A DNA stretch of 64,000 nucleotides from Oscillospiraceae bacterium. GTDB lineage: Bacteria; Bacillota; Clostridia; Oscillospirales; Acutalibacteraceae. The stretch covers positions 1 through 64,000 of the forward strand of contig CADBBH010000011.1 in assembly GCA_902792905.1 (NCBI GenBank), written 5' to 3'. Below are positions 1 through 64,000 of this stretch, in pieces. A program made the translations under genes and the position numbers. Position 1 is the stretch's first letter; each line of letters starts with the position of its first letter. Below the pieces are notes generated by a model. That model ran no database searches, was not told the DNA's origin, and saw only the letters and a list, made by a program, of their open reading frames with translations.

Positions 1-1
1 A

Positions 2-514
2 ATAGATTCCGCAGACAAAAAGGAAAAGATCCGCAAAGAGATGAAAGACACAAAACAGATTATTGTAAAGCTCAGGGATATTTATGATACCGAGGAAACA
101 TACGGCAAGTATCTGAAATCATTTTTCAAAGACGGTTACTACAAAACACATAAAGAACAGATTGACAGATACCGTAAAGCCGAAAAATATCTTAAGAGCC
201 GCGGTTACGATTCGCTGACAAATATTGAGCCGTTTGAAGCAGAATATGACCGGCTCAAGGCTGAATACAAATCATTCGGAGATGATGTTCCCGAAAAGAA
301 CAGCGATAAATACAAAGAAATGTATCGCATCAGCAGAATTGTTTCAACTGTTCTTGACGATATGGATATTCAGTCCGACAACGCTCAGCCGGAGAAGAAA
401 AGGGAATCCGTGCTCGGAAAGCTTGAAAAGAATAAAGAGAGAGTCAGGCAAAACGAGGCGGAGAAATCTCAAAATATACACAGGGGCAAAAGCTATACCC
501 CGGAAAGGAATTGA
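2..514 (+). CDS. C-terminal tail of a probable relaxase/mobilization protein (5' end outside window)
   Basis: The reading frame is open from the window edge, so only the last ~170 residues are visible; an internal ATG at 41 is probably not the true start. The sequence is highly charged and helical, rich in Lys, Glu and Arg, with a lysine/glutamate-rich tail. I see no catalytic motif. Charged coiled-coil tails of this kind are common at the C terminus of relaxases in Clostridia elements, and the next two genes are an excisionase-like protein and an integrase, so a relaxase tail is the best reading. This rests on context more than on similarity. The stop lies 3 bp before the next start, suggesting one transcript. 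Confidence 0.5.
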   Translation: MDSADKKEKIRKEMKDTKQIIVKLRDIYDTEETYGKYLKSFFKDGYYKTHKEQIDRYRKAEKYLKSRGYDSLTNIEPFEAEYDRLKAEYKSFGDDVPEKNSDKYKEMYRISRIVSTVLDDMDIQSDNAQPEKKRESVLGKLEKNKERVRQNEAEKSQNIHRGKSYTPERN

Positions 515-517
515 TAT

Positions 518-754
518 ATGGAGAAAAGAATAAGAACAGTCAATACCGCTTATGCGGAACTTATAAGCAAAGACCCCAATACAGCAATAACTAAAAATGC
601 TATTCGCAGCATTGTAAACGCAGGCAAGATTCCCTCATTACAAATCGGCAATAAAACCGTTTTCGATTTGGATGACCTTGAAGCTTATATCCGAACTTTC
701 GGCAAGCTCGTTTTCGAGGTGAATAATCCAAGCGAAGGAGGTTGTATTGTTTGA
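518..754 (+). CDS. Excisionase-like helix-turn-helix protein
   Basis: A 78-residue protein that fits the small DNA-binding Xis/MerR-like fold. The helix around TKNAIRSIVNAGKIPSLQIG is followed by a wing and by FDLDDLEAYI, the typical C-terminal piece of the HTH_17 (excisionase) family. Such proteins bend DNA at the element end and steer the integrase toward excision. The start is supported by GGAAAGG 8 bp upstream. It sits between the relaxase-like gene and the integrase, the usual order in Clostridia integrative elements. Confidence 0.75.
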   Translation: MEKRIRTVNTAYAELISKDPNTAITKNAIRSIVNAGKIPSLQIGNKTVFDLDDLEAYIRTFGKLVFEVNNPSEGGCIV

Positions 755-822
755 CCTTATATGATAAAATATTGGCGTGGAAACAAACGGAATTACTGCG
801 CCGGAAAGAAGGTCAATTATAA

Positions 823-2034
823 ATGGCGACATATAAAAAAAGAGGTAATTCCTATGAGCTTCGGGTTTACCACAACAAAAAGCTTCACACCAGAACTTTC
901 AGACCTCCTGAAGATATTACGCCGGGTCAGCTTGCACTTGCTCTTGAGCAACAACTGAATGAGTTTGTCAAGGATCTTGAAAAGGACAGAAAGATTACAT
1001 CCTATTCAACTTTCAAAGAAACTGCTGAATACTGGATGGAAAATGTTGCGAAAGAAAAACTTGCGCCGAAAACCTGTGAGAGATATAAAAGCCTGTTTAA
1101 AAGGATTTATGCCTCGTCAATCGGTTCGACAAAACTCAAGGATATCGATCAGCAACAGCTCAATGAGTTTTATTTCTCCCTTCAAAAGCCCGGAACAAAT
1201 GAAAACACCGGAGGACCGCTTTCACCCAAGACTATTCGTGAATATCACAATATAATTTCAAGAGTGCTTAATGCTGCGTGGCGCTGGGGTATAATCAACG
1301 AGAATATATCCAGACGCGCAGAACCTCCTACGGTTCACCGGAAACAGGTTGAGTGCATGTCTGAGGACGAAGCGAGAAGAGTGCTTCAGCTTCTTGAAGA
1401 AGAGCCTGTCCAGTATCGAACGATGATTACTATTTTGCTGTTATGCGGTTGCCGCCGCGGAGAACTTTGCGGACTTGAATGGAAGGACATAGACTTTGAA
1501 AAAGCTACTATTCATATCCGTCGTTCTTCTCAGTATGTTAATCATGAGATTATCACAAAAGAGCCGAAGACTGCAAGCAGTATCCGTAATCTCTCACTGG
1601 ACACACATACCGCTGAACTCCTCCGCGAACACAGAAGCTGGCAAAGTGCTCAGAAATTGAAGGCAGGTAAGTTCTGGCAGGAATGCGATCGTATTTTCAC
1701 AAAAGCAGACGGCACTCCTATCCATCCGGACACTGTCGGAGATTGGTGGGATAAGTTTCAAAAGAAACATGGCCTTGTTCATCATTCACTTCATTCACTG
1801 AGACACACAAACGCATCGCTTCTTATAGCTTACGATGCGGATGTGGCTACAGTATCAGGAAGACTTGGCCATGCGGATGCCTCTACTACTCTGAAGATTT
1901 ATACTCACCAGTTTAAATCGAGAGATAAAGCGGCAGCGAATTTGCTTGGCAGTTTTGCGGATGATGCAATTAATAATGCTGAGACCGAAACCGGAATAAT
2001 CTGCGAACTGGATAAAGTGCGTGAAACAGGGTAA
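823..2034 (+). CDS. int: Tyrosine site-specific integrase
   Basis: A 403-residue tyrosine recombinase of usual length for Tn916/phage-type integrases. Domains in order: a short N-terminal arm-binding region (about 1-50), a SAM-like core-binding domain (about 60-165) and the catalytic domain (about 175-380). Catalytic residues are visible: Arg211 in GCRRGEL, His324 and Arg327 in HSLRH, His350 in GRLGHAD and the nucleophile Tyr360 in LKIYTH. The start has AGAAGG upstream. The gene lies at the end of an element with its 3' end toward the 3' end of tRNA-fMet about 310 bp away, so that tRNA is the likely attachment site. It appears intact. Confidence 0.95.
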   Translation: MATYKKRGNSYELRVYHNKKLHTRTFRPPEDITPGQLALALEQQLNEFVKDLEKDRKITSYSTFKETAEYWMENVAKEKLAPKTCERYKSLFKRIYASSIGSTKLKDIDQQQLNEFYFSLQKPGTNENTGGPLSPKTIREYHNIISRVLNAAWRWGIINENISRRAEPPTVHRKQVECMSEDEARRVLQLLEEEPVQYRTMITILLLCGCRRGELCGLEWKDIDFEKATIHIRRSSQYVNHEIITKEPKTASSIRNLSLDTHTAELLREHRSWQSAQKLKAGKFWQECDRIFTKADGTPIHPDTVGDWWDKFQKKHGLVHHSLHSLRHTNASLLIAYDADVATVSGRLGHADASTTLKIYTHQFKSRDKAAANLLGSFADDAINNAETETGIICELDKVRETG

Positions 2035-2038
2035 TTTG

Positions 2039-2060
2039 TGAAGCAAACTCTGAAGCAAAA
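2039..2060 (+). repeat. Paired TGAAGCAAA direct repeats, copy 1
   Basis: Two TGAAGCAAA units lie close together just after the integrase stop codon. A second pair with almost the same layout lies at 2252-2274. Paired short repeats flanking a core are what integrase arm-type sites look like, but binding is not shown. Confidence 0.5.
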
Positions 2061-2251
2061 CATATAAAATGTATAAACAATCGCTTGTATATCAAGGAAA
2101 TCCGAGAATTGACCTCCGGGTTCTGTAAGAAGAGTTTTTCATATACAGTGTTTATACATCGTTTTATGCAGTAAAAAGTAGCAAATATCTTGCGTATTTT
2201 ACATATCACGGAATAAAATCAATAGCTTTTTGGAGCTAATTTCAGCGACAC

Positions 2252-2274
2252 TGAAGCAAAACTCTGAAGCAAAA
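2252..2274 (+). repeat. Paired TGAAGCAAA direct repeats, copy 2
   Basis: Second pair of TGAAGCAAA units, between the integrase and the tRNA-fMet 3' end. The rest of the 2035-2342 stretch holds no gene that I can support; it also carries a 12-bp copy of tRNA sequence at 2111-2122 and the tRNA terminator at 2291-2334. Confidence 0.5.
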
Positions 2275-2290
2275 GCAATCCAGAGAAAAA

Positions 2291-2334
2291 GAAAGCCGCT
2301 GACTTAAAAGCTTGGAACACTTATAAGTCAACGG
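2291..2334 (-). terminator. Terminator of tRNA-fMet
   Basis: An 11-bp stem (2296-2306 with 2324-2334, one mismatch) is followed on the minus strand by a pyrimidine-rich CTTTCTTTTTCTC tract. It lies 9 bp past the tRNA 3' end. The plus strand also has a short T run after the stem, so it may work in both directions. Confidence 0.65.
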
Positions 2335-2342
2335 TTTTTCTT

Positions 2343-2418
<76 letters not shown>

Positions 2419-2648
2419 ATATGTTGTATTGATATTATACACGAATAGCGGAAAATGTCAAGCGGAAATTTGAAATAATATAAAACCTGCCCGGAAACTG
2501 CGGGCAAAAATGAAAATGGAATAATCGGGAATTGGGGTGTCGGACGGCACTCCTTTTGTTGCCGGGTATCTGCTTTATGTAATTCTTGATTTTATTGCGT
2601 AAGCGATATATAATGATTTAAACTGATTCAGCAAAGAAAGATGATAAT

Positions 2649-3131
2649 ATGAACCGTATAATGTTTGTGTGCCTCGGGAATATCTGCCGCAGCCCGATGG
2701 CGGAAATTATATTCAGGGATATGGTTGAAAAAACCGGCAGGAGCGGAGAGTTCTTAATCGCGTCAAGCGCTACCAGCGATGAAAATGTATGGAACGGCAT
2801 AGGCTCCGAGGTTTATCCACCGGCAAAAAAGATTCTTGAGAAGCACGGTCTTTCGGCGGACGGCAAGCGGGCAGTTCAGCTTACCGCGCAGGACGGAGCA
2901 AAATATGATATGTTCATCTGTATGGACAGATACAATGTGCGCAATGTCAGCCGGATTCTCGGCACTGAGAATTCGGATAAAATACGTATGCTGATGGATT
3001 TTACCGCACAGCCGGGCGATGTATCTGATCCCTGGTATACAGGCGATTTCGAAACCGCATACAAAGATATTTACGAGGGTTGCAATGGACTGCTTGAATT
3101 TTTTGAAAAAGAAATGGCAGAAAGCGTTTAA
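2649..3131 (+). CDS. Low-molecular-weight protein tyrosine phosphatase
   Basis: A 160-residue cytoplasmic enzyme of the LMW-PTP family, which hydrolyses phosphotyrosine and is related to thioredoxin-dependent arsenate reductases. The P-loop CLGNICRS (Cys8 nucleophile, Arg14) is at the N terminus, and the general-acid motif DPWY is at 127-130, both as expected. Length is normal. Its stop codon is directly followed by the start of a membrane permease, so the two are likely co-transcribed. In this family arsenate reductase activity needs extra cysteines; Cys13 is present but that is common in plain phosphatases, so I call it a phosphatase. Confidence 0.9.
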   Translation: MNRIMFVCLGNICRSPMAEIIFRDMVEKTGRSGEFLIASSATSDENVWNGIGSEVYPPAKKILEKHGLSADGKRAVQLTAQDGAKYDMFICMDRYNVRNVSRILGTENSDKIRMLMDFTAQPGDVSDPWYTGDFETAYKDIYEGCNGLLEFFEKEMAESV

Positions 3132-4274
3132 ATGAAAAAAGTATTAGGTTTTTTCAAAAAAGAAATGATGCTCAGCGTGTCGCTTCTCGCGGCGGCAACG
3201 GGGCTGATTATAACTCCGCCCGGAGCGGATTTTTTCAGAGGCATAGACTGGCGTACTCTCGGCACTCTGCTTATGATGCTGTGCGTGCTTGAGGGTTTCA
3301 AAAAGGAGAATGTGCTCAGGCCTCTCGAAAACCTCGGAATGAAGCTTCGTTCCCGTGTCGCTTTGTCACTCTTTCTGATTTTCGGCGTGTTTTTTACATC
3401 GATGTTTGTAACCAACGATGTTTCGCTGATTATCTTTGTGCCGCTGACAATTCTGCTTTTCAGAAGCGGAGAATGCGAGCAGTATATTCTGCCTGTTATA
3501 TCAATGGAAAATATCGCGGCCATCAGGGGTTCGCTGCTCACACCGTTCGGCTCGCCGCAGAATCTTTTTCTTTACGGGCAGGCGAAAAATCTCAGTTTTA
3601 CGGGTTTCTTGCTTCATATGGCTCCGCTTTCGGTTATGAGCGCGGCACTTCTGATTGCTTTTGTATTTGTTCTTTATCGCAAAAATCCAAAGGAGCAGAT
3701 AGCACTTACTCACGAAATAGAGGAATGGAAAGAGGACAGACGTCCGCAGAGAATCACCTATATCACGCTGTTTGTGTTGGTGATGTTTGTGATAATCACG
3801 CGCACTCAGTTTTGGTGGGCGGCGCTGATTGCCGTCATCGCGGCTATTCTGATTGCGGACAGAAAAATATTCCTGCGTGTTGATTATGTGCTTATTCTGA
3901 CTTTTCTCTGTTTCTTTATTTTTTCATCATCTATTGCCGGAAACGCGGGAATATCGGCGTTTCTCGGCAGATCTGTCGCCGGCAGGGAATACTGGTGGGC
4001 AATAGGGCTCAGCCAGATTATATCAAATGTGCCTGCCTCTATAGTGCTTTATCCTTTCAGCAAAAATTTCGCGGGGCTGATTTACGGCGCGGATACTGCA
4101 GGGCTTTGCTCGCTTATCGGTTCGCTCGCATCGGTCATTAATTACAGAATCTATGTGCGCGAATATCCCGGGAGAGGTCGGGATTTCATCAAAACATTCA
4201 CCTTGATTTCCTGGGCTTTCTTTGTTGTGGTTGTAATCCCCGGGTGGCTTTTGTCGCACTGGAAATTCTTTTAA
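3132..4274 (+). CDS. SLC13/ArsB-like (CitMHS superfamily) anion permease
   Basis: A 380-residue integral membrane protein with about ten hydrophobic segments, for example around residues 13-30, 74-105, 165-185, 215-250 and 262-285. The motif FVTNDVSLIIFVPL in the first half and SNVPASIVLYPF in the second half are the paired re-entrant Asn/Pro motifs of the ion-transporter superfamily (citrate, arsenite, Na+/H+ antiporters). The substrate cannot be told from sequence. It starts one base after the phosphatase stop, so translation is probably coupled. Pairing with an LMW-PTP fold enzyme resembles arsenate reductase/ArsB pairs, but there is no ArsR gene next to it. Confidence 0.8.
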   Translation: MKKVLGFFKKEMMLSVSLLAAATGLIITPPGADFFRGIDWRTLGTLLMMLCVLEGFKKENVLRPLENLGMKLRSRVALSLFLIFGVFFTSMFVTNDVSLIIFVPLTILLFRSGECEQYILPVISMENIAAIRGSLLTPFGSPQNLFLYGQAKNLSFTGFLLHMAPLSVMSAALLIAFVFVLYRKNPKEQIALTHEIEEWKEDRRPQRITYITLFVLVMFVIITRTQFWWAALIAVIAAILIADRKIFLRVDYVLILTFLCFFIFSSSIAGNAGISAFLGRSVAGREYWWAIGLSQIISNVPASIVLYPFSKNFAGLIYGADTAGLCSLIGSLASVINYRIYVREYPGRGRDFIKTFTLISWAFFVVVVIPGWLLSHWKFF

Positions 4275-4309
4275 GGGAAAGAAATATAAAAACGAAAGGG
4301 AAATAAATA

Positions 4310-5374
4310 ATGAAAAAACTGATTTGTCTGATTATCTGCGTTGCAATGCTTATCGCCTGCAGCTCGGTCGGATTTGCCGCAAATCCCGATGAAATTGTAT
4401 CTCTCAAAGAAAAATTTATCGACGGCGTCGGTCCCGAGATGAACGGGCTTTCGGTCGATTATGTTTATTATGAGCCGGAAAACGCTCAAGGCAGAAAGCT
4501 CCCGCTTGTAGTCTATTTTCATGGAGCAGGGCAGGGAGCTGCGCCGCGTGCTCAGATTGAGGAGAATAATTTTCCGCTTTGGGCGAGCGACGAAATACAG
4601 CAGCGTTTCACCGGCGGCGGTGCATATCTGCTTGTTCCGAGAAGCCATGAGGAAAACGGTGAACACTGGAGCGATAAATACGTCGTAAGCGTCAAGGCGG
4701 CAATAGATGATTTCATAGAAAAGCACAGCGAAACTGTTGATACTGCCCGAATCTATGTCGGCGGTTTTTCTATGGGCGGTAAAATGACGTTCAAGATGGC
4801 GACAAGCTATCCTTCATATTTTGCCGCGGCTTTTCCACTCTGTCCAGCGTATCTGCCGAGTGAAGAGCAGATTGAGGCTATGGCAGATATGCCTGTGTGG
4901 CTTATAGTCAGCAGATTTGATATTATAGCGGGATATTATACTTTTTCAAAAGATATATGGACAATGCTATGCGACAAGACAAATATCCCGGATGACTGCC
5001 GCATGACTCTTTTCGGCAGGGTGAAATATCCCGACGGCAGAAATACATCAAGCAATCACTTTGTCTGGTTCGCACTGGCAAATGATATGTTTACTTATGA
5101 GGGCGGCAAATATCCGAATGCCGTCACGACCGATGCCGGCGGAAATGAAATTGAGCTTACTTACCCCGACGGTGTCGTTTCCTGGCTTTGTTCATATACG
5201 TCCGATTATGCCGGAGAAGAGCTTGAACCGAACGGGACTCTTGACAGTAATCCCGATGAGGGTTACAGCAGAGCAAACAATATTCTGCGCGCGCTGTTTC
5301 CGCTTATAGCCGATGCAATCGGTTCGTTCTTCACTGATATATGGAATGGTTTTGTCGCACTTTTCAAAAAATAA
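4310..5374 (+). CDS. Secreted alpha/beta hydrolase (PHB-depolymerase/CE1-like esterase)
   Basis: A 354-residue protein with a signal peptide (MKKLICLIICVAMLIACSSVGFAA). The alpha/beta-hydrolase fold is shown by PLVVYFHGAGQG (oxyanion-hole region), the nucleophile elbow GGFSMGGK, a likely acid in SRFDII and a likely His in SSNHFVW. This arrangement fits esterases that remove acyl or feruloyl groups from polysaccharides, or PHB-depolymerase-like enzymes; the substrate is unknown. The last 20 residues (DAIGSFFTDIWNGFVALFKK) form a hydrophobic/amphipathic tail like those of other secreted proteins in this window. It is followed by a strong terminator. Confidence 0.85.
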   Translation: MKKLICLIICVAMLIACSSVGFAANPDEIVSLKEKFIDGVGPEMNGLSVDYVYYEPENAQGRKLPLVVYFHGAGQGAAPRAQIEENNFPLWASDEIQQRFTGGGAYLLVPRSHEENGEHWSDKYVVSVKAAIDDFIEKHSETVDTARIYVGGFSMGGKMTFKMATSYPSYFAAAFPLCPAYLPSEEQIEAMADMPVWLIVSRFDIIAGYYTFSKDIWTMLCDKTNIPDDCRMTLFGRVKYPDGRNTSSNHFVWFALANDMFTYEGGKYPNAVTTDAGGNEIELTYPDGVVSWLCSYTSDYAGEELEPNGTLDSNPDEGYSRANNILRALFPLIADAIGSFFTDIWNGFVALFKK

Positions 5375-5380
5375 AAATAC

Positions 5381-5413
5381 CCGGAGCGCTGAGTTGAAAC
5401 GCTCCGGTTTTTT
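5381..5413. terminator. Bidirectional rho-independent terminator
   Basis: Perfect 8-bp stem CCGGAGCG/CGCTCCGG (5381-5388 and 5400-5407) followed by T6 on the plus strand and by a T-rich tract on the minus strand. It separates two convergent genes. Confidence 0.9.
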
Positions 5414-5428
5414 GCACTATATCGGATT

Positions 5429-6076
5429 TTATATTATCCCGCAGGGGATGAGCACTGCAAGCAGGACTGCGACGGTGCCCCACAGCCCGATCAGGAATTT
5501 TTTCTGCGTTTTGCGCGGCTTGTCATATATGAGATTTGCCGCGAGGAAGAAGGGAATATAGGTTGTGATGAATACGGGCAGCGCACCCCACCACTTATAG
5601 ACCCAGATGAATGCCGGGGTTGAGGCGAGGAATATTTCGAAAACAGAGAAAAACAGCGCGTTACCGATCGCGAACAGAATACGGTTGTTGATGCCGAGTA
5701 TCTTCTTATCCTTATCTTCGGGAAGAAGCTCTACGCTCATAAATCCTGCCACGGAGAACATCATTGAGAGCTCCCATGATACGCCGACAAGCAGTATAAA
5801 GCTTGTGCTTTCGGGCGAAACGTGCCAGAGGGCATAGCCGCTGAAGTGGCAGATTACGGCATTGGCGATTTCATAAATCCAGTGAACGCCGTAAAGCGCG
5901 AGTGCCGCTGCCATACCGTTGTAATTCTTCTTTTTCCACTGCGGAATCCAGATTCCGACAATGATTACTGCCAGCAGGGCTATGAAAGTCCAGTTGAAAT
6001 TTGCTGTGCTTCTGACTGCCGCTTTCGCAGCTTCTGCCGCAGCCTTTGCAGCCGCGGAACCGTCTCCGAATAACAT
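5429..6076 (-). CDS. Polytopic membrane protein of unknown function
   Basis: A 215-residue protein with an alanine-rich N terminus (about 1-25) and about six hydrophobic segments, roughly at 28-46, 55-75, 90-115, 130-150, 155-178 and 193-213. I do not recognise the family. Conserved-looking features are WxPQWKKKNYNGMAAALALYGVHWIYE and the tryptophan-rich segment FIWVYKWWGALP. A purine-rich binding site precedes the ATG. It is followed by the shared terminator and preceded on the same strand by the metallophosphoesterase gene, so they may form one unit. Confidence 0.7.
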   Translation of the reverse strand: MLFGDGSAAAKAAAEAAKAAVRSTANFNWTFIALLAVIIVGIWIPQWKKKNYNGMAAALALYGVHWIYEIANAVICHFSGYALWHVSPESTSFILLVGVSWELSMMFSVAGFMSVELLPEDKDKKILGINNRILFAIGNALFFSVFEIFLASTPAFIWVYKWWGALPVFITTYIPFFLAANLIYDKPRKTQKKFLIGLWGTVAVLLAVLIPCGII

Positions 6077-6118
6077 AATTATTCTCTCCTTTTCGTTTAA
6101 TTATATACTATGCCGGTT

Positions 6119-7804
6119 TCAGCGTATGGATAAACCGCCCGGCAGAAGATTCAGTATCATATTGAAAAATCGTTTGATAAATTCGATGGCTTTATTCAGA
6201 AATCCAGAGGGTGCGGTTGTTGTTTCATTGCTCGATTCAGACTGTGCGGGGAGAAAAACGTCTCTGTCCGGGAGCCCCGAATCAACCGCGAAATTATCAA
6301 GAAGGGGATAAAGTACCCGCTCGGCTATCTTATAAGAATCCTCTTTTCCGAGCGAAACCGCTGTAAAGAGCGGGCTGAGTTCATCTGTATTCACCTGCAT
6401 ACTGATAATTTCAAGCAGTGTATTGAGACCGCTTCTGCCTGTTTTTGTCAGCACATATTCAAGGCCTGTATTCAGACCTTTTATGAGGATTTCGCATTCG
6501 GGGTTTTCACCTGATTTCATATTTTCATTGCCGTAATAGTGCGTGGCAACCATGGAAGTCGCAAGGTCAATCAGTGAGGTATAGTCCGATTGCGGAAGAG
6601 CCACTTTCTTTGATTTTGCCAGTTTTTCCATACTTACGCCGCTGCCGTTATCATATAGCGGCATGGTAAGCGCTTCGGTAATGGTATTGAAAAGATTATC
6701 GACCGTATCCGCGAGCGGTCCGCCGTTTAATCTGAGTTTGCCTTTAATAAAATCGGGTGAAGTATATTTCAGAATCTTTTTCTCGGTGGAATACTTGAAA
6801 AGCCCGCGGGCGAATTCCTCGTAATCGCTTGAAAGCAGGGATTTCTGCGCATACGTATATCCGTCAACGAGATTGTCGAGATCGCATTCTTCAATTTTTC
6901 TCATCTCTATATCCGCACCGTCCGGGTTTACGCAAACCATTCTGTATTCGAGCGGATATGATGAGAGTGAAGTGGTCAGGACATCGTAAACAACCTTACC
7001 GTTTTCGCCGGTAAAACTCGTAACATCGTTGCCGTGCTCGTGCCCCGAAAAAACGTAATGAATTCCCCATTGGCTGAATTTTTCGGCGACCGCTTTGCTG
7101 TCTCTGAGCATAAAATCCTTCATCAGTATTTTGCCGAGATAGAGATGCTCAAGCAGAGGATGGTGCATCATATAAAGAATCTCCCTGCCGTCTTTCTGCG
7201 CGGTTTCGGCTTGTTTCTCAATCCAAGAGAGGAGAGAAGAATCAAAACCGTCTCCGTCCTCGCCGGGGTCATTCGAATCAACGGCAATAAGGCGGTAATT
7301 GCCGGGAAGGTCGGCGGTATATGATGCAGTTGCTTCATCACATTCAAGCGCCTGCGAGTATCCGAATTCAGCGTAGTAATCCCTGAATTCATCGGGTTTG
7401 GAGGCGTAGTAGTCGTGATTACCCGGTACAAGATAAACCTGAATTCCGGTTTCATTTTCAAAATCCGACAGCAGTGAGGCAACATATCTGTGCTGTTCCT
7501 CGTTTCCGTTACGGGTAAGGTCTCCCGCGATAAGAATGAATTCGGCGCCTTCCTGCGCACTTCGGTTGAGAAATTCCTTTGTCAGAGACGCTGCCTGATC
7601 ATAGAGATTACCGGAGCCGGACGCATGAAAATACAGATCGCTTTCGGGGTAGTCGTTTTGTATTTCGGCTTTTGTATTCTCAATGTGTATATCGGTTCCG
7701 AGTGCAAATCTGACCGTGTTTTCGTCAGCGGATGCCGTGACGAAAAACAGACATATGCCGGAAAGCATTGCTGCGGTAAGGAATAAGGAAAGCACTTTTT
7801 TCAT
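6119..7804 (-). CDS. Secreted calcineurin-like metallophosphoesterase
   Basis: A 561-residue exported protein with signal peptide (MKKVLSLFLTAAMLSGICLFFVTASA). The metal-binding blocks of the calcineurin-like family appear in order: GTDIHIE, AGDLTRNGNEEQH, PGNHDYY, MMHHPLL and SGHEHGND, together spanning about residues 35-260. They bind two metals and hydrolyse phosphoesters. The C-terminal 250 residues are helical and unassigned, ending in IEFIKRFFNMILNLLPGGLS plus two residues, a tail like that of several other exported proteins here. The substrate is unknown; outer-surface or extracellular action is inferred from the signal peptide. Confidence 0.9.
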   Translation of the reverse strand: MKKVLSLFLTAAMLSGICLFFVTASADENTVRFALGTDIHIENTKAEIQNDYPESDLYFHASGSGNLYDQAASLTKEFLNRSAQEGAEFILIAGDLTRNGNEEQHRYVASLLSDFENETGIQVYLVPGNHDYYASKPDEFRDYYAEFGYSQALECDEATASYTADLPGNYRLIAVDSNDPGEDGDGFDSSLLSWIEKQAETAQKDGREILYMMHHPLLEHLYLGKILMKDFMLRDSKAVAEKFSQWGIHYVFSGHEHGNDVTSFTGENGKVVYDVLTTSLSSYPLEYRMVCVNPDGADIEMRKIEECDLDNLVDGYTYAQKSLLSSDYEEFARGLFKYSTEKKILKYTSPDFIKGKLRLNGGPLADTVDNLFNTITEALTMPLYDNGSGVSMEKLAKSKKVALPQSDYTSLIDLATSMVATHYYGNENMKSGENPECEILIKGLNTGLEYVLTKTGRSGLNTLLEIISMQVNTDELSPLFTAVSLGKEDSYKIAERVLYPLLDNFAVDSGLPDRDVFLPAQSESSNETTTAPSGFLNKAIEFIKRFFNMILNLLPGGLSIR

Positions 7805-7855
7805 AATTGAGAATTCCTCCGTTCTGTCGTGTTTGCGGGCGGGTATGTCAGGATT

Positions 7856-8644
7856 TCAGTTTCTCAGATTGTTTCTCCCGAGATAGATCTGGTAGCCGAT
7901 GGCAAAGACTTCGCGCACTGCAAAGGGCAGATAGCCGTTCCAGGGTGTTTTTGCGGGATATGGATAGGCGGTGATGCCGTTTTTCTGAGCTACGCGCGAG
8001 GCTCGGTATTCATGAAAATCATTGGTTACAATGATAATCTCATTCAGAATGACGCCTTTGTTTTCAAGATTTTTAACCGAGTTTTCAAAATTCTCTATGG
8101 TTGATGAGGATTTATCTTCAATTAACAGCCTTGAGCCGTCTATTCCCATTGATGTCAGGCTGTTGAACATACATTGACCTTCCGAAATATCCTCGCCTCT
8201 GCCCTGACCGCCGGAGAGAATCGCTTTGCTTTCGGGATTTGCGCAGAGATATTCATAAGCTTTGTTGATTCTCGCTCTGAGGTATCTTCCGGGGCTTGTG
8301 CCGTTCACCTGACAGCCGAGAACGATTATATATTCCGTGTGCTTGTCGGTCTGCCTGCTGTATCGCATTACATTTGCGAGAGTGCAAGTCCCGATTGTAA
8401 CACAGATAAGAATTAACGCAGCGGAGATAATCAGCAATATTTTGCCCGGCAGAGCGTGCCATATTAAAGAAATGATATGGTTTATTCTGTCAAAGAGCAG
8501 GGCGTAGATTAAGAATATCCCTCCGAGCCCGAGCCCGACGATTATTCCTATATTCTTTTCGCCGGAGGTTATTACGGGCCCTATATTCATAAGAATACAG
8601 AACGCGGATATAACTATTAGAATTATCTTGATTACGGTTTTCAT
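7856..8644 (-). CDS. DUF218 (ElyC/SanA/YdcF-type) membrane protein
   Basis: A 262-residue protein with three or four N-terminal membrane helices (about 5-25, 30-50, 65-90) and a DUF218 domain at about 105-255. Family landmarks are YIIVLGCQVNGTSPGRYLRARI, ILSGGQGRGEDISEG, LIEDKSSSTIENFENS and IVTNDFHEYRA. Members such as SanA/ElyC act in envelope or peptidoglycan-precursor biology, but the reaction is not established. The start overlaps the stop of the upstream oxidoreductase (ATGA-type), so the gene is translationally coupled to it. Confidence 0.85.
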   Translation of the reverse strand: MKTVIKIILIVISAFCILMNIGPVITSGEKNIGIIVGLGLGGIFLIYALLFDRINHIISLIWHALPGKILLIISAALILICVTIGTCTLANVMRYSRQTDKHTEYIIVLGCQVNGTSPGRYLRARINKAYEYLCANPESKAILSGGQGRGEDISEGQCMFNSLTSMGIDGSRLLIEDKSSSTIENFENSVKNLENKGVILNEIIIVTNDFHEYRASRVAQKNGITAYPYPAKTPWNGYLPFAVREVFAIGYQIYLGRNNLRN

Positions 8645-10716
8645 CTTATCCTTCCGAGTTCTCTGTAAGCGTCGTGAGTCGCCTTACCTATGCTGCCGCC
8701 GTGATTCGCGTCGCCGACAATGACAGTATTGACTGTGATATTCTGCATATCGTCAAGCAGAGACTTATCGGAGCGTACGCCGACCGCAAGCACGACATAA
8801 TCGCAGGGCAGGCGTTCATTGTTGCCGCTCTCTGTTCTGATTGTGATTTCGCCGTCGCCGATGCTCTCAAGCGATGTCAGAGTAAGAATCTTTACGCCGA
8901 GCGGATTGAGACGGGAGAGCGAATCGTCAATATGCTGGAACCAGGCCTTCGGAGCGACCGACGGAGCGGCCTCTATAATTGTGACATCATTGCCGTCAAG
9001 CGCGAGATTTTCAGCAGTTTCAAGTCCGGTGAGTCCGCTGCCGATGACAGCGACTCTTTTGTTTTTAAGTTTGATTTTTCCGAGCAGGATATCGGGAGCC
9101 GTGCAGACATTCTCTTTTTCAATTCCCTTGATTGAACGGGGAATTACCGGTTTCGATCCGGTGGCAATAACTATTCCGTCAGGTTTCAGGGCGGCAACCG
9201 ATTCTTTATCCGCTTCGGTGTTGAATCTGAATTCAACGCCCATCTTTACCGCCTGCGTCATCATATCCTCGATGCACCAATAGAGTTTATCCTTGAGGTG
9301 GCCTGCGGCGGCTGTGATAACCTGACCGCCCGGCTTTTCGCCTTTTTCAAGAACCGTAACCGAGAAACCTCTGCGCGCGAGCTCAATTGCCGAGGTAAGG
9401 CCCGCGGGTCCTGCTCCGATAACGACCGCCTTTTTACCTTCTCCGATCTGCGGGGGATTGAAATATGCCTTCTCTGTGCCGATTCCGGGATTCAGAGCGC
9501 ATTCGCCGGGTTTACCGACTCCCGCATTTGAGATGAATGATTCAATGCAGTGCAGGCAGCCGATACAGCGGCGGATATCCTCACTCCTGCCCTCTTTCGC
9601 TTTCAGAGCCCAGTGCGGATCGCATATGAAATTTCTCGCCGATCCGACCATATCCTGATATCCCTCTTCAAGCTGCTTTTCTGCCTGCTCGGGCGAGCGG
9701 ATAAAATTCGCGGCGATAACGGGGATTGATACCGCTTCCTTTACCGCTTTCGCGAGATATGCGCGCCAACCGGGTTCAAAAGAGGTCGGCTCCAGCCAGT
9801 AGTTATATGTATCATAGCAGGCGCTCGAAACGTCGATAGCGTCAACTCCGAGCTTTTCAAGCTCCTTCGCGATTTTTACGCCTTCTTCAAGATTGTATCC
9901 TTTGCCGGGTTTGCCGATTCTGTCATACATTTCGTCGGCTGTCAGGCGAACTATCAGAGGATAATCCTCCCCGCATTTTTCCTTGATTCCGCATATGATT
10001 TCACTTATGAATCTCAGGCGGTTTTCAAAACTTCCGCCGTATTCATCTGTCCTTTTATTCGTATTCGGGCTCAGAAACTGATGAAGAATGTAGCCGTGGG
10101 TCGAGTGCAGTTCAACCGCATCAACATCCGCCTTTTTGCATCTGAAGGCGGCGTTGATGAAATCATCCCTAAGCCTGTGTATTTCTCTGACGCTCATTGC
10201 GTGAATTCTCGTCGCGCCGTGTGCCGAGAGCTCGCAGTCCGAAGGCGCCTGAAGAGAAAAACAGACTTTCTTCTGCTCGAGCCCGAGCAAAACGGGCGTG
10301 GTCTTGAAAAGAAGGCCGGGCAGCTTCGGGAATCTGTCAACAAGCGGGATTATCATCGGCAGGGAATTAATTGAGCTTGCATATCCCTGCCTGCCGGGAT
10401 GATGCAGCTGAATGCAGAGCTTCGCGCCGTGGCGGTGAATTCGCTTTGCCATTTCGCGCATCGGCTCAATATGCCTGTCGCTGCTCATTGAAAGCTGAGT
10501 AAAGGTCGAGGCGGCGCCTGTGTCGTTTACTCTGCATATACCGGGGATAATCAGGCCGACTTCGCCCTTTGCCCTCTCTTCATAATAATCCATAAGACGC
10601 TCGGTCGGGCAGCCGTTTATCTGCCCGAGACTGAATTCCGCGGCGTTCATGACTATACGGTTTTTTATCTCAAGTTTTCCGATTTTAATCGGTGAAAACA
10701 TCATTTTATAACTCAT
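8641..10716 (-). CDS. NADH:flavin oxidoreductase of the Old Yellow Enzyme/2,4-dienoyl-CoA reductase type
   Basis: A 691-residue three-part enzyme. Residues about 5-365 form an FMN-binding Old Yellow Enzyme barrel (MMFSPIKIGKLEIKNRI, LHSTHGYILHQFLSP). A 4Fe-4S site follows (CIGCLHC near 383-389 and a fourth Cys in ECALNP near 402). Then come FAD- and NAD(P)H-binding Rossmann folds with GAGPAG near 432 and GSGLTG near 555. The layout matches FadH, enoate reductase, BaiCD/BaiH and related ene-reductases of anaerobes, which reduce a conjugated C=C bond. The substrate is not readable. It overlaps the SDR gene upstream and the DUF218 gene downstream by 4 bp each, so the three form an operon. Confidence 0.92.
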   Translation of the reverse strand: MSYKMMFSPIKIGKLEIKNRIVMNAAEFSLGQINGCPTERLMDYYEERAKGEVGLIIPGICRVNDTGAASTFTQLSMSSDRHIEPMREMAKRIHRHGAKLCIQLHHPGRQGYASSINSLPMIIPLVDRFPKLPGLLFKTTPVLLGLEQKKVCFSLQAPSDCELSAHGATRIHAMSVREIHRLRDDFINAAFRCKKADVDAVELHSTHGYILHQFLSPNTNKRTDEYGGSFENRLRFISEIICGIKEKCGEDYPLIVRLTADEMYDRIGKPGKGYNLEEGVKIAKELEKLGVDAIDVSSACYDTYNYWLEPTSFEPGWRAYLAKAVKEAVSIPVIAANFIRSPEQAEKQLEEGYQDMVGSARNFICDPHWALKAKEGRSEDIRRCIGCLHCIESFISNAGVGKPGECALNPGIGTEKAYFNPPQIGEGKKAVVIGAGPAGLTSAIELARRGFSVTVLEKGEKPGGQVITAAAGHLKDKLYWCIEDMMTQAVKMGVEFRFNTEADKESVAALKPDGIVIATGSKPVIPRSIKGIEKENVCTAPDILLGKIKLKNKRVAVIGSGLTGLETAENLALDGNDVTIIEAAPSVAPKAWFQHIDDSLSRLNPLGVKILTLTSLESIGDGEITIRTESGNNERLPCDYVVLAVGVRSDKSLLDDMQNITVNTVIVGDANHGGSIGKATHDAYRELGRIR

Positions 10717-11516
10717 CTGATTATATCCTTAATCTTCTTGATTTCTTCCTTGAAGCGTTCAAGCTTGGCTGTTTCAAGCTTCCAGTAAACAGTTCGGATC
10801 GGGGGAGCGACGCTCATAAGCACCTTTGAGAGCGCGAAGAGCGGAGACGGGGAAACGAATTTCTTTTCTCTTTCAAGCCCCGCAACCATCTTTCTTGCGA
10901 CGACTTCGGGCTTCTGAACCGGGAAGGGTTTTTCAAAATCAATGGGAGCCGCAACTTTGAAGAAATTCGTATCGGTTGCCACGGGATAGAGGCAGGTCAG
11001 CTTGAGTGAATTCGGCTTTTCAAGACGAATCGCCTGCTGGAAGCCGTGAAGCGCAAATTTGGTCGCCGAATAGAGCGCGTAGCCTGGCATCGCCATCTGA
11101 CCTATTGCCGAAACGGTGTAGGCGAGGTGACCGGGTCTGCCGTCAAGATGATGAAGATATTTAGCGTAAGTGTAAATCGGAGAGATAGTATTCGTTTCAA
11201 AGATTGTAAGAATTCTTTCCCAGTTTGTGTAGTTGAATTCCTCGTAATACGGGAAGCCGGCATTAGCATAGAATAAATCAATCTGCCTTCCGCCGAACAC
11301 CTCATTTGCTTTCCCGAATATTGAATCTACTCCCTCGCGGGATGCGACATCACAGTCAAACGGAATTACATTTTCCGCAAAACCTGCAAGCTTTTCCTCT
11401 GCATGGCGGGAGACCGCGAGAATTATATTTGATTTTTCGGTGCTGATGAGTTTGAGCACCTCGAGACCTATTCCGCTTGAAGCGCCGGTCAGGACAATCG
11501 TTTTATTTGTAATCAT
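10713..11516 (-). CDS. Short-chain dehydrogenase/reductase (classical SDR)
   Basis: A 267-residue NAD(P)-dependent oxidoreductase. The cofactor motif TGASSGIG is at 10-17, NAG at about 89-91, and the catalytic YSATK at about 149-153 after a conserved serine region (YTVSAIGQ). A C-terminal basic, helical extension of about 40 residues (KLETAKLERFKEEIKKIKD) may bind membrane or partner protein. It is the first gene of an operon with an Old Yellow Enzyme type ene-reductase (4-bp overlap), so the two may act on the same carbonyl/enone substrate. Steroid, bile-acid or fatty-acid substrates are possible but not shown. Confidence 0.9.
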   Translation of the reverse strand: MITNKTIVLTGASSGIGLEVLKLISTEKSNIILAVSRHAEEKLAGFAENVIPFDCDVASREGVDSIFGKANEVFGGRQIDLFYANAGFPYYEEFNYTNWERILTIFETNTISPIYTYAKYLHHLDGRPGHLAYTVSAIGQMAMPGYALYSATKFALHGFQQAIRLEKPNSLKLTCLYPVATDTNFFKVAAPIDFEKPFPVQKPEVVARKMVAGLEREKKFVSPSPLFALSKVLMSVAPPIRTVYWKLETAKLERFKEEIKKIKDIIR

Positions 11517-11549
11517 TGCAGTTTTCCTTTCATATACCTCTTATGGAAA

Positions 11550-11575
11550 GGGACTTTACCTCTCGGTAAAGTCCC
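11550..11575 (-). terminator. Terminator after the DUF1508 gene
   Basis: Perfect 11-bp stem GGGACTTTACC/GGTAAAGTCCC with a 4-nt GAGA loop, followed on the minus strand by a short TTTCC tract. The stem is strong but the T run is weak, so it may be a leaky terminator before the SDR operon. Confidence 0.6.
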
Positions 11576-11592
11576 CGAAGTGAGCAGAGTTA

Positions 11593-11961
11593 TTATTTCT
11601 CCTTCTCCACCGAAGCGCCGGGAGCGTTTTTCTTGACGCTCGCTATGCCGTTAAGGCAGTTCTTCTTGGCCTTGTAGCCTTCGCCGGTGGCAATGATTTC
11701 GCCGTTTCTTGCCTTGAGACGGAATCTGAATTCGCCTTTCTTATCCTGATAGAGTTCATATTTGGGGTGCTTGAGTTTTGCGTATCCTTCTACGGTCTGA
11801 TCCTCGATTTCGCTTGCGCAGTTAGTGCGGACGCTCTCGATGCCTCTGATGCAGGATTTTTCGGATGAGTAGGTTTCGCTGGTGGCAATGATTTCGCCGT
11901 TGCCCGCTTTAAGATTGAATCTGAAGCCGGCCTTTGTTGCTTTAACCGCAAATTTTCCCAT
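11593..11961 (-). CDS. DUF1508 (YegP-like) protein with two tandem domains
   Basis: A 122-residue protein made of two copies of the DUF1508 unit: about 1-55 (GKFAVKATKAGFRFNLKAGN then GEIIATSETY) and about 65-115 (PKYELYQDKKGEFRFRLKAR then GEIIATGEGY). Each unit has the family pattern of a beta hairpin, NGEIIA, and a KxxCxxGIxSV helix. The start at 11961 is chosen because AGGGAG lies 7 bp before it and the domain begins there; the frame stays open to an ATG at 12072, which would overlap the upstream gene. The biochemical role of YegP proteins is unknown. Confidence 0.88.
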   Translation of the reverse strand: MGKFAVKATKAGFRFNLKAGNGEIIATSETYSSEKSCIRGIESVRTNCASEIEDQTVEGYAKLKHPKYELYQDKKGEFRFRLKARNGEIIATGEGYKAKKNCLNGIASVKKNAPGASVEKEK

Positions 11962-12068
11962 ATTCTGACTCCCTTTCATTTTCGGAGAATAATTCTCCAT
12001 TTTTAACAATATATCATATTTATATATATTTGTCAAATAAAATACATGGCCGTTGATAGAATTTGTGA

Positions 12069-14522
12069 TCATTTAATAATAAACTCGTATTTTCCGCCTG
12101 CAAGGTTGATTATGATTTTGCCGCCGGTGAGCTTATAGTTTTTCTTTGTAAGGGTACTGCCGTTTACGATTACCTTCTTGCCGACAGCGGGAAGAGTAAG
12201 TTCGGCAACTGCGCCGTTCGGAACGGTGCATTTATAAACGAAGCCGTTTTCGGTGCTCCATTCGGATTTGATAAGACCCGCCGCCGATTTATATGAGGCC
12301 TTGACAAATCTGATATTCTCCTGACCTTCGGGTAATTCATCCGCGGTTCTCAAATCGGGTCTCGGCTGAAGCTTAATTGTTTTGAATCCGGGCTCGCAGG
12401 GCTCGATGCCCGCCATATAGCGATACATCCATTCACCGATTGCTCCGTACGCATAGTGGTTGAATGAATTCATGCCCACATCGCCGAACCCTTTTGCCTT
12501 TGTATAGGAATTCCATCTCTCCCAGATAGTTGTCGCACCCTGGTCAACCGAATAGAGCCAGGAGGGCTCGTTTCTCTGAAGGAGCAGATTGTAAGCTGTT
12601 TTATCCTTGCCGTATTTTGAGAGGGCGGGGCAGAGATTATAGGTACCGAGGAAGCCGCAGGAGAGGCGGTCTCCGTTTTCTTTAATCTGCTTTTCAAGTT
12701 CGTCAGCAACCTGAACCGCCTTTGATTCATCCAGCAGGTCAAATGCCAGACAGATTATCTTGTTGCACTGCGTCTTTTCAACAGGCTTTCCGCCCTTAAG
12801 GAAGTTTTTCTTGAAATAGGAATAAGCTTTTTTCCTGAGATTCTCATAGTGCAGAGCTCTGTCTTCTCTGCCGAGCGCACGGCTCATCTTAATCATCAGG
12901 TCTATGTCGTGAACGAAATAGGCGGATGAAATGAATTCGTTTTCGCACCAGTCGTAGGCGAGCCAGTCGCCGTATCTCGGAACCGGACCGCTCATACCGT
13001 ATTTGCTGACGAGTCCTGCGATATATTTTTCCATAGAATCAAAGTGCTCTTCGAGCATCTTTGTTTTGCCGGTCATCATATAGAGATTGTACGGAATTAT
13101 TATTCCCGCATCGCCCCAGGCGCAGGCGTCCTCGCTGTTGCAATAGGAAACGCGCGGATTAACGTCGCCGTATCCGCCGCTCTCGCTCTGGGAATCGCGC
13201 ATATCCTGCATCCATTTAAGGAAGAATGAATATACGTCGGCATTATAAGCCGCGGTCATACTGAATGCCTGGGCATCGCCTGTCCATCCGAGGCGCTCGT
13301 CTCTCTGAGGGCAGTCGGTAGGAACGCTGAGATAGTTGCCTCTCTGACCCCAGAAGAAGTTAGAAATCAGCTTGTTTACATTTTTATCCGAGGTTGTGAC
13401 CGAGCCGGTTTCCGCAGTATCGCTGCCGACAACAACGCCGGTAATCTTGCTGATTGTGATATTTGAATATGCGGTGATTTCAGCGTATCTGAAGCCGTAG
13501 AAGGTGAAACGGGTCGAAAATTCAACCTTGTTCTTATCTCTGAAAACATAGTGTTCTCTGCCGAGGGCGGAGCGCAGATTTATCGTATAGACCGAGCCTT
13601 CGGGACCGTCGTTTCCGCGGTCCGGGTCGCCGCTGTCATTGAGAAATTCGGCGTAGCGGATTTTAACCTCGTTGCCTTTTACGGATGCCGCTTCCACCGC
13701 GAGGCGGCCGACTATCTCCTGACCGAGATTGACTGTCAGCTTCTGACCGGGTTTGAGCGTAAGCGGAAGGGTCGCGTTCTTGAGACAGACGCTCGCTCTG
13801 CCGTAGTAAGTTCCGTTGTATTCCGTGCCGTCGGTGACAGTCAGCGAAGCGGGGGAGACAGACAGCTTTGACCTTTCCCTGACTTCGGGGCCGACAAAAG
13901 GAGTGATTTCTCCATCATACTCAAAGACTATTGCCTTTTTCTTATCTTTTACGCTTTTACCCGCGATACTCATTTCAGCGTAAGACGGAAATCTCGCGTC
14001 AATATATTCGCCGTCCCATATATCGGAGAATCTGACTTCCCCTCCGACTGCGGCAAACCAGGTTTTATCGGTGAATAGAATCTCTTTTCCGCCCGAGACA
14101 ATACTCGCGGCAAATGACGGAGATTTATAGCCGTAAATGCCGCCGCTGATTCTTCCCGAATACCAACCGGGAGCCGTGACGGCGAGAATTCTGTTTTTGC
14201 CTTTTTTCAGCGCGGAGGTAATATCATAGCTCAGATACATAACGCGCTTGTTGTAATTCGTCCAGCCCGGATTCATCTCACCCGTTCCGATTCTTGCGCC
14301 GTTGATATAGACGTCAACGCATCCGAGAGCCGTGAAATATATCGCGGATTTCTCGACCTTTTTAATCTCAAAATCCTTGAAATAAAAGGGAATACCGTCA
14401 CACGGGACAAGCTCGGTATGCTGATATAGAGCAGGCCTGTGCTCTCCCCAGGCGTTGCCGCGTTTTGAAAACGGAACGAAATCAGTTGTCAGAAATTTCG
14501 CGTTTTTAAAATAGTTTTTCAT
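12069..14522 (-). CDS. Alpha-L-rhamnosidase, GH78 family
   Basis: An 817-residue glycoside hydrolase. N-terminal beta domains (about 40-370, including YINGARIGTGEMNPGWT) precede the (alpha/alpha)6 barrel (about 380-720) with the family motif DCPQRDERLGWTGDAQ, the WGDAG segment and a WERWNSY region, then a C-terminal beta domain. These motifs hold the acidic residues of GH78, which release terminal L-rhamnose from plant glycosides or polysaccharides by inversion. There is no signal peptide and no hydrophobic C-terminal tail, unlike the exported proteins nearby, so it is probably cytoplasmic and acts on imported glycosides. Confidence 0.93.
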   Translation of the reverse strand: MKNYFKNAKFLTTDFVPFSKRGNAWGEHRPALYQHTELVPCDGIPFYFKDFEIKKVEKSAIYFTALGCVDVYINGARIGTGEMNPGWTNYNKRVMYLSYDITSALKKGKNRILAVTAPGWYSGRISGGIYGYKSPSFAASIVSGGKEILFTDKTWFAAVGGEVRFSDIWDGEYIDARFPSYAEMSIAGKSVKDKKKAIVFEYDGEITPFVGPEVRERSKLSVSPASLTVTDGTEYNGTYYGRASVCLKNATLPLTLKPGQKLTVNLGQEIVGRLAVEAASVKGNEVKIRYAEFLNDSGDPDRGNDGPEGSVYTINLRSALGREHYVFRDKNKVEFSTRFTFYGFRYAEITAYSNITISKITGVVVGSDTAETGSVTTSDKNVNKLISNFFWGQRGNYLSVPTDCPQRDERLGWTGDAQAFSMTAAYNADVYSFFLKWMQDMRDSQSESGGYGDVNPRVSYCNSEDACAWGDAGIIIPYNLYMMTGKTKMLEEHFDSMEKYIAGLVSKYGMSGPVPRYGDWLAYDWCENEFISSAYFVHDIDLMIKMSRALGREDRALHYENLRKKAYSYFKKNFLKGGKPVEKTQCNKIICLAFDLLDESKAVQVADELEKQIKENGDRLSCGFLGTYNLCPALSKYGKDKTAYNLLLQRNEPSWLYSVDQGATTIWERWNSYTKAKGFGDVGMNSFNHYAYGAIGEWMYRYMAGIEPCEPGFKTIKLQPRPDLRTADELPEGQENIRFVKASYKSAAGLIKSEWSTENGFVYKCTVPNGAVAELTLPAVGKKVIVNGSTLTKKNYKLTGGKIIINLAGGKYEFIIK

Positions 14523-14599
14523 ATTTCCTCCTCGTTTAAGGCGTTTGCCTGTTTACAGCTTCATTATATTATTGAAGAGACAAATTTTCAATATTTTTA

Positions 14600-14628
14600 T
14601 TGAGTTTTTGATGATTTTATGGTAAAAT
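14600..14628 (+). promoter_or_regulatory. Sigma-A-type promoter for the 14688 gene
   Basis: TTGAGT and TAAAAT are separated by 17 bp, with TGG just before the -10 box (extended -10). A 7-bp inverted repeat AATCCCG/CGGGATT follows at 14634-14652 in the presumed leader. Confidence 0.55.
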
Positions 14629-14687
14629 TAATTAATCCCGGGAATCGGGATTGCCGACACAAAACATATAACCGAAAGGAGAATTAT

Positions 14688-15350
14688 ATGACACGCGTAA
14701 AAAAAGCAGTTGCCGTCATCCTCTGCGCAGCGATAATGCTCTCGGCTTTTGCCGCGTTTGCTTTTGCCGCGAATACAAAGACGGAGACTCTCATCGACAC
14801 AATAAAGACAAAGAAAGAGGTCAGCGTAACCCTGACCGCGGGCAACACCGCTCTGGGCAGCTCGACCGATACGATCAAAATCAAGGGCAACTCAATTGCC
14901 TATGATTACAACACCGGCTTTTTCAAGGTCAGAGTAGTGGTAAAAGACAATACCGCCTACGCCTATCTGCCGATGCTCCCGTTCTTCTATGTAAAGGTTG
15001 ACGGGCTCGGCCTTGCGAATGTTGACGTATGGTCCCTGCTCGAAAAAGCATCCGGCGTGACATTTGCCATTCTTGATTACCAGAAAAGCTATAACGAAAC
15101 AATAAACGGCAAGGAATACTATGTTGAGGAATTCAACGACAGAGCTCAGGTAACAAGCAAATTCTGCTATGTCGGCGATGAACTCAAGCTTCTCAATGTT
15201 ACCGACGCGAGAACAAATTCTGTTCAGAACACCTATTTTGAGAATATTTCCCTGACTGTTTCCGACAGCGAGATAGCGGTGCCCGCCGGCTTTGATCTCA
15301 CGCCTTTCCTCAAGGGTCTCTTTACCGCATTCCTTGCTTCCGCAATCTGA
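14688..15350 (+). CDS. Secreted protein of unknown function
   Basis: A 220-residue exported protein. The ATG at 14688 is chosen because GAAAGGAG lies 7 bp before it and a signal peptide begins there (about 26 residues, ending AFAANT). The mature part is beta-rich, with repeated strand patterns (SIAYDYNTGFFKVRVVVKDN, TAYAYLPMLPFFYVKVDG), and loosely recalls LolA/LppX-like lipid-binding sandwiches; that is a guess from strand pattern only. The C terminus FLKGLFTAFLASAI is hydrophobic, in line with other exported proteins here. It stands alone between its own promoter and terminator. Confidence 0.75.
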   Translation: MTRVKKAVAVILCAAIMLSAFAAFAFAANTKTETLIDTIKTKKEVSVTLTAGNTALGSSTDTIKIKGNSIAYDYNTGFFKVRVVVKDNTAYAYLPMLPFFYVKVDGLGLANVDVWSLLEKASGVTFAILDYQKSYNETINGKEYYVEEFNDRAQVTSKFCYVGDELKLLNVTDARTNSVQNTYFENISLTVSDSEIAVPAGFDLTPFLKGLFTAFLASAI

Positions 15351-15373
15351 TAAGCAAATCCAGATAAATCATT

Positions 15374-15402
15374 GAGCAGTATGTTTATACTGCTCTTTTT
15401 TA
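15374..15402 (+). terminator. Rho-independent terminator
   Basis: Perfect 9-bp stem GAGCAGTAT/ATACTGCTC with a GTTT loop, followed by T6. Confidence 0.92.
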
Positions 15403-15491
15403 TTCCGTTTTTATGCGGATGTCTGAAAGAGGAGGATTGACGGAATAATCATTTAAAATAAATTCATAAAATATTATTGATTTTGTTTAAC

Positions 15492-15532
15492 TGTTATAAT
15501 ATAATAAATACACTATATAATGGGTATAGTGT
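15492..15532 (+). promoter_or_regulatory. Extended -10 promoter and inverted repeat upstream of the giant surface protein
   Basis: TGTTATAAT at 15492-15500 is an extended -10 element; no good -35 box is seen at 17 bp. An 8-bp inverted repeat ACACTATA/TATAGTGT (15510-15517 and 15525-15532) lies just downstream and could be an operator or a leader hairpin. Confidence 0.5.
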
Positions 15533-15581
15533 TTGCTACGATAACCAAATATTGATATACATAATTGAAGTATACGGAGAA

Positions 15582-18500
15582 ATGATGAAAAGAATCAAAT
15601 CGGTTTTAAGCTTGATAACCGCGCTGACACTGCTGTTTACGGCGGTGCCCTTCGCTTATTCCGCAGAGGATATAAATGAGTTTTCAAATTCGGATACAGA
15701 GTGTGCAATCAACGGCAGATACTTCTTCCTCGACGAAGATTCGTTTATTTATGAGGGACTGCCGGGAGAAACAGAGAGAGAATATTTAACATCATTCGCG
15801 GTCGATTCCCTCGCCTCATTCGGCGGAAGAATCTATGCCTGTGCCGGCAATGTGATTTACGAAATCAATCCGGATACAGCGCAGAGCAGGCCTGTAACGG
15901 CGGTTTCGGACAGAATTGAAGATTATGCACTCTGGAACGGCGGACTCTATATCCTCTCGCACGGGGATATTGCGGAGTATAAGCTTTCCGGCGGTGAAAA
16001 AGAAATAATCACCGGTAAATTAATAACCTCAATGTGGTTTGACGGCGCCGCCCTGCTCTCTTATATGACGGACGGCGAGCTTATATATACGCTCAATCTT
16101 GAGACGGGAGAAACCGTATCCGATGTGAACTTCGCATCCGCCTTTATCGGCGACATACCCGTAATCATTCACGAGGGCGAAGGCGTTTCGCCGGATACAA
16201 TAGGCTTTTCGAGTCTTCAGTCAAAGTTCCCTGCCGGTATGTACTGGAATCATATGGGCTCATCTTCGAATAATCCCAACGCCGTTACCTCAAAGCCATG
16301 TAACCACAGCGCATACGGCACCACCTATTGTAACAGGCCGACCTTCTGGTCCTCCTGTCAGTGCCACGGCTATGCTCTGCAGTGCGGCTATGACGTTGTC
16401 GGCTCAAATCCGATGAACTGGACAAAATACACGAGCTCATCCGCGATAGACAATGTCCGCGCGGGCGATGTGATAAGACTTACCTACACCAATAATCTTC
16501 ATACAATTTATGTGCTCGCGGTCAGCGGCGATAAGGTCGTTTTTACCGACTGCAACAGCTACGGCACCTGCAATATCAGATGGGGCGCAACGAAAACGAA
16601 GAGCACTCTCAAGAGCCAGTTCAACTATCTTCTCAAATGCCCGGTTTATCTCAGCGACTATTTTCCGGGCGGAGGCGGAGTGGTCGAATATACGATAAAA
16701 TTCGACCTCAATGATGCTCAGGGTAAGAGCGCCGCTTCGTGCAGCGAGACGAGCCGCAGAATTACCGACGGAGAGGAATACGGCGAATTACCGGTGCCCG
16801 TAAGAGAGGGATATAACTTCCTCGGATGGTACACCTCCGCTTCGGGCGGCACTCAGGTCAGCGCTTCGACCACGGCAGGCACAAACGCGACTGTCTATGC
16901 CCATTGGCAGATAAAAGTCTACACTGTTTCGTATAATGCGAATGCGGGCGGTGAGAATATCACTAATATACCCGCGTCCCAGACCAAAGAGCATTTCGAT
17001 TCGCTTACGCTCAATATAACCTCGAGAACGCTCTATCGTGCAAATTATGATTTCAATTACTGGAACACCGCGCCCGACGGCAGCGGCACACAGTATGACA
17101 GAAATAATTATATATATACGCCGAATGAGAGCGCGACTCTTTACGCTCAGTGGACGGGTCAGCCCAGAAGTCTTTATTTTGACGCGAGAGGCGGCAGCAT
17201 TTCGCCCTCGTATATAAATGTCAGATACGGCGATCCTTACGGCGAGCTTCCCGTTCCCGTCAGGGACGGTTACAGATTTGCCGGCTGGGATGATTCAAAC
17301 GGAAATCCCGTTGATTCATCAACGGTTATGACCTCCTCAACAACAGTCAGAATCTATGCAAAGTGGACAGAGCAGACCTATAACATAATTTACGACGCAA
17401 ACAGCGGGGCCGATGCGGTGTCGGATATGCCCGCGAATCAGAGCAAGCCTTATACGCAGCCGGTTAAGCTTTCTTCCGCAACCCCGTCAAGATACGGCTA
17501 CATCTTCAATGGCTGGAACACGAAACCCGACGGCAGCGGAATCACCTATAAAGGCGGCACGAATTATCAGACAAACGCCGATCTCACTCTCTACGCCCAG
17601 TGGAAGGGAATTGAAGTCAGAGTGTCGTTTGATTCAAACGGCGGAACGAATGTAAATCAGGTGATAACCTTAACCTACGGCAGTCCGTACGGTCAGCTTC
17701 CCGAACCGACGCAGACCGGCAAGGATCTCACCGGCTGGTATCCGAGCAGGGATAAACCGACTGACAAACCCGTGACAGCAGAATCAATTGTTGACAAGGT
17801 CAATGATTTCACGCTCTATGCCCGCTGGGATACTGCAAGATATAAGATAACATACCTGCCGAATAATACATCGGTCACAAATATGCCCGCAAATTCCGTT
17901 CGCCTGTATGGTCAGAGCGGATTTGCTCTCGGCGCCGAGATACCGAAACGCACGGGCTTTACCTTCAAAGAGTGGAACACCGATGAAAACGGAAACGGCG
18001 CGTCATACGCACCCGGTCAGGCATATGACGGCAACTCGCCTCTGACTCTCTATGCAATCTGGGAGAGGGATAAGTATGCGGTTGTCTATGACGCAAATTC
18101 TGGTTCATATCCTCCGGGGAACTCATATAAATACTATGATATTCCCTATTCTATAAGCGATGTCATTCCCGAAAAGACGGGCTATGAATTCACAGAGTGG
18201 AATACCGCGCCGGACGGCAGCGGAGTGACATATTTCGCAGGCGATACATATACAAAGAATGAGCCCGTAACATTATATGCAATCTGGAATCCCGAGACCT
18301 ATACGGTCGGTTTTGACGCGATGGGCGGCAAGTGTTCCGTTAAGAGCAGGGGCTATACTTATGATTCAACCTATGAACTGCCCGCTGTCACCCGCAAAGG
18401 TTATACCTTCGACGGCTGGTTCACGCAGGAGACAGGCGGATTCAGAATTGCGGACGGATCGAAGGTTTCGATTACATCTGACTGTACATTCTTCGCACAC

Positions 18501-20534
18501 TGGACGGCAAATACATATAATGCCGCTTTCAATCCGGGACAGGGATCCTGCACAGTCAGAAGCAAGCAGTTTACTTATGGTACGCCTTTCGGTGAAATGC
18601 CCGAGGCAAAGAAGAGCGGAGCTGTATTTGCCGGCTGGTTTGCCGATGAGGAATATACGCAGAGGATTGAAGCGGATACGGTCATGAAATATGATTCCGA
18701 TATTACGCTTTATGCCGCTTTTGTTGAGAAGACTGTTACCGTAACCTTTGACGCGAACGGAGGTTCGGTAGATGAGGGCAGCAAGACTGTTGCCTGCGGC
18801 AAGAAATATGGTGAGATGCCCGTTCCCTTAAAGAGCGGCTATGCCTTCGGCGGATGGCTCGACGGAAATAATGCCGTTAATTCAGATACAGCGGTTACAA
18901 ATGAAACAAACCATACGCTGAAAGCAAAATGGATAGGCGATACTCATACAGTTACGCTGAAAAACGGCAATGACGTTTATGATACCCTGACCGTAACATA
19001 CGGCTCCGTTTACGGCAATCTTCCGCAGCCCTCTGCTCAGAATAAAACCTTCTGCGGCTGGTTTGATACGAACGGCAATGAAATCAAAGCGGACACCGTC
19101 TGTACAGCCGATTCCGACACCGAGATACACGCTGTGTTTATTGATAACGCTTCGGATAAACTGGTGTTTGTCGCGGACGGAATAATCATTGCGGAAATTC
19201 CCGTTGCTCCTTCAATTGACGAGCCCGATGTTCCGGGAAAAGCGGGATATACCGGAGAGTGGGAGACCTATAACCCGGAAACCGCAGAAGTTATTAAAGC
19301 AGTATATACGCCTAAAGAATATACGCTTACATTCAAAGCCGGGAATAATATAAAATCCAAAGCATTCCGTTACGGTGAAAAGATAACCGTTCCCGAAGGC
19401 ACTGCACCCGAAGGAAAGACTGTAACCGGATGGAGTCCCGAACTGCCCGTTACTATGCCGGCAGAGAATCTGACCGTCATCGCATTGGCTGAAAACACCC
19501 TGTATGTCGCAAACTTTATCGCTCAGGGCAGGTCTGCAGGCAAAGTCAGCTATACACTTGATGACACGGATATTGTCGAGCCGACGGTTACGGCTAAGAC
19601 AGGATACTCCGGCAGCTGGGAGGATTATACGCTCAGGGCGGGCGGAATGGATATTTTTGCCGTCTATACGCCCGTTGTCTATACCGCAAATCTCGTCGCG
19701 GACGGTGTGAGTGCAGGCAGCGTCACCTTTACCGTTGAAGATGAGGAACTTATTCTTCCGCCCGTTCCCGAAAAGACGGGTTATGAGGGCGAATGGGGAG
19801 AGTATGAGATTGTTCCTCACAATATTACCGTAAATGCCGTTTATAAGCCCAGAACCTATTATGTAACTTTCAAAACGGCTGAAAATGATACAACAATCGC
19901 AGTTGTTCCCTATCTTTACGGGGCAAAGAGCATCAAAGAACCTGCTGTTCCCGAAAAACAGGGTTATACTGGTTCGTGGATGCCGTATACTCTCGGCGCG
20001 GCGGATACGGTATGCTTTGCGGAATACGGCCTGAGGACTTATTATGCGACCTTTATGTCGCTCGGAGAAGTGGTTGAGAGAGTACCCTTCAACATCAATA
20101 CAAATAGCATTGTTCCTCCGCGCGTTCCCGTCAAAAAGGGTGTCAGCGGCAAATGGGAGAGTTTCTCAATAAGTTATGAGGATTTCACGGTAAATGCCGT
20201 CTATAATTTCCCCGAGATAAGCATAAAGAATTACACACCCGAGCGCAAGGAAGCGTATAAAACAACCATAACCTTCACGCCTGCCGTTAAAAACAGAGTA
20301 ACCAACGGAAGAGTACACTGGATTATAAACGGTGAAGATAAGGCAACCGGAGGCACGGGCTATACCGTAGAGAAGGCGACGGAGACATTTACCGTTCAGG
20401 TCAAATACTTTGTCGGAAACGAGGAAGTTGCCGCAAGTGAAATCGAGACAGTAAAAATCGATACCGGTTTCTTCGCGAAAATAGTGGCATTCTTCCGCAC
20501 GATTTTCCGCAGGCTTCCCGATATCAAACAATAG
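15582..20534 (+). CDS. Giant secreted protein: papain-like/CHAP-like domain plus many InlB B-type repeats
   Basis: About 1650 residues. The start MMKRIKS follows GGAGA; the frame is open further upstream, but a signal peptide begins here (to about AYSAED). Residues about 40-215 look like a beta-propeller-type region. About 220-360 resemble a CHAP/NlpC-type cysteine amidohydrolase, with candidate Cys in CQCHGYALQ (about 260) and His in NNLHTIYVL (about 305). About 366-1190 hold roughly eleven Listeria-Bacteroides repeats (pattern GY.F.GW, LYA.W). About 1190-1540 hold five divergent repeats (pattern KTGY.G.W..Y). An Ig-like segment and the tail FFAKIVAFFRTIFRRLPDIK end the protein. A cell-surface location is inferred; it has no LPXTG motif. 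Confidence 0.88.
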   Translation: MMKRIKSVLSLITALTLLFTAVPFAYSAEDINEFSNSDTECAINGRYFFLDEDSFIYEGLPGETEREYLTSFAVDSLASFGGRIYACAGNVIYEINPDTAQSRPVTAVSDRIEDYALWNGGLYILSHGDIAEYKLSGGEKEIITGKLITSMWFDGAALLSYMTDGELIYTLNLETGETVSDVNFASAFIGDIPVIIHEGEGVSPDTIGFSSLQSKFPAGMYWNHMGSSSNNPNAVTSKPCNHSAYGTTYCNRPTFWSSCQCHGYALQCGYDVVGSNPMNWTKYTSSSAIDNVRAGDVIRLTYTNNLHTIYVLAVSGDKVVFTDCNSYGTCNIRWGATKTKSTLKSQFNYLLKCPVYLSDYFPGGGGVVEYTIKFDLNDAQGKSAASCSETSRRITDGEEYGELPVPVREGYNFLGWYTSASGGTQVSASTTAGTNATVYAHWQIKVYTVSYNANAGGENITNIPASQTKEHFDSLTLNITSRTLYRANYDFNYWNTAPDGSGTQYDRNNYIYTPNESATLYAQWTGQPRSLYFDARGGSISPSYINVRYGDPYGELPVPVRDGYRFAGWDDSNGNPVDSSTVMTSSTTVRIYAKWTEQTYNIIYDANSGADAVSDMPANQSKPYTQPVKLSSATPSRYGYIFNGWNTKPDGSGITYKGGTNYQTNADLTLYAQWKGIEVRVSFDSNGGTNVNQVITLTYGSPYGQLPEPTQTGKDLTGWYPSRDKPTDKPVTAESIVDKVNDFTLYARWDTARYKITYLPNNTSVTNMPANSVRLYGQSGFALGAEIPKRTGFTFKEWNTDENGNGASYAPGQAYDGNSPLTLYAIWERDKYAVVYDANSGSYPPGNSYKYYDIPYSISDVIPEKTGYEFTEWNTAPDGSGVTYFAGDTYTKNEPVTLYAIWNPETYTVGFDAMGGKCSVKSRGYTYDSTYELPAVTRKGYTFDGWFTQETGGFRIADGSKVSITSDCTFFAHWTANTYNAAFNPGQGSCTVRSKQFTYGTPFGEMPEAKKSGAVFAGWFADEEYTQRIEADTVMKYDSDITLYAAFVEKTVTVTFDANGGSVDEGSKTVACGKKYGEMPVPLKSGYAFGGWLDGNNAVNSDTAVTNETNHTLKAKWIGDTHTVTLKNGNDVYDTLTVTYGSVYGNLPQPSAQNKTFCGWFDTNGNEIKADTVCTADSDTEIHAVFIDNASDKLVFVADGIIIAEIPVAPSIDEPDVPGKAGYTGEWETYNPETAEVIKAVYTPKEYTLTFKAGNNIKSKAFRYGEKITVPEGTAPEGKTVTGWSPELPVTMPAENLTVIALAENTLYVANFIAQGRSAGKVSYTLDDTDIVEPTVTAKTGYSGSWEDYTLRAGGMDIFAVYTPVVYTANLVADGVSAGSVTFTVEDEELILPPVPEKTGYEGEWGEYEIVPHNITVNAVYKPRTYYVTFKTAENDTTIAVVPYLYGAKSIKEPAVPEKQGYTGSWMPYTLGAADTVCFAEYGLRTYYATFMSLGEVVERVPFNINTNSIVPPRVPVKKGVSGKWESFSISYEDFTVNAVYNFPEISIKNYTPERKEAYKTTITFTPAVKNRVTNGRVHWIINGEDKATGGTGYTVEKATETFTVQVKYFVGNEEVAASEIETVKIDTGFFAKIVAFFRTIFRRLPDIKQ

Positions 20535-20553
20535 CATATAAAATAATTGAAAC

Positions 20554-20575
20554 GCCCTCTCCGCTTGGAGAGGGC
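20554..20575. terminator. Hairpin between convergent genes
   Basis: Perfect 9-bp stem GCCCTCTCC/GGAGAGGGC. The minus strand continues GTTTCAATTATTTT, so it is a moderate terminator for tex; the plus strand has no T run. Confidence 0.6.
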
Positions 20576-20585
20576 ATAACCATTC

Positions 20586-22757
20586 TTATTCGTCTTTCGG
20601 TATATTCTTTTCTCTCATTGTAAGGGAAATTCTGCCTTTTGACGTATCAACTTTCAAAACCCAGGTGGTTACAACCTGACCGACCTTGAGAACATCGGAA
20701 GGATGTTTTATGAATCTGTCGGTAATCTGGGAAACGTGAACCAGACCGTCCTCGTGAACTCCGATATCGACAAACGCGCCGAAATCGGTTACATTTCTTA
20801 CGGTACCCTTCATTTCCATACCGGGCTTGAGATCCTTGATATCCATTACATCGGTTCTCAGCATCGGCGGCGGAAGCTCATCTCTCGGGTCTCTGCCGGG
20901 AGCGATGAGTTCCTTGACTATATCCTTGAGAGTCGGAACGCCTATGCCGAGCTTTTCAGCAACCTTATCCTCGCCGAGCAGGGCAACCTGAGCGGAAATG
21001 GCCTTTATTTCTTCAGTGCCGATGTCGGCTGTAGTAAACGAAAACAGCTCAAGCAGCTTTTTCGCCGCGTCATAACTTTCGGGATGAACACCGGTATTGT
21101 CGAGCGGGTTCTTGCTCTCGGCAATTCTCAGGAAGCCCGCGCACTGCTCGAACGCCTTGTCGCCGAGCTTCGGGACTTTCTTGAGTTGGCTTCTGCCTGT
21201 GAATTCGCCGTTTTCATCGCGGTAATCGACTATGTTGCCCGCTATCGTTGTGTTGATTCCGGAAACTCTTGAGAGAAGGGGAGCTGAAGCAGTATTGAGG
21301 TCAACGCCCACGGAGTTTACTGCGTCTTCAATTACGGCGTCAAGCGAAGCGTCGAGCTCTTTTGGAGGCATATCGTGCTGATACTGCCCCACTCCGATTG
21401 CCTTCGGATCTATCTTGACAAGCTCCGCAAGCGGGTCCTGCAATCTTCTCGCAATAGAAACCGCGCTCCTGAGCGAAACATCGTAATCGGGGAATTCCTT
21501 TGCGGCGAGTTTTGACGCTGAATAAACCGAAGCGCCCGCCTCACTGACCACCATATATGATACCTTGGCGTCAATTTCATGAAGAATCTCGGTTGTGAAC
21601 ATCTCTGTTTCTTTGGATGCCGTGCCGTTGCCGATTGAAATGCAGTCAACGTGATATTTCTTGATAAGATTCTTGATAAGAACCTTTGCCTGATTCCTCT
21701 GCGCTTCCGAATGTGTGACATAGATAACGCCCGTGTCCAGCACTTTGCCGGTTTTGTCAACAACAGCGACCTTGCAGCCCGTTCTGTAACCGGGGTCGAG
21801 ACCGATGACGGTCTTGCCCTTAACGGGCGGCTGAAGGAGCAGTTCTTTTGTGTTGAGCGAGAATACTTTGATGGCACCCGCCGCCGCCTTTTCGGTCAGC
21901 ATATTGCGGATTTCACGCTCAATTGAGGGATATATGAGACGGGTGTAAGCATCCGCGCCCGCCTCCCTGACCGCCTCTGTGGTCGGCGAGCCGAGAGGAT
22001 TGAGTGTGGCGCTTGTGATAATATTTGAAGCTTTGACCGCATCGAGGGTAACGGATACTTTAAGAAATTTCTCCTTTTCGCCTCTGTCAATTGCGAGCAC
22101 TCTGTGGCCCGGAATAGTCTTGACCGGCTCGGTGTAGTCATAATACATCGTATAGACGCTCTGCGCGTTTTCGTCGCTGGCTTTGACATTGACAATGCCG
22201 ATTACCGTGAAGAGATTTCTCAGACGCCTTCTGATATCGGGATCGTCCGAAATATTTTCGGCAATTATGTCGAGAGCGCCTTTGAGGGCGTCCTCCGCGG
22301 TATTTACGCCTTTTTCTTCGTTGATATAAGCCTGCGCAAGGTCAATAGGCGCTGGTGAATCCGCCTTCTGCTCATAAATCTCGATTGCAAGCGGCTCAAG
22401 CCCCTTCTCTTTTGCGACAGATGCTCTCGTTTTTCTCTTTGGTCTGAAAGGCCTGTAAATATCATCAATCTCTGTGATGGTGGCGGCGTTGTCAAGCGAG
22501 GCCGAGATTTCATCGGTCAGTTTTTCCTGAGCGGCGATGAGCGCTCTGACTTCCTCGCGGCGTTTGTCAAGATTTCTCAGATATTCAAGACGCTCCGATA
22601 GTTCTCTGATAATCTGATCGTCAAGTGTGCCGTGCTGCTCCTTTCTGTATCTCGCGATGAAAGGAACGGTATTGCCTTCGTCGAGAAGCTTTACAACATT
22701 CTCAACCTGCCACTGCTGAAGATTGAATTGCTTTGTGAGTGAAAGAATAATATCCAT
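20586..22757 (-). CDS. tex: Tex-family RNA-binding transcription accessory protein
   Basis: A 723-residue Tex protein of usual length. It has the helical N-terminal Tex region (QQWQVENVVKLLDEGNTVPFIARYRKE), a YqgF-like RNase H fold at about 320-450 (KTVIGLDPGYRTGCKVAVVDKTG), helix-hairpin-helix repeats (about 490-560, VDLNTASAPLLSRVSGI) and a C-terminal S1 domain (about 645-715, VRNVTDFGAFVDIGVHEDGLVH). Tex binds nucleic acid and influences transcription and toxin expression in several bacteria; its exact action is unsettled. It lies 15 bp downstream of the helicase-loader gene, so it probably belongs to the dnaD-dnaC transcript. Confidence 0.97.
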   Translation of the reverse strand: MDIILSLTKQFNLQQWQVENVVKLLDEGNTVPFIARYRKEQHGTLDDQIIRELSERLEYLRNLDKRREEVRALIAAQEKLTDEISASLDNAATITEIDDIYRPFRPKRKTRASVAKEKGLEPLAIEIYEQKADSPAPIDLAQAYINEEKGVNTAEDALKGALDIIAENISDDPDIRRRLRNLFTVIGIVNVKASDENAQSVYTMYYDYTEPVKTIPGHRVLAIDRGEKEKFLKVSVTLDAVKASNIITSATLNPLGSPTTEAVREAGADAYTRLIYPSIEREIRNMLTEKAAAGAIKVFSLNTKELLLQPPVKGKTVIGLDPGYRTGCKVAVVDKTGKVLDTGVIYVTHSEAQRNQAKVLIKNLIKKYHVDCISIGNGTASKETEMFTTEILHEIDAKVSYMVVSEAGASVYSASKLAAKEFPDYDVSLRSAVSIARRLQDPLAELVKIDPKAIGVGQYQHDMPPKELDASLDAVIEDAVNSVGVDLNTASAPLLSRVSGINTTIAGNIVDYRDENGEFTGRSQLKKVPKLGDKAFEQCAGFLRIAESKNPLDNTGVHPESYDAAKKLLELFSFTTADIGTEEIKAISAQVALLGEDKVAEKLGIGVPTLKDIVKELIAPGRDPRDELPPPMLRTDVMDIKDLKPGMEMKGTVRNVTDFGAFVDIGVHEDGLVHVSQITDRFIKHPSDVLKVGQVVTTWVLKVDTSKGRISLTMREKNIPKDE

Positions 22758-22772
22758 GAATATACCTCAATA

Positions 22773-23753
22773 TCAGTTGTCGCTTTTTATCTGCCTGATG
22801 TCATTGCCGAGAAAGAGAAGGCGGGTGCAGTTGCCTATTATTCTCGAAGTGAGACGGCCCGTATATCTTTTCTCAAGTTCTTCCCATTTTAGATTGGTGC
22901 TGATGATAAACGGTTTTGAACGGTTTATTCTCTCATTGAGAATCGCATAAATCTCAGAAGCTGTGTACTGAGTTAAGAATTCGCAACCGAGGTCGTCTAT
23001 AATCAGCAGATCACAGCCGAGCGCCCGTCTTTCGGTGGCTGAATTGTCGGAGCCGCCGAATTTTTCCCTCTCCGCATCCGCGAGCAACGCCTGCGCGGAT
23101 GAATAATAGACGCTGTAACCTTTTCTCGCGGCGACATTTGCAATCGCAAGCGAGAGATGGGTCTTGCCGAGCCCGGTTTCGCCGTACATATAGAGCGAAC
23201 CTGATTCGCTGTCAAAATCATCGGCATAGTCCCTGCAGTAATTGTATATTGCCTGCATCTGCTCACGCGGGGAAATATTGTAATCGCCGCTCACCTTGTC
23301 GGAATAATAATCGAGCGAGAAACTTTCAAATGTGCACTCGCGCGCCGGTGAAACGCTCTCCAGGTCTCTCACATTGAGCTGATTGAGAAGATTTCTTCTG
23401 CATTCGCACGTTATGCCGTCAACGTATCCCGAATCGGCGCATTTTTTGCAGGTGTAGGGGATTTCAAGGTAATTCGCGGGGTAACCGTTTTCCACGAGTT
23501 TTTTCTCGATAATCTCCTGAACCCTTGCATTCGCCTCGGTGATTTCGTGTATTCTTCTTTCAAAATTTTCCTTGTCGCCGATAGCGTCGAGAATTCTCAG
23601 ATCGATGTCTGCAATCTGTCTTATATATTCGCCGATTTCAGGGAACTTCTTTATGATTTCCCTGCGCCTTTCGGCGTTTGTATCCTCGGCGGTCATCTTT
23701 CTTCTGAGAAGCTCTCTTTCGGCATATTTGATATTTGCTACGGAATAGCTCAT
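22773..23753 (-). CDS. Helicase loader, DnaC/DnaI-type AAA+ ATPase
   Basis: A 326-residue primosome ATPase. The N-terminal part (about 1-100) is helical and followed by a Cys cluster (CKKCADSGYVDGITCECRR, about 102-120), as in DnaI-type loaders with a zinc site. The AAA+ domain has Walker A GETGLGKTHLS (about 191-201), Walker B LLIIDDLGCE and an arginine-rich end (GRLTSRIIGNC). These proteins place the replicative helicase on DNA. The start overlaps the stop of the DnaD-domain gene (ATGA), the usual pair in Clostridia. Confidence 0.93.
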   Translation of the reverse strand: MSYSVANIKYAERELLRRKMTAEDTNAERRREIIKKFPEIGEYIRQIADIDLRILDAIGDKENFERRIHEITEANARVQEIIEKKLVENGYPANYLEIPYTCKKCADSGYVDGITCECRRNLLNQLNVRDLESVSPARECTFESFSLDYYSDKVSGDYNISPREQMQAIYNYCRDYADDFDSESGSLYMYGETGLGKTHLSLAIANVAARKGYSVYYSSAQALLADAEREKFGGSDNSATERRALGCDLLIIDDLGCEFLTQYTASEIYAILNERINRSKPFIISTNLKWEELEKRYTGRLTSRIIGNCTRLLFLGNDIRQIKSDN

Positions 23754-24781
23754 TGCTTGCGCTTCCTTTCATAGGTCAGCTTTCCGCTTACATCCTTGCT
23801 CTTGACTTTATCAAGATTATAGGACGCGTCGGGATTGCCCGCAGGCTTCTTTGCCGCGGCCGCTCTGTCCTTCGCCGCTCTCTCCACATCGTCGGGAGTT
23901 TTTAATCCGCTTTCCGCCCAGTTTGAAAGAATTTTATCGGTATATGACAAACTGATTTTGCCTGTGCGTTCAAGCGTTTCCTCATAGGCGAGGCAGATCA
24001 TATCGAAACTCATTTTCAGTTCATCGAGCCATCTCGAAATATATTTAACCTGATTTGCGGTCGGCTTGCCGTTCGGAAGGCCCTGCGATATTGCGAATTT
24101 ATTCCAGAATTTATTGACCTTGTTGAGCGAATCGATTTTCTTGGCGGCTTTCTCAACCGTATCGATTTCCTGCTCAGCCCAGGAACCGCCGGCCTTCTCA
24201 ATATATGAGTATCCTGTCTTGCCTATACTCACGCAGTAATCGACGAGCATGAATATTACCTGAGCGGGGAGTCCGAAATGGTCATAAAGGCAGATTATTG
24301 TTGCCTGACCGTCATAACCGATTGTTTTGCCGAGTTTGCTCTGGAGGTCGCTGAAAAGGCTTCTTATTTCGGCAGATTCATCCAGCCTCGCGGCGATTTC
24401 CGCCTGAGTGGGTTTTGTGTATTCAACAGTTTCTTTGCTTTTGACTGTTTCGGGTTCTTTATTCTGACCGGGAACGAATTTCACCGGCTCCGCCGGCTTT
24501 TCCGCTTTTTCTTTCTGGGGCGCACTTTCCTTTGAAGCTAATTCCTCATCTTCAAGGATATTTGTCAGAACCCAGTACTGAAGGCAGTCCTCAACATCGT
24601 TCTCGTCCATTTTCAGGAATTTCGCCACAGCGTGAGCGTTCACGTTTTTTTCAGTATGTCTGAGCACATACAGCAGCACTTTTATCTGGTCGCCGGAAGC
24701 AAATTTCAGATGCTTATCGGCAATAATTTCGGGGATTTCAAATACTCCTCCCCGAATCTTTTTCTTCACTGTGTAATTCAT
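23750..24781 (-). CDS. DnaD-domain replication initiation protein
   Basis: A 343-residue protein. The ATG at 24781 is preferred over the one at 24817 because GAGGA lies 5 bp upstream and the N-terminal DnaD winged-helix begins there (YTVKKKIRGGVFEIPEII). A central low-complexity Lys/Glu/Pro linker (about 90-130) joins two DnaD C-terminal (DnaB_2) domains at about 140-225 and 230-300, ending in the typical YxxxxxNW motif (YTDKILSNWAESGLKT). It acts with the helicase loader in primosome assembly. A 4-bp overlap couples it to the loader gene. Confidence 0.92.
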   Translation of the reverse strand: MNYTVKKKIRGGVFEIPEIIADKHLKFASGDQIKVLLYVLRHTEKNVNAHAVAKFLKMDENDVEDCLQYWVLTNILEDEELASKESAPQKEKAEKPAEPVKFVPGQNKEPETVKSKETVEYTKPTQAEIAARLDESAEIRSLFSDLQSKLGKTIGYDGQATIICLYDHFGLPAQVIFMLVDYCVSIGKTGYSYIEKAGGSWAEQEIDTVEKAAKKIDSLNKVNKFWNKFAISQGLPNGKPTANQVKYISRWLDELKMSFDMICLAYEETLERTGKISLSYTDKILSNWAESGLKTPDDVERAAKDRAAAAKKPAGNPDASYNLDKVKSKDVSGKLTYERKRKQ

Positions 24782-25000
24782 AAAATCCTCTGTCTCCCGG
24801 GAGCGGCAGACTCCCATATAATAGCATAAATAACATTATACTGTTATTCCCCTGTAAAATCAAAGCTTTTCGGCAAGTTTTACACAGCAGGTTCAAAAAC
24901 ACAATCTGTTGTGGTCAGTTATCCTCTGCTGACACAAATTAATTGTTAAATACGTAGAATTTGAATTTCTTAAAAAGAAAAAAGTTCAGCTTAAATAAGA

Positions 25001-25023
25001 ACCGGAAACCAGCGGCTTCCGGT
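25001..25023 (-). terminator. Terminator after fprA
   Basis: Stem ACCGGAA(GCC)/(GGT)TTCCGGT read on the minus strand, followed by TCTTATTT, 9 bp past the fprA stop. The rest of 24818-25031 shows no gene. Confidence 0.75.
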
Positions 25024-25031
25024 CCGTTTGT

Positions 25032-26186
25032 TTACTTTAATAATTCCTCCGCAAGGGCTTCGAGTTTTGCTTCGCCTTCCGCATCCAGAGCGGATTTTAT
25101 CGTAACAGAATTCTCGGCGTATTCGATATTCTTCATACCCTCGAGCATCGCGGTCATTTTCTTTATTGCCATCGGTCCCCAACTGCCGTTTTCGATAAGA
25201 GCAATCTTTTTATTCTTGATGCCTCTCTCTGTAAGGTCGCCGATAAACTGCCTCATAAACGGGAAAATATCGCCGTTGTAGGTGGTGGTTGCAAGCACGA
25301 TTGTGCCGTATCTGAAGGTATCCTCAACCGCCTCGGCCATATCGCATCTGGCAAGGTCGTTGACCGCGACCTTCGGACATCCCTTCGCTTCAAGCAGAGC
25401 TGCAAGCTTTTCGACTGCCTTCTTCGTGTTGCCGTAAACGGAAGTGTAGTTGATTACTATACCCTCGCTCTCGACTCCGTAAGACGACCAGGTGTTGTAA
25501 AGGTCAAGATAGTAGCCGAGATTCTCGGAGAGAACAGGGCCGTGAAGCGGGCAGATGGTATTGATTTCAAGCGCGGCCGCCTTTTTAAGAAGGGTCTGTA
25601 CCTGTGCACCGTATTTGCCGACAATGCCGAAGTAATATCTTCTCGCCTCGCATGCCCAGTCTTCATCCGCGTCGAGTGCTCCGAATTTTCCGAAAGCATC
25701 CGCCGAGAAAAATACTTTGTCCGCGCTGTCATAGGTCATTATGACCTCGGGCCAGTGGACCATCGGAGCCGCGATGAATGAGAGTGTATGTTTTCCGAGA
25801 GAGAGGGTGTCGCCCTCGCCTACAGAGAGCTGTCTGTCCGGATATTCTGCGCCGTAGAAGTTTTTGAGCATCGGGAATGATTTGGCGTTTGAAACGATTA
25901 CGGTGCCGGGATATTTATCCATAAACGCGGTAATGCTTGATGAATGATCGGGCTCCATATGCTGAATAACAAGATAATCGGGGGCTTTGCCGCCGAGAGA
26001 GGATTCAATATTGCCCAGCCATTCAGCGGTAAAATTGCCGTCAACGCTGTCCATAACAGCAGTTTTCTCATCGATAATCAGGTATGAATTATATGCCATT
26101 CCCTCGGGAACTATATACTGACCTTCAAAAAGATCAAGCTTTCTGTCATTAACGCCGATGTAGATGATGTCGTCTGTAATTTTCAT
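25032..26186 (-). CDS. fprA: A-type flavoprotein, flavodiiron protein FprA
   Basis: A 384-residue cytoplasmic enzyme. The N-terminal metallo-beta-lactamase-like domain holds the di-iron ligands (HMEPDHSSSI at about 80-89, then further His/Asp in MVHWPEV and FSADAFGKFG). The C-terminal flavodoxin domain begins near 250 (INYTSVYGNTKKAVEKLA). Flavodiiron proteins reduce O2 to water or NO to N2O and protect anaerobes. The start is supported by an ideal AAGGAGG. It is a single-gene unit divergent from the glycosyltransferase gene. Confidence 0.96.
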   Translation of the reverse strand: MKITDDIIYIGVNDRKLDLFEGQYIVPEGMAYNSYLIIDEKTAVMDSVDGNFTAEWLGNIESSLGGKAPDYLVIQHMEPDHSSSITAFMDKYPGTVIVSNAKSFPMLKNFYGAEYPDRQLSVGEGDTLSLGKHTLSFIAAPMVHWPEVIMTYDSADKVFFSADAFGKFGALDADEDWACEARRYYFGIVGKYGAQVQTLLKKAAALEINTICPLHGPVLSENLGYYLDLYNTWSSYGVESEGIVINYTSVYGNTKKAVEKLAALLEAKGCPKVAVNDLARCDMAEAVEDTFRYGTIVLATTTYNGDIFPFMRQFIGDLTERGIKNKKIALIENGSWGPMAIKKMTAMLEGMKNIEYAENSVTIKSALDAEGEAKLEALAEELLK

Positions 26187-26269
26187 GTTCGGACCTCCTT
26201 GTTTTCGTTATTATAGCATAAATGATTTCACTTCACAACATAATAAATCATAAAATTATAAAAAAATAT

Positions 26270-26298
26270 TTGATTATTCTGTTTTTATGTGGTAATAT
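26270..26298 (+). promoter_or_regulatory. Probable promoter for the glycosyltransferase gene
   Basis: TTGATT (26270-26275) and TAATAT (26293-26298) are 17 bp apart in an AT-rich divergent intergenic region. A TATAAT at 26298-26303 is an alternative -10 box. Confidence 0.4.
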
Positions 26299-26384
26299 AT
26301 AATGTATCTTAAAATGAGTTTCGTATCGGCATATGCCGTAACCGGAGCAAACAGGGTTGAATTCAGTGAAAGGAGGGCTGCAAA

Positions 26385-27308
26385 ATGTATGCGCCGATAG
26401 TTATGTTTGTATATAACAGAACGCATCATTTTGAGCAGGCGTTCAGAGCGCTTGCAAAATGCCCCGAAGCAGCTGAAAGTGAATTATTTATTTTCTCGGA
26501 CGGCCCGAGAAACGAATCAGACTCCATCCGTGTGGCGGGGGTCCGTCGTTGCGTGCGCAGAATGATGCGAGAGAGAGCGTTTATGAGAATGCATATTGAA
26601 GAGCGCAAGACCAATATGGGTCTCTCGCCTTCGGTCATAGACGGCGTTTCGCAGATAATAGAAAAGTTCGGCAGAGTCATAGTTATCGAAGATGATGCCG
26701 TTGTTTCACCTTATTTTCTTAAATTTATGAATGCGGCGCTTGATTATTATGAAGATGATAATACCATCGGCTCCATAGCCGGTTATACTCCGGCAATAGA
26801 ATTCCCCGATGACTACCGCAAGGATGTTTTCACCGCTTACCGCTCCTGCAGTTTCGGCTGGGCAACCTGGCGCGAAAACTGGGACGGTTGCGACTGGGAG
26901 CTTAAAGATATCAAGCAGTTTATGAAAAACCGCGATATGATAAAGCGGCTGAACGCAAACGGCAGTGACAGATTCAAGCGTCTCTATAATCTTTCAAAGG
27001 GAGTCGGTACCTCCTGGAGCGTCCGCTTCGGCGCACACATGGTTAAGAATAACTGGCTCACGATTTATCCGAGATATTCTTATGTAATAAATATAGGCAA
27101 CGAGGCACTCGCAAGCAAAAACACCGTTGAAGACAGCGATATGGTGAGCGTTGACCTCGACAGGGCGATAGAGAATTTTGAGCTCGAGACTCCCGAAATC
27201 AATCAGGATATCCAGAAGGCGCTCAAGAATCACTATTCGCAGGGCGGGCTCAATGATGCGAGAAACGCCGCCTCCGATTTCGGCCTGTTTTTGAAGAGCA
27301 TGTTTTAA
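26385..27308 (+). CDS. GT-A-fold glycosyltransferase
   Basis: A 307-residue protein with the GT-A pattern: an N-terminal strand PIVMFVYNRTHHFEQAFRAL, FSDGP, KTNMGLSPSVIDGV and the metal-binding VIEDDAVVSP (DXD-like, about 103-106). A second half follows with SFGWATWRENWD. It resembles GNT-I/sugar-transferase-like proteins found in polysaccharide clusters. It has no membrane segment, so it should be cytoplasmic. The donor and acceptor cannot be told. AAAGGAGG precedes the start. It is followed 15 bp later by a secreted SGNH hydrolase. Confidence 0.82.
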   Translation: MYAPIVMFVYNRTHHFEQAFRALAKCPEAAESELFIFSDGPRNESDSIRVAGVRRCVRRMMRERAFMRMHIEERKTNMGLSPSVIDGVSQIIEKFGRVIVIEDDAVVSPYFLKFMNAALDYYEDDNTIGSIAGYTPAIEFPDDYRKDVFTAYRSCSFGWATWRENWDGCDWELKDIKQFMKNRDMIKRLNANGSDRFKRLYNLSKGVGTSWSVRFGAHMVKNNWLTIYPRYSYVINIGNEALASKNTVEDSDMVSVDLDRAIENFELETPEINQDIQKALKNHYSQGGLNDARNAASDFGLFLKSMF

Positions 27309-27323
27309 CCAAAGGGTGATCAT

Positions 27324-28199
27324 ATGATAAAGGCAAAACGGATTTTATGCGTTGTTCTTTCCGCCCTTGTGCTGCTGCTCCCGCTTACGCTCGTTCCTGC
27401 CTCGGCGGAGGGCGAATACGATTTTCCTTCGGGCGGCAGCCTGAATTTCCTTGTTATGGGTGATTCAATCACCGAGGGCTTCGGAGTTGAAAACAGCGAT
27501 GAGGCGGGATATGCAAGAATAGTCGCCGATACAAACGGCTATAATTACGTTAATCTCTCAAGGGTTGCGACAGATACGGAGCGCCTGATTTATCACATAG
27601 AGAATACCGACAGATTCCGCGAGGCAATCAAATGGGCGGATGTGATTCATCTCAGCATCGGCTCAAACAACTATCTTGCGAATGACAGAGTGGTGCTCAT
27701 AACAATCGGAGCGCTTCTCGGAGTTAACAACAAAGAGCTTGATGATATCGCCGAGGGAATCTATGAGGATTATCTGAAGATAATCGACCTTATCCGCGCT
27801 ATTAATCCCGACGCGAAACTGATTTTTGACAATGTCTATTGTTCATGGGAAGGACTCGGAAGGATTCCTTTCAACAAGGCGGTTGTCAGAGTGAATAACG
27901 CGCTCAACCGTGCAAAAGAGAGCAGGCCCGACGAATTTGTTATTTTTGATCTCGCAGGCGTAATCAACGGTCACGGCGAGCTTGTCGCCGCGGATTCCAC
28001 ACATCCGAACGCGAAGGGAAATGTCGAGATTGCCAAGGCAATGCTTAAATTCCTTAAGGAACTCGGTCTCGGCGAGAATACCGAACCGGTTGTCAATAAC
28101 GAAGGAATTGACTATAATTATTTCGTAGACGGTTTCGGACCGGTCGCGGGAGCTCTCATCACCGCAATCGTCAGAGTCCTGACCCTGCATTTTCAGTAA
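27324..28199 (+). CDS. Secreted SGNH/GDSL hydrolase
   Basis: A 291-residue exported esterase-type protein. The signal peptide ends near PASAEGEY. Block I is VMGDSITEGFG (Ser nucleophile), block III LSIGSNNYL gives the Gly and Asn of the oxyanion hole, and block V ADSTHPN gives the catalytic Asp/His. SGNH enzymes of this kind deacetylate or de-esterify carbohydrates or lipids. The C-terminal segment GALITAIVRVLTLHFQ is hydrophobic and ends the protein, as in the other exported proteins here. It is likely co-transcribed with the glycosyltransferase. Confidence 0.9.
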   Translation: MIKAKRILCVVLSALVLLLPLTLVPASAEGEYDFPSGGSLNFLVMGDSITEGFGVENSDEAGYARIVADTNGYNYVNLSRVATDTERLIYHIENTDRFREAIKWADVIHLSIGSNNYLANDRVVLITIGALLGVNNKELDDIAEGIYEDYLKIIDLIRAINPDAKLIFDNVYCSWEGLGRIPFNKAVVRVNNALNRAKESRPDEFVIFDLAGVINGHGELVAADSTHPNAKGNVEIAKAMLKFLKELGLGENTEPVVNNEGIDYNYFVDGFGPVAGALITAIVRVLTLHFQ

Positions 28200-28210
28200 T
28201 ATATAATTAA

Positions 28211-28241
28211 ACGGCTTGCCGCGAGGGGCAGGCCGTTGTTT
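28211..28241 (+). terminator. Rho-independent terminator
   Basis: 10-bp stem (28211-28220 with 28227-28236, one G-T pair) followed by TGTTTTG. Confidence 0.75.
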
Positions 28242-28298
28242 TGATGATATAATCATCGAAGGTTATTGATTTGCAATCGGAAACAGAGATAGATTCAG

Positions 28299-28676
28299 TT
28301 ATACATCGACTCTGTCTTTGAGGACATTTTCTATTCTTTTTTCGTTAATTATAACCGTATCGTTATCTTCCCATTCGACTTCCGCAGAATCATTACGGTA
28401 TTCCGTATATATAACTCTGTTACGGCTTATTTTTTTATCATTTCGGTGAAGTTTGCATTTAATTCCGAATGCAGTAGTTGCCCCTCCGTTAGTTCGGTAA
28501 ACAAGCACAGTGTATGTTTTTTCAGGGGAAACATATTGACCTATTAACTCCTCGCTGTAGCCGCCTCCCCCGATAATAAACAAAAAGAATGCAGCGCTTG
28601 TAAATAGTATTAAAACGGTAATAATAAGCGACAATATGGCAATAATAATACTTTTTCGGACAGTTTTTTTAGCCAT
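28299..28676 (-). CDS. Small membrane-anchored protein, DUF5412-like
   Basis: A 125-residue protein with one N-terminal membrane helix (about 9-36) and an outer or periplasm-equivalent domain. The pattern SPEKTYTVLVYRTNGGATTAFG, then a basic linker and EWEDNDTVIINEKRI, matches my memory of the DUF5412 family of Bacillota; the family name is from recall. Function is unknown. GGAGGG lies 5 bp before the ATG. Confidence 0.7.
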   Translation of the reverse strand: MAKKTVRKSIIIAILSLIITVLILFTSAAFFLFIIGGGGYSEELIGQYVSPEKTYTVLVYRTNGGATTAFGIKCKLHRNDKKISRNRVIYTEYRNDSAEVEWEDNDTVIINEKRIENVLKDRVDV

Positions 28677-28714
28677 GGTTCCCTCCGATGAGCATTGAAT
28701 TATTACCCAGTAAT

Positions 28715-29713
28715 TTACACTATCGAAGTAATCAGCGTTACAACCCAGGCGAGAGCGGAGATGATATAATCCGCAAAGTCTTTTGAGACGGGTCTCGCTT
28801 CGCCGTCAACTCCTTCAAAGAGGTCGGCGGGGATGCGGGCGGTGAAATCCTCCTCAGGCTTTTCGTAACCGAGAGCATAGAGCGTAATCGCCGCTATGTC
28901 TCTGTTTCTAGTGTCACTGTCAAGTTTTCCGCCTTTTACAACGGTCTTGCCCGCGGCGGCAACGGTAACATTTGTCTCGCGCATTGTGATTCCGCCGTGA
29001 CCGCCGTTGACAGTATGTCCGTGGTCGGCGGTAACTATAAAGAGAGCGTCTTCGAGAAGACCGTTTTCTTTCAGGCAGTCATAGACTCTGCCGAGATAGC
29101 CGTCGACTACATTAATCTGATTAATGAATTCATCGCTCTTGCTGCCGTGGCTGTGACCTTCGTGGTCAACACTGTCAAACTGAACAAAGAAAAGTTCGGG
29201 AGTATTGCCCGCATCGAAGTATTCACAGATTGCGTCGGTGAGCTTTTCGTCATCGCCGATATTGACCTTTTCAACGCCGATTTCATTTTCAACTATTCCG
29301 TGATTTATGCTGCCCCAGTTGCAGTAGGAAGCGAGGACAGCATCGGGATTTGCGCGGCGGACATAATTGAACACGGTAGGATAATCGGTATCGGCCGCTC
29401 TTTCAACGCTGCCGACAACTCCGTTGTCCATCTTTGTTTTGAAATAAGAAACGCCGGTCAGGATAGCTCCCCAGTTGGGGCCGCTGTCGGTCTTGACTTC
29501 AGCGCGAGCGGTGTAGTTTACGGCGCCGTCTTTGAAAATTCTGTCAAAATTCGGCGTGTCTGCATCCTTGATAAATCTGCCCGCGCCGTCAATTCCTATA
29601 ATGAATACGCGCTTGTATGCGCCGAATGTGCTGTCTTTGTCCTGCGCAAAACCGATTGTCAATACCGAGAGCATAAGCGCAGCTGCCATAATTACCGATA
29701 ATATTTTTTTCAT
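28715..29713 (-). CDS. Secreted alkaline-phosphatase-superfamily phosphodiesterase
   Basis: A 332-residue exported protein (signal peptide MKKILSVIMAAALMLSVLTIGFA). Metal-site motifs of the type I phosphodiesterase/nucleotide pyrophosphatase family are visible: GIDGAGRF, TDSGPNWGAILTG (nucleophile region), FDSVDHEGHSHG and VTADHGHTVNGGHGG. It should hydrolyse phosphodiesters or phosphomonoesters outside the cell. It ends in DYIISALAWVVTLITSIV, a hydrophobic tail. It follows the leucine-rich-repeat gene on the same strand, with a hairpin between them. Confidence 0.88.
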   Translation of the reverse strand: MKKILSVIMAAALMLSVLTIGFAQDKDSTFGAYKRVFIIGIDGAGRFIKDADTPNFDRIFKDGAVNYTARAEVKTDSGPNWGAILTGVSYFKTKMDNGVVGSVERAADTDYPTVFNYVRRANPDAVLASYCNWGSINHGIVENEIGVEKVNIGDDEKLTDAICEYFDAGNTPELFFVQFDSVDHEGHSHGSKSDEFINQINVVDGYLGRVYDCLKENGLLEDALFIVTADHGHTVNGGHGGITMRETNVTVAAAGKTVVKGGKLDSDTRNRDIAAITLYALGYEKPEEDFTARIPADLFEGVDGEARPVSKDFADYIISALAWVVTLITSIV

Positions 29714-29744
29714 ACTGTTGTCTCTCCGAATTTATTATTTTTTT

Positions 29745-29784
29745 GCTGCCGCAATCCGGGACTGCGGCAGCAGATAATTATCTG
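29745..29784. other. Intercistronic hairpin and palindrome without terminator T run
   Basis: A 9-bp stem GCTGCCGCA/TGCGGCAGC (29745-29753, 29763-29771) is followed by a perfect palindrome CAGATAATTATCTG (29771-29784). On the minus strand, where transcription runs, the stem is followed by A7 rather than T, so it does not look like a classic terminator. Confidence 0.55.
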
Positions 29785-32127
29785 TTATTTTATTTCATAA
29801 GTCGGAAGCAGACCGAAGAGTCCCTTGAAGAATGCTATGAGTCTGGCGAAGAATCCGGTCTTGACCTTGACGGTTATGGTTGACATCAGCGGACGGGTAT
29901 CGCTTTTGGCTACTGTTCCCGCTTTGTCAATGAGCTTGACGCTTACGGAAGTATCCTGCGTAATCTTGTCGGAAGTCCATTCAACCGTTGCAGTGCCTCC
30001 GCTTACAGGACCGCCCGTTACTCCTTCGCCGTTCTGATACAGCCAGAGTTCGTAATTGTCGGGAACGTTATATACAGATGCGACTACGTGAAGCTTGCTG
30101 CCGTATTCCGCATCGATTTCATATTTCTTGTTAAGCGAAATTTCCGAATCTTTTGTCGGGTTTATCTTTTCATAATATGCATCGAATGTCCAGTCTTTTG
30201 TTGCCGTGAAGGTGTTGCCCGGCTGATAGACTGCGCCCTGGCATCTCCAGCCTTTGAATAAGTATCCGGCTTTTTCCACGGCGGGAGCAACCGTTACGGT
30301 TTCACCTATAGCTACGTTGAGCGATTTGGCCGCGTCAACCTTGCCGTCTATACGGTATCTTATATAGCAAGGCCCGTTGAATTCCCAGGCGGCTTTCACG
30401 GTAACATTATTATTTGCCTTAATTACGGGATTATTTGATATATTACCGTCGTATGACCAGCCTTTGAATGTGTAACGATCGCGGGTCGGAGCTTCGCATG
30501 CGAAGGTGTAATCAACATCTTTCTGCTTCTTCTCTGCGAGAACTTTGGACGAAGTATTGTCTGAGAATTTGCCGCCGTTTGCGTCTGCAGTAATTGTGTA
30601 TGGACCGTTTACATTCCACACCGCGTAAAGGATTGTGTTTTGATTAAGCTTGATTGTTCCTTCCGGCAGATAATCGGGAGCAGTTGCGTTTTTATCTTTT
30701 GACCAGCCGAGGAAATCGTATTTTGTATGTGTGGGAACAGCTTTCGGCAGTTTGTAGCTCTCAACGGGGTCGTCCTTCTTGACAGGGCTTAGTCCCTCGG
30801 TGAGGGTACCGCCGTTGGCATCAAAGAGGAGATTTATCTTATCCGTCCATACTGCATACAATCTGACCGATACTTTTTTATCAAGTATATCACCGGCCTG
30901 ATAAAGGCTGGTGCTGAGAGTCGCGATTTCATCCTCTTTCAGTGACCAACCCGCAAAGTGCTTTGTGGCGTGAAGAGGGAAGACCTCATTGCCGGCGGAG
31001 TCAACGTTTTCAATCGCGTCAATCGGCTCAATGATATGATAATATGTATCTTTATGGATATGGTTCTGGTTTTCGGGAATCGTATATACCGAACCTCCGT
31101 TTATATCATAAGCGATATATTCGGTGTCTTGCGGGTCACGCATTGTATATCTTGATTTTGCCAGTGTGCTTTCATGCTTTGATAGTTCAGACCATTCATC
31201 GGGAGAACCGTTAAAATCGATAGGAGTGGTTGAACTGATTAGAGAGGTGTTAAGGAACGCATTCTCCTCGATGAGCATGACGGGATTCTCGATAGCGGTG
31301 ATATATTTGAGAGCTGTGCTGTCTGCAAAAGCGCTTTCACCGATGGTGTTGAGGTTATATGTAAATGATGTTTTTTCTATAAGACTTCCCTCAAAGGCGT
31401 GGGCACCGATAATTCTGATGTTTGAGGGGATGGTAAGCACTCTGATTGCATCATCTTCGCTCGGATCGCCTTTGATTTTGCATCCGGAAAAAGCGTATTC
31501 GCCTATTGAGGCAATCTTAGAGCTTAGCTTGATTCTCTCAAGCTTTACAGCGCCGTAAAACGCATAGTCACCGATGGCAATTATATCATCCTTTACTCTG
31601 TTTGAACTCTTTTCCGGGAAAATATATGCGGTCATCGTGCCGAAAGCCGCATGAACTATGGTCTTTCCGTCTGCGGTAAGCAGAAGACGCTTGTTGTCGC
31701 CGTCCTTGAATGACTTGTTTCCTTCAACTACAGTAAAAGAATCGATTGACGGGCTGTTGATAAATGCGCGTGCATCGATTTCCGAAACGTCTTTGCCGAC
31801 AGTTACATCCTTGAGGTTGGGAAGATCCACACCCGCGCCGCAGCTGATGTTGGCAATGCCGCTTTCAACTATAAGATGCTCAATATCTCCGGCAAATTCT
31901 TTCCAGGGAGCGTTGCCTATTGTTATCTGATTCATTTTCACCGGATCAACTGTTGTGGATGCGGTTGATCTGAAAATCAGTTCTTTCCTGCCGGTATCAA
32001 CCGTTGCGGTGACCTGAGCTCCTACACCCCAGCTTCCGCCGTCCGCACTTGCGGTCAGCGCGGTTGAGGCAAAAGTGCCGAGAACCACGGCCAGTACCAT
32101 AATTACAGCCAGAATTTTTCTTTTCAT
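29785..32127 (-). CDS. Secreted BspA-type leucine-rich-repeat and InlB B-repeat protein
   Basis: A 780-residue exported protein (signal peptide to about TASADGG). Residues about 85-330 are BspA-like leucine-rich repeats (IIAIGDYAFYGAVKLERIKL, SKIASIGEYAFSGC, RIIGAHAFEGS, NTIGESAFADS). About 330-650 hold Listeria-Bacteroides repeats (KYDFLGWSKDKNA, ILYAVW, YTFKGWSYDG). About 660-755 are an Ig-like domain. The tail is FFARLIAFFKGLFGLLPTYE plus two residues, very close to the tail of the 15.6-kb giant protein. Such proteins bind host or polysaccharide ligands at the cell surface. CGGAGGG precedes the ATG. Confidence 0.9.
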   Translation of the reverse strand: MKRKILAVIMVLAVVLGTFASTALTASADGGSWGVGAQVTATVDTGRKELIFRSTASTTVDPVKMNQITIGNAPWKEFAGDIEHLIVESGIANISCGAGVDLPNLKDVTVGKDVSEIDARAFINSPSIDSFTVVEGNKSFKDGDNKRLLLTADGKTIVHAAFGTMTAYIFPEKSSNRVKDDIIAIGDYAFYGAVKLERIKLSSKIASIGEYAFSGCKIKGDPSEDDAIRVLTIPSNIRIIGAHAFEGSLIEKTSFTYNLNTIGESAFADSTALKYITAIENPVMLIEENAFLNTSLISSTTPIDFNGSPDEWSELSKHESTLAKSRYTMRDPQDTEYIAYDINGGSVYTIPENQNHIHKDTYYHIIEPIDAIENVDSAGNEVFPLHATKHFAGWSLKEDEIATLSTSLYQAGDILDKKVSVRLYAVWTDKINLLFDANGGTLTEGLSPVKKDDPVESYKLPKAVPTHTKYDFLGWSKDKNATAPDYLPEGTIKLNQNTILYAVWNVNGPYTITADANGGKFSDNTSSKVLAEKKQKDVDYTFACEAPTRDRYTFKGWSYDGNISNNPVIKANNNVTVKAAWEFNGPCYIRYRIDGKVDAAKSLNVAIGETVTVAPAVEKAGYLFKGWRCQGAVYQPGNTFTATKDWTFDAYYEKINPTKDSEISLNKKYEIDAEYGSKLHVVASVYNVPDNYELWLYQNGEGVTGGPVSGGTATVEWTSDKITQDTSVSVKLIDKAGTVAKSDTRPLMSTITVKVKTGFFARLIAFFKGLFGLLPTYEIK

Positions 32128-32175
32128 TACGAAAGCCCTCCGTTAAAATTGTGGTATAATCGCTTATACACTATA

Positions 32176-32204
32176 ATTATACACAATATATAGTTATAAA
32201 TCAA
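32176..32204 (-). promoter_or_regulatory. Sigma-A-type promoter of the leucine-rich-repeat gene
   Basis: On the minus strand TTGATT (32204-32199) and a perfect TATAAT (32181-32176) are separated by 17 bp, 48 bp before the start codon. Confidence 0.75.
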
Positions 32205-32463
32205 GTATAAATTATAATAGCAGCCGTCTGAACAGCTGCTTTTTGTTCTCGGGAGCAAAATCAAACGGTTTTTACAAGTGTTTTTGTTAAATTCTGAAAA
32301 AATTATTATAATCAGGTACGCCTGTTTTATGCCGTGCATAAAAATATACCTTTTAAGCTGTGAAATCTGTAAAATCGCAGGAAAGAAAAACATATGAAAA
32401 CGCGAGAAAAACAGAGAAAAAGCGAGATAATGCTTTAATAATTAATTTTTTTGAAAATATTTG
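32205..32463. other. Intergenic region between divergent genes
   Basis: No gene is supported here; short open frames lack ribosome binding sites. It holds a 6-bp stem with T5 at 32219-32245 and a perfect 8-bp inverted repeat TTTTATGC-CGT-GCATAAAA at 32325-32343. Confidence 0.5.
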
Positions 32464-32490
32464 TTGACACCGTGAAAACGTTGTGATAAT
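32464..32490 (+). promoter_or_regulatory. Promoter of rplM-rpsI
   Basis: A perfect TTGACA at 32464-32469 with TGTGATAAT (32482-32490) downstream; the best -10 reading is TAATAT (17-bp spacer) or GATAAT (15 bp). The leader before rplM is about 30 nt, too short for a long autoregulatory structure. Confidence 0.65.
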
Positions 32491-32527
32491 ATATGCAGGC
32501 AATAAAAATTTATCTGGAGGAAATCTT

Positions 32528-32956
32528 ATGTCCACGTATATGCCTAAAGCGGGCGACATCACCCGTAAATGGTATGTGATCGATGCAGAGGGAAAACCCC
32601 TCGGTAAGGTTGCTGTTGAAGCTGCCAACCTTCTTCGCGGCAAAAACAAGCCCACCTTTACCCCCAACGCTGATTGCGGCGATCACGTTATCATCATCAA
32701 CGCTGAGAAAGTAGTTCTCACCGGCAAGAAACTCGAGCAGAAAAAGTATTATCATCACACCGGTTATATCGGCCATCTCAAAGAGGTCAAATACGGAACT
32801 CTTATGAAGACCAAGCCCGAATTCGCCGTTACCAAGGCGGTTAAAGGCATGATTCCCGATAACACCCTCGGCCGTCAGGCACTGACCCGTCTTCGCGTGG
32901 TTAAGGGCGCAGAGCATCCCCATGCAGCCCAGAAGCCCGAGACCTGGGAATTATAA
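32528..32956 (+). CDS. rplM: 50S ribosomal protein L13
   Basis: A 142-residue L13 of normal length with characteristic [47 protein letters not shown] and the C-terminal [17 protein letters not shown]. The ATG at 32528 is chosen over an upstream in-frame ATG because GGAGG lies 8 bp before it. It forms the usual two-gene operon with rpsI. Confidence 0.99.
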
Positions 32957-32975
32957 GAAAGGGAGGCAATAAAGA

Positions 32976-33371
32976 ATGTACGAATCCAATTATTACTACG
33001 GCACCGGCCGCAGAAAGAGCTCAGTTGCCAGAGTCCGCGTATATCCCGGCACCGGCAAGATCACTATCAACGAAAGAGACATCGACGATTATTTCGGCCT
33101 TGAAACTCTTAAGCTCATCGTTCGTCAGCCTCTCGCAATCACCGACACCGCCGAGAAATTCGACATCGTCTGCAGAGTAGCAGGCGGCGGCGTTACCGGT
33201 CAGGCAGGCGCAATCCGCCACGGCATCGCCCGCGCTCTTCTTCAGTTTGACGCGGAGCTCCGTTCTCCTCTCAAGAAGGCAGGTCTCCTTACCAGAGACC
33301 CCAGAATGAAAGAAAGAAAGAAATACGGTCTCAAAGGCGCCCGCCGTGCGCCCCAGTTCTCAAAGAGATAA
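32976..33371 (+). CDS. rpsI: 30S ribosomal protein S9
   Basis: A 131-residue S9. The start [20 protein letters not shown] and the basic C-terminal tail ending FSKR, which reaches the ribosomal P site, are both present. GGGAGG precedes the ATG. It ends in a strong terminator and marks the right edge of the conserved chromosome segment before the accessory DNA. Confidence 0.99.
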
Positions 33372-33384
33372 AATTGCAGCAATT

Positions 33385-33412
33385 CCGGCTCCCGTTTGGG
33401 AGCCGGTTTTTT
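33385..33412 (+). terminator. Terminator of rplM-rpsI
   Basis: Perfect 9-bp stem CCGGCTCCC/GGGAGCCGG, loop GTTT, then T6. Confidence 0.95.
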
Positions 33413-33475
33413 ATGTCTGAAAGCATCTGAAAACCCTTGAAAACTTTGGGAAAGCGGCACTTTAACACTGCCGGA

Positions 33476-33545
33476 AAATTGAGACCTTTTTATACACCTG
33501 AATACACGAGATTACACGAGAATACACGCTTCGGGGTCTCAATTT
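33476..33545. repeat. Four 10-bp tandem repeats inside an 11-bp inverted repeat
   Basis: AAATTGAGACC (33476-33486) and GGTCTCAATTT (33535-33545) are perfect inverted arms. Between them lie four 10-bp units at 33491, 33501, 33511 and 33521 (TATACACCTG, AATACACGAG, ATTACACGAG, AATACACGCT). The rest of 33413-33659 has no gene but shows short CCCCA-T/CTTTTT repeats at about 33560-33620. Confidence 0.7.
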
Positions 33546-33659
33546 CAAGCCCGTTTTCACCCCATTTTCTTTTTACCCCAGTTATTTTAACCCCATTTCT
33601 TTTTATCCCAGTTCTCAATTTCAAAAGGCTTAAATCTATTGATATATAAGGATTTTGCT

Positions 33660-33715
33660 TTCAGGGATAAAAACAAAAAAATCACCCTTGAGACCTTTCG
33701 GTGCTCAAGGGCTTG
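33660..33715. repeat. Left att-like direct repeat of the island
   Basis: Matches 54601-54657 over about 56 bp, with 31 bp (33685-33715) identical. The core is a hairpin (CCCTTGAG-ACC-TTTC-GGT-G-CTCAAGGG). The right copy abuts an integrase gene, so this pair is likely attachment-site DNA. Confidence 0.75.
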
Positions 33716-33840
33716 TTGTTTATGGTATTTAGATACGATTATATCCTTTAAAGCTACACACCTACTTTATCTTTTCAATCGAATTATAATCAGAGGTATG
33801 GGCTTAAAACGCCCAACGGATTTCTCTGAGCAAAAGTAAA

Positions 33841-33867
33841 ATCCCGGTGCCTGCACGGCATCGGGAT
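33841..33867 (-). terminator. Terminator of the NADAR gene group
   Basis: An 11-bp stem (33841-33851 with 33857-33867, one G-T pair) followed on the minus strand by TTTTACTTTTG, 13 bp past the last stop codon. Confidence 0.8.
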
Positions 33868-33879
33868 TGATTTTTATGT

Positions 33880-34269
33880 TTATATGTTTCCAGGTTCTTG
33901 TGAAGCGCTTTTTCGGCGTTTTTTTCCTGTTGATTCTTCTCTTAACTGCCTGGCAAAATCGCAGACTGCATTTATAAAACCATCTATTATTTCCGTTTCG
34001 TGTTCGTGTATTCTGTCAAATAATCTGTCAAAATCTATTTTGTATGATGTTTTCTGACCGGTTAGGTTGTCTGTCAGCACTATTGTTTCCGGTATTTCGC
34101 AATATGTAATCAATCCGACTGACGTTTCGCCCTTGTTATTTCTGACCCTTATTGTGAATTTCTTGCCTTTCACATCCCAGTCAAGATTGCTTTCCAAGTA
34201 TCCTTTTTTAAAAAGTTCAACGATTGATCCTTGTATCAAAAATCTCATTGCAGCACCTTTTGACGGCAT
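33880..34269 (-). CDS. Unknown protein of the island, downstream of NADAR
   Basis: A 129-residue basic protein of unknown family. The first 75 residues are predicted strands (WDVKGKKFTIRVRNNKGETSVGLITYCEIPETIVLTD), followed by a helix (RIHEHETEIIDGFINAVCDFARQ) and a Lys/Arg-rich tail. Its start overlaps the stop of the NADAR gene by 1 bp, and GGAGG sits within that gene's end, so the two are translationally coupled. No function can be assigned. Confidence 0.7.
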   Translation of the reverse strand: MPSKGAAMRFLIQGSIVELFKKGYLESNLDWDVKGKKFTIRVRNNKGETSVGLITYCEIPETIVLTDNLTGQKTSYKIDFDRLFDRIHEHETEIIDGFINAVCDFARQLREESTGKKRRKSASQEPGNI

Positions 34270-34721
34270 TACTTTTCTTCCTCCTTTATCTCATCCCTGA
34301 TCGTCATCAGGATTTTGCCGAGCCAGTTTTTGGCTTCTTTGTTTTTGCACCTCTCGCAGGTGCAGTTGCCCCAGCGGTTGTCATGCCAGTGGTTGCCCTC
34401 TTCAAGGTAGGCGTCGCCTGTGGCGAGGAGCTTTTCCCTGAGCGCGGGATCTGCGAATTTTGCCCTGAGAATATCAAGCATTATATCATAGGCAATCTCA
34501 TCCCAGTTTGCGGGCAGGCCGGGCTCCTTCTTGCCCATGCTTTTGATTACAACAGGATTCTTTGTTTCTGTGTATTTGATTTTTGCCTCTTCTGTGGCGC
34601 ACTTCTGTGCCTGGAAGGCCGCCTCGGAGTTGGGGTAAACCAGCCCCTTATACTCAAACGGGCTTGAATAGAAATTTGAAAGGAAACCGTATTCTCCTTT
34701 GAAATCATTGATAACTGTCAT
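34269..34721 (-). CDS. NADAR-family protein (YbiA/DUF1768-like)
   Basis: A 150-residue protein of the NADAR (NAD and ADP-ribose) superfamily. Family motifs are FKGEYGFLSNFYSSPF (7-22), YPNSEAAFQAQK (29-40), a central helix bundle and the C-terminal NWLGKILMTIRDE. Some members are N-glycosidases in the riboflavin pathway and others remove ADP-ribose from guanine in DNA, acting as DarT antitoxins. Which applies here is unknown; no DarT toxin is recognisable beside it. A CxCxxC-type cluster (CTCERCKNK, about 124-132) in the C-terminal third is an unusual feature that might bind metal. Confidence 0.85.
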   Translation of the reverse strand: MTVINDFKGEYGFLSNFYSSPFEYKGLVYPNSEAAFQAQKCATEEAKIKYTETKNPVVIKSMGKKEPGLPANWDEIAYDIMLDILRAKFADPALREKLLATGDAYLEEGNHWHDNRWGNCTCERCKNKEAKNWLGKILMTIRDEIKEEEK

Positions 34722-34735
34722 ATTCTTTTCCTCCT

Positions 34736-35191
34736 TCAGTCTTCTATTTCTTCATATTCTTCTTTATACATCTGCATAAGATTATCAAACGCTTTGCTGT
34801 ATGACTCAAATGAACTCATATCTGCCTCATTGCGGCTGCCGTGAACGGAGAGCTCAAGCGGCATTGAGATCTTGTAATATCCCCTGCTGAACTGATTCTC
34901 TATAACCCAGCATAGACTCTCTGCAAAGGACTGACAGACCGTGAACTCTGCCTCTGTGTTACCATTGGGCACATCTGTGCAGAACTGATATTTGCAAATA
35001 AAGCGGAAAATGGGGAGATCCTCACGCAAAACAGAGTTGTAATCCCTGCTCTGCCTGAAATACTCAAATGTATCATACACCAGAGTTTTGAATTCTTCAA
35101 TATCTGTTTTTTCATAGTAAAGGTTCTCTGCAATGCTTTCCCACTTGTCATACAGAATTTCTCTTTGAGAGGGAACATAAGCTCCTTTCAT
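34736..35191 (-). CDS. Unknown small protein of the island
   Basis: A 151-residue acidic protein that I do not recognise. The start at 35191 (MKGAYVPSQREI) is supported by AAAGGAG; an ATG at 35281 is less likely. The sequence is mostly helical (YDKWESIAENLYYEKTDIEE and on) and ends in an acidic MQMYKEEYEEIED. It is the first gene of the minus-strand trio with NADAR and the 33880 gene (15-bp gap). Confidence 0.65.
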   Translation of the reverse strand: MKGAYVPSQREILYDKWESIAENLYYEKTDIEEFKTLVYDTFEYFRQSRDYNSVLREDLPIFRFICKYQFCTDVPNGNTEAEFTVCQSFAESLCWVIENQFSRGYYKISMPLELSVHGSRNEADMSSFESYSKAFDNLMQMYKEEYEEIED

Positions 35192-35336
35192 ATCAATCAC
35201 TCCTTTAAGAATATTTGCCTCACGGCCTGTCTGAATTATACAAAAGCTGATGGCACGAAATCGGGACATAACCTTTGTCATAATAACAGCGAATCAAGAT
35301 GATAAATTACTGAATAACGGAAAGGGATAAGCGATT

Positions 35337-35849
35337 ATGAGCGTTCAGAAAGGTATTGGTATGAAGAAAAAGATTAAAGACTTCATAGATTTCATTGCGG
35401 TGCTTCCGTCAAATATAAATGATAAGATTCGGGATATCCGACTGAATCATATGAATCTCGGTAAACTCGTCAGGCGGAAAGACGGTTTGTTCAGTATCAA
35501 AAACATATCGTGGGATATATGCTGGCAGACTGACAGAGTGCTTGCAATAATAATCCGTGATTATCTCAGACAGTATATAAAAGAATCACCTGCTATAGGC
35601 AACTGTGTGATATCGGATAACCCGGAAGGATTAAGCTATATAGAAGCTGTCCAATCTGATGAAAAAGAAAAAATATTTGCCGCTCGCTGGCAGGATCTTG
35701 TGAACAGTGTTGCCGATGAGTTTGATAAGCTCAGCTGTCTGATTGAAAACTATTCCCATAATAATCCGGATGCAGATAAAGAAATTGGAGAGCTTACTGC
35801 GAAAGCATTTAAGGATCTGACATATATATTCAATGATTTATGCTGGTAA
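35337..35849 (+). CDS. Unknown helical protein of the island
   Basis: A 170-residue protein with no family that I recognise. A basic N terminus (MKKKIKDFIDF) is followed by predicted helices, and the end (RWQDLVNSVADEFDKLSCLI) resembles small helical bundle proteins. Start 35337 has AAAGGGAT upstream; 35361 is an alternative. It is the first plus-strand gene of the long island transcript set. Confidence 0.6.
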   Translation: MSVQKGIGMKKKIKDFIDFIAVLPSNINDKIRDIRLNHMNLGKLVRRKDGLFSIKNISWDICWQTDRVLAIIIRDYLRQYIKESPAIGNCVISDNPEGLSYIEAVQSDEKEKIFAARWQDLVNSVADEFDKLSCLIENYSHNNPDADKEIGELTAKAFKDLTYIFNDLCW

Positions 35850-35863
35850 GAATGTTTGCGGAT

Positions 35864-35883
35864 ATGGGACAAAAAACGGCCAT
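35864..35883. promoter_or_regulatory. Operator-like site 1 (ATGGG-N10-GCCAT)
   Basis: ATGGGACAAAAAACGGCCAT, upstream of the DnaB-like gene and 5 bp before a CATAAT -10-like box. It shares its layout with sites at 36819, 41778 and 47726. Confidence 0.65.
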
Positions 35884-35941
35884 TAAGCATAATAGACTGT
35901 GAGCACAGAAGAAAAAATTCAGAAAACAAGGAGGAAACATT

Positions 35942-36850
35942 ATGTGCAACACATTATTTCAGGGTGAAACTGCCGTATTTCACCACATAAGCAAATTCTA
36001 CGGGTGGGAATCGAAACCCATTGAAAATGTTGAGATCACTTCACCCATCCTGCCGAAGGTAGCTGAGGAACTATTTTTTAACGGCGATGAAACAGGGCTT
36101 AACTGCATCGGAGCGAGACCGGGTATGGGCAAAACTACGCTGATGCTTCAGAAGATTCTGAATGAGCCCGAAAGAAGGGCATATATCTACAGCCCTGAAA
36201 TCCACGCAAAAAAACTGATTGATAGAATGACAAATATTCTGTACACGGCTTTATCCAAAGAAGAATACAAGCAGTTTAACTGCCACCCGACAAGATATCT
36301 CGCCGGCCTTGAAATATATATCTGCGAATGCAATATCGGCATTGATGAACTTTGCGATGAGCTGAAATCGGTTAAAGGAGATATCTATATTGATTATCTT
36401 CAGATGCTGAGGCCGGAGGGTAAAACCTACCCCAACGAATTGGAAAGTGAATATACAATTGGTGAACTTAGTTATCTTGCAGAGAACCATGCTGTTACTG
36501 TGCTTTCTCAGATAAATCCCATTGTTGAAGTGAGGGAAGATCATTGTCCCACAATAGAGGACTTCAGATTCTTTGAAATGCAGGTTCCTATGTACGCAGA
36601 CAGAGTATCTGTTTTTTATTCAAATGAATACTACACCGGCGAAATAGATGATATTCATAGATCCATTTTCAGATTCAGAATTCTAAAGCCGGCAGAGAAC
36701 AAGGATTATAATTCTTTTGAGATTAATCTTATACGAACTGCGATTAAAGAAACATTTTATTGTGAGAACGGCAGATATTGGTACGGCGAGACGCGTGCTG
36801 TGTTTTTTGCCGAAGGAGATGGGGTAAAAAACGACCATGGCGTGAAGTAA
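35942..36850 (+). CDS. Stand-alone DnaB-type RecA-fold ATPase
   Basis: A 302-residue protein equal to the C-terminal ATPase half of replicative helicase DnaB/phage gp4, without the N-terminal domain. Walker A is ARPGMGKTT (58-66), Walker B GDIYIDYLQML (Asp151), then a VTVLSQINP sensor segment and a DRVSVFYSNEYY strand with a basic end, all as in DnaB. The active site appears intact. A paralogue with a damaged P-loop is fused to a SLOG domain two genes downstream. AAGGAGG precedes the ATG. A helicase, or an ATPase regulator derived from one, is possible. Confidence 0.8.
   Translation: MCNTLFQGETAVFHHISKFYGWESKPIENVEITSPILPKVAEELFFNGDETGLNCIGARPGMGKTTLMLQKILNEPERRAYIYSPEIHAKKLIDRMTNILYTALSKEEYKQFNCHPTRYLAGLEIYICECNIGIDELCDELKSVKGDIYIDYLQMLRPEGKTYPNELESEYTIGELSYLAENHAVTVLSQINPIVEVREDHCPTIEDFRFFEMQVPMYADRVSVFYSNEYYTGEIDDIHRSIFRFRILKPAENKDYNSFEINLIRTAIKETFYCENGRYWYGETRAVFFAEGDGVKNDHGVK
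36819..36838. promoter_or_regulatory. Operator-like site 2 (ATGGG-N10-ACCAT)
   Basis: ATGGGGTAAAAAACGACCAT lies in the last codons of the DnaB-like gene, about 60 bp before the AAA+ gene. It differs from site 1 at only three positions. Confidence 0.6.
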
Positions 36851-36898
36851 CATGTAACTGAAAAAACAAGCTGAGATTGATTACAAGGAGGAAGAGTG

Positions 36899-38896
36899 AT
36901 GAGATTTTATAAGCTTACTTACAACGCAATAACCAGGATTGAAAAAAGAACAAATAACGGCAAAGAATGCTTTGAAGATTTATTTAAGGATATACCGGAT
37001 GAAATATCCGAATTGACAAACGGAAATGTTGTTGCTTTTCTGTCCGATTATTCAAGCAAAAAAATTCGTATCGCTGTTGCTGTTAATAATGGTGAGATTG
37101 ACGGGTACATTGAAGATATAACTTCATTTCTTCCTTCCAACATATCAGATGAAAATAAGGCAGAGGAAATAACGGGAGAGAATTTTGATAAAATGACCAG
37201 ATGCGCCGACAGATTTTGCAGTATTTGCGGCAGCGAAATCAGAGAGAAGCTCGGTATTTACAACCTCTATAGTTGGAATAGCGAACTCTCTTTTGATGAA
37301 CAATTCATTGAAAAACCCAAAGGAGAATATTTTTCTCTTGAGTTGGATGATGAGAAAGAAAGAATACGCCAATCCGGAAAGCCCAAGATTGAGTATAACC
37401 CGGTGCATTATATAATCGGCGGCAACTCCCCGGAAAGCAGGGAAACCCTGCTTGAAAAGCTGCTCTTTGAGCTTAAGGAAAACGGCCGCATTTCACAGGC
37501 AAGATACACTATGATTCACATAAAAGATTGTCATCATTTTAATTTAAAGGCTATGTCTGCCGAAGCCGAAATCATTTTCAAAGTCAGTGCCGGCGGCGCA
37601 ATGGTTTTTAATATTGCAGATACAATATCCGGCGGTGAGGAAAAGCGGTCTTCCGTTCGGGAGGTGCTTTCTGCTCTTTGCAAAGTAAGTAAAAAGTATT
37701 TGAGAAACACTCTTTGTATTTTTCTTTTGCCCGATAACAATCACGCATCTGCAGATGAAATGCGAGCGTGTATGCCCGGCGAAACCTTTGTGGAAATCAG
37801 AGAAGACTATATTAATTTTGAGAAATCAAGAAAGTATCTGTCATTTCTCGCAAAGAATGATAGGGTTCGCGCTAATAAAGCCCTCTATAAGGATATTGAG
37901 AAGGACAAAACATATTTTATCGATGAGCTCAACGCCGTTTATAATAACTGGTACAAAAAATCCGTTATAGACAAAAGTTTCCCCGCTTACAGCAAATACT
38001 ATGAAAAGCATGCCGTCAAAGTCGAGAAGGCGGAAGAAAAGAAAGAGCGCGGAGATGCGTATAAAGAACTGATGTCAATGATTGGCCTTGCCGGGGCCAA
38101 AGAGGTTATAAACGAAGCAATAGATTATTTCAAGGCTCAGAAGCTTTATGCGGACTGCGGTTTTACGGGCTCAAGCCCCACAATGCATATGGTATTCACA
38201 GGCTCGCCCGGCACGGCAAAAACAACCGCCGCCCGCCTCTTCGCGAAGATTATGAGAGATAACAAAATTCTTTCAAAAGGAACATTTGTTGAGGTAGGCA
38301 GAGCGGACCTTGTGGGTATGTATGTCGGCTGGACCGCAAACATCGTAAAGGAAAAATTCCGTAAGGCCGAGGGCGGCGTGCTATTTATTGATGAAGCATA
38401 TTCCCTTGTTGATGACCGTGGCGGATCTTACGGCGACGAGGCCATAAATACCATAGTGCAGGAAATGGAAAATAACAGGAATGATACCATTGTCATTTTT
38501 GCCGGATATTCCGACAAGATGGAAGAGTTTCTGGGTAAAAACCCGGGCCTGCGCTCAAGGATTGCGTTTCATGTTCCGTTTGAGGATTATTCCGCCGAAG
38601 AGCTTTTTGAGATAGCCGAGATGATGTCCGAAAAGAATAAGACGGTATTTGCTCCCGGTGTAAAAGAAAAGATGATTCCCATTTTTGAGGCGGCTTCGCT
38701 TCAGCCCGATTTCGGCAACGGCAGATTTGTGAGAAATCTTATGGAGAAGGCAAGGATGAAACAGGCAACGCGCCTTGTGAATTCAGGCAAAAAGCTGATT
38801 ACCAGGGAGCAAGTCTCAACACTTATCCCCGAGGATTTTGATATGCCCATAATGTGCACGGCTAAAGAAATTAAAAGAAACGCTATTGGTTTTTAG
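36899..38896 (+). CDS. CbxX/SpoVK-type AAA+ ATPase with a degenerate first module
   Basis: A 665-residue protein. ATG 36899 is preferred over GTG 36896 because of the spacing from AAGGAGG. The C-terminal AAA+ domain (about 395-650) has Walker A FTGSPGTAKTT (about 433-443), Walker B GVLFIDEAYSL (about 490-500), sensor FAGYSDKM and arginine finger NPGLRSRIAF, all of the CbxX/CfxQ-SpoVK class. Residues about 165-310 look like a first AAA-like module with a broken P-loop (GGNSPESRETLL). A Cys pair CADRFCSICG (about 101-110) could bind zinc. Members remodel protein complexes; the partner here is unknown but likely from the same operon. Confidence 0.85.
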   Translation: MRFYKLTYNAITRIEKRTNNGKECFEDLFKDIPDEISELTNGNVVAFLSDYSSKKIRIAVAVNNGEIDGYIEDITSFLPSNISDENKAEEITGENFDKMTRCADRFCSICGSEIREKLGIYNLYSWNSELSFDEQFIEKPKGEYFSLELDDEKERIRQSGKPKIEYNPVHYIIGGNSPESRETLLEKLLFELKENGRISQARYTMIHIKDCHHFNLKAMSAEAEIIFKVSAGGAMVFNIADTISGGEEKRSSVREVLSALCKVSKKYLRNTLCIFLLPDNNHASADEMRACMPGETFVEIREDYINFEKSRKYLSFLAKNDRVRANKALYKDIEKDKTYFIDELNAVYNNWYKKSVIDKSFPAYSKYYEKHAVKVEKAEEKKERGDAYKELMSMIGLAGAKEVINEAIDYFKAQKLYADCGFTGSSPTMHMVFTGSPGTAKTTAARLFAKIMRDNKILSKGTFVEVGRADLVGMYVGWTANIVKEKFRKAEGGVLFIDEAYSLVDDRGGSYGDEAINTIVQEMENNRNDTIVIFAGYSDKMEEFLGKNPGLRSRIAFHVPFEDYSAEELFEIAEMMSEKNKTVFAPGVKEKMIPIFEAASLQPDFGNGRFVRNLMEKARMKQATRLVNSGKKLITREQVSTLIPEDFDMPIMCTAKEIKRNAIGF

Positions 38897-38914
38897 CTGA
38901 GAAAAGAGGATAAT

Positions 38915-40516
38915 ATGGATTTTTCAAAACTGACAGGCACCGTCCCGACTGACGGCGAAACCGAATTCTTTCACCCTATAGGTAAATTCATCGGCGAAGA
39001 CAAAAAGAAGCCGACTGCTGAAATACTTGAGCAGATCAGTATTCCCGTATTACCCAAGGAGGCGGAGAGCATCTTCGCCTCCGAGCCAGGTGAGCTTTTT
39101 ACAATAAAAGCAGAGCTTGTTGCGGGTAAAAATTACCTTATGCTACAATATATTCTGAATCATCCCGGAGAAAATGTATATATCTGTACAACAGACTTTT
39201 TAATGAAACCCTGTGATATTGCTGACAAACTTTCATCGTTGATGTTTGATACCGTAAGCACCGACAGACTTGAAGAAATTCGCAAATACGCGAGTTATAT
39301 TATTTCTTCACTTCCGATTTATATCAACGACCCTGATCCGGATGATTTTGCCGATAAAATGTTCGCTGACCTTAATAATGTCGGTAACGGCCGTATTTTT
39401 ATATATGATGTTGACGAGCTTTTTGCCTTTGTCAAAAGAAACGGGCCTATGAGAGCCAAGGTGTTTTCGGCGATTATTAAACATATTTCCGAAAAGAATC
39501 CCGTTACGGTATTTGATTATGATTATTGCTTTAATCAACTTCCGCCCAATTCCGACCGGGCAGAATGGAATCTTATAAAAGCTTCAGATAAAATTACTGA
39601 AATAACGGCAGACGAAATTCATAATTTCCCATATGCTAAGGAAAAGCTGAGCGTTGCCGATATAAAATTCAGCATTGTCAAATCTTCATACGATGACGAG
39701 GGAACAGAATTTTTCCTTTGGGAAAAGTTTTATAAAAACCGGGCGCTGATTCCGAGAGAACCGCTTCGGTCGGTATTTATCGGCGGCTCAAAGAGCATTG
39801 ATTTCCTTGATAAAAACGCAATAAGAAAGATTGACGGCTATGCAGGTGACAATGTCAGGATTCTTATCGGTGACTGTCCGGGAGTTGATAAGCTTGTTCA
39901 GGCGCATCTTTTTCTCAAAGGATATAAAAATGTGACAGTTTATGCCACCGACGGGAATGCGAGAAACAATATCGGCGACTGGCCTGTAGTTAATGTGCCG
40001 TCTCACGGTGAGCAGGGATATGAGTATTATCAGCTGAAAGATATTGAAATGGCAAAAGATGCCGATGAGGCATTTATGATTTGGGACGGGCAAAGCAGAG
40101 GAACGGCTTTTAATATTGATGAAATGCAAAAGCTTGAGAAAAGAGTTTATATTCATCAGCAGGATAATAAAGACAGAAATCAGCATAACGGAGTATTCTG
40201 GTTTATTGATGATAAACTGTATGCTTTTCCCTATGATGAGAATAAATACCGCGACGCGGTTTCAAAATCAGGCACATCTTATAACCATCAGAAAATATGG
40301 GAATATATAAGGCCGAAGGGATGCGCCAACAAGCCGTTTGATTACTATCCGCGCGGCAGAGTCGTTATCATACGTCTGAACCGACCGGTCATCTATATGA
40401 ATCCTAAAATCAGCGAAAAGTATGTTCCCGAAATAATGGAGGCTTTCAATATTCAGAAAGATCCGATAATCAGATATGATTACAGCGAGCATTACAAATG
40501 TTATCTTGATGAATAG
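38915..40516 (+). CDS. Degenerate DnaB-like domain fused to a SLOG (DUF2493) sensor domain
   Basis: A 533-residue protein with no named family as a whole. Residues 15-255 align with the 35.9-kb DnaB-like protein (TEFFHPIGKF, IPVLPKEAES, YLMLQYILNHPGENVYICTTD), but the P-loop reads AELVAGKNY, losing the first Gly and the Thr. Residues about 285-410 are a SLOG/DUF2493 Rossmann domain: VFIGGSKSIDFLD, VRILIGDCPGVDKLVQ, YKNVTVYATDGNARN and MIWDGQSRGTAFN. SLOG domains bind nucleotide-derived ligands such as ADP-ribose species or nucleotides and act as sensors in defence systems. The last 120 residues are unassigned. It fits a ligand sensor working with the neighbouring AAA+ and DnaB-like proteins. 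Confidence 0.75.
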   Translation: MDFSKLTGTVPTDGETEFFHPIGKFIGEDKKKPTAEILEQISIPVLPKEAESIFASEPGELFTIKAELVAGKNYLMLQYILNHPGENVYICTTDFLMKPCDIADKLSSLMFDTVSTDRLEEIRKYASYIISSLPIYINDPDPDDFADKMFADLNNVGNGRIFIYDVDELFAFVKRNGPMRAKVFSAIIKHISEKNPVTVFDYDYCFNQLPPNSDRAEWNLIKASDKITEITADEIHNFPYAKEKLSVADIKFSIVKSSYDDEGTEFFLWEKFYKNRALIPREPLRSVFIGGSKSIDFLDKNAIRKIDGYAGDNVRILIGDCPGVDKLVQAHLFLKGYKNVTVYATDGNARNNIGDWPVVNVPSHGEQGYEYYQLKDIEMAKDADEAFMIWDGQSRGTAFNIDEMQKLEKRVYIHQQDNKDRNQHNGVFWFIDDKLYAFPYDENKYRDAVSKSGTSYNHQKIWEYIRPKGCANKPFDYYPRGRVVIIRLNRPVIYMNPKISEKYVPEIMEAFNIQKDPIIRYDYSEHYKCYLDE

Positions 40517-40551
40517 TCTTTATTGAAAAACAGCTTTAAGGAGAAAATTAT

Positions 40552-41727
40552 ATGAAAAATCAAAATGATTCCGTTGTTTCGCTTTGTGAGATTTTTGAAA
40601 CAGATGAATTCAAAAAAGCAAGCGCTGAGAGCAAACTGAGCCTCGCTCTCGGCAGGGATGAGGAAGGCAAGCCCGTTATTGCAGACCTTGCAAAAATGCC
40701 CCATTTGATTATCGGCGGATGTGCCGGCAGCATATCCACATGCCTTCATCCGATGATTATTTCCCTGCTTCACAATGCGACTCCCGATGAAGTAAAGCTC
40801 GTATTGCTTGACCCGAAAATGGTTGAATTTTCAGTTTATAGGAGTATCAATCACCTTGAAATTCCTGTTATTTTCAGTACCAATAAAGCTATCGGCGCTC
40901 TTGATTGGGCAGTAAGCGAAATGGATAAGAGATACAGTATGTTTGCAAAGCATGGAGTGCTTAACATAGACGGATTCAATAAGCTGTGCGACAGCAGGGA
41001 TGACATTACGAAGTTGCACAGAATCGTAATATTTATAGATGTATTCGAAGACTTGATGCTTTATAATCCCGAAGAGACAGAGAAATCAATCTGTAGACTC
41101 GCCCAGATGGCAAGAGCCGCAGGTATTCATCTTGTAATAGCCACTCAGTGTCCGCGTGATGATGTCATCACTCCTCTTATTAAAGCAAACATACCTTCAA
41201 GAATTGCGCTTTGGGTTGATCATCCAATGACTTCAAAAGTCATTATTGACCGTGATGGTGCCGAAAAGCTTTACATAAACGGTGATATGCTTTTTGCCCC
41301 TGTCGGCTCGTACTGCCCGCTGAGAGTTAAGGGATGTTACATAGACGGCGACGAAGTAGACAGTATTGTTGAGAGAATCAAATCTCCGTCCGAGTCAAAT
41401 TACAGCGATGAAATAATGCGTGAAATCAATATCAGGGCTGAAGCGGCTGCTGCGCGGCGCAATAATAAAGCAGATAATGATGATGTGGCGCATGACCCGC
41501 TGTTTAATCAGGCAGCTGAATGCGTAATACAGTCCGACATGGCATCGACCATATTAATTCAGAAAAAGCTCAAGCTCGGCTATGCAAGGACTTGCAGAAT
41601 TATGTATCAGCTTGAGAAAAACGGAATTGTAGGTCCGCAGGAAGGCTTTAACCCAAGACGGGTTCTTATTACGCCGGAAGAGTGGAAAGAGAAACAGCAG
41701 GCGCAAACAGATGATGAAAATGAATAA
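40552..41727 (+). CDS. FtsK/SpoIIIE-like protein lacking ATPase residues
   Basis: A 391-residue protein equal to the motor plus gamma domain of FtsK/SpoIIIE. The match is clear in PDEVKLVLLDPKMVEFSVY, IGALDWAVSEMDKRYSMFA, AQMARAAGIHLVIATQCP and the winged-helix gamma domain (about 325-375, ILIQKKLKLGYARTCRIMYQ). However, the Walker A loop reads GGCAGSISTC (55-64), one residue short and without the Lys, and Walker B reads IFIDVFEDLML, with Val164 where the catalytic Glu belongs. It should not hydrolyse ATP. The DNA-binding gamma domain looks intact, so it may bind DNA or poison an active hexamer. No transmembrane segment. Confidence 0.82.
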   Translation: MKNQNDSVVSLCEIFETDEFKKASAESKLSLALGRDEEGKPVIADLAKMPHLIIGGCAGSISTCLHPMIISLLHNATPDEVKLVLLDPKMVEFSVYRSINHLEIPVIFSTNKAIGALDWAVSEMDKRYSMFAKHGVLNIDGFNKLCDSRDDITKLHRIVIFIDVFEDLMLYNPEETEKSICRLAQMARAAGIHLVIATQCPRDDVITPLIKANIPSRIALWVDHPMTSKVIIDRDGAEKLYINGDMLFAPVGSYCPLRVKGCYIDGDEVDSIVERIKSPSESNYSDEIMREINIRAEAAAARRNNKADNDDVAHDPLFNQAAECVIQSDMASTILIQKKLKLGYARTCRIMYQLEKNGIVGPQEGFNPRRVLITPEEWKEKQQAQTDDENE

Positions 41728-41771
41728 TATGAAAGAATAATACAAATTTAAGCTTTAAAAACAAGCGCATT

Positions 41772-41812
41772 CAGACTATGGGTCGAAATTGTCCCATAGT
41801 CTGTGATATTAT
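41772..41812 (+). promoter_or_regulatory. Operator-like site 3 (perfect inverted repeat) and promoter
   Basis: CAGACTATGGG (41772-41782) and CCCATAGTCTG (41793-41803) are perfect 11-bp arms 21 bp centre to centre, with a TATTAT -10-like box at 41807-41812. The inner 20 bp (41778-41797) share the ATGGG-N10-CCCAT layout with the other sites. Confidence 0.75.
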
Positions 41813-41834
41813 GAAGCTGTAAGGAGGAGAGATT

Positions 41835-42206
41835 ATGAGAGAAACAATCAGGGTAAATGGTATATTTGATAAGCTTTTCGCTAACGTTACCGGCACACAG
41901 ATTAAAGATGAACCCTTCAGAGACAAAGACGGCACACTCATCCTTTCAGTCATGAACTGCATACTCGATGACGGCAACGCAGTCGAGCTCTGTTTCTGGA
42001 CAGACAGCGGTATTACCATGTGGGATGTTTCCGCAGACAAAAACGGATTCGATTTTCACGGCTCAGAAACATTTGAGGAATATATGAAAACCAAGGGGCT
42101 TCATGCCTGCAATGTTATTGAGGAAACTACCGGAACCGAATGGAAATATGCCGGAAAAATCGAAAAAGAGAATCAGCACAGGCTGCAGTATTACTGCAGA
42201 GATTAA
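41835..42206 (+). CDS. Unknown small protein, first gene after the operator
   Basis: A 123-residue acidic protein of unknown family. The first part is predicted beta-rich (LILSVMNCILDDGNAVELCF) with a W/D-rich middle (WDVSADKNGFDFHG) and a helical end. GGAGGAGAG precedes the ATG. It starts a run of short, co-directional unknown genes under the strongest operator-like site in the island. Confidence 0.65.
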   Translation: MRETIRVNGIFDKLFANVTGTQIKDEPFRDKDGTLILSVMNCILDDGNAVELCFWTDSGITMWDVSADKNGFDFHGSETFEEYMKTKGLHACNVIEETTGTEWKYAGKIEKENQHRLQYYCRD

Positions 42207-42215
42207 GGAGCCGAT

Positions 42216-43184
42216 ATGAGAAACTACCTGAAAAACAAAAACGAATATATCGAAGACGGCAAAAGGTATATAGAAGATATAGAACACATTTACAAATTGA
42301 TGAAATTCGGAGATAAATATGCTTTTTCTTGTAGTATTCATCAACGCGGAAACAGATTATATCTGTATGTAAAAGGATCGAAATATATTGAGAGAACGGA
42401 CTGTTCCGGCAAAAAGCTCTGGCTTGACACTGCTGCTTTGCAGAAGGTTGAGGAAGCTGTAGAGGCATTTGACGAAATAATTGACGAAGCCGTTAACGGA
42501 GGCGGATATACCGAGGTCCGGGTCGAGGGGCTTGACGGCTTTGTTTACTACAGGCGTGTGAACAGTATGGTGTTTTTAAGAAGGAGTTTTGATTTTGTTA
42601 CGGTGTTCCCGGATGAAAACGGTGAAACGGTAAAACTGTTTTCTGAAAACTGCTCTGTTTCCGATATGATACGGAATATTGAATGGGATACCGGGCTTTT
42701 CGGGAAGAAAACCGAAGAGGCTGAAAAAGCTCTTGATTATATATGTCATTCCGATAATAAGACCATAGCTTTCAATCCGCTCTATTTATCCGCATTAAAA
42801 GAAAACGATAAAATGATGCAGTGCGAGCTGAAATTGCATTACGGGATAGCGGATGAAGATGAATGCAGATTTATTTCGGAAAAGACCGGCTTAAGAATAC
42901 TGCCTCTTCTACCCAAGGAATATGATAAAAGCTATGTGGTTGAGGCTATTGATGAAAACGAGAACAGCGAATTTCTCGAGTTGCTTCACCACTCGGGTTA
43001 CAAAATTCTGCACAGACCGTATTTCGCAATGATGAACAGCACGCACAAAAACATTTCCTTGAATCCCCATACAAAAACCGGCGTAGATGCCGCAGAGCAG
43101 GATGCCGAAGCGATTACATTCGACGAATTCCTTGCACTGTTTGATGAATATGAAAAAAGCAAATTACAATTAACAAACCGATAA
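42216..43184 (+). CDS. Unknown island protein
   Basis: A 322-residue cytoplasmic protein with no family that I can name. It is charged, with no signal or membrane segment. Helical N-terminal and C-terminal parts flank a strand-rich middle (about 95-150, TEVRVEGLDGFVYYRRVNSM). Start 42216 has AAGGAG upstream and lies 10 bp after the preceding stop, so it is in the same operon. Confidence 0.65.
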   Translation: MRNYLKNKNEYIEDGKRYIEDIEHIYKLMKFGDKYAFSCSIHQRGNRLYLYVKGSKYIERTDCSGKKLWLDTAALQKVEEAVEAFDEIIDEAVNGGGYTEVRVEGLDGFVYYRRVNSMVFLRRSFDFVTVFPDENGETVKLFSENCSVSDMIRNIEWDTGLFGKKTEEAEKALDYICHSDNKTIAFNPLYLSALKENDKMMQCELKLHYGIADEDECRFISEKTGLRILPLLPKEYDKSYVVEAIDENENSEFLELLHHSGYKILHRPYFAMMNSTHKNISLNPHTKTGVDAAEQDAEAITFDEFLALFDEYEKSKLQLTNR

Positions 43185-43201
43185 AAACGGAGGTGCTCAT
43201 T

Positions 43202-43573
43202 ATGAATAAGCTGAATGTGTTTTCCAACAAAGACGGCTTCGGGCGTTTATCAAAGAATATTGTGTATTTTTTTGACAATCTCAAATACGCAAAGCAGAGA
43301 ATCGTGCGCGGTTTTGCAGATTGTGATATTTGGGATTTCAGTTTTTATCTCAAAAAACTCTTTTCCGACGGCCTTGATTGTTTTGCCGATGATCTCCACG
43401 GTTACCCCGAGAGCTACGGCAGCGTCGAAAACTGGGAAAAAGAACTCAGACGCATAGCCGACCTTGTCAGAAAACTCGATGTCGAAGAATTTGAACGCCC
43501 CGATGATTATGACGAAATAAAAAACGAAGTCCTTGACTGGATGAGAGATAATTTTGATGATTTGTGGGATTGA
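43202..43573 (+). CDS. Unknown small acidic protein
   Basis: A 123-residue acidic protein, unknown family. ATG 43202 is preferred over the in-frame GTG at 43193, which overlaps the GGAGG. The C-terminal half is strongly acidic and helical (PDDYDEIKNEVLDWMRDNFD). It sits 4 bp before the next gene, consistent with one transcript. Confidence 0.6.
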   Translation: MNKLNVFSNKDGFGRLSKNIVYFFDNLKYAKQRIVRGFADCDIWDFSFYLKKLFSDGLDCFADDLHGYPESYGSVENWEKELRRIADLVRKLDVEEFERPDDYDEIKNEVLDWMRDNFDDLWD

Positions 43574-43576
43574 TTT

Positions 43577-44569
43577 ATGAATAAAAAAGAATTTGAAACG
43601 ATAATAAATAAAACCGTTCCCTCACGGCAGATGCGGGAATTCCTCTGCCTTCCGGAGAGTGGACTAAGCCGTTTGGAGTTTGCCGATGTTATTATCGGCT
43701 CCCCGGAAATCACAATAAATGAAAAATATGATCTGCTGTGTTTATTGGCGGATGAATACGGCGAAGAAAAAATCGCGGAATATGCCCGTGATTTCAAGGC
43801 GGCGATTGATAATCTCGCCTGCGCTCCCGGTGAGCTTTTCACCGTTGACGACCCGTGGTATGACGAGGATATAAAAGAGGTCAAATACAGCGGATTCAGC
43901 AATCAGCTCTGCGCGGATTATAACATAGTTATCGGATACATTGATTGGAAATATAAATACGAAGAGTACGAATCCGACAACTGTACCTGGTTTGTTATAA
44001 AAAAATGGGCTCCGGATGAAAACAGCAGATATATAAACACATATATTTACTATTTTATTTACGGCATCGGTATCTGCTGGTTTGCCGCCTGCAGGGAATA
44101 CAGAGACGAAGGCCCTTATTCCCGCCTGCCGAAGCATAAATACTCCTCCGCTTGCACAGATCTGAATATTGCCACTCCGTTCAGGGCCGGCGATATTGTT
44201 AGGATCGACTGCCGCCCGTTTGCGCCGCCCGTCAATGCGCTGATTCTTTACGCGGGCCCCGATTGGGATTGCTGCAGCCTGCTGGCACTTTACAGAGATG
44301 ACAAGGGCCGTTACCGCACGGGCGCAGTCAAGCATACGGATATGTGGATGCATCTCAGTGGAGATAATATGATATCCGCCCTTTACCGCATTGAAAATTA
44401 TGACGGAGAGCTCAATGAATCTGACCGCATATATAAAGAAATATCGCCGCTGATTTACGGCGACAATGAAAAAGGCGATAATGTGTGGCATCTTCTGAGC
44501 GAAAACAGAGATTTTACATCGCCCGTAGAATTGCTTGAAAAAGTAAAGAAACTATTTGAGGAGAAATGA
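43577..44569 (+). CDS. Unknown island protein with PFxxGD segment
   Basis: A 330-residue protein that I do not recognise. It has an aromatic-rich middle (ICWFAACREYRDEGPYSRLP) and a segment TPFRAGDIVRIDCRPF that recalls PFKKGDLLY and PFKRGDVIY of the two paralogues at 45.7 and 46.7 kb, so all three may share a distant fold. No membrane helix or catalytic motif is evident. The start is 4 bp after the previous stop. Confidence 0.6.
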   Translation: MNKKEFETIINKTVPSRQMREFLCLPESGLSRLEFADVIIGSPEITINEKYDLLCLLADEYGEEKIAEYARDFKAAIDNLACAPGELFTVDDPWYDEDIKEVKYSGFSNQLCADYNIVIGYIDWKYKYEEYESDNCTWFVIKKWAPDENSRYINTYIYYFIYGIGICWFAACREYRDEGPYSRLPKHKYSSACTDLNIATPFRAGDIVRIDCRPFAPPVNALILYAGPDWDCCSLLALYRDDKGRYRTGAVKHTDMWMHLSGDNMISALYRIENYDGELNESDRIYKEISPLIYGDNEKGDNVWHLLSENRDFTSPVELLEKVKKLFEEK

Positions 44570-44572
44570 ATT

Positions 44573-44944
44573 ATGGGTTATTTTTCAATGTTGGATATTG
44601 ATCACGAAGATTACAGCTATCCTCCGCCAGAGCGTCAGCTTGAAATGAGACTTGACATATTGAAAGACCGGTTGCAGGAATTAAAAGAAAAAGGTGCGGT
44701 ATACAGATTCTTCTTAACCGACGGAGCTTATTTATCAGACGATGATATAAGATATGTTCAGCCTGAGAGTTTAAAATGTATTTATCATGTGGAAAAAGCC
44801 ATTGAACTTGCAATTGAGGATTTGAGAGAAAAATACGGAATTATCTTAACCGAAAACGGATACAGGGAATATGACGAATTAGAAAAACCGGCTGTATTTG
44901 GTTTAAATAAAATTGAAGCAAATCGGCTTATTACAGCAGCATAA
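44573..44944 (+). CDS. Unknown small helical protein
   Basis: A 123-residue helical protein. Coiled-coil-like heptads run through about 20-45 (RQLEMRLDILKDRLQELKEK). GAGGAG lies 9 bp before the ATG, inside the end of the preceding gene. Function unknown. Confidence 0.6.
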   Translation: MGYFSMLDIDHEDYSYPPPERQLEMRLDILKDRLQELKEKGAVYRFFLTDGAYLSDDDIRYVQPESLKCIYHVEKAIELAIEDLREKYGIILTENGYREYDELEKPAVFGLNKIEANRLITAA

Positions 44945-44977
44945 AGAAAACCACAAATATTAACGGAGGTATTTATT

Positions 44978-45487
44978 ATGAAAGTAACATCGGCGCAGGC
45001 TGCCAAAATAATCAGAAACCTTACAAATGAGCTCAGCGACCTGCTCAGGCTTGAAAACAAGGTGAGCACATTTGTTGCCGCCGTCGGCGAAGATCCAGAA
45101 AGCGTGAGGCCCGCTTACAGTTTTGAAGAAACCGCGGCAAAAAAGAAAGAACTTGAAGAAAAGATAAGAAAAATAAAGCACGCCTTGAATGTCTTCAACA
45201 TCAACACTGTTGTGCCGGGCTTCAATATGACCGTTGACGAGGTGCTTGTATATATGCCACAGCTGACTGCGGATGTATCGCGCCTCAACAGTCTTAAGTC
45301 GGCTCTGCCCAAAGAAAGAGTTGATTCTTACGGCAGGACAAGTGTCGGCCTTATAGATTACAGGTATGCGAATTACGATATTGCGGCTGCGGAGCGCGAA
45401 TATCAGACAGCCACTGACACGCTGGCAAAGCTTCAGCTTGCTCTTGATGCCGTCAATAACACAGCTGAGTTTGAAATTGATGTTTAA
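44978..45487 (+). CDS. Conserved coiled-coil protein (DUF6847-like, name from memory)
   Basis: A 169-residue helical protein. The start MKVTSAQAAKIIRNLTNELS, the ESVRPAYSFEETAAKKKELE helix, the KIRKIKHALNVFN segment, the VPGFNMTVDEVLVYMPQL loop and the YANYDIAAAEREYQ end match a family widespread in Bacillota that I recall as DUF6847. Its role is unknown; it is often found in mobile elements and near restriction-like genes. GGAGG is 10 bp before the ATG. Confidence 0.75.
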   Translation: MKVTSAQAAKIIRNLTNELSDLLRLENKVSTFVAAVGEDPESVRPAYSFEETAAKKKELEEKIRKIKHALNVFNINTVVPGFNMTVDEVLVYMPQLTADVSRLNSLKSALPKERVDSYGRTSVGLIDYRYANYDIAAAEREYQTATDTLAKLQLALDAVNNTAEFEIDV

Positions 45488-45730
45488 TAAAACATAATCC
45501 CTGTCTGCGCGCTTCTTAAATCGAATAAAAAGACATTATTGAAGTTCAGAGTTTGAGTTTTCCGTTATTCCTTTTTGTTATCCGTTATTTATAAAGGTTC
45601 AATGTCAGAAGGAATATTCAATAAAACAGCGCGCTGACGAAAACTTGGGCGGATTATTCCGTTTAATCTGCCTGCCCGGCGGAAGTAAAGGGTTATATGC
45701 CGGGAATCTTTTTATTAAACAGGAGTCAGA

Positions 45731-46726
45731 ATGAATATTTTCGAATTGCTTAATTCCCGCAGTATCGCGGAACACTGGAAAAAGATTGATTATAAGCCGG
45801 ATTCTCTTGAATCGGCCTGGATTGTGTATAATAACATGAAGCTCAGCTTTAGTGAAAAATGCAAATATTGGGAAGAGATAATAAACACCATGCCCGATAT
45901 GGAAATACCGGATAACGAATGCTGCAGTCGTAGTTTTGACAGTCTTCATAGTTTCCTCAGGTGTTTTATGGATTTAACTCGCCGTTTTCTGGTTTGGTTT
46001 TATAATAATGCCGGCTGTGTTTATTCTGTGAATGAGTGGTCTGAAGAGTTCGGAATCGGCTCTGCTTTTTCATCAGCAGAAAGAATAGAACAATATGTAA
46101 ACAGCAAGTACTTTGAGGATCGCATTAGGTTTTTTCTGAAAAGGACTGTGATTGACGAATTCCAAGAAGATGAAGATATAGGGCTTCACCCATTTGCCAC
46201 TATAGTCGTTGATAAAAAAATGCAAGCTGTATATCAGGAAATTTGGACTTATAACGGATTTCCCTGTTCTGCGGAAGAATATGAACTGTTAAAAGCTTTT
46301 AACGGAATGATTTTTGATTTTCCCATTCCGTTTAAAAAAGGTGATTTGCTATATAAACATCGGAAAGGACTTTGGCCAAAAAACGATAAAGAAGAGCTTT
46401 ATGTTTACACCTCATTAAATAAAGATACAATGGATGTTGTCGGCTTCGGTCAAGGCATGATCGGACATATATATAAAAGTGATTATCAAGGCTGTTGTAT
46501 GGATTTTGAACTGTATAAAGGAAAATGCGATAATGAGAAAAGAATAATGAAAGCGCTGTCGATTTATGAAAAAGGTCTTATAAGTGATGATAAATTTACA
46601 AAACTGTACCAATATATTCTTATGGAAGAAGAGATGAAGTACAGCATTGTATGCCATTTTTCGGAGGAAATCCTTGAACTCGTCGGCATCAACACCCCAA
46701 AAGAAGGATTAGAGGAACAAATATGA
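45731..46726 (+). CDS. Unknown island protein, tandem paralogue A
   Basis: A 331-residue protein of unknown family. Its first ~58 residues are almost identical to those of the next gene (shared IAEHWKKIDYKPDSLESAWI and IVYNNMKL), while the rest is related but diverged, sharing only patterns such as FDFPIPFKKGDLLY and the end LSIYEKGLIS. This is the look of a recent duplication or gene conversion of the 5' part. It overlaps the next start by 4 bp (ATGA). The 45488-45730 stretch before it shows only short CCGTTATT repeats and no gene. Confidence 0.65.
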   Translation: MNIFELLNSRSIAEHWKKIDYKPDSLESAWIVYNNMKLSFSEKCKYWEEIINTMPDMEIPDNECCSRSFDSLHSFLRCFMDLTRRFLVWFYNNAGCVYSVNEWSEEFGIGSAFSSAERIEQYVNSKYFEDRIRFFLKRTVIDEFQEDEDIGLHPFATIVVDKKMQAVYQEIWTYNGFPCSAEEYELLKAFNGMIFDFPIPFKKGDLLYKHRKGLWPKNDKEELYVYTSLNKDTMDVVGFGQGMIGHIYKSDYQGCCMDFELYKGKCDNEKRIMKALSIYEKGLISDDKFTKLYQYILMEEEMKYSIVCHFSEEILELVGINTPKEGLEEQI

Positions 46727-47736
46727 ATATTTACGATTTACTTAACTCCAGTAGCATCGCGGAACACTGGAAAAAGATTGATTATAAGCCGGATTCTCTT
46801 GAATCAGCCTGGATTGTATATAATAACATGAAGCTCGGATTTAACGAAAAATGCAAATGTTGGGAAGAAATCATAAACACTATGCCCGACAGGGAAATTA
46901 TCAGAAGGCCGAACTGCCCTCATTATGACAGCCTGCACGACTTTCTTAATCGTTTTATGGCTTTGAGCAGGCGCTTTTTAGACTGGTTTTATACTAATAC
47001 CGATTGTGTCTATACTATAGATTATGAATGGCGATTTGATCCTGTGTTTTCGTCGGTTGATTCATTGAAAGAGTATATAAAGGCCGAAGATTGCGAAGAA
47101 ATTGAACGCTTTGTTATCAAAAAGATCTCGGTAGATGATTACTCAAAATACCCCGCGAAAATAATTGTGAACAGGGAGTTTGAGTTCATACGCCCGGAAA
47201 GATGGGATTACGGCGCTTTTCCCTGTAATGAAGATGAATATGATATGCTTGTAGCTTTTGAAGGTATGTGGTTTGATTTTCCCGTGCCGTTCAAAAGAGG
47301 CGATGTGATATATTGTCCGTATTACAAGTGCGGCATAGGAACAGCGGAAGATTATACTGATTTATTTGTGGTGCTGGACATCGTTCCGAAATGTCTGAGT
47401 GAAAAAGTAAAGAAATGGTTTTTCGAGGGAAAAAACGGCGATACCACCGATATGAGCTTTGGCGGATATACCCAATGGAGAGACGGAACCGTTTACAGAG
47501 AGTCCTTCTGTAACTACATGGATTTTGAATTCTATAACGGTGAATTCGAAGGCGCTCAGAGGATAATCAAAGCGCTCTCCAATTATGAAAAAGGGCTCAT
47601 AAACGATGAACTGCTTATGCACGCCTATCATCAGATTCTCTCGGAGGAGAGGGCGAAAAACGATATTCCCGAGTTCTATACTCACGAAGGTCTTGAGCTC
47701 GCCGGCATCAACATAGACAAAAATAATGGGGCATAA
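46723..47736 (+). CDS. Unknown island protein, tandem paralogue B
   Basis: A 337-residue protein, paralogue of the previous gene. The N-terminal 58 residues match it at about 90 percent, while the middle (about 60-190) is diverged and the PFKRGDVIY and LSNYEKGLINDE segments are retained. No recognisable catalytic residues. A conserved N terminus with a variable remainder suits polymorphic partner-recognition proteins, but that is inference. Operator-like site 4 overlaps its last codons. Confidence 0.65.
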   Translation: MNIYDLLNSSSIAEHWKKIDYKPDSLESAWIVYNNMKLGFNEKCKCWEEIINTMPDREIIRRPNCPHYDSLHDFLNRFMALSRRFLDWFYTNTDCVYTIDYEWRFDPVFSSVDSLKEYIKAEDCEEIERFVIKKISVDDYSKYPAKIIVNREFEFIRPERWDYGAFPCNEDEYDMLVAFEGMWFDFPVPFKRGDVIYCPYYKCGIGTAEDYTDLFVVLDIVPKCLSEKVKKWFFEGKNGDTTDMSFGGYTQWRDGTVYRESFCNYMDFEFYNGEFEGAQRIIKALSNYEKGLINDELLMHAYHQILSEERAKNDIPEFYTHEGLELAGINIDKNNGA

Positions 47737-47761
47737 TTGTCGCATACCTCTATTGTATAAT
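47726..47761 (+). promoter_or_regulatory. Operator-like site 4 and promoter of the WYL gene
   Basis: ATGGGGCATAATTGTCGCAT (47726-47745) is followed by a perfect TATAAT at 47756-47761, 50 bp before the WYL start codon. It matches site 3 in 14 of 20 positions. Confidence 0.7.
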
Positions 47762-47811
47762 ATGGCTGTAAGTGATATAATTTATCAAACGATACTTAAG
47801 GAGCTGATTTT

Positions 47812-49467
47812 ATGGAATCATATTCAGCAGACAGAAAAAAGATGACAACGCTGTATATTCTTGAAATACTCAAAAGATACACGGACGATACAGTTGACGA
47901 AAACGGAATCCCCGCTCATTGCCTCACACAGGCTCAGATCGGCGAGAAACTGTATAAGGATTATGAAATCATTCTTGACCGCAAGGCAATCGCCCGCGGC
48001 CTTGATGATCTCATCTATTCAAGAGATTATGCCGATAAAATCCAGTATGAAACAAAAGACAGAATAACAACCGAAAAAGGGAAAAAGGTTAAAACCGAAT
48101 ACAGAACCGATTTCCGCTATTGTCACAGTTTCAGTACGGCTCAGATCCGTATGTTGATGGATGCGGTTCTCTTTTCAAAAAATATACCTTATTCCGAATG
48201 CATAGAGCTGCTTGAGCTTATCAGCAATCTCGGAGATATAGATGCGAGAAACCGGCTCACTAAGCATCTGAGTAATTTGCGCGATATGTCTTTTGATAAA
48301 GTATCAAATGACCAGCTTCTTTACAATATCGGTGTAATTGATGAGGCAATCGACCAGGGTAAGCAAATTGCATATATTTATAATAATTACGGCAGAGATA
48401 TGAAGCTTCATCCGAGACTTGTTGACGGCGAAATAGATCCCAAGGTTGTCAACCCATATCAGATGATTGCTACTAACGGCAGATATTACCTTATTTGTAA
48501 TTATGATGAATATGAGAATACGGCGAGGGTTCGTATTGATAAGATTACCGATATAGAAATACTTGATACCAATGTTAAACCGAAAAGTAAAGTTAAAGGT
48601 CTTAAAGATATACCCGAAACAATGGCGGGTCAGCTCTATATGCAGCCCGGCACTCCGGAAAGAATAGTATTCAGAATAGCAAATAACGAAAGAATAATAA
48701 GTGATATTGTTGACTGGTTCGGCAAAAGAGTCAGATTTATTTCTGAAGACGGAAAAACAGTCACATGCGCAGTTAAAATCAATCCTGCTGATATGAAATT
48801 CTGGGCAATGCAGTATTCAGATAATGTGGAGATTCTTGAGCCGGAATCTCTGCGTGATAATATAAGAACATCTTTGCGCGAGGCATGGAGAAAATACAAT
48901 GACGGTAAAGATACTCTCATTGAATCCGATGAGAATATAAAGAGGCTTATCGCAGAGTGGAAACAGATCTGCGAGGACGCAAAGGCAGAGAAGGTTGATG
49001 TGAAGCGCCTGGGCGCGCTGGTCAGAAAAACCCACCTTATGCTTCTGCCTCTTCGCGGCGAGGAAATCGAGGGTCAGTACAGCGGACTGGTTCTCGGTCT
49101 CAATAAATGCTATAAAAATTCCAGAACCGGATTGATTTCCAATCTGAATTGCGTTTCATTGATACTTGGCGCTCTGCTTGCCGAAATTGATGATAACAGA
49201 ATGTACAGAATGAGACGAAACATTCCCGACGATACTCTTCCGATTATCCTTCATACCGGTGAGGACGGCAGGGTTGAGGTTATGCTCGATATCAACAACT
49301 TTGAAGAGGGTTATCTCACACTGCTTCAATATACCGACAAAAATGCCGAGGAGGCAAGAAAGAATCACGCCATTCTCAGAGAAAAGATGAAGGAAAGACA
49401 TAAGGAAATAATGGAACAGAGAAGAAAAGAACATGAAGAAAAGAAAAAGAGGGATGAAAACTCATAA
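47812..49467 (+). CDS. WYL-domain transcription regulator with long C-terminal extension
   Basis: A 551-residue protein. An N-terminal winged helix (about 10-85, LTQAQIGEKLYKDYEIILDR) precedes a helical region, the WYL domain (about 170-255, IGVIDEAIDQGKQIAYIYNN, then NPYQMIATNGRYYLICNYDE) and a WCX-like segment to about 350. The last ~180 residues are an unusual helical, basic extension ending in a Lys/Arg/Glu-rich coil. WYL proteins bind nucleic acid or nucleotide ligands and repress or activate; CapW and BrxR control phage-defence systems. Four similar operator-like sites in the island, one before this gene, suggest it autoregulates and controls the island. Confidence 0.85.
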   Translation: MESYSADRKKMTTLYILEILKRYTDDTVDENGIPAHCLTQAQIGEKLYKDYEIILDRKAIARGLDDLIYSRDYADKIQYETKDRITTEKGKKVKTEYRTDFRYCHSFSTAQIRMLMDAVLFSKNIPYSECIELLELISNLGDIDARNRLTKHLSNLRDMSFDKVSNDQLLYNIGVIDEAIDQGKQIAYIYNNYGRDMKLHPRLVDGEIDPKVVNPYQMIATNGRYYLICNYDEYENTARVRIDKITDIEILDTNVKPKSKVKGLKDIPETMAGQLYMQPGTPERIVFRIANNERIISDIVDWFGKRVRFISEDGKTVTCAVKINPADMKFWAMQYSDNVEILEPESLRDNIRTSLREAWRKYNDGKDTLIESDENIKRLIAEWKQICEDAKAEKVDVKRLGALVRKTHLMLLPLRGEEIEGQYSGLVLGLNKCYKNSRTGLISNLNCVSLILGALLAEIDDNRMYRMRRNIPDDTLPIILHTGEDGRVEVMLDINNFEEGYLTLLQYTDKNAEEARKNHAILREKMKERHKEIMEQRRKEHEEKKKRDENS

Positions 49468-49505
49468 TTCAAATTGGAAAGCAATTAACCCCAAAGGAGA
49501 AAAAC

Positions 49506-50531
49506 ATGAGAATTACCCTAGCAAAACCATATAATCATATGAGCCCCGGTGAATTGTTTTACTCTCAACCAACTGAAGAAACTGAAAGCGAAGTTTTTGA
49601 TGCGTTGTGCTCAATACGTGTCGAGGCGGATAAGCAGATGCAGGAGCACCTGTCTGCCGAACTTGATGCAATTAAAAATACAGATAATGCAACTAATGCT
49701 ATGATGGTTTATGAGATATCTGAATTATCAAAAGAGCTTGGCTACCCTGTCGCTCTTTCCGGCAGGGAAAACGGATTGTATACTATGGAGCTTCTCGGAG
49801 TTTCTAACGCAGGCATTAAAGATTATGATAAATACAAAATGCTTTCATCGGATCTTTGCATTGCCGATATGCTGCGTGACAGGCCACATGAATTTGAGCT
49901 TATGATTGCAGAACCTGTCAGAAGCCATATTCAACACCGGATGGATCATCTCTATGGTCATTTGAAATGCAATGGAAAATTCTATCGCAGAATCTGTCTT
50001 CCCCGATGGCTTGCACTTGAATATGTCGGCAAATTAAGTGAAATTACCGGCTTTGATTATAATGAAATACCATTGGATGATATTAATCTGCTTCAGTTAA
50101 CTGCGGACCGGATTTGCGCAGACAATCTCGGTTGGGCCGATTATTCCGAAACAGTCAGTAAACCTGTTGATGTTGCAAGACTGTATGCTTTTACTAGATG
50201 TGACCTTTCTTTTGATAAAACACCAGATGAATATCATAAGGTAAAAGATTATGTGTTCTGTGAGGATGTTTTCGGCTTGCTGGTTAACTGCGGTACAGAT
50301 GCTCGCGAGGCATACAGGCTCTCGTTAAATTGGGCAAAAGAAAAAGAGCTTCCAGATAGAATTAAAAGTATGAAATCTGTACCGGACAGTTTTTATTATG
50401 CATATGAACACCTCGGATTTCAGTGGTCAGTTTCTTCCTGCTTTGCAAGAACCCAGGTGCTTCTAATGCTTTCATTCTATAAGCATAATTACCCAAATGA
50501 ATATTTAAATACAGTTGAAGAACTATCGTAA
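49506..50531 (+). CDS. PolC-like (DNA polymerase III alpha) derived protein without catalytic core
   Basis: A 341-residue protein. Three stretches follow PolC in order. MMVYEISELSKELGYPVALSG corresponds to the PolC palm-proximal start (kkSlddGYlVgSRGSvGSS). LALEYVGKLSEITGFDYNEI, then PLDDINLLQL, corresponds to LDLTGIDPKTIPMDDP. DRIKSMKSVPDSFYYAYEHL, then FARTQVLLMLSFYKHNYPNE, corresponds to the PolC FPKAHAAAYVlmAwRiAyFKvhyP segment. The palm aspartates (DIDxNF-type) and the glycine-rich GSRGSVGSS loop are missing, so it cannot polymerise. The call is from pattern memory and needs a profile search. It could act as a replisome mimic. Confidence 0.55.
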   Translation: MRITLAKPYNHMSPGELFYSQPTEETESEVFDALCSIRVEADKQMQEHLSAELDAIKNTDNATNAMMVYEISELSKELGYPVALSGRENGLYTMELLGVSNAGIKDYDKYKMLSSDLCIADMLRDRPHEFELMIAEPVRSHIQHRMDHLYGHLKCNGKFYRRICLPRWLALEYVGKLSEITGFDYNEIPLDDINLLQLTADRICADNLGWADYSETVSKPVDVARLYAFTRCDLSFDKTPDEYHKVKDYVFCEDVFGLLVNCGTDAREAYRLSLNWAKEKELPDRIKSMKSVPDSFYYAYEHLGFQWSVSSCFARTQVLLMLSFYKHNYPNEYLNTVEELS

Positions 50532-50543
50532 TCAGGTGATACC

Positions 50544-51740
50544 ATGCCCACCTATGAAAAACTGACCCCAGAAACCGAAAAGAGAATAATCACCGAAAAG
50601 GCGGAGAATTCCTTCGCCTCTTTGGCATTTAATGAGGAAAATGTCATCCGCCGCAATCCCTATAAGGACAAAGCGGATATTATCCGCACGGCGTTTGTGC
50701 GCGACTGCGACAAGATTATTCACTGCCCGTTTTACAACCGATACGCCGATAAAACGCAGGTCTTTTCGTTCTATAAAAACGACGATATCAGCCGCCGCTC
50801 GCTGCATGTTCAGCTCGTTTCGCGCATCGCGCGTACCATCGGCAAAGCGCTGAACCTGAACCTCGACTTAATTGAGGCAATCGCGCTAGGTCACGATATC
50901 GGCCACACGCCCTTCGGCCACGCCGGCGAGGCAATACTTGACGAACTGTATTTTACCCATGCGGGCAGGCATTTCAGCCACAATATTCATTCCGTGCGCG
51001 TGCTGGACGACATCTATCCCTATAACATTTCTTTGCAGACGCTCAGCGGCATTGCCGCTCACGACGGGGAAATCGAGCTTGGCGAATACCGTCCCGAACC
51101 GCTTGAGAGCTTTGAGGAATTTGACCGGATGATTGAGGCGTGCTACATTGATAAAGAGAATGTGAAAAAACTCGTTCCCTCCACACTCGAGGGCTGCGTT
51201 ATGCGTATTTCCGATATCATCGCCTATCTCGGCAAGGACAGACAGGATGCCGAGCGCGCAAAAATAATCACCCCCGATTCATTTGAGGGCGGCGCAATCG
51301 GCTCAATCAACGCCGAACTTATCAATAATCTGATGGTGAATATAATCGAAAGCAGCTACGGCAGGCCGTATATTAAGCTTGATGACGCGCATTTTGAGGC
51401 GCTGAAAAAGGCGAAGGCGGAAAACTACAGCCTCATTTATATGAGCAAAACAGTGCAGGAGCAGATAAATTCTTCAATCCGTCCGATGATGACCGAGCTT
51501 TATGACAAACTCCTCGCCGACCTGCTTTCCGGCAACACCGCATCACCGATATTTGCGCATCATATTGAATATGTGAATAAAGCCCACTACAAGCGCAGTG
51601 TTCCCTATAACTCGACAGAGCCGAATCAGATTGTTGTTGATTACATCGCCGGCATGACCGACGACTATTTCGTTGACTTGCACGCATATCTCTTCCCCGA
51701 AAGCGGCTATGCGATAAAGTATAAAGGATATTTTGAATAA
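50544..51740 (+). CDS. dGTPase-like HD-domain dNTP triphosphohydrolase
   Basis: A 398-residue HD-domain enzyme of the dGTP triphosphohydrolase family. Landmarks: YNRYADKTQVFSFYKNDDIS with SRRSLH (His88), GHDIGHTPFGHAGE (HD at 117-118), then HNIHSVRVLD and the metal-binding Asp in the later helix. It cleaves dNTPs to nucleoside plus triphosphate. dGTPases can serve in phage defence by draining dNTP pools (dGTPase defence proteins and SAMHD1-like enzymes), which suits the island context. Its 3' end is duplicated downstream of the next gene. Confidence 0.9.
   Translation: MPTYEKLTPETEKRIITEKAENSFASLAFNEENVIRRNPYKDKADIIRTAFVRDCDKIIHCPFYNRYADKTQVFSFYKNDDISRRSLHVQLVSRIARTIGKALNLNLDLIEAIALGHDIGHTPFGHAGEAILDELYFTHAGRHFSHNIHSVRVLDDIYPYNISLQTLSGIAAHDGEIELGEYRPEPLESFEEFDRMIEACYIDKENVKKLVPSTLEGCVMRISDIIAYLGKDRQDAERAKIITPDSFEGGAIGSINAELINNLMVNIIESSYGRPYIKLDDAHFEALKKAKAENYSLIYMSKTVQEQINSSIRPMMTELYDKLLADLLSGNTASPIFAHHIEYVNKAHYKRSVPYNSTEPNQIVVDYIAGMTDDYFVDLHAYLFPESGYAIKYKGYFE
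51707..51740 (+). repeat. 34-bp direct repeat, copy 1 (3' end of the dGTPase gene)
   Basis: The last 34 bp of the dGTPase gene recur at 52309-52342 with 31 of 34 identical positions, bracketing the 51752-52285 gene. Confidence 0.8.
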
Positions 51741-51751
51741 GGAGAAAAACT

Positions 51752-52285
51752 ATGGGAAAAGAAAAAGAATTTAACGAGAAAAACAGACAGATTTGGTTGA
51801 GAATTGAGGATGCTATTGAAGTATGGTGGGATTATATCGACCAAAAGGAAATGTATGAAAATGGACTCGAGAAAATTGATATCGATAATTTCAAAAAGCT
51901 CCTGAAAGAATCTTATTTTGCAATAAAAGACGCTAAAGAAGCTTTTTACACGGATAGCGGAAATATCTTTAAAATAATTGACAGAAGTTCTGAGAACCGT
52001 GAAATCAAGAATGATTGCAGGCTGTTTTTTTCTTATGTTAATCTTGTTTCGCAAATTTCAAGATATTCCGCCGATACTTCTAATGACGATTTGAGTGATA
52101 ATCATTTATTCAGCATCACATTCTTTTTGACAGGTTGCTTGGCTTCTTTCGGATCCTCAGATGATTTTATTGACGAACATGACATCCTTCATTACCCTGT
52201 AAACGAAGGTAAAATATTGACCTATAGTTTTGAAAACGAGGACCTGACAGAGTTTATTGAATACTTTAAAAACCATATTCAATGA
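51752..52285 (+). CDS. Unknown protein inserted between copies of the dGTPase gene end
   Basis: A 177-residue acidic protein of unknown family. It is lower in GC than its neighbours and helical in its first half (EDAIEVWWDYIDQKEMYENG). AAGGAG precedes the ATG. The flanking 34-bp repeats suggest it arrived by insertion or unequal recombination. Confidence 0.65.
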   Translation: MGKEKEFNEKNRQIWLRIEDAIEVWWDYIDQKEMYENGLEKIDIDNFKKLLKESYFAIKDAKEAFYTDSGNIFKIIDRSSENREIKNDCRLFFSYVNLVSQISRYSADTSNDDLSDNHLFSITFFLTGCLASFGSSDDFIDEHDILHYPVNEGKILTYSFENEDLTEFIEYFKNHIQ

Positions 52286-52308
52286 TTTATCATTTCACAC
52301 ATAATCGA

Positions 52309-52342
52309 CTATATGATAAAGTATAAAGGATATTTTAAATAA
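52309..52342 (+). repeat. 34-bp direct repeat, copy 2
   Basis: Copy of the dGTPase gene end lying between the 51752 gene and kptA; it is not in a gene here. Confidence 0.8.
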
Positions 52343-52364
52343 ACACAAAACGGGGTGAGCGGTA

Positions 52365-52913
52365 ATGTCTCTTATACAAACAAGTAAATTTATCGCTCTG
52401 ATATTGCGCCATAAACCGGAAGCAATAGGCATTACGCTTGATGAGCACGGCTGGGCGAATGTTGACAAACTCATAAAAGGCATAGCGAAACGGCAACCAT
52501 TTGATATGGCAATGCTGGAGGAAATTGTTGCAACAGATGAAAAACAGCGCTATTCCTTCAATGAAGATAAAACTCTCATAAGAGCAAACCAGGGTCACTC
52601 AATTCCCGTCGATGTTGAACTTGAAGAAAAAGAGCCTCCGTCGATCCTCTATCACGGAACAGGTGTAAAGTATAAAGCGTCGATTGAAGAAAAAGGGCTG
52701 ATTCCGAAATCACGGCTCTATGTCCATCTCTCTGTCGATGAAGAAACCGCCCTGAAAGTCGGCAAGCGCCACGGCAAACCGATAATTTATACAATTAACG
52801 CCGCTCAGATGCACAAAGACGGATATAAATTCTACCTCTCCGAAAACGGCGTCTGGCTGACAGAATCGGTCCCTGTGAAATATCTGAATGAAATTACAGA
52901 AAATGAAAAGTGA
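52365..52913 (+). CDS. kptA: RNA 2'-phosphotransferase KptA/Tpt1
   Basis: A 182-residue enzyme of the Tpt1/KptA family, which moves a 2'-phosphate from RNA to NAD+ giving ADP-ribose 1'',2''-cyclic phosphate; family members can also ADP-ribosylate nucleic acid ends. Motifs are TSKFIALILRHKPEAIGI (Arg15, His16), LIRANQGHSI (72-80), LYHGTG (95-100), RLYVHLS and VGKRHGKPIIY, all in normal order, so it should be active. Most bacteria lack 2'-phosphate tRNA splice junctions, so a role in reversing RNA damage is plausible. Start 52365 has GGGGTGAG upstream. Confidence 0.95.
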   Translation: MSLIQTSKFIALILRHKPEAIGITLDEHGWANVDKLIKGIAKRQPFDMAMLEEIVATDEKQRYSFNEDKTLIRANQGHSIPVDVELEEKEPPSILYHGTGVKYKASIEEKGLIPKSRLYVHLSVDEETALKVGKRHGKPIIYTINAAQMHKDGYKFYLSENGVWLTESVPVKYLNEITENEK

Positions 52914-52923
52914 GGAGCGGACT

Positions 52924-54447
52924 ATGGCCTTCTATTTTTCAAAATCCAAATACACCACGGCATTTCAGTGCCCTAAGATTCTTTGGCTCAGGGAGCATAA
53001 GCCCGAGGAAGAGGAGCCGCTATCCGAACAGGAGCAGGAAATTCTCGATAACGGCAATGCAGTCGGCGACCTTGCTATGGGCATATTCGGCGATTATGTT
53101 GAGGTGACCGCTCACCGCGCAGATGACCCGGACAGGCTTGACTATGCCGAAATGATACGCAGAACTCAGGAAGAAATGGCAAAGGGAACGGAGAATATAT
53201 GCGAGGCCTCATTCTCTTATGACGGGCTTTACTGCGCCGTGGATATCCTGCGCAGGGAAAACGGCGGCTTCGCAATATACGAGGTCAAGAGCGCATCTCA
53301 CCGCAAGGATATCAACATAGAAGATATCGCTTATCAGAAATATGTGCTGGAGCATTGCGGTGTGAATGTTACGGGCGTCAACCTCATTTATCTTAACAGC
53401 GAATATTACAGGCAGGGCGAGCTTGACCTTAAACAGCTGTTTGTGATTGAGGATGTTTCCGCCGATGTAGCAAACAGCATACAGAATGTGGAGCCAGTTC
53501 TGGAAAGGGCAAAACAGGCTCTCGCTTCGCCCGATGAGCCCGAAAAAGCACTGTCCGCAGACTGCTATACCCCCTATGCCTGCAGATTCTGTAACTACTG
53601 TTGGCGGCATCTGCCGGAACATTCGGTTTTTAATCTTTACAGAATGAAAACCGCCGATAAAATAAACTATTATAATTCCGGCATTATTTCTTTTGCTGAT
53701 GTTGCAAACTGTCCTGCAATCATGCACAAAGCAACCGCTTCTGCAAAAATAATTGCCCTCCAGCTTGAAACTGAAGGCTCTGACAGGGAGATTATAGATA
53801 AAGACGGTATCCGCGATTTCCTTGATACACTTTATTATCCTCTGTATTTTCTTGATTTTGAGTCAATGCAGCCGGCTGTTCCTCTCTATGACGGTACGAA
53901 GCCGTATATGCAGATACCCACACAGTATTCGCTCCATTACATAGAAAAGGAAGGCGCAGAGCTGAAGCACAAGGAATTTCTCGCCGAATCGGGTCCCGAT
54001 CCACGGCGTGCCATAGCGGAAAAACTCTGCGAGGATATTCCATACGGCGCCTGTGTTACGGCGTTCAACAAATCTTTTGAGTGCGCAAGAATAAAAGAAT
54101 TAGCAGAAGCTTTTCCCGACCTCAGGGATCATCTGCTTGATATGAACGCAAATATGAAAGATTTCCTTGACCCGTTCAGAGCAGGATATTACTATAAGGA
54201 TGCCTTCGGCGGCTCTTTCTCCATAAAATCCGTGCTTCCCGGCCTCTTTCCCGATGATCCGGAGCTTGATTATCACGCGCTTGAGGGCGTGCACAACGGC
54301 GGTGAAGCAAAAGCAATCTTCCCTAGAATCAAGGATATGTCACCTGAAGAGCGCGAAATCACCAGGCGCAATCTGCTTAAATATTGTGAACTGGATACCT
54401 ATGCTATGGTAAAAATCTGGCAAAGGCTGGTTGAGGTAAGCAACTGA
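52924..54447 (+). CDS. DUF2779 protein: Cas4-like nuclease fused to a DEDD-type domain
   Basis: A 507-residue protein; ATG 52924 is preferred because TGAGGAG lies 4 bp before it and the domain begins at once (YFSKSKYTTAFQCPKILWL). The first half resembles PD-(D/E)XK/Cas4 nucleases, with FAIYEVKSASHRK (ExK, about 108-113) and a Cys cluster CYTPYACRFCNYC for an iron-sulphur site. The second half (about 300-500) looks like a DEDD RNase H-type exonuclease: FLDFESMQPAVPLYD, then CELDTYAMVKIW near the end. It likely degrades DNA or RNA. It is the last gene of the island before a terminator. Confidence 0.82.
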   Translation: MAFYFSKSKYTTAFQCPKILWLREHKPEEEEPLSEQEQEILDNGNAVGDLAMGIFGDYVEVTAHRADDPDRLDYAEMIRRTQEEMAKGTENICEASFSYDGLYCAVDILRRENGGFAIYEVKSASHRKDINIEDIAYQKYVLEHCGVNVTGVNLIYLNSEYYRQGELDLKQLFVIEDVSADVANSIQNVEPVLERAKQALASPDEPEKALSADCYTPYACRFCNYCWRHLPEHSVFNLYRMKTADKINYYNSGIISFADVANCPAIMHKATASAKIIALQLETEGSDREIIDKDGIRDFLDTLYYPLYFLDFESMQPAVPLYDGTKPYMQIPTQYSLHYIEKEGAELKHKEFLAESGPDPRRAIAEKLCEDIPYGACVTAFNKSFECARIKELAEAFPDLRDHLLDMNANMKDFLDPFRAGYYYKDAFGGSFSIKSVLPGLFPDDPELDYHALEGVHNGGEAKAIFPRIKDMSPEEREITRRNLLKYCELDTYAMVKIWQRLVEVSN

Positions 54448-54510
54448 TCCAGATATCCTGTCTGATATTGCGAAACGCCATCCATAACGGCGAAAATAAT
54501 TGTGATAATT

Positions 54511-54547
54511 AACGCCTCACAGGAGCAATCCCAATGAGGCGTTTTTT
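54511..54547 (+). terminator. Terminator at the end of the island transcripts
   Basis: Perfect 9-bp stem AACGCCTCA/TGAGGCGTT (54511-54519, 54535-54543) followed by a T run. Confidence 0.9.
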
Positions 54548-54600
54548 CATCAATACATTTCAGTATAAACAAGCGCATGTTCCTCGACGCCTTCAAACTC

Positions 54601-54657
54601 TTCAGGAGATAAGAACAAAAAAATCGCCCTTGAGACCTTTCGGTGCTCAAGGGCTTG
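54601..54657. repeat. Right att-like direct repeat, also the integrase terminator
   Basis: Matches 33660-33715; the 31-bp core 54627-54657 is identical. On the minus strand the core folds as a nested hairpin followed by a T7 run, so it can end the integrase transcript. It begins 3 bp past the integrase stop codon, a normal place for an attachment site. Confidence 0.75.
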
Positions 54658-54660
54658 AAA

Positions 54661-55785
54661 TTATTTAAGTTTGTTTAACTCGATTACCAGAGACTCAATA
54701 AACGGTTGAGTATAAACATCTATACCCACGCTCCCGCTCGAGTGTCCCTGAATTTTCTGACGATAGACCTCATTAAGGCCCTGATCTGCCCATCTTGTGG
54801 CAAATGTCACTCTCATATCGTGTGGCCTGTGAATTGATTCTTCACCGTTTTCACGGACATAATGAAGTATTCCAAGGTCATCAAGCGTCTTATCCCAATA
54901 TGCTGAAAGAAATCCGTTGTAATCGCTTCCGGCACGCATCGGTAAGCCATCAAGTCGTGTAATAAGGAATTCCGAATCATTGAAATATATCCAGTTTTCA
55001 AAGAATTTTTTTGTTTTCTTGTGAATCGGAACAGCTCTTCTGGCGTTGTTATTTTTTCCTTTTAAAATCCAGAAGCAGTTTTTCTCAAGCTGCACATCGA
55101 CTTTTTTCAACTTCAAAAGCTCGCCGGGTCTGACACCACTGTAAATGCCCATTAGAATGAACTGGACATACCTGTTTCCGGAGTTCTTCCACAGCAAATC
55201 TATCTCTGCCTGAGAAAACGGATAATGCTTTTCGCTTTTTTCAACAGATTCGGTTCTGACATTCTGAAGTTCATAATACCTTGAACCATCGATGATTTCC
55301 TCATCAAGAGCATATTCTGCCAGAAACCTTATCAGAATCTTAAGCTTTCTCTGCATCGGAGGATTCTTTTTATAGATTTCCTCCTCCACCACTTTTTTTG
55401 TGATTTCGCAAAACTTTTTCCGATGAAGATCCTCAAATGCGCTATACGCAGCCTGATGATTTCTGAATGTGCTGTTTTGCTCGATGTCTTTGGGGTTAAC
55501 TGGATGACCTTCCTTACGGGAATGGCGTTTAATCTCTTTTGCAAGGTATTTATTATACCAACCTTCATATACCTGTTTAAAGGTTTTGTTGCACGGAAAA
55601 TTACTCGGATTCTCGATATATTCCATGAGTGTTTCATCTGCTTCCTGCTCGGTCTCAAACCATCCGAGATGCTTTTTCTTTCCGTCTTCGGTAATAGCCG
55701 CTTTCCAGCACTTTTTGCCTCTTCCGCTGGCACGGCTTATACTGCCGCGCTTGCTTTTTCTTTTATAGGCTTGTTTTTTCGGCAT
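54661..55785 (-). CDS. int: Tyrosine site-specific integrase of the second element
   Basis: A 374-residue tyrosine recombinase. A lysine-rich arm-binding N terminus (1-60) is followed by a core-binding domain (about 65-180) and a catalytic domain. Catalytic residues: Arg219 in GIYSGVRPGELL, His322/Arg325 in HRPHDMR, His348 in KIQGHSS and Tyr358 in IDVYTQ. AAGGAGG precedes the ATG. It is not close to the first integrase of this window. Its gene end abuts the att-like repeat, so it defines one end of the element that continues rightwards. Confidence 0.94.
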   Translation of the reverse strand: MPKKQAYKRKSKRGSISRASGRGKKCWKAAITEDGKKKHLGWFETEQEADETLMEYIENPSNFPCNKTFKQVYEGWYNKYLAKEIKRHSRKEGHPVNPKDIEQNSTFRNHQAAYSAFEDLHRKKFCEITKKVVEEEIYKKNPPMQRKLKILIRFLAEYALDEEIIDGSRYYELQNVRTESVEKSEKHYPFSQAEIDLLWKNSGNRYVQFILMGIYSGVRPGELLKLKKVDVQLEKNCFWILKGKNNNARRAVPIHKKTKKFFENWIYFNDSEFLITRLDGLPMRAGSDYNGFLSAYWDKTLDDLGILHYVRENGEESIHRPHDMRVTFATRWADQGLNEVYRQKIQGHSSGSVGIDVYTQPFIESLVIELNKLK

Positions 55786-55798
55786 TGTTTATTCCTCC

Positions 55799-56032
55799 TT
55801 AAGTTGCGATGTCCAATCCGTGTTTCCAGCGGATCAGTCTTTCGGGCATAATTACATATACCCATTCATTTTTCTTATATGCATAACCGATCGGGAGCAC
55901 ATTATTCTGCATTCCTTCCTGGATATTGCGTACGGGAACTCCGAGATAGAAAGAAGCAATCTGCGGCGTAACCTTGCTTAACTCCATTATCTCTTCATCG
56001 CTGTAATTGGTTTTATTTATTGTTTTAGTCAA
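55799..56032 (-). CDS. Excisionase-like small HTH protein (TTG start)
   Basis: A 77-residue protein with a helix-turn-helix of the Xis type (SKVTPQIASFYLGVPVRNIQ, then GYAYKKNEWVYVIMPERLIRW). The start is a TTG, supported by an ideal AAGGAGG 8 bp upstream; the first in-frame ATG would cut off a helix. It lies 13 bp before the integrase gene and likely controls excision direction. Confidence 0.75.
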   Translation of the reverse strand: MTKTINKTNYSDEEIMELSKVTPQIASFYLGVPVRNIQEGMQNNVLPIGYAYKKNEWVYVIMPERLIRWKHGLDIAT

Positions 56033-56086
56033 TAGAGTATCCTCCTTAATAATTTATTTTTCTGAGAATTTTTGCAATTGTGCGGA

Positions 56087-56944
56087 TTATCTCGCGCCAT
56101 AGTCTTTGCGCTTTGCTTTGGCTTTCATCCGCTGGTTTTCCGCATACAGGGCAAGCGCCTTATCAATGACCTCTGCCATAAACTTCGGCGTGGCGTCGGC
56201 TCTGAAATATTTTCCGAGAATCTCCGGCGGGACTTTCAGTGCCTCTCGCTGGTTGGACTTGCGCTCGCACATGATTTCAAGTATCATATCCGCGTCGAGC
56301 TTCCCTTCACCCGAGAGTTTCCTCATTCTCTGCGCCTGTGAAAGCGAAGGAACCGCCTGTTCACTTTCAATCGTGACAAGCAGTTCCTTCTGAAGCTCCT
56401 GCGGTATGTATGAAATTTCAATTGCGGGTGTTATCGCCATTCTCTTTTCATCCACCATTTTCAGCAGTTCGGGGATGAGATAAGTCAGTCGGATATAACG
56501 CTGAATGGTTCTCTCGCTGTCCTTAACTGTGTTGGCGATTTGGGTAATCGAGTTTTCAAACCTTTCGCCATCGTGGCGAAACCTTTTCCCGGAATGGTAT
56601 AAAGCCTCATTTTTCATTCTGAACGCAAATGCCTTTTCGCTCGGCAGAAGACCGTCACGGTAGAGATTACTGTCAACGAGAACCACTATCGCGTCTTCAC
56701 GGCTCATCTCAGAAACATAGCACGGGATCATTTTCAGACCGAGCTTTTTGCAGGCGTGAAATCTTCTGTGCCCCGAAATGATTTCGTACTCTCCGCTGCC
56801 GTCGGGGCGGACAATCAGCGGCTCGATTATTCCCTTGGCTTTGATGCTGTCGACCAGCATTTCCATCTGATCGTCGTCCGTTACTCTGAAGGGATTGCCT
56901 TCATACGGATACAGCTTTGACATTTCAATTTTTTGTATTATCAT
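56087..56944 (-). CDS. ParB/Spo0J-family DNA-binding protein
   Basis: A 285-residue ParB-like protein. The N-terminal ParB/Srx nuclease-like domain has GNPFRVTDDDQMEMLVDSIK, GIIEPLIVRP and the CTPase motif GHRRFHACKKLGL (about 58-70). A helix-turn-helix region follows (NSITQIANTVKDSERTIQRY, about 125-150). It may act in partition of the element's circular form or as a regulator of transfer genes. No ParA gene is visible next to it. AAAGGAG precedes the ATG. Confidence 0.9.
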   Translation of the reverse strand: MIIQKIEMSKLYPYEGNPFRVTDDDQMEMLVDSIKAKGIIEPLIVRPDGSGEYEIISGHRRFHACKKLGLKMIPCYVSEMSREDAIVVLVDSNLYRDGLLPSEKAFAFRMKNEALYHSGKRFRHDGERFENSITQIANTVKDSERTIQRYIRLTYLIPELLKMVDEKRMAITPAIEISYIPQELQKELLVTIESEQAVPSLSQAQRMRKLSGEGKLDADMILEIMCERKSNQREALKVPPEILGKYFRADATPKFMAEVIDKALALYAENQRMKAKAKRKDYGAR

Positions 56945-57027
56945 AACATTAACTCCTTTTAATTATTTTTCCTTACATTCCCGCTAAAACTATCGCACCG
57001 GTTTAGCGGGATTGTCTTTTCCGGTCA

Positions 57028-57972
57028 TCATCTGCTTCTGTCCGGCATTGAATGAATCTGCTCGGATTTGTAGTTATACCGTCTTATGACATCTTCGGGA
57101 ATATTCTTGAGTACCTTCATGGCCTCCTCATATTCCATTCTCTGTTTGCCCATCTGAAGCCTGGTTTCCATGCTGATTTTGCTGTCGTTCTGAAGCTTCT
57201 TGTTTTCCTTTTTCAGAGCGTCAAATGAATCGGCATAAACCTTGACCTCGGAGGCATATTCCTTGTATTCCTTTTCATACCTGTCAATCAGCTTTTCGAG
57301 CTCCGCTTTCTTTTCCTTCATATTGAAAACGGTAAGGGAATCGATGCATTCGATAATCTTTTTGTGTTTCTTGGTAAGATTAACGCCCTTCTTGAAAAGC
57401 TGTGTGGGAATGTAGGTTCTTCCGGTGATGTCGCTGCTTTTGCCTCTGTTGAGGTCGGGATACCTGGCGCTCATATGTTTGTGATACTCATCCTGCCACT
57501 TTATGAGATCCTTTTTATTGCCGATTATCTCTTTCGCCGACAGCCTGCCGTCCTTTGTGATGGGGCAGAAATCAAGGTGCATATGAGGCGTTTTCTCATC
57601 GTAATGAATCACAGCGGATATAATTCTGTCCTCGCCGAGCTTTTTCTTGTAAAACTCAAGCGCGTGCCTGAAGAAATCGTCGGTGTCCCTCTTACTCATC
57701 TTCGTGAAGAAATCGGGGCTTGCAGTTATTACGGTTTCAACCATATACACGCTGTCCTTCCTGGTACGGCACCCGTATTTTTCGATCAGCGTCTTGCAGA
57801 GGTTTCTGTAGCTGTCGCCGGGCTTAACAAGATGTACATTATCCTTTGTTTTTTCCTTTTTTATGTCCGGATTTGTCTTGTATTCCGACTTTGTTCTTTC
57901 ATTATGGGCCTCAATACCGCCGCAGCCTGCCGCCTTGAGCTTCATAAAGCGCATTATCGCGTATTTTGCCAT
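57028..57972 (-). CDS. MobV-family relaxase
   Basis: A 314-residue relaxase of the MobV (Pre/Mob) family. It starts with the typical AKYAIMRFMKLKAAGCGGIEAHNER block, and motif III is VIHYDEKTPHMHLDFCP (about 122-137) with the metal-binding HxDxxxPHxH pattern. It nicks one strand at oriT to begin conjugative transfer. The C-terminal third is a coiled coil. An inverted repeat sits about 40 bp upstream of its start, a typical place for oriT. AGGAGG precedes the ATG. Confidence 0.94.
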   Translation of the reverse strand: MAKYAIMRFMKLKAAGCGGIEAHNERTKSEYKTNPDIKKEKTKDNVHLVKPGDSYRNLCKTLIEKYGCRTRKDSVYMVETVITASPDFFTKMSKRDTDDFFRHALEFYKKKLGEDRIISAVIHYDEKTPHMHLDFCPITKDGRLSAKEIIGNKKDLIKWQDEYHKHMSARYPDLNRGKSSDITGRTYIPTQLFKKGVNLTKKHKKIIECIDSLTVFNMKEKKAELEKLIDRYEKEYKEYASEVKVYADSFDALKKENKKLQNDSKISMETRLQMGKQRMEYEEAMKVLKNIPEDVIRRYNYKSEQIHSMPDRSR

Positions 57973-58012
57973 TTAAAAATCCTCCTGTCTGTTTTTTTAC
58001 GAACACGGAAAA

Positions 58013-58055
58013 CGGATGTACCGATGTCCCACCTGAGGGTACACCGGTACATCCG
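58013..58055. repeat. Inverted repeat between the helicase and relaxase genes: oriT or terminator candidate
   Basis: Perfect 11-bp arms CGGATGTACCG/CGGTACATCCG around a 21-nt loop with an inner imperfect pairing (GTCCC/GGGT). It lies between the relaxase start and the helicase stop. The minus strand continues TTTTCC, so a terminator is also possible. Confidence 0.55.
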
Positions 58056-58080
58056 ATTCTTAAGTCCGTGAGAAAAAAGT

Positions 58081-59469
58081 TCAATTATCATCGTTCGTGT
58101 CCTCTATGGTTACATTGGTGCTGTAAGCGACGGGACCGAGGCCCGCGTTTCCGCTCGGATATCGAGTGAAGCACGGTCTCATACCCTTGAAACCCCTTAC
58201 TTTACGGGTTTCTCCCTTGATTTTTATCTTGTTGCTGGGAGTTATGCCGTATTTGCCGGAGTTATTCTTGAAGAATGTGAGCATGGACTGCGTGTTGCCG
58301 AGCTTCGCTCCGTTTTCGTGACACCATACTTTATATATCTCGACCAGCATCTGCGATGTGATCACATAGTCGGGAGCAAATTCGATGTACCCTTCGGAGC
58401 AGGCAAAGTCCTCATAGTTGCTGCCCTGCTTCATCGCCTCTTCGACATTAGCCTTGCTTCTGTCGCTCTCGGTGAACTGATAATTGTTCCTTATCAGTCT
58501 CCAGAGACCCGTGAGCATCCACCAGAATATCTGCTCGGCCTCTTCGCACATCTTGTCCGCGAGAAAAGGATCGTTGACTCTGTTTTCGGGCACGGGCTTT
58601 GTTGAGATAATCAGCTGCCGTCTGAAAAAGCCCATGCTTCTGTCATAGAGCGAAACAAGAAATCCGTTGCCGAAAGCGAGCAGCCTTGAATAGATTCTGC
58701 TCTGATAGCTCTGTTTGCCCTTCTTCTCAACATCCATTTCCTCTTCGGCGGTTACAATGGATTTTATGTAGTTGGTATCGGGCAGAGCTCCGAGCTTGAG
58801 ATCATCATCGAGGAATACAAGCATATCCTCAAGGCACGCTCTCGCGAACGGACTGTTTTCCACCTTCTGAAGGCTTCCGGTGTAAAGACTGGTGCCGAAT
58901 ATCTTCTTGAGCACTATTCCTATTCTCGACTTGCCTTCGCCGCCTTCGCCTTTGATAATCATCATCTTCTGACCTCTTGTGGATGGAATCAGCAGATAGC
59001 CGAGATATTCCTGTACGGTGGGAATATCTTCCTCATAAAACAAATCGTTAATGAATCCGAGCCATACGGGACAGCTTTTTGATTCGGTGCTGTAATTGAT
59101 GTTCAACCTGTTCATGCAAAAGCACTTTTCCTCTTCAAATCTGCCGTCAAGGTAAAATGTGCCGTTCTTCATAAATATCCTGTCCTCATATATCGGCATG
59201 TCATCCTGCCGGCAGAAGATGCGGAGCAGTTCGATTATGTTTTTTATCCTGTAAGAAATAGATGTCTTTATGAACTCGCAGATTATGGAGTGTATTTCCG
59301 CGGCGATAACGCTCTCATCGGTGATAACGCCGTCATAGTCATAGAAGACTCCGTTGATACAGATAAGAGGATGCCTTTCGACAAACATTCTGCAGAAGGC
59401 ATCCTCATCAATTTTCCCCGAATCCAGCAGCCAGGAAACATCGGGATTTGATTTTAAGTTTTCATCCAT
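58081..59469 (-). CDS. Phage/plasmid-type SF3 helicase-primase protein (D5/VapE-like)
   Basis: A 462-residue ATPase of the P4/D5-type SF3 helicase group. Walker A is GEGGEGKS (174-181), Walker B MLVFLDDDL (about 216-224), and a motif C-like segment LLAFGNGFLVSLYDRS follows with a conserved RRQLIIS. The C-terminal part (about 360-440) resembles a winged-helix domain. Such proteins replicate integrative elements and plasmids. It overlaps the primase gene upstream by 8 bp, so the two are translationally coupled and likely act together. Confidence 0.9.
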   Translation of the reverse strand: MDENLKSNPDVSWLLDSGKIDEDAFCRMFVERHPLICINGVFYDYDGVITDESVIAAEIHSIICEFIKTSISYRIKNIIELLRIFCRQDDMPIYEDRIFMKNGTFYLDGRFEEEKCFCMNRLNINYSTESKSCPVWLGFINDLFYEEDIPTVQEYLGYLLIPSTRGQKMMIIKGEGGEGKSRIGIVLKKIFGTSLYTGSLQKVENSPFARACLEDMLVFLDDDLKLGALPDTNYIKSIVTAEEEMDVEKKGKQSYQSRIYSRLLAFGNGFLVSLYDRSMGFFRRQLIISTKPVPENRVNDPFLADKMCEEAEQIFWWMLTGLWRLIRNNYQFTESDRSKANVEEAMKQGSNYEDFACSEGYIEFAPDYVITSQMLVEIYKVWCHENGAKLGNTQSMLTFFKNNSGKYGITPSNKIKIKGETRKVRGFKGMRPCFTRYPSGNAGLGPVAYSTNVTIEDTNDDN

Positions 59470-60004
59470 TGTCCTGTATCATCCCTTTCACTCTGAGGAT
59501 TTCATCATCCGTGCGGCAGCCCATAAGGCAGTCGATAAGATATGATATATATCCTATATTCCTTATGGCGTACGCATAAAGCGGATTAAGCTGCTCATCG
59601 CTCTCTTTTGGCTTATACTCGTCTATACACTTCTTCATGGCTTTTTCAAGATAAATGTAATAGGCAACGGTATTGTTGCGCCATTCCCTGAGCGACTCTT
59701 TCTTCTTTGCCGGCGGCGGATTATCGGAACGGGAATAATCATCGCTGTCGAGTCCGAATTCATCCATGATCCTTTTCGCGGCAGCTCTGTTGCTGATGCC
59801 GTAGAGCTCTGCTACAAAACCGATAACATCGCCGTGCGCTCCGCAGCCGAAGCAGTGATAGTGACTCTCATCAATCTTCATTGACGGTGTTCTGTCATTG
59901 TGAAACGGGCAGCGGATCATACCGTTGCCTGAGATTTCATAGCCGATACTTTCGGCGTAGTCTCTTACAGAGACTTTTTCTTTTAGTTTTTGATAATCAA
60001 TCAT
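59462..60004 (-). CDS. CHC2 zinc-finger primase-like protein
   Basis: A 180-residue protein with the DnaG-type CHC2 zinc finger: Cys32, His35, Cys51 and Cys54 in RCPFHNDRTPSMKIDE and HYHCFGCGAHGD. A helical segment follows (GFVAELYGISNRAAAKRIMD). It lacks the TOPRIM catalytic domain, so it is a template-recognition module likely working with the downstream SF3 helicase gene, a split primase layout common in mobile elements. Overlaps the upstream gene by 4 bp. Confidence 0.92.
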   Translation of the reverse strand: MIDYQKLKEKVSVRDYAESIGYEISGNGMIRCPFHNDRTPSMKIDESHYHCFGCGAHGDVIGFVAELYGISNRAAAKRIMDEFGLDSDDYSRSDNPPPAKKKESLREWRNNTVAYYIYLEKAMKKCIDEYKPKESDEQLNPLYAYAIRNIGYISYLIDCLMGCRTDDEILRVKGMIQDNG

Positions 60005-60306
60005 TTTGGTTTCTCTCCTTTGTAGATAAGATTTGTTGTTTTTCTCCCGATCTCGGAGCGAGCCTTTTTCTGGGCGTCGGTAATCTTACTTGCCGTTTTG
60101 CGAACTGAAACGGTAATGTATTCCGTTTTTACCGCGGCACGTAAAAAAGCCGGAGCGTCGTCATCGTCAATAATGACTGCCGCATCCGGCTTTGCTTCTC
60201 TGAGTTCGAGAATCTTTTGATTGAGTTTTTTGTCATCGCTTTCGACCTGAATCTCGTCATCGCCGAGAGACCAAAAGAGATGAACTTCTTTTGTTTTTCT
60301 TGGCAT
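60001..60306 (-). CDS. Unknown small basic protein of the element
   Basis: A 101-residue protein of unknown family. It begins MPRKTKEVHLFWSLGDDEIQ, has an acidic IIDDDDAP loop and ends basic (IGRKTTNLIYKGEKPK). TAAGGAGG precedes the ATG. It is the first gene of the replication cluster, next to the repeat-rich non-coding region. Confidence 0.7.
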   Translation of the reverse strand: MPRKTKEVHLFWSLGDDEIQVESDDKKLNQKILELREAKPDAAVIIDDDDAPAFLRAAVKTEYITVSVRKTASKITDAQKKARSEIGRKTTNLIYKGEKPK

Positions 60307-60548
60307 AATCAGCCTCCTTAAAAATCATAGATTTTTTCGAGAGTGGCTGTTTCGGGCGAAAAAGCACCGATACCGTATCGGTATTTTTGTACCTTTTTCC
60401 TCTCAGTTTTTAACAGCCGATGATTTCCTCATCCGAATGATTTCCATCGGATGAAGGTACAAAAACGCGCTAATAGAAGTGAAGCCGGATCATAGGTCTA
60501 TTACACCTGCCTTTCATAAAAAAATTAAGAGGCAATGCCCGGCCTCGG
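60307..60548. other. Nested inverted-repeat block of the element
   Basis: No gene is supported. Inverted repeats are nested: ACCGATAC/GTATCGGT (60366-60382), TCATCCGA/TCGGATGA (60429-60454), TTTTTGTACCTT/AAGGTACAAAAA (60384-60395 and 60454-60465) and GGCTGTT/AACAGCC (60345-60351, 60412-60418). Confidence 0.7.
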
Positions 60549-60659
60549 CCTTGCCCCTCATACTAATTATACGGAAAAGTCTGAATTTTTGCCGTATATC
60601 CCGTATTTGACACATTTTGAAAATTGTAAAATGAAAATGCGTCAGATTTGACGCAAAAT
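60549..60659. repeat. 111-bp direct repeat, copy 1
   Basis: Matches 60850-60960; the first ~72 bp differ at four positions. It ends with an inverted repeat GCGTCA-GATT-TGACGC (60639-60654). Confidence 0.85.
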
Positions 60660-60849
60660 CAATGAACTTATGACGGTGTTCCTTGCGGATGTGCATCTGT
60701 TTCTGTTCTTCCCATATTAATTATACAGTTGACCCGTCCGGAAAACGGCTATGTTGCCAAATTGCGTAAAAATTACTTTGCGCTATCCCGAAAGTTGAAA
60801 AATAGCGTAAAATCCATTGATTGTGAACCGAAGGACAATCTGTTCTTAT

Positions 60850-60960
60850 CCTTGCCCCTCATTCTAATTATACGGAAAAGTCGGAATTTTTGCCGAATAT
60901 CCCGTATTTGACGCATTTTGAATTTCAACAAACGCAATTGCGTCATATTTGACGCAAAAT
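60850..60960. repeat. 111-bp direct repeat, copy 2
   Basis: Copy of 60549-60659, with a diverged middle of about 20 bp. It ends with GCGTCA-TATT-TGACGC (60940-60955). TTTGACGCA motifs recur in both copies, as in iterons. Confidence 0.85.
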
Positions 60961-60979
60961 TGAATAGAAAACAAAAAAC

Positions 60980-61006
60980 GCCCGCACCGGAATAACTGGT
61001 GCGGGC
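60980..61006 (-). terminator. Terminator of the giant helicase gene
   Basis: Perfect 9-bp stem GCCCGCACC/GGTGCGGGC followed on the minus strand by GTTTTTTGTTTTC. Confidence 0.88.
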
Positions 61007-61083
61007 TTGAAAACATATATTATAATTAAACGCATGAACATACAGGGCACAATAATGAGACTGATAGTAGATTTAGATATAAA

Positions 61084-64000
61084 CTAATCATCAGTGCTTT
61101 TTTCATAAATTTTCATAAATAGTTTATTATATTCCTTCTGAAGTGCTTCGATGCGTGAGTCGTATTTTCCCTTTTGGCTTGCCGTTTCCTTGTCAGCGGC
61201 AAGCTTAACCGAAAGGCTTTCAGATGTTTTCCGGATTTCTTTATAATATTCTCCGGATTTCTTTATGAAATTAATTACTCTTGTTGCGTTTCCGCCGGCG
61301 GAATTACCCGTTTTTATGGGAAAGTATGCGCCGAAGCAGTTCAGGTGAATATATCTGTCTTTCTCCGGCTGTTTTTCGGGAACGGTTACGGTGAAAGGCC
61401 CGTATTCATATTTGCTTTTCGGTTCGGCAATGAAAGCCGCAGTAAGAACCGGAGTCAAGGCCTCTTTGATTTTTTGGATATCGTCTTTGCTGAGATTTTT
61501 GCTGTATTTCTCCAATTGTTCAGATGCCGATACACGTGCTTCTGCCTTTGCAAGCTCTTTTTCTCTTTCGGGCAGAGAATCCAATATACGCTTTTTGTTA
61601 TTGGCTTCCTGCTCTTTGAGCTTTTTGAGGTTGCGAAGCGCGTTTTCTGTCTCCGCAAGCTTTTTCATAAGCGGCTGGGCGAGCGCGAGCGCTTTTACCT
61701 GAGCGTAAGTTAGCACATTGTCCTCAAGGTCTGTTGATGAGCGCTGATAGGCGCTTCCGTCAAGAAACTGAGAAATAAACTTCTGCTTTGTTTCAAGAAT
61801 CTGCCAGGAATATGAGTCGAAGCTGCCTTCGGCGATATAGCGGTAAATCAGAATATTATCATTTTCATTGCCACGCCTGAGTATTCTGCCTTCGCGCTGA
61901 ACCATATCCGCAGGTCTCCAGGGAACATCCAGGTGGTGAACAGCTTTTAACCTTCTCTGCACATTTGCCCCTATGCCCAGTTTGAAAGTTGACCCGAGAA
62001 GAACTCTTACCCTGCCCGAATTCACATCGGCAAACAGTTTCAGCTTTGTGCTTTCGCTTTTATATGAATGAATAAATGCGATTTCTTTTTCGGGTATTCC
62101 GGATTTTAAAAGTTGAGCTTTGACTTCATTATACACATCAAACTTTTCGGTCTTCGGGGTTGAATAATCACAGAAAATGATTTGCGTGCATCCGTCATGT
62201 TTATTGTAAATATCAATGACATTTTCCACGCATCTGAATATTTTGGAATAACTGTCATAAGACTGGTTTTTACCCACAAGTCTTAAGTCCAGCGCTGCTT
62301 TTCTGCCGTCCGTGCTGACCTTGAGCATATTATCGACTTTTTTGTCAACTTCCTTTGCTCTTATCAACTCTGTTCTTTCGCAAAGAGATTTCATATACTT
62401 TTCAAGCGGTTTATTTCTTTCAATAATTGTGTCCGTATATCCTTCAAGCTCCGGCAGGTCCTTTTCGTCAACGGCGTAAAAGACGGCAACATCGGAAAAC
62501 ATCCTTGAAAGTTCCGGCAGATTGAAAAACCTCGCAAACCTGGTTACAAACCTGAATTTTGATGTGTCAACATCTATCTCGCAAACCTGCTCCGGCTTTG
62601 CAAATGTTTTGACCCAGTTATCGAATTTGTCAAGATTATGCTTTTCCAGTTCTTCATTTTGCAGATATGTCTGCATAACAAAGGTATCGGCGATTGAGTT
62701 GCAAAGCGGAGTGCCGGTTGCAAAAACTGCACCTCTGCCCGAATTTGCATCCTGAACGCATCTGACTTTTGTCAGCATTTCAAGACATTTTTTTGAGCCT
62801 TTTGTATTTACGCCGGCAATGTCTCTCAGCTTTGTCTGAAGCGGCAGATTTTTATAATTATGCGCTTCATCCAGAAACAGTGTATTTATTTCAAGCTGAT
62901 CAAATGTGATATCACCGGGAGCGGCATACATCGAGTCAAGTAGCTCATCGGTCAGCTTTTTTATATAGTCTCTTTGCCTATATAAAGGAGTCGATCCGTA
63001 TCTCCAATATATTCCTCTTTGCAGTTCGGCGATCGCGGCATTAAGTTCCGCTGTTTTCTTTTCCATAGTATTGACTATGTATCTTTCGGAAAGAGGAATC
63101 ATCTCAAAACAGCTGTATGCGATAATTATTCCGTCATAATCGGCGGTTTTGATTTGTTTCAGAACCTTTTGCCTCATCTCCGGCTTAAAGGTTTTGGGCT
63201 CCACGGTAAGAATCTTTGCTTTGGGATACAGCTCGGAAAAGATTTTTTCCCACTGGCCGGCAATGTTATTCGGAACAACAAACATATTTTTTCGTGAAAG
63301 ACCCATCTGGCGCATTTTCATAGCCGCCGCAATCATAATGTATGTTTTGCCGGCGCCGACATCAAAGGCAAGGAGTGTATTCTTCTCTGATATGATTTTC
63401 TGAACAGCGTCTTTCTGATATCCATACAGAGTGCAGCCCTCTGACATTTCGGGAAAATCGAGTTTGCTTCCGTCATATTTTTTCTTTTTGTATTGACCGA
63501 ACAGTTTATTGTATTCCTCCTCAACTTCCCAGCGGCGGATTTCATCCTCCCATATCCATTTTTTGAATTCGTCTTCTATTATTTTCTGCTTTTCAAGAGC
63601 GGCAAGGGTTTCTTTCTCGTTAAACTCAGTGCCGTCATCATACACCTTGATTTCACGGAGATTGAGCATTGCTTCAATCAGCCTTAAAGCATTATATCTA
63701 ACTGTGCCGTATTTTGTATAAGCGTTGGGATAATCATTGGCGATTCTTTTATTTTCAATGTACCAGTTTCCGGTTATCGGTTCATAGCTCGCAAACTTAG
63801 CCTTGTAATGTATTTCAAGCAGGTATCTTATGAAGTCGTCAATAAAATTTGGCCTGATCCACGGAACACCGAGAGACACTTCGATATCCTTGTATGTTAT
63901 TTCGTGAGGTGTGAGCACCGGCTTCTCCGATTGATATATGTTTGTTTTTCTTTCTCTTACGGCCTTTGCTTTGTTGTAAATTGAAATCCACTGGTCAAGT
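61084..64000 (-). CDS. Giant SNF2/DEAD-type helicase of the integrative element (5' end outside window)
   Basis: At least 970 residues are visible and the frame stays open to the window edge, so the GTG at 63918 is not a sure start. Helicase domain 1 has Walker A DVGAGKT (about 186-192 counted from that GTG) and the DEAH box LFLDEAHNY; domain 2 has GIGANVQRRLKAVHHLDVPW and MVQREGRILRRGNE, the SNF2-type motif V-VI. A long coiled region follows. Proteins of this kind, often fused to an N-6 DNA methylase part, are standard in large Clostridia integrative elements and may protect or open DNA during transfer. The visible part has no methylase motif. Confidence 0.88.
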   Translation of the reverse strand, partial: LDQWISIYNKAKAVRERKTNIYQSEKPVLTPHEITYKDIEVSLGVPWIRPNFIDDFIRYLLEIHYKAKFASYEPITGNWYIENKRIANDYPNAYTKYGTVRYNALRLIEAMLNLREIKVYDDGTEFNEKETLAALEKQKIIEDEFKKWIWEDEIRRWEVEEEYNKLFGQYKKKKYDGSKLDFPEMSEGCTLYGYQKDAVQKIISEKNTLLAFDVGAGKTYIMIAAAMKMRQMGLSRKNMFVVPNNIAGQWEKIFSELYPKAKILTVEPKTFKPEMRQKVLKQIKTADYDGIIIAYSCFEMIPLSERYIVNTMEKKTAELNAAIAELQRGIYWRYGSTPLYRQRDYIKKLTDELLDSMYAAPGDITFDQLEINTLFLDEAHNYKNLPLQTKLRDIAGVNTKGSKKCLEMLTKVRCVQDANSGRGAVFATGTPLCNSIADTFVMQTYLQNEELEKHNLDKFDNWVKTFAKPEQVCEIDVDTSKFRFVTRFARFFNLPELSRMFSDVAVFYAVDEKDLPELEGYTDTIIERNKPLEKYMKSLCERTELIRAKEVDKKVDNMLKVSTDGRKAALDLRLVGKNQSYDSYSKIFRCVENVIDIYNKHDGCTQIIFCDYSTPKTEKFDVYNEVKAQLLKSGIPEKEIAFIHSYKSESTKLKLFADVNSGRVRVLLGSTFKLGIGANVQRRLKAVHHLDVPWRPADMVQREGRILRRGNENDNILIYRYIAEGSFDSYSWQILETKQKFISQFLDGSAYQRSSTDLEDNVLTYAQVKALALAQPLMKKLAETENALRNLKKLKEQEANNKKRILDSLPEREKELAKAEARVSASEQLEKYSKNLSKDDIQKIKEALTPVLTAAFIAEPKSKYEYGPFTVTVPEKQPEKDRYIHLNCFGAYFPIKTGNSAGGNATRVINFIKKSGEYYKEIRKTSESLSVKLAADKETASQKGKYDSRIEALQKEYNKLFMKIYEKSTDD

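Follow-up and report, generated by a model that had tools for sequence, protein, structure and literature searches.

A predicted WYL regulon spanning a mobile element of an uncultured Clostridia bacterium

Genes and operators of the element

The window analysed here, a 64-kb stretch of one contig from an assembly of 2.07 Mb (84% complete), carries a mobile element whose island occupies positions 33372-55785. On the plus strand, a gene at 35337 is followed by genes for a DnaB-like RecA-fold ATPase of 302 aa (35942-36850; PF03796, 9.8e-15), an AAA protein of 666 aa with AAA and AAA_lid_6 domains (36896-38896), a 533-aa protein (38915-40516) whose N-terminus is related to the DnaB-like protein and whose C-terminal part matches phrog_289, and an FtsK-like protein (40552-41727). 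The genes of unassigned family that come next (41835 to 46723, together spanning 41835-47736) include the paralogues 45731 and 46723; they gave no Pfam match, and PHROGs searches on four of them returned one weak match (41835). Then follow the gene of a 551-aa WYL regulator (47812-49467), with Pfam WYL and WCX above cut-off, and genes for a 341-aa protein, a dGTPase-like HD protein, a 177-aa protein, KptA and a DUF2779 protein (49506-54447). The minus strand encodes gene 33880, NADAR (34269-34721) and gene 34736, likely starting at 35200 (together 33880-35200), as well as a tyrosine integrase (54661-55785; PF00589) and the rest of the mobile element (56087-63999): ParB, a Mob_Pre relaxase, a DUF5906 protein, a DnaG-type zinc ribbon protein and an SNF2-like helicase. 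Among ten island proteins, PADLOC gave WYL and dGTPase matches and weak Cas4, Cas3c and IetA matches, the last for the AAA protein; CBASS or BREX proteins were absent from these ten. Pfam found one WYL gene in the set of island genes searched, and the genome's other WYL match lies on another contig.

Four operator-like sites had been described in the initial annotation, and all of them are present with the features ascribed to them. The first (35864-35883, plus strand; ATGGGACAAAAAACGGCCAT) lies upstream of the DnaB-like ATPase gene and has TAGACT at 35893-35898 (4/6) as its -10, with CATAAT at 35888-35893 as an alternative. The second (36819-36838, plus strand; ATGGGGTAAAAAACGACCAT) differs from it at three positions, lies within the DnaB-like gene, at its 3' end and ahead of the AAA gene, and is followed by the -10 TAACAT at 36848-36853 (4/6). 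Upstream of gene 41835, the third (41778-41797, plus strand; ATGGGTCGAAATTGTCCCAT) belongs to a palindrome at 41772-41803 with perfect 11-bp arms (41772-41782 and 41793-41803) and a 10-bp spacer, beside a -10 TATTAT at 41807-41812. The fourth (47726-47745, plus strand; ATGGGGCATAATTGTCGCAT) is the operator of the WYL gene, 86 bp before its start at 47812 and with a TATAAT 10 bp on (47756-47761); this gene may also have an overlapping second promoter (TTGTAT 47753-47758, TATAAT 47776-47781). To these we add two sites absent from the initial annotation. One (35250-35269) has promoters in both directions, with CATAAT at 35279-35284 on the plus strand leading to gene 35337 and TATAAT at 35235-35240 on the minus strand leading to gene 34736 and NADAR. 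The other is a weaker operator (33798-33817, minus strand; score 12.6) with a 6/6 -10, TATAAT at 33783-33788 on the same strand. Just outside the window, at contig positions 64694-64713, the element's helicase gene has a WYL-type promoter recognised both by the weight matrix described below and by the operator-plus-minus-10 pattern.

Matrix scans within and beyond the genome

The exact palindrome ATGGG-N10-CCCAT occurs only once in the 2.07-Mb assembly, at 41778. The simple ATGGG-type pattern, offered as evidence in the initial annotation, is at background in its one-mismatch form: ATGGG-N10-CSCAT with at most one mismatch has 60+57 matches genome-wide vs 56+44 for the reversed pattern, so that 35864 and 36819 are not significant in that way. 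Taken as a set, the four sites are genuine and exceed chance expectation, and what supports them is not this pattern but footprinting by a weight matrix taken from other genomes. The matrix was built from 15 sites, chosen by eye, upstream of WYL homologues in relatives, with the genome under study excluded. Within the window it ranks 41778 first, 47726 second, 35864 fourth and 36819 sixth, and it adds 35250, the weaker 33798 on the minus strand and the helicase-gene site beyond the window. For 64 kb of Markov sequence the expectation is 0.02 scores of at least 16. Five sites of at least 14 are found in the island, against a mean of 0.17 and a maximum of 2 for 200 permuted matrices, and five promoters (site plus -10 at 9 bp) against a permuted mean of 0.01. 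As a control, 18 separate 20-kb stretches of the same genome, 360 kb in all and taken from other contigs, gave 2 sites of at least 14 (3 with rounded scores), none with a -10 at 9 bp.

A genome-wide motif scan, as proposed in the initial annotation, bore out the restriction of the motif: ATG-N14-CAT-N9-YANNNT has 38 matches, and within the reach of this pattern all 7 scoring at least 14 are on the studied contig. Matches with TATACT score 13.9 (C4:71245) and 13.0 (C8:117508); C3:64577 (11.7), judged by eye, resembles coding sequence. Site 36819, with a score of 14.7, is not strong alone, and site 30600, probably a chance site, scores equally; 36819 and 33798, each taken alone, could be chance matches. 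The window sites 30600, 60596, 60897 and 5341 (12.1 to 14.7) were rejected, being outside the island and having no -10 with A2 and T6. A 20-position sequence model, whose information is too low, gave zero matches in this genome at E 10; applied to the window, it returned 41778, 47726, 35250 and 35864 with E values between 0.1 and 2.5, while 36819 and 33798 were absent.

Operators of this kind also precede WYL homologues outside this genome. In held-out loci from other genera, covering 211 kb, we found 21 sites and 19 promoters, against permuted means of 1.33 and 0.16. A site scoring at least 12 and accompanied by a -10 occurs one or more times in 11 of these 13 loci, and in 8 of the 13 a site of at least 12 is located upstream of the WYL gene; the other five have no such site there, L107 and L115 being without any site. 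In leave-one-out scoring of the training set, G017 and G011b reached only 8.8 and 8.2; by eye, both have TTGACA just 3' of the palindrome, and they do not fit the scheme. The weaker WYL homologues (L016-L031) were scanned for generic inverted repeats only.

Several targets recur along with the operator: FtsH-like AAA peptidases (G019, where the site before the gene scores 12.2, G043, G193 and G260), DnaB-like proteins (the element itself, G019 and G435), AAA proteins (the element itself, G030, G117 and G095), phosphoesterases (G029 and G426) and relatives of gene 34736 (the element itself, G019 and G030). The counterpart of gene 41835 in G019 has a diverged operator upstream (L035 4598, minus strand), and in G030 a two-way operator (L050 3376) again separates relatives of the two genes that flank 35250. 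Moreover, operators inside one element resemble, by eye, that of its own WYL gene, as in G008/G020 (ATGCACCGAAAA). The suggestion of the initial annotation is supported insofar as it ties one regulon to the WYL gene, the operator being found upstream of the homologues too; the predicted regulon is wider than the four sites and extends to mobile-element genes.

Spacing and promoter elements

For the analysis of spacing we took all 36 non-training sites of at least 14, picked by operator score alone from the window, the regions of relatives (L035, L050 and others) and the held-out loci, and looked for hexamers with at least four matches to TATAAT in at least one direction. Such a hexamer lies exactly 9 bp on in 28 of the 36 sites, whereas it is found at 8 bp in 3, at 10 bp in 3 and, for the other spacings from 0 to 25 bp, in at most 14 at any one. 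This count supersedes one made on 14 hand-picked directions (12/14 at 9 bp), which had omitted two sites of at least 14 from the regions of relatives, L040 2001, with a -10, and L044 16226, without one. Eight of the 36 sites lack a -10 at 9 bp: 47726 is among them and has one at 10 bp, and others are the sites before NADAR in G029, before the AAA gene in G030 (no good -10 at this spacing) and before the WYL gene in L111.

The -35 is poor. Its match averages 2.36/6 over 36 promoters vs 2.46 for random sequence and 1.79/6 over the 19 held-out promoters, so that hexamers at this position are at or below chance level, which is not independent of the operator, because the operator's letters cover the -35 position. 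A TGn precedes the -10 in 11 of the 19 held-out promoters vs 6% at random, and in only 2 of the 8 promoters of the element itself. At WYL genes, the second promoter is the best-scoring one in only 9 of 14 cases, and the mean scores of such promoters are close to each other (WYL 8.9, non-WYL 8.0, random 7.3).

The WYL protein and its likely mode of action

The WYL regulator consists of a wHTH domain (residues ~1-103), a helical bundle, WYL and WCX domains and a helical C-terminal extension (~373-550); R241 and D243 are invariant across 15 aligned sequences. Its AF2 model is modest (pLDDT 74, pTM 0.38). Foldseek ranks 1-15 were all DriD or PafBC, at low TM-scores, and BrxR and CapW structures matched from rank 18. 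By profile, DriD is the best solved relative (E about 1e-7), followed by PafBC; a single-sequence PDB search gave no match at E 0.1.

It seems that the element carries its own master switch, with a landing site in many promoters. The sites, their spacing, the poor -35, their conservation and, within the reach of the search, their restriction to the element are established computationally; binding by the WYL protein, activation, a single-stranded DNA signal and a purpose are inferred. The arrangement of the promoters suggests that the WYL protein turns genes on rather than holding them off, the trigger perhaps being damaged or foreign DNA. Under this scheme, the protein, probably as a homodimer, would bind a 20-bp palindrome of the ATGGGRC-N6-GYCCCAT type (loosely, ATG-N14-CAT), its centre lying some 31-32 bp ahead of the predicted start of transcription in seven places, six in the window and one beyond. 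The operator would take the place of the -35 hexamer, 9 bp before the -10 (10 bp at the WYL gene itself). A nucleic-acid signal, plausibly single-stranded DNA, would be taken up by the WYL domain, and the signal-bound protein would most likely dock RNA polymerase on operator promoters, as DriD does, switching on ATPase, nuclease-like and NAD-linked genes and the element's helicase; the second overlapping promoter may keep the WYL gene on. The weak features are the 4/6 -10s of 35864 and 36819 and the score of 33798, below 14. As a whole, we consider this DriD-like activation over the seven sites fairly probable. It is tempting, though clearly more tentative, to suppose that the element bears an SOS-independent, single-stranded-DNA-sensing activator that would detect damaged DNA or DNA entering the cell (phage, conjugation, replication stress) and fire cargo enzymes and the helicase through -35-less promoters, the same switch serving related gene sets across the order.

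The closest parallel is DriD of Caulobacter crescentus, a WYL activator which, according to a preprint (PMC12340889), binds a pseudo-palindrome of about 20 bp, ATACGAC-N7-GTCGTAT. Its sites overlap weak -35s, with the -10 following at an unchanging distance; it serves several operons, one through a two-way promoter, its own gene reportedly not being regulated. The WYL regulator has the same order of wHTH, helical bundle, WYL and WCX (model quality being moderate), its operators are likewise centred on a poor -35 and keep a constant spacing to the -10, and its putative operons include the two-way 35250. Unlike DriD, a chromosomal DNA-damage regulator of a proteobacterium, it resides on a Clostridia mobile element and has an extra C-terminal helical part, the half-site ATGGGRC and other targets. 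Mycobacterial PafBC is a WYL activator acting by sigma adaptation, with -35-independent promoter use and an ssDNA trigger (PMC11804915); non-palindromic DNA has been suggested for it (PMC6789036). It is a heterodimer at a -26 motif, unlike the element with its palindromic operator and the one WYL gene that Pfam found in the island. PafBC promoters carry a TTGTC-like element (RecA-NDp). SiwR of Mycobacterium smegmatis, another WYL activator, is a homodimer whose imperfect palindrome of 19 bp separates the -35 region from the -10 region (PMC10693628). Unlike the element's regulator, SiwR serves one adjacent operon and depends on the -26 region.

The initial annotation had instead invoked CapW- and BrxR-like repression. 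CapW (CBASS) and BrxR (BREX) are homodimeric wHTH-WYL-WCX repressors at palindromes near defence genes; CapW operators overlap the -10, whereas the repeats bound by BrxR are 5 bp apart, covering a canonical -35 in one species and, in another, following the promoter ahead of the gene (PMC9122588, PMC9122589, PMC9122601). On this account the regulon would be the same but repressed by the WYL protein, which would occupy the upstream portion of the extended -10 promoters until a phage-infection signal releases it. The operator does overlap the promoter, BrxR of Acinetobacter overlaps a -35, BrxR also has two boxes in one island, and the neighbours NADAR, KptA and the dGTPase-like HD protein (a PADLOC dGTPase match) are defence-like. 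Extended -10 promoters are able to work without a -35, so that a repressor may act on them; TGn is present in 11/19 held-out promoters. A repressor, however, needs neither the exact -10 spacing of 28/36 sites nor a missing -35; the element's operators end 9-10 bp upstream of the -10 with a 10-bp gap between ATGGG arms, unlike those of CapW and BrxR with their varied positions and other gaps; and these two are the weaker structural match, DriD and PafBC being closer by profile and fold. With the operator replacing the -35 at a fixed distance, as at the DriD promoters described, repression looks unlikely, and a WYL regulon spanning the element and acting by activation is the more likely reading of these sequences.

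Binding by the WYL protein being only predicted, and a site upstream of its gene not having to be autoregulatory, the palindromes might be those of a different regulator, encoded by the element or the host, that controls the WYL gene. In various families of the order the sites stay with WYL relatives, other neighbours vary, and within-element operators resemble those of the WYL gene itself, which makes this quite improbable. Chance matches in AT-rich promoter DNA, read selectively, would accord with the background level of the one-mismatch pattern and the eye-picked training sites, and are hardly credible given the own-genome, permuted-matrix and held-out results, being already contradicted for 41778, 47726 and 35250.

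Searches of an open-access library returned no report of such a WYL regulon; the WYL papers among those listed by one of them dealt with mycobacteria, Caulobacter and pupylation. If true, DriD/PafBC-type activation by the WYL protein would extend to Clostridia mobile elements and yield a promoter signature that can be searched for (operator, 9 bp, an often extended -10 and no -35), uniting genes of unassigned function in one response; it would also follow that WYL genes of defence-like islands do not always encode repressors.

Finally, we would like to comment on the margins of the island. Comparison of the rpsI side with the integrase side in search of att sites found no exact word of 11 in common. 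The 50-bp repeat at 33666 and 54608 was read as a duplicated terminator, the integrase being outside the repeat. Transcription from the minus-strand site 33798 is predicted to stop at the terminator at 33666-33715, yielding an RNA some 100 nt long; it has no Rfam match at gathering score, and its fold has a z of -3.2.

Putative operators of the WYL gene and its island

The initial annotation read four sites (35864, 36819, 41778 and 47726) as operators of a WYL-controlled regulon. All four are present exactly as described. The assembly (2.07 Mb, 84% complete) contains a single exact ATGGG-N10-CCCAT palindrome. The looser ATGGG-N10-CSCAT with at most one mismatch gave 60+57 matches genome-wide versus 56+44 for a reversed control. 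With the looser pattern hardly above that control, the likeness of the sites is insufficient on its own for a regulon claim.

The WYL gene (47812-49467, plus strand), whose product has WYL and WCX domains, also has relatives elsewhere in the genus and order. Upstream DNA was read at 18 of the closest loci, the weaker homologues L016-L031 lying outside this set. Three loci were left aside: G019 as near-identical, G011a with 7 bases of DNA upstream, and L033 for sharing its upstream DNA with G060. In each of the 15 remaining regions we chose by eye one 20-bp ATG-N14-CAT-like palindrome, two of these being GTG-N14-CAC. The resulting matrix contains no site from the genome under study or from G019. 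In leave-one-out scoring, 13 of the 15 training sites reached at least 12.4, the lowest being G017 (8.8) and G011b (8.2).

This matrix ranked the operators at 41778 (21.5), 47726 (21.4), 35250 (18.4) and 35864 (17.5) first to fourth in the window and that at 36819 (14.7) sixth; the fifth-ranked site, 30600, lies within a gene and lacks a -10. The island (33372-55785) holds five sites of at least 14, with a mean of 0.17 over 200 permuted matrices, and five promoters with a -10 at 9 bp (permuted mean 0.01, 200 permutations), 47726 not being among the latter because its spacing is 10. Eighteen 20-kb stretches from other contigs of the same genome contained two background sites (three with rounding) scoring at least 14, none of which had a -10 at 9 bp.

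The pattern ATG-N14-CAT-N9-YANNNT, which is blind to spacing 10 and to GTG-type sites and hence misses 47726 and a further site at 33798, matched 38 times in the whole genome versus 5 for its reversed control. All seven of the 38 matches scoring at least 14 lie on this contig of the incomplete assembly, followed by 13.9 on contig C4 and 13.0 on contig C8. Within the reach of this pattern (spacing-9, ATG-type sites), the proposed whole-genome scan favours the regulon claim. One of the seven falls beyond the window, on the minus strand at contig 64694-64713; TATAAT follows after 9 bp, and a ribosome-binding-like AGGAGG precedes a large SNF2-like helicase gene. In G019 the same pattern matched 37 times; the three island promoters of that genome are included, and matrix scores cover these three. 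In the genome under study, a second, distant WYL gene lies at C8:120845-121576, with a 13.0 site and TATACT about 3 kb upstream.

Recurrence at held-out loci

With the G043 protein as query, relatives at E 1e-50 were found in 25 of 394 genomes of the order, sporadically spread. Thirteen of these regions, none from the window's genus, were fetched as held-out loci; for L109 and L114, the genus is also represented among the training genomes. The 13 loci contained 21 sites (permuted mean 1.33, maximum 9) and 19 promoters (permuted mean 0.16, maximum 2). A site of at least 12 stood upstream of the WYL gene in 8 of 13 loci (in L111 without a good -10), and, counting all positions, 11 loci had one or more sites of that score with a -10; L107 and L115 had no site of 12 or more.

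Among the products of the genes downstream are an FtsH-like AAA peptidase (L106, L112), a metallophosphoesterase (L108), a DnaB-like ATPase (L117), a UvrD helicase (L110) and a relative of the window's AAA protein (L113, L114). The genus and order regions yielded, among others, DnaB-like, FtsH-like, phosphoesterase, NADAR and AAA genes and relatives of the window genes at 34736 and 35337. Sites ahead of FtsH-like genes scored 12.2 in G019 and 20.1 in G043; for the NADAR site of G029 and the AAA site of G030, neither 9 nor 10 bp gave a good -10.

Promoter architecture and proposed mode of action

All non-training sites of at least 14 in the window, 19 genus or order regions and the 13 held-out loci (n=36) were chosen by operator score alone, and either direction was accepted. 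A hexamer with at least four TATAAT matches lay exactly 9 bp on in 28 of 36, with three sites at 8 bp and three at 10 bp; elsewhere in 0-25 bp, no spacing exceeded 14 sites (at 12 and 14 bp). At 35250 a -10 lies at 9 bp on either side (CATAAT on the plus strand, TATAAT on the minus strand). In 36 promoters, 22 of them non-WYL and identified partly through their -10, the -35 match at the usual distance was at chance level (2.36 versus 2.46), and in the 19 held-out promoters it fell below chance (1.79); a poor -35 is not independent evidence, since the operator letters themselves span that position. TGn preceded the -10 in 11 of the 19 held-out promoters versus 6% at random, and in 2 of 8 in the element itself.

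The initial annotation had likened the system to repression by CapW and BrxR. CapW acts as a repressor from a position over the -10 (PMC9122588), and a 5-bp gap separates the BrxR repeats (PMC9122589, PMC9122601). For DriD, a preprint (PMC12340889) describes binding to a pseudo-palindrome that covers weak -35s (1-2 of 6), with the distance to the -10 constant, and a part in anchoring RNA polymerase. The constant spacing and the missing -35 fit activation by the WYL protein best, and better than CapW/BrxR-type repression. By analogy with DriD and PafBC (PMC11804915), the signal would be ssDNA. Unlike DriD, which the same preprint reports not to regulate its own gene, the WYL gene here has an operator and a -10 in its own direction.

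Searched against the PDB, the family profile matched DriD chains (E ~1e-7) and PafBC chains (3e-5 to 4e-3); CapW and BrxR were absent from its matches at E 1. With the AlphaFold model (pLDDT 74, pTM 0.38) as query, DriD or PafBC filled ranks 1-15, ranks 16-17 went to a CRISPR-related protein, and BrxR/CapW began at rank 18; the low TM-scores make this a ranking and not a superposition. The WYL protein of G066 (L056 9684-11849, minus strand) is extended C-terminally by a further domain, which bears a CCFTGHRPEKL motif and which we take to be DUF1273/SLOG-like.

In promoters of WYL genes a second TATAAT-like box is common near +30. The highest-scoring full promoter includes this box in 9 of 14 cases, but the averages of the promoter scores are close (8.9 for WYL, 8.0 for non-WYL and 7.3 for random). 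In the window, two overlapping WYL-gene promoters (47753-47781) have TTGTATAAT in common, an arrangement that might balance the WYL level.

Element setting and other repeats

The region follows rpsI (32976-33371). Its integrase, ParB, Mob_Pre relaxase, primase-type proteins and helicase indicate an integrated, probably mobilisable element. The site at 33798 has a minus-strand TATAAT 9 bp away, and this promoter is predicted to give a roughly 100-nt RNA (33672-33777, minus strand) whose end falls at a terminator with a second copy after the integrase; the RNA had no Rfam match, and the fold z-score on 33655-33778 is -3.2. A 50-bp direct repeat (33666-33715 and 54608-54657, 96%), whose 23-base core has just these two copies genome-wide at up to three mismatches, looks like a terminator acting on the minus strand, with one of the copies directly following the integrase stop.

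The tandem paralogues 45731-46726 and 46723-47736 share 45% identity and have no Pfam match. The product of gene 38915 has a C-terminal domain matching phrog_289. Finally, a repeat pair with inverted GCGTCA/TGACGC-like motifs (60560-60660 and 60860-60960) lies between primase-type and helicase genes.
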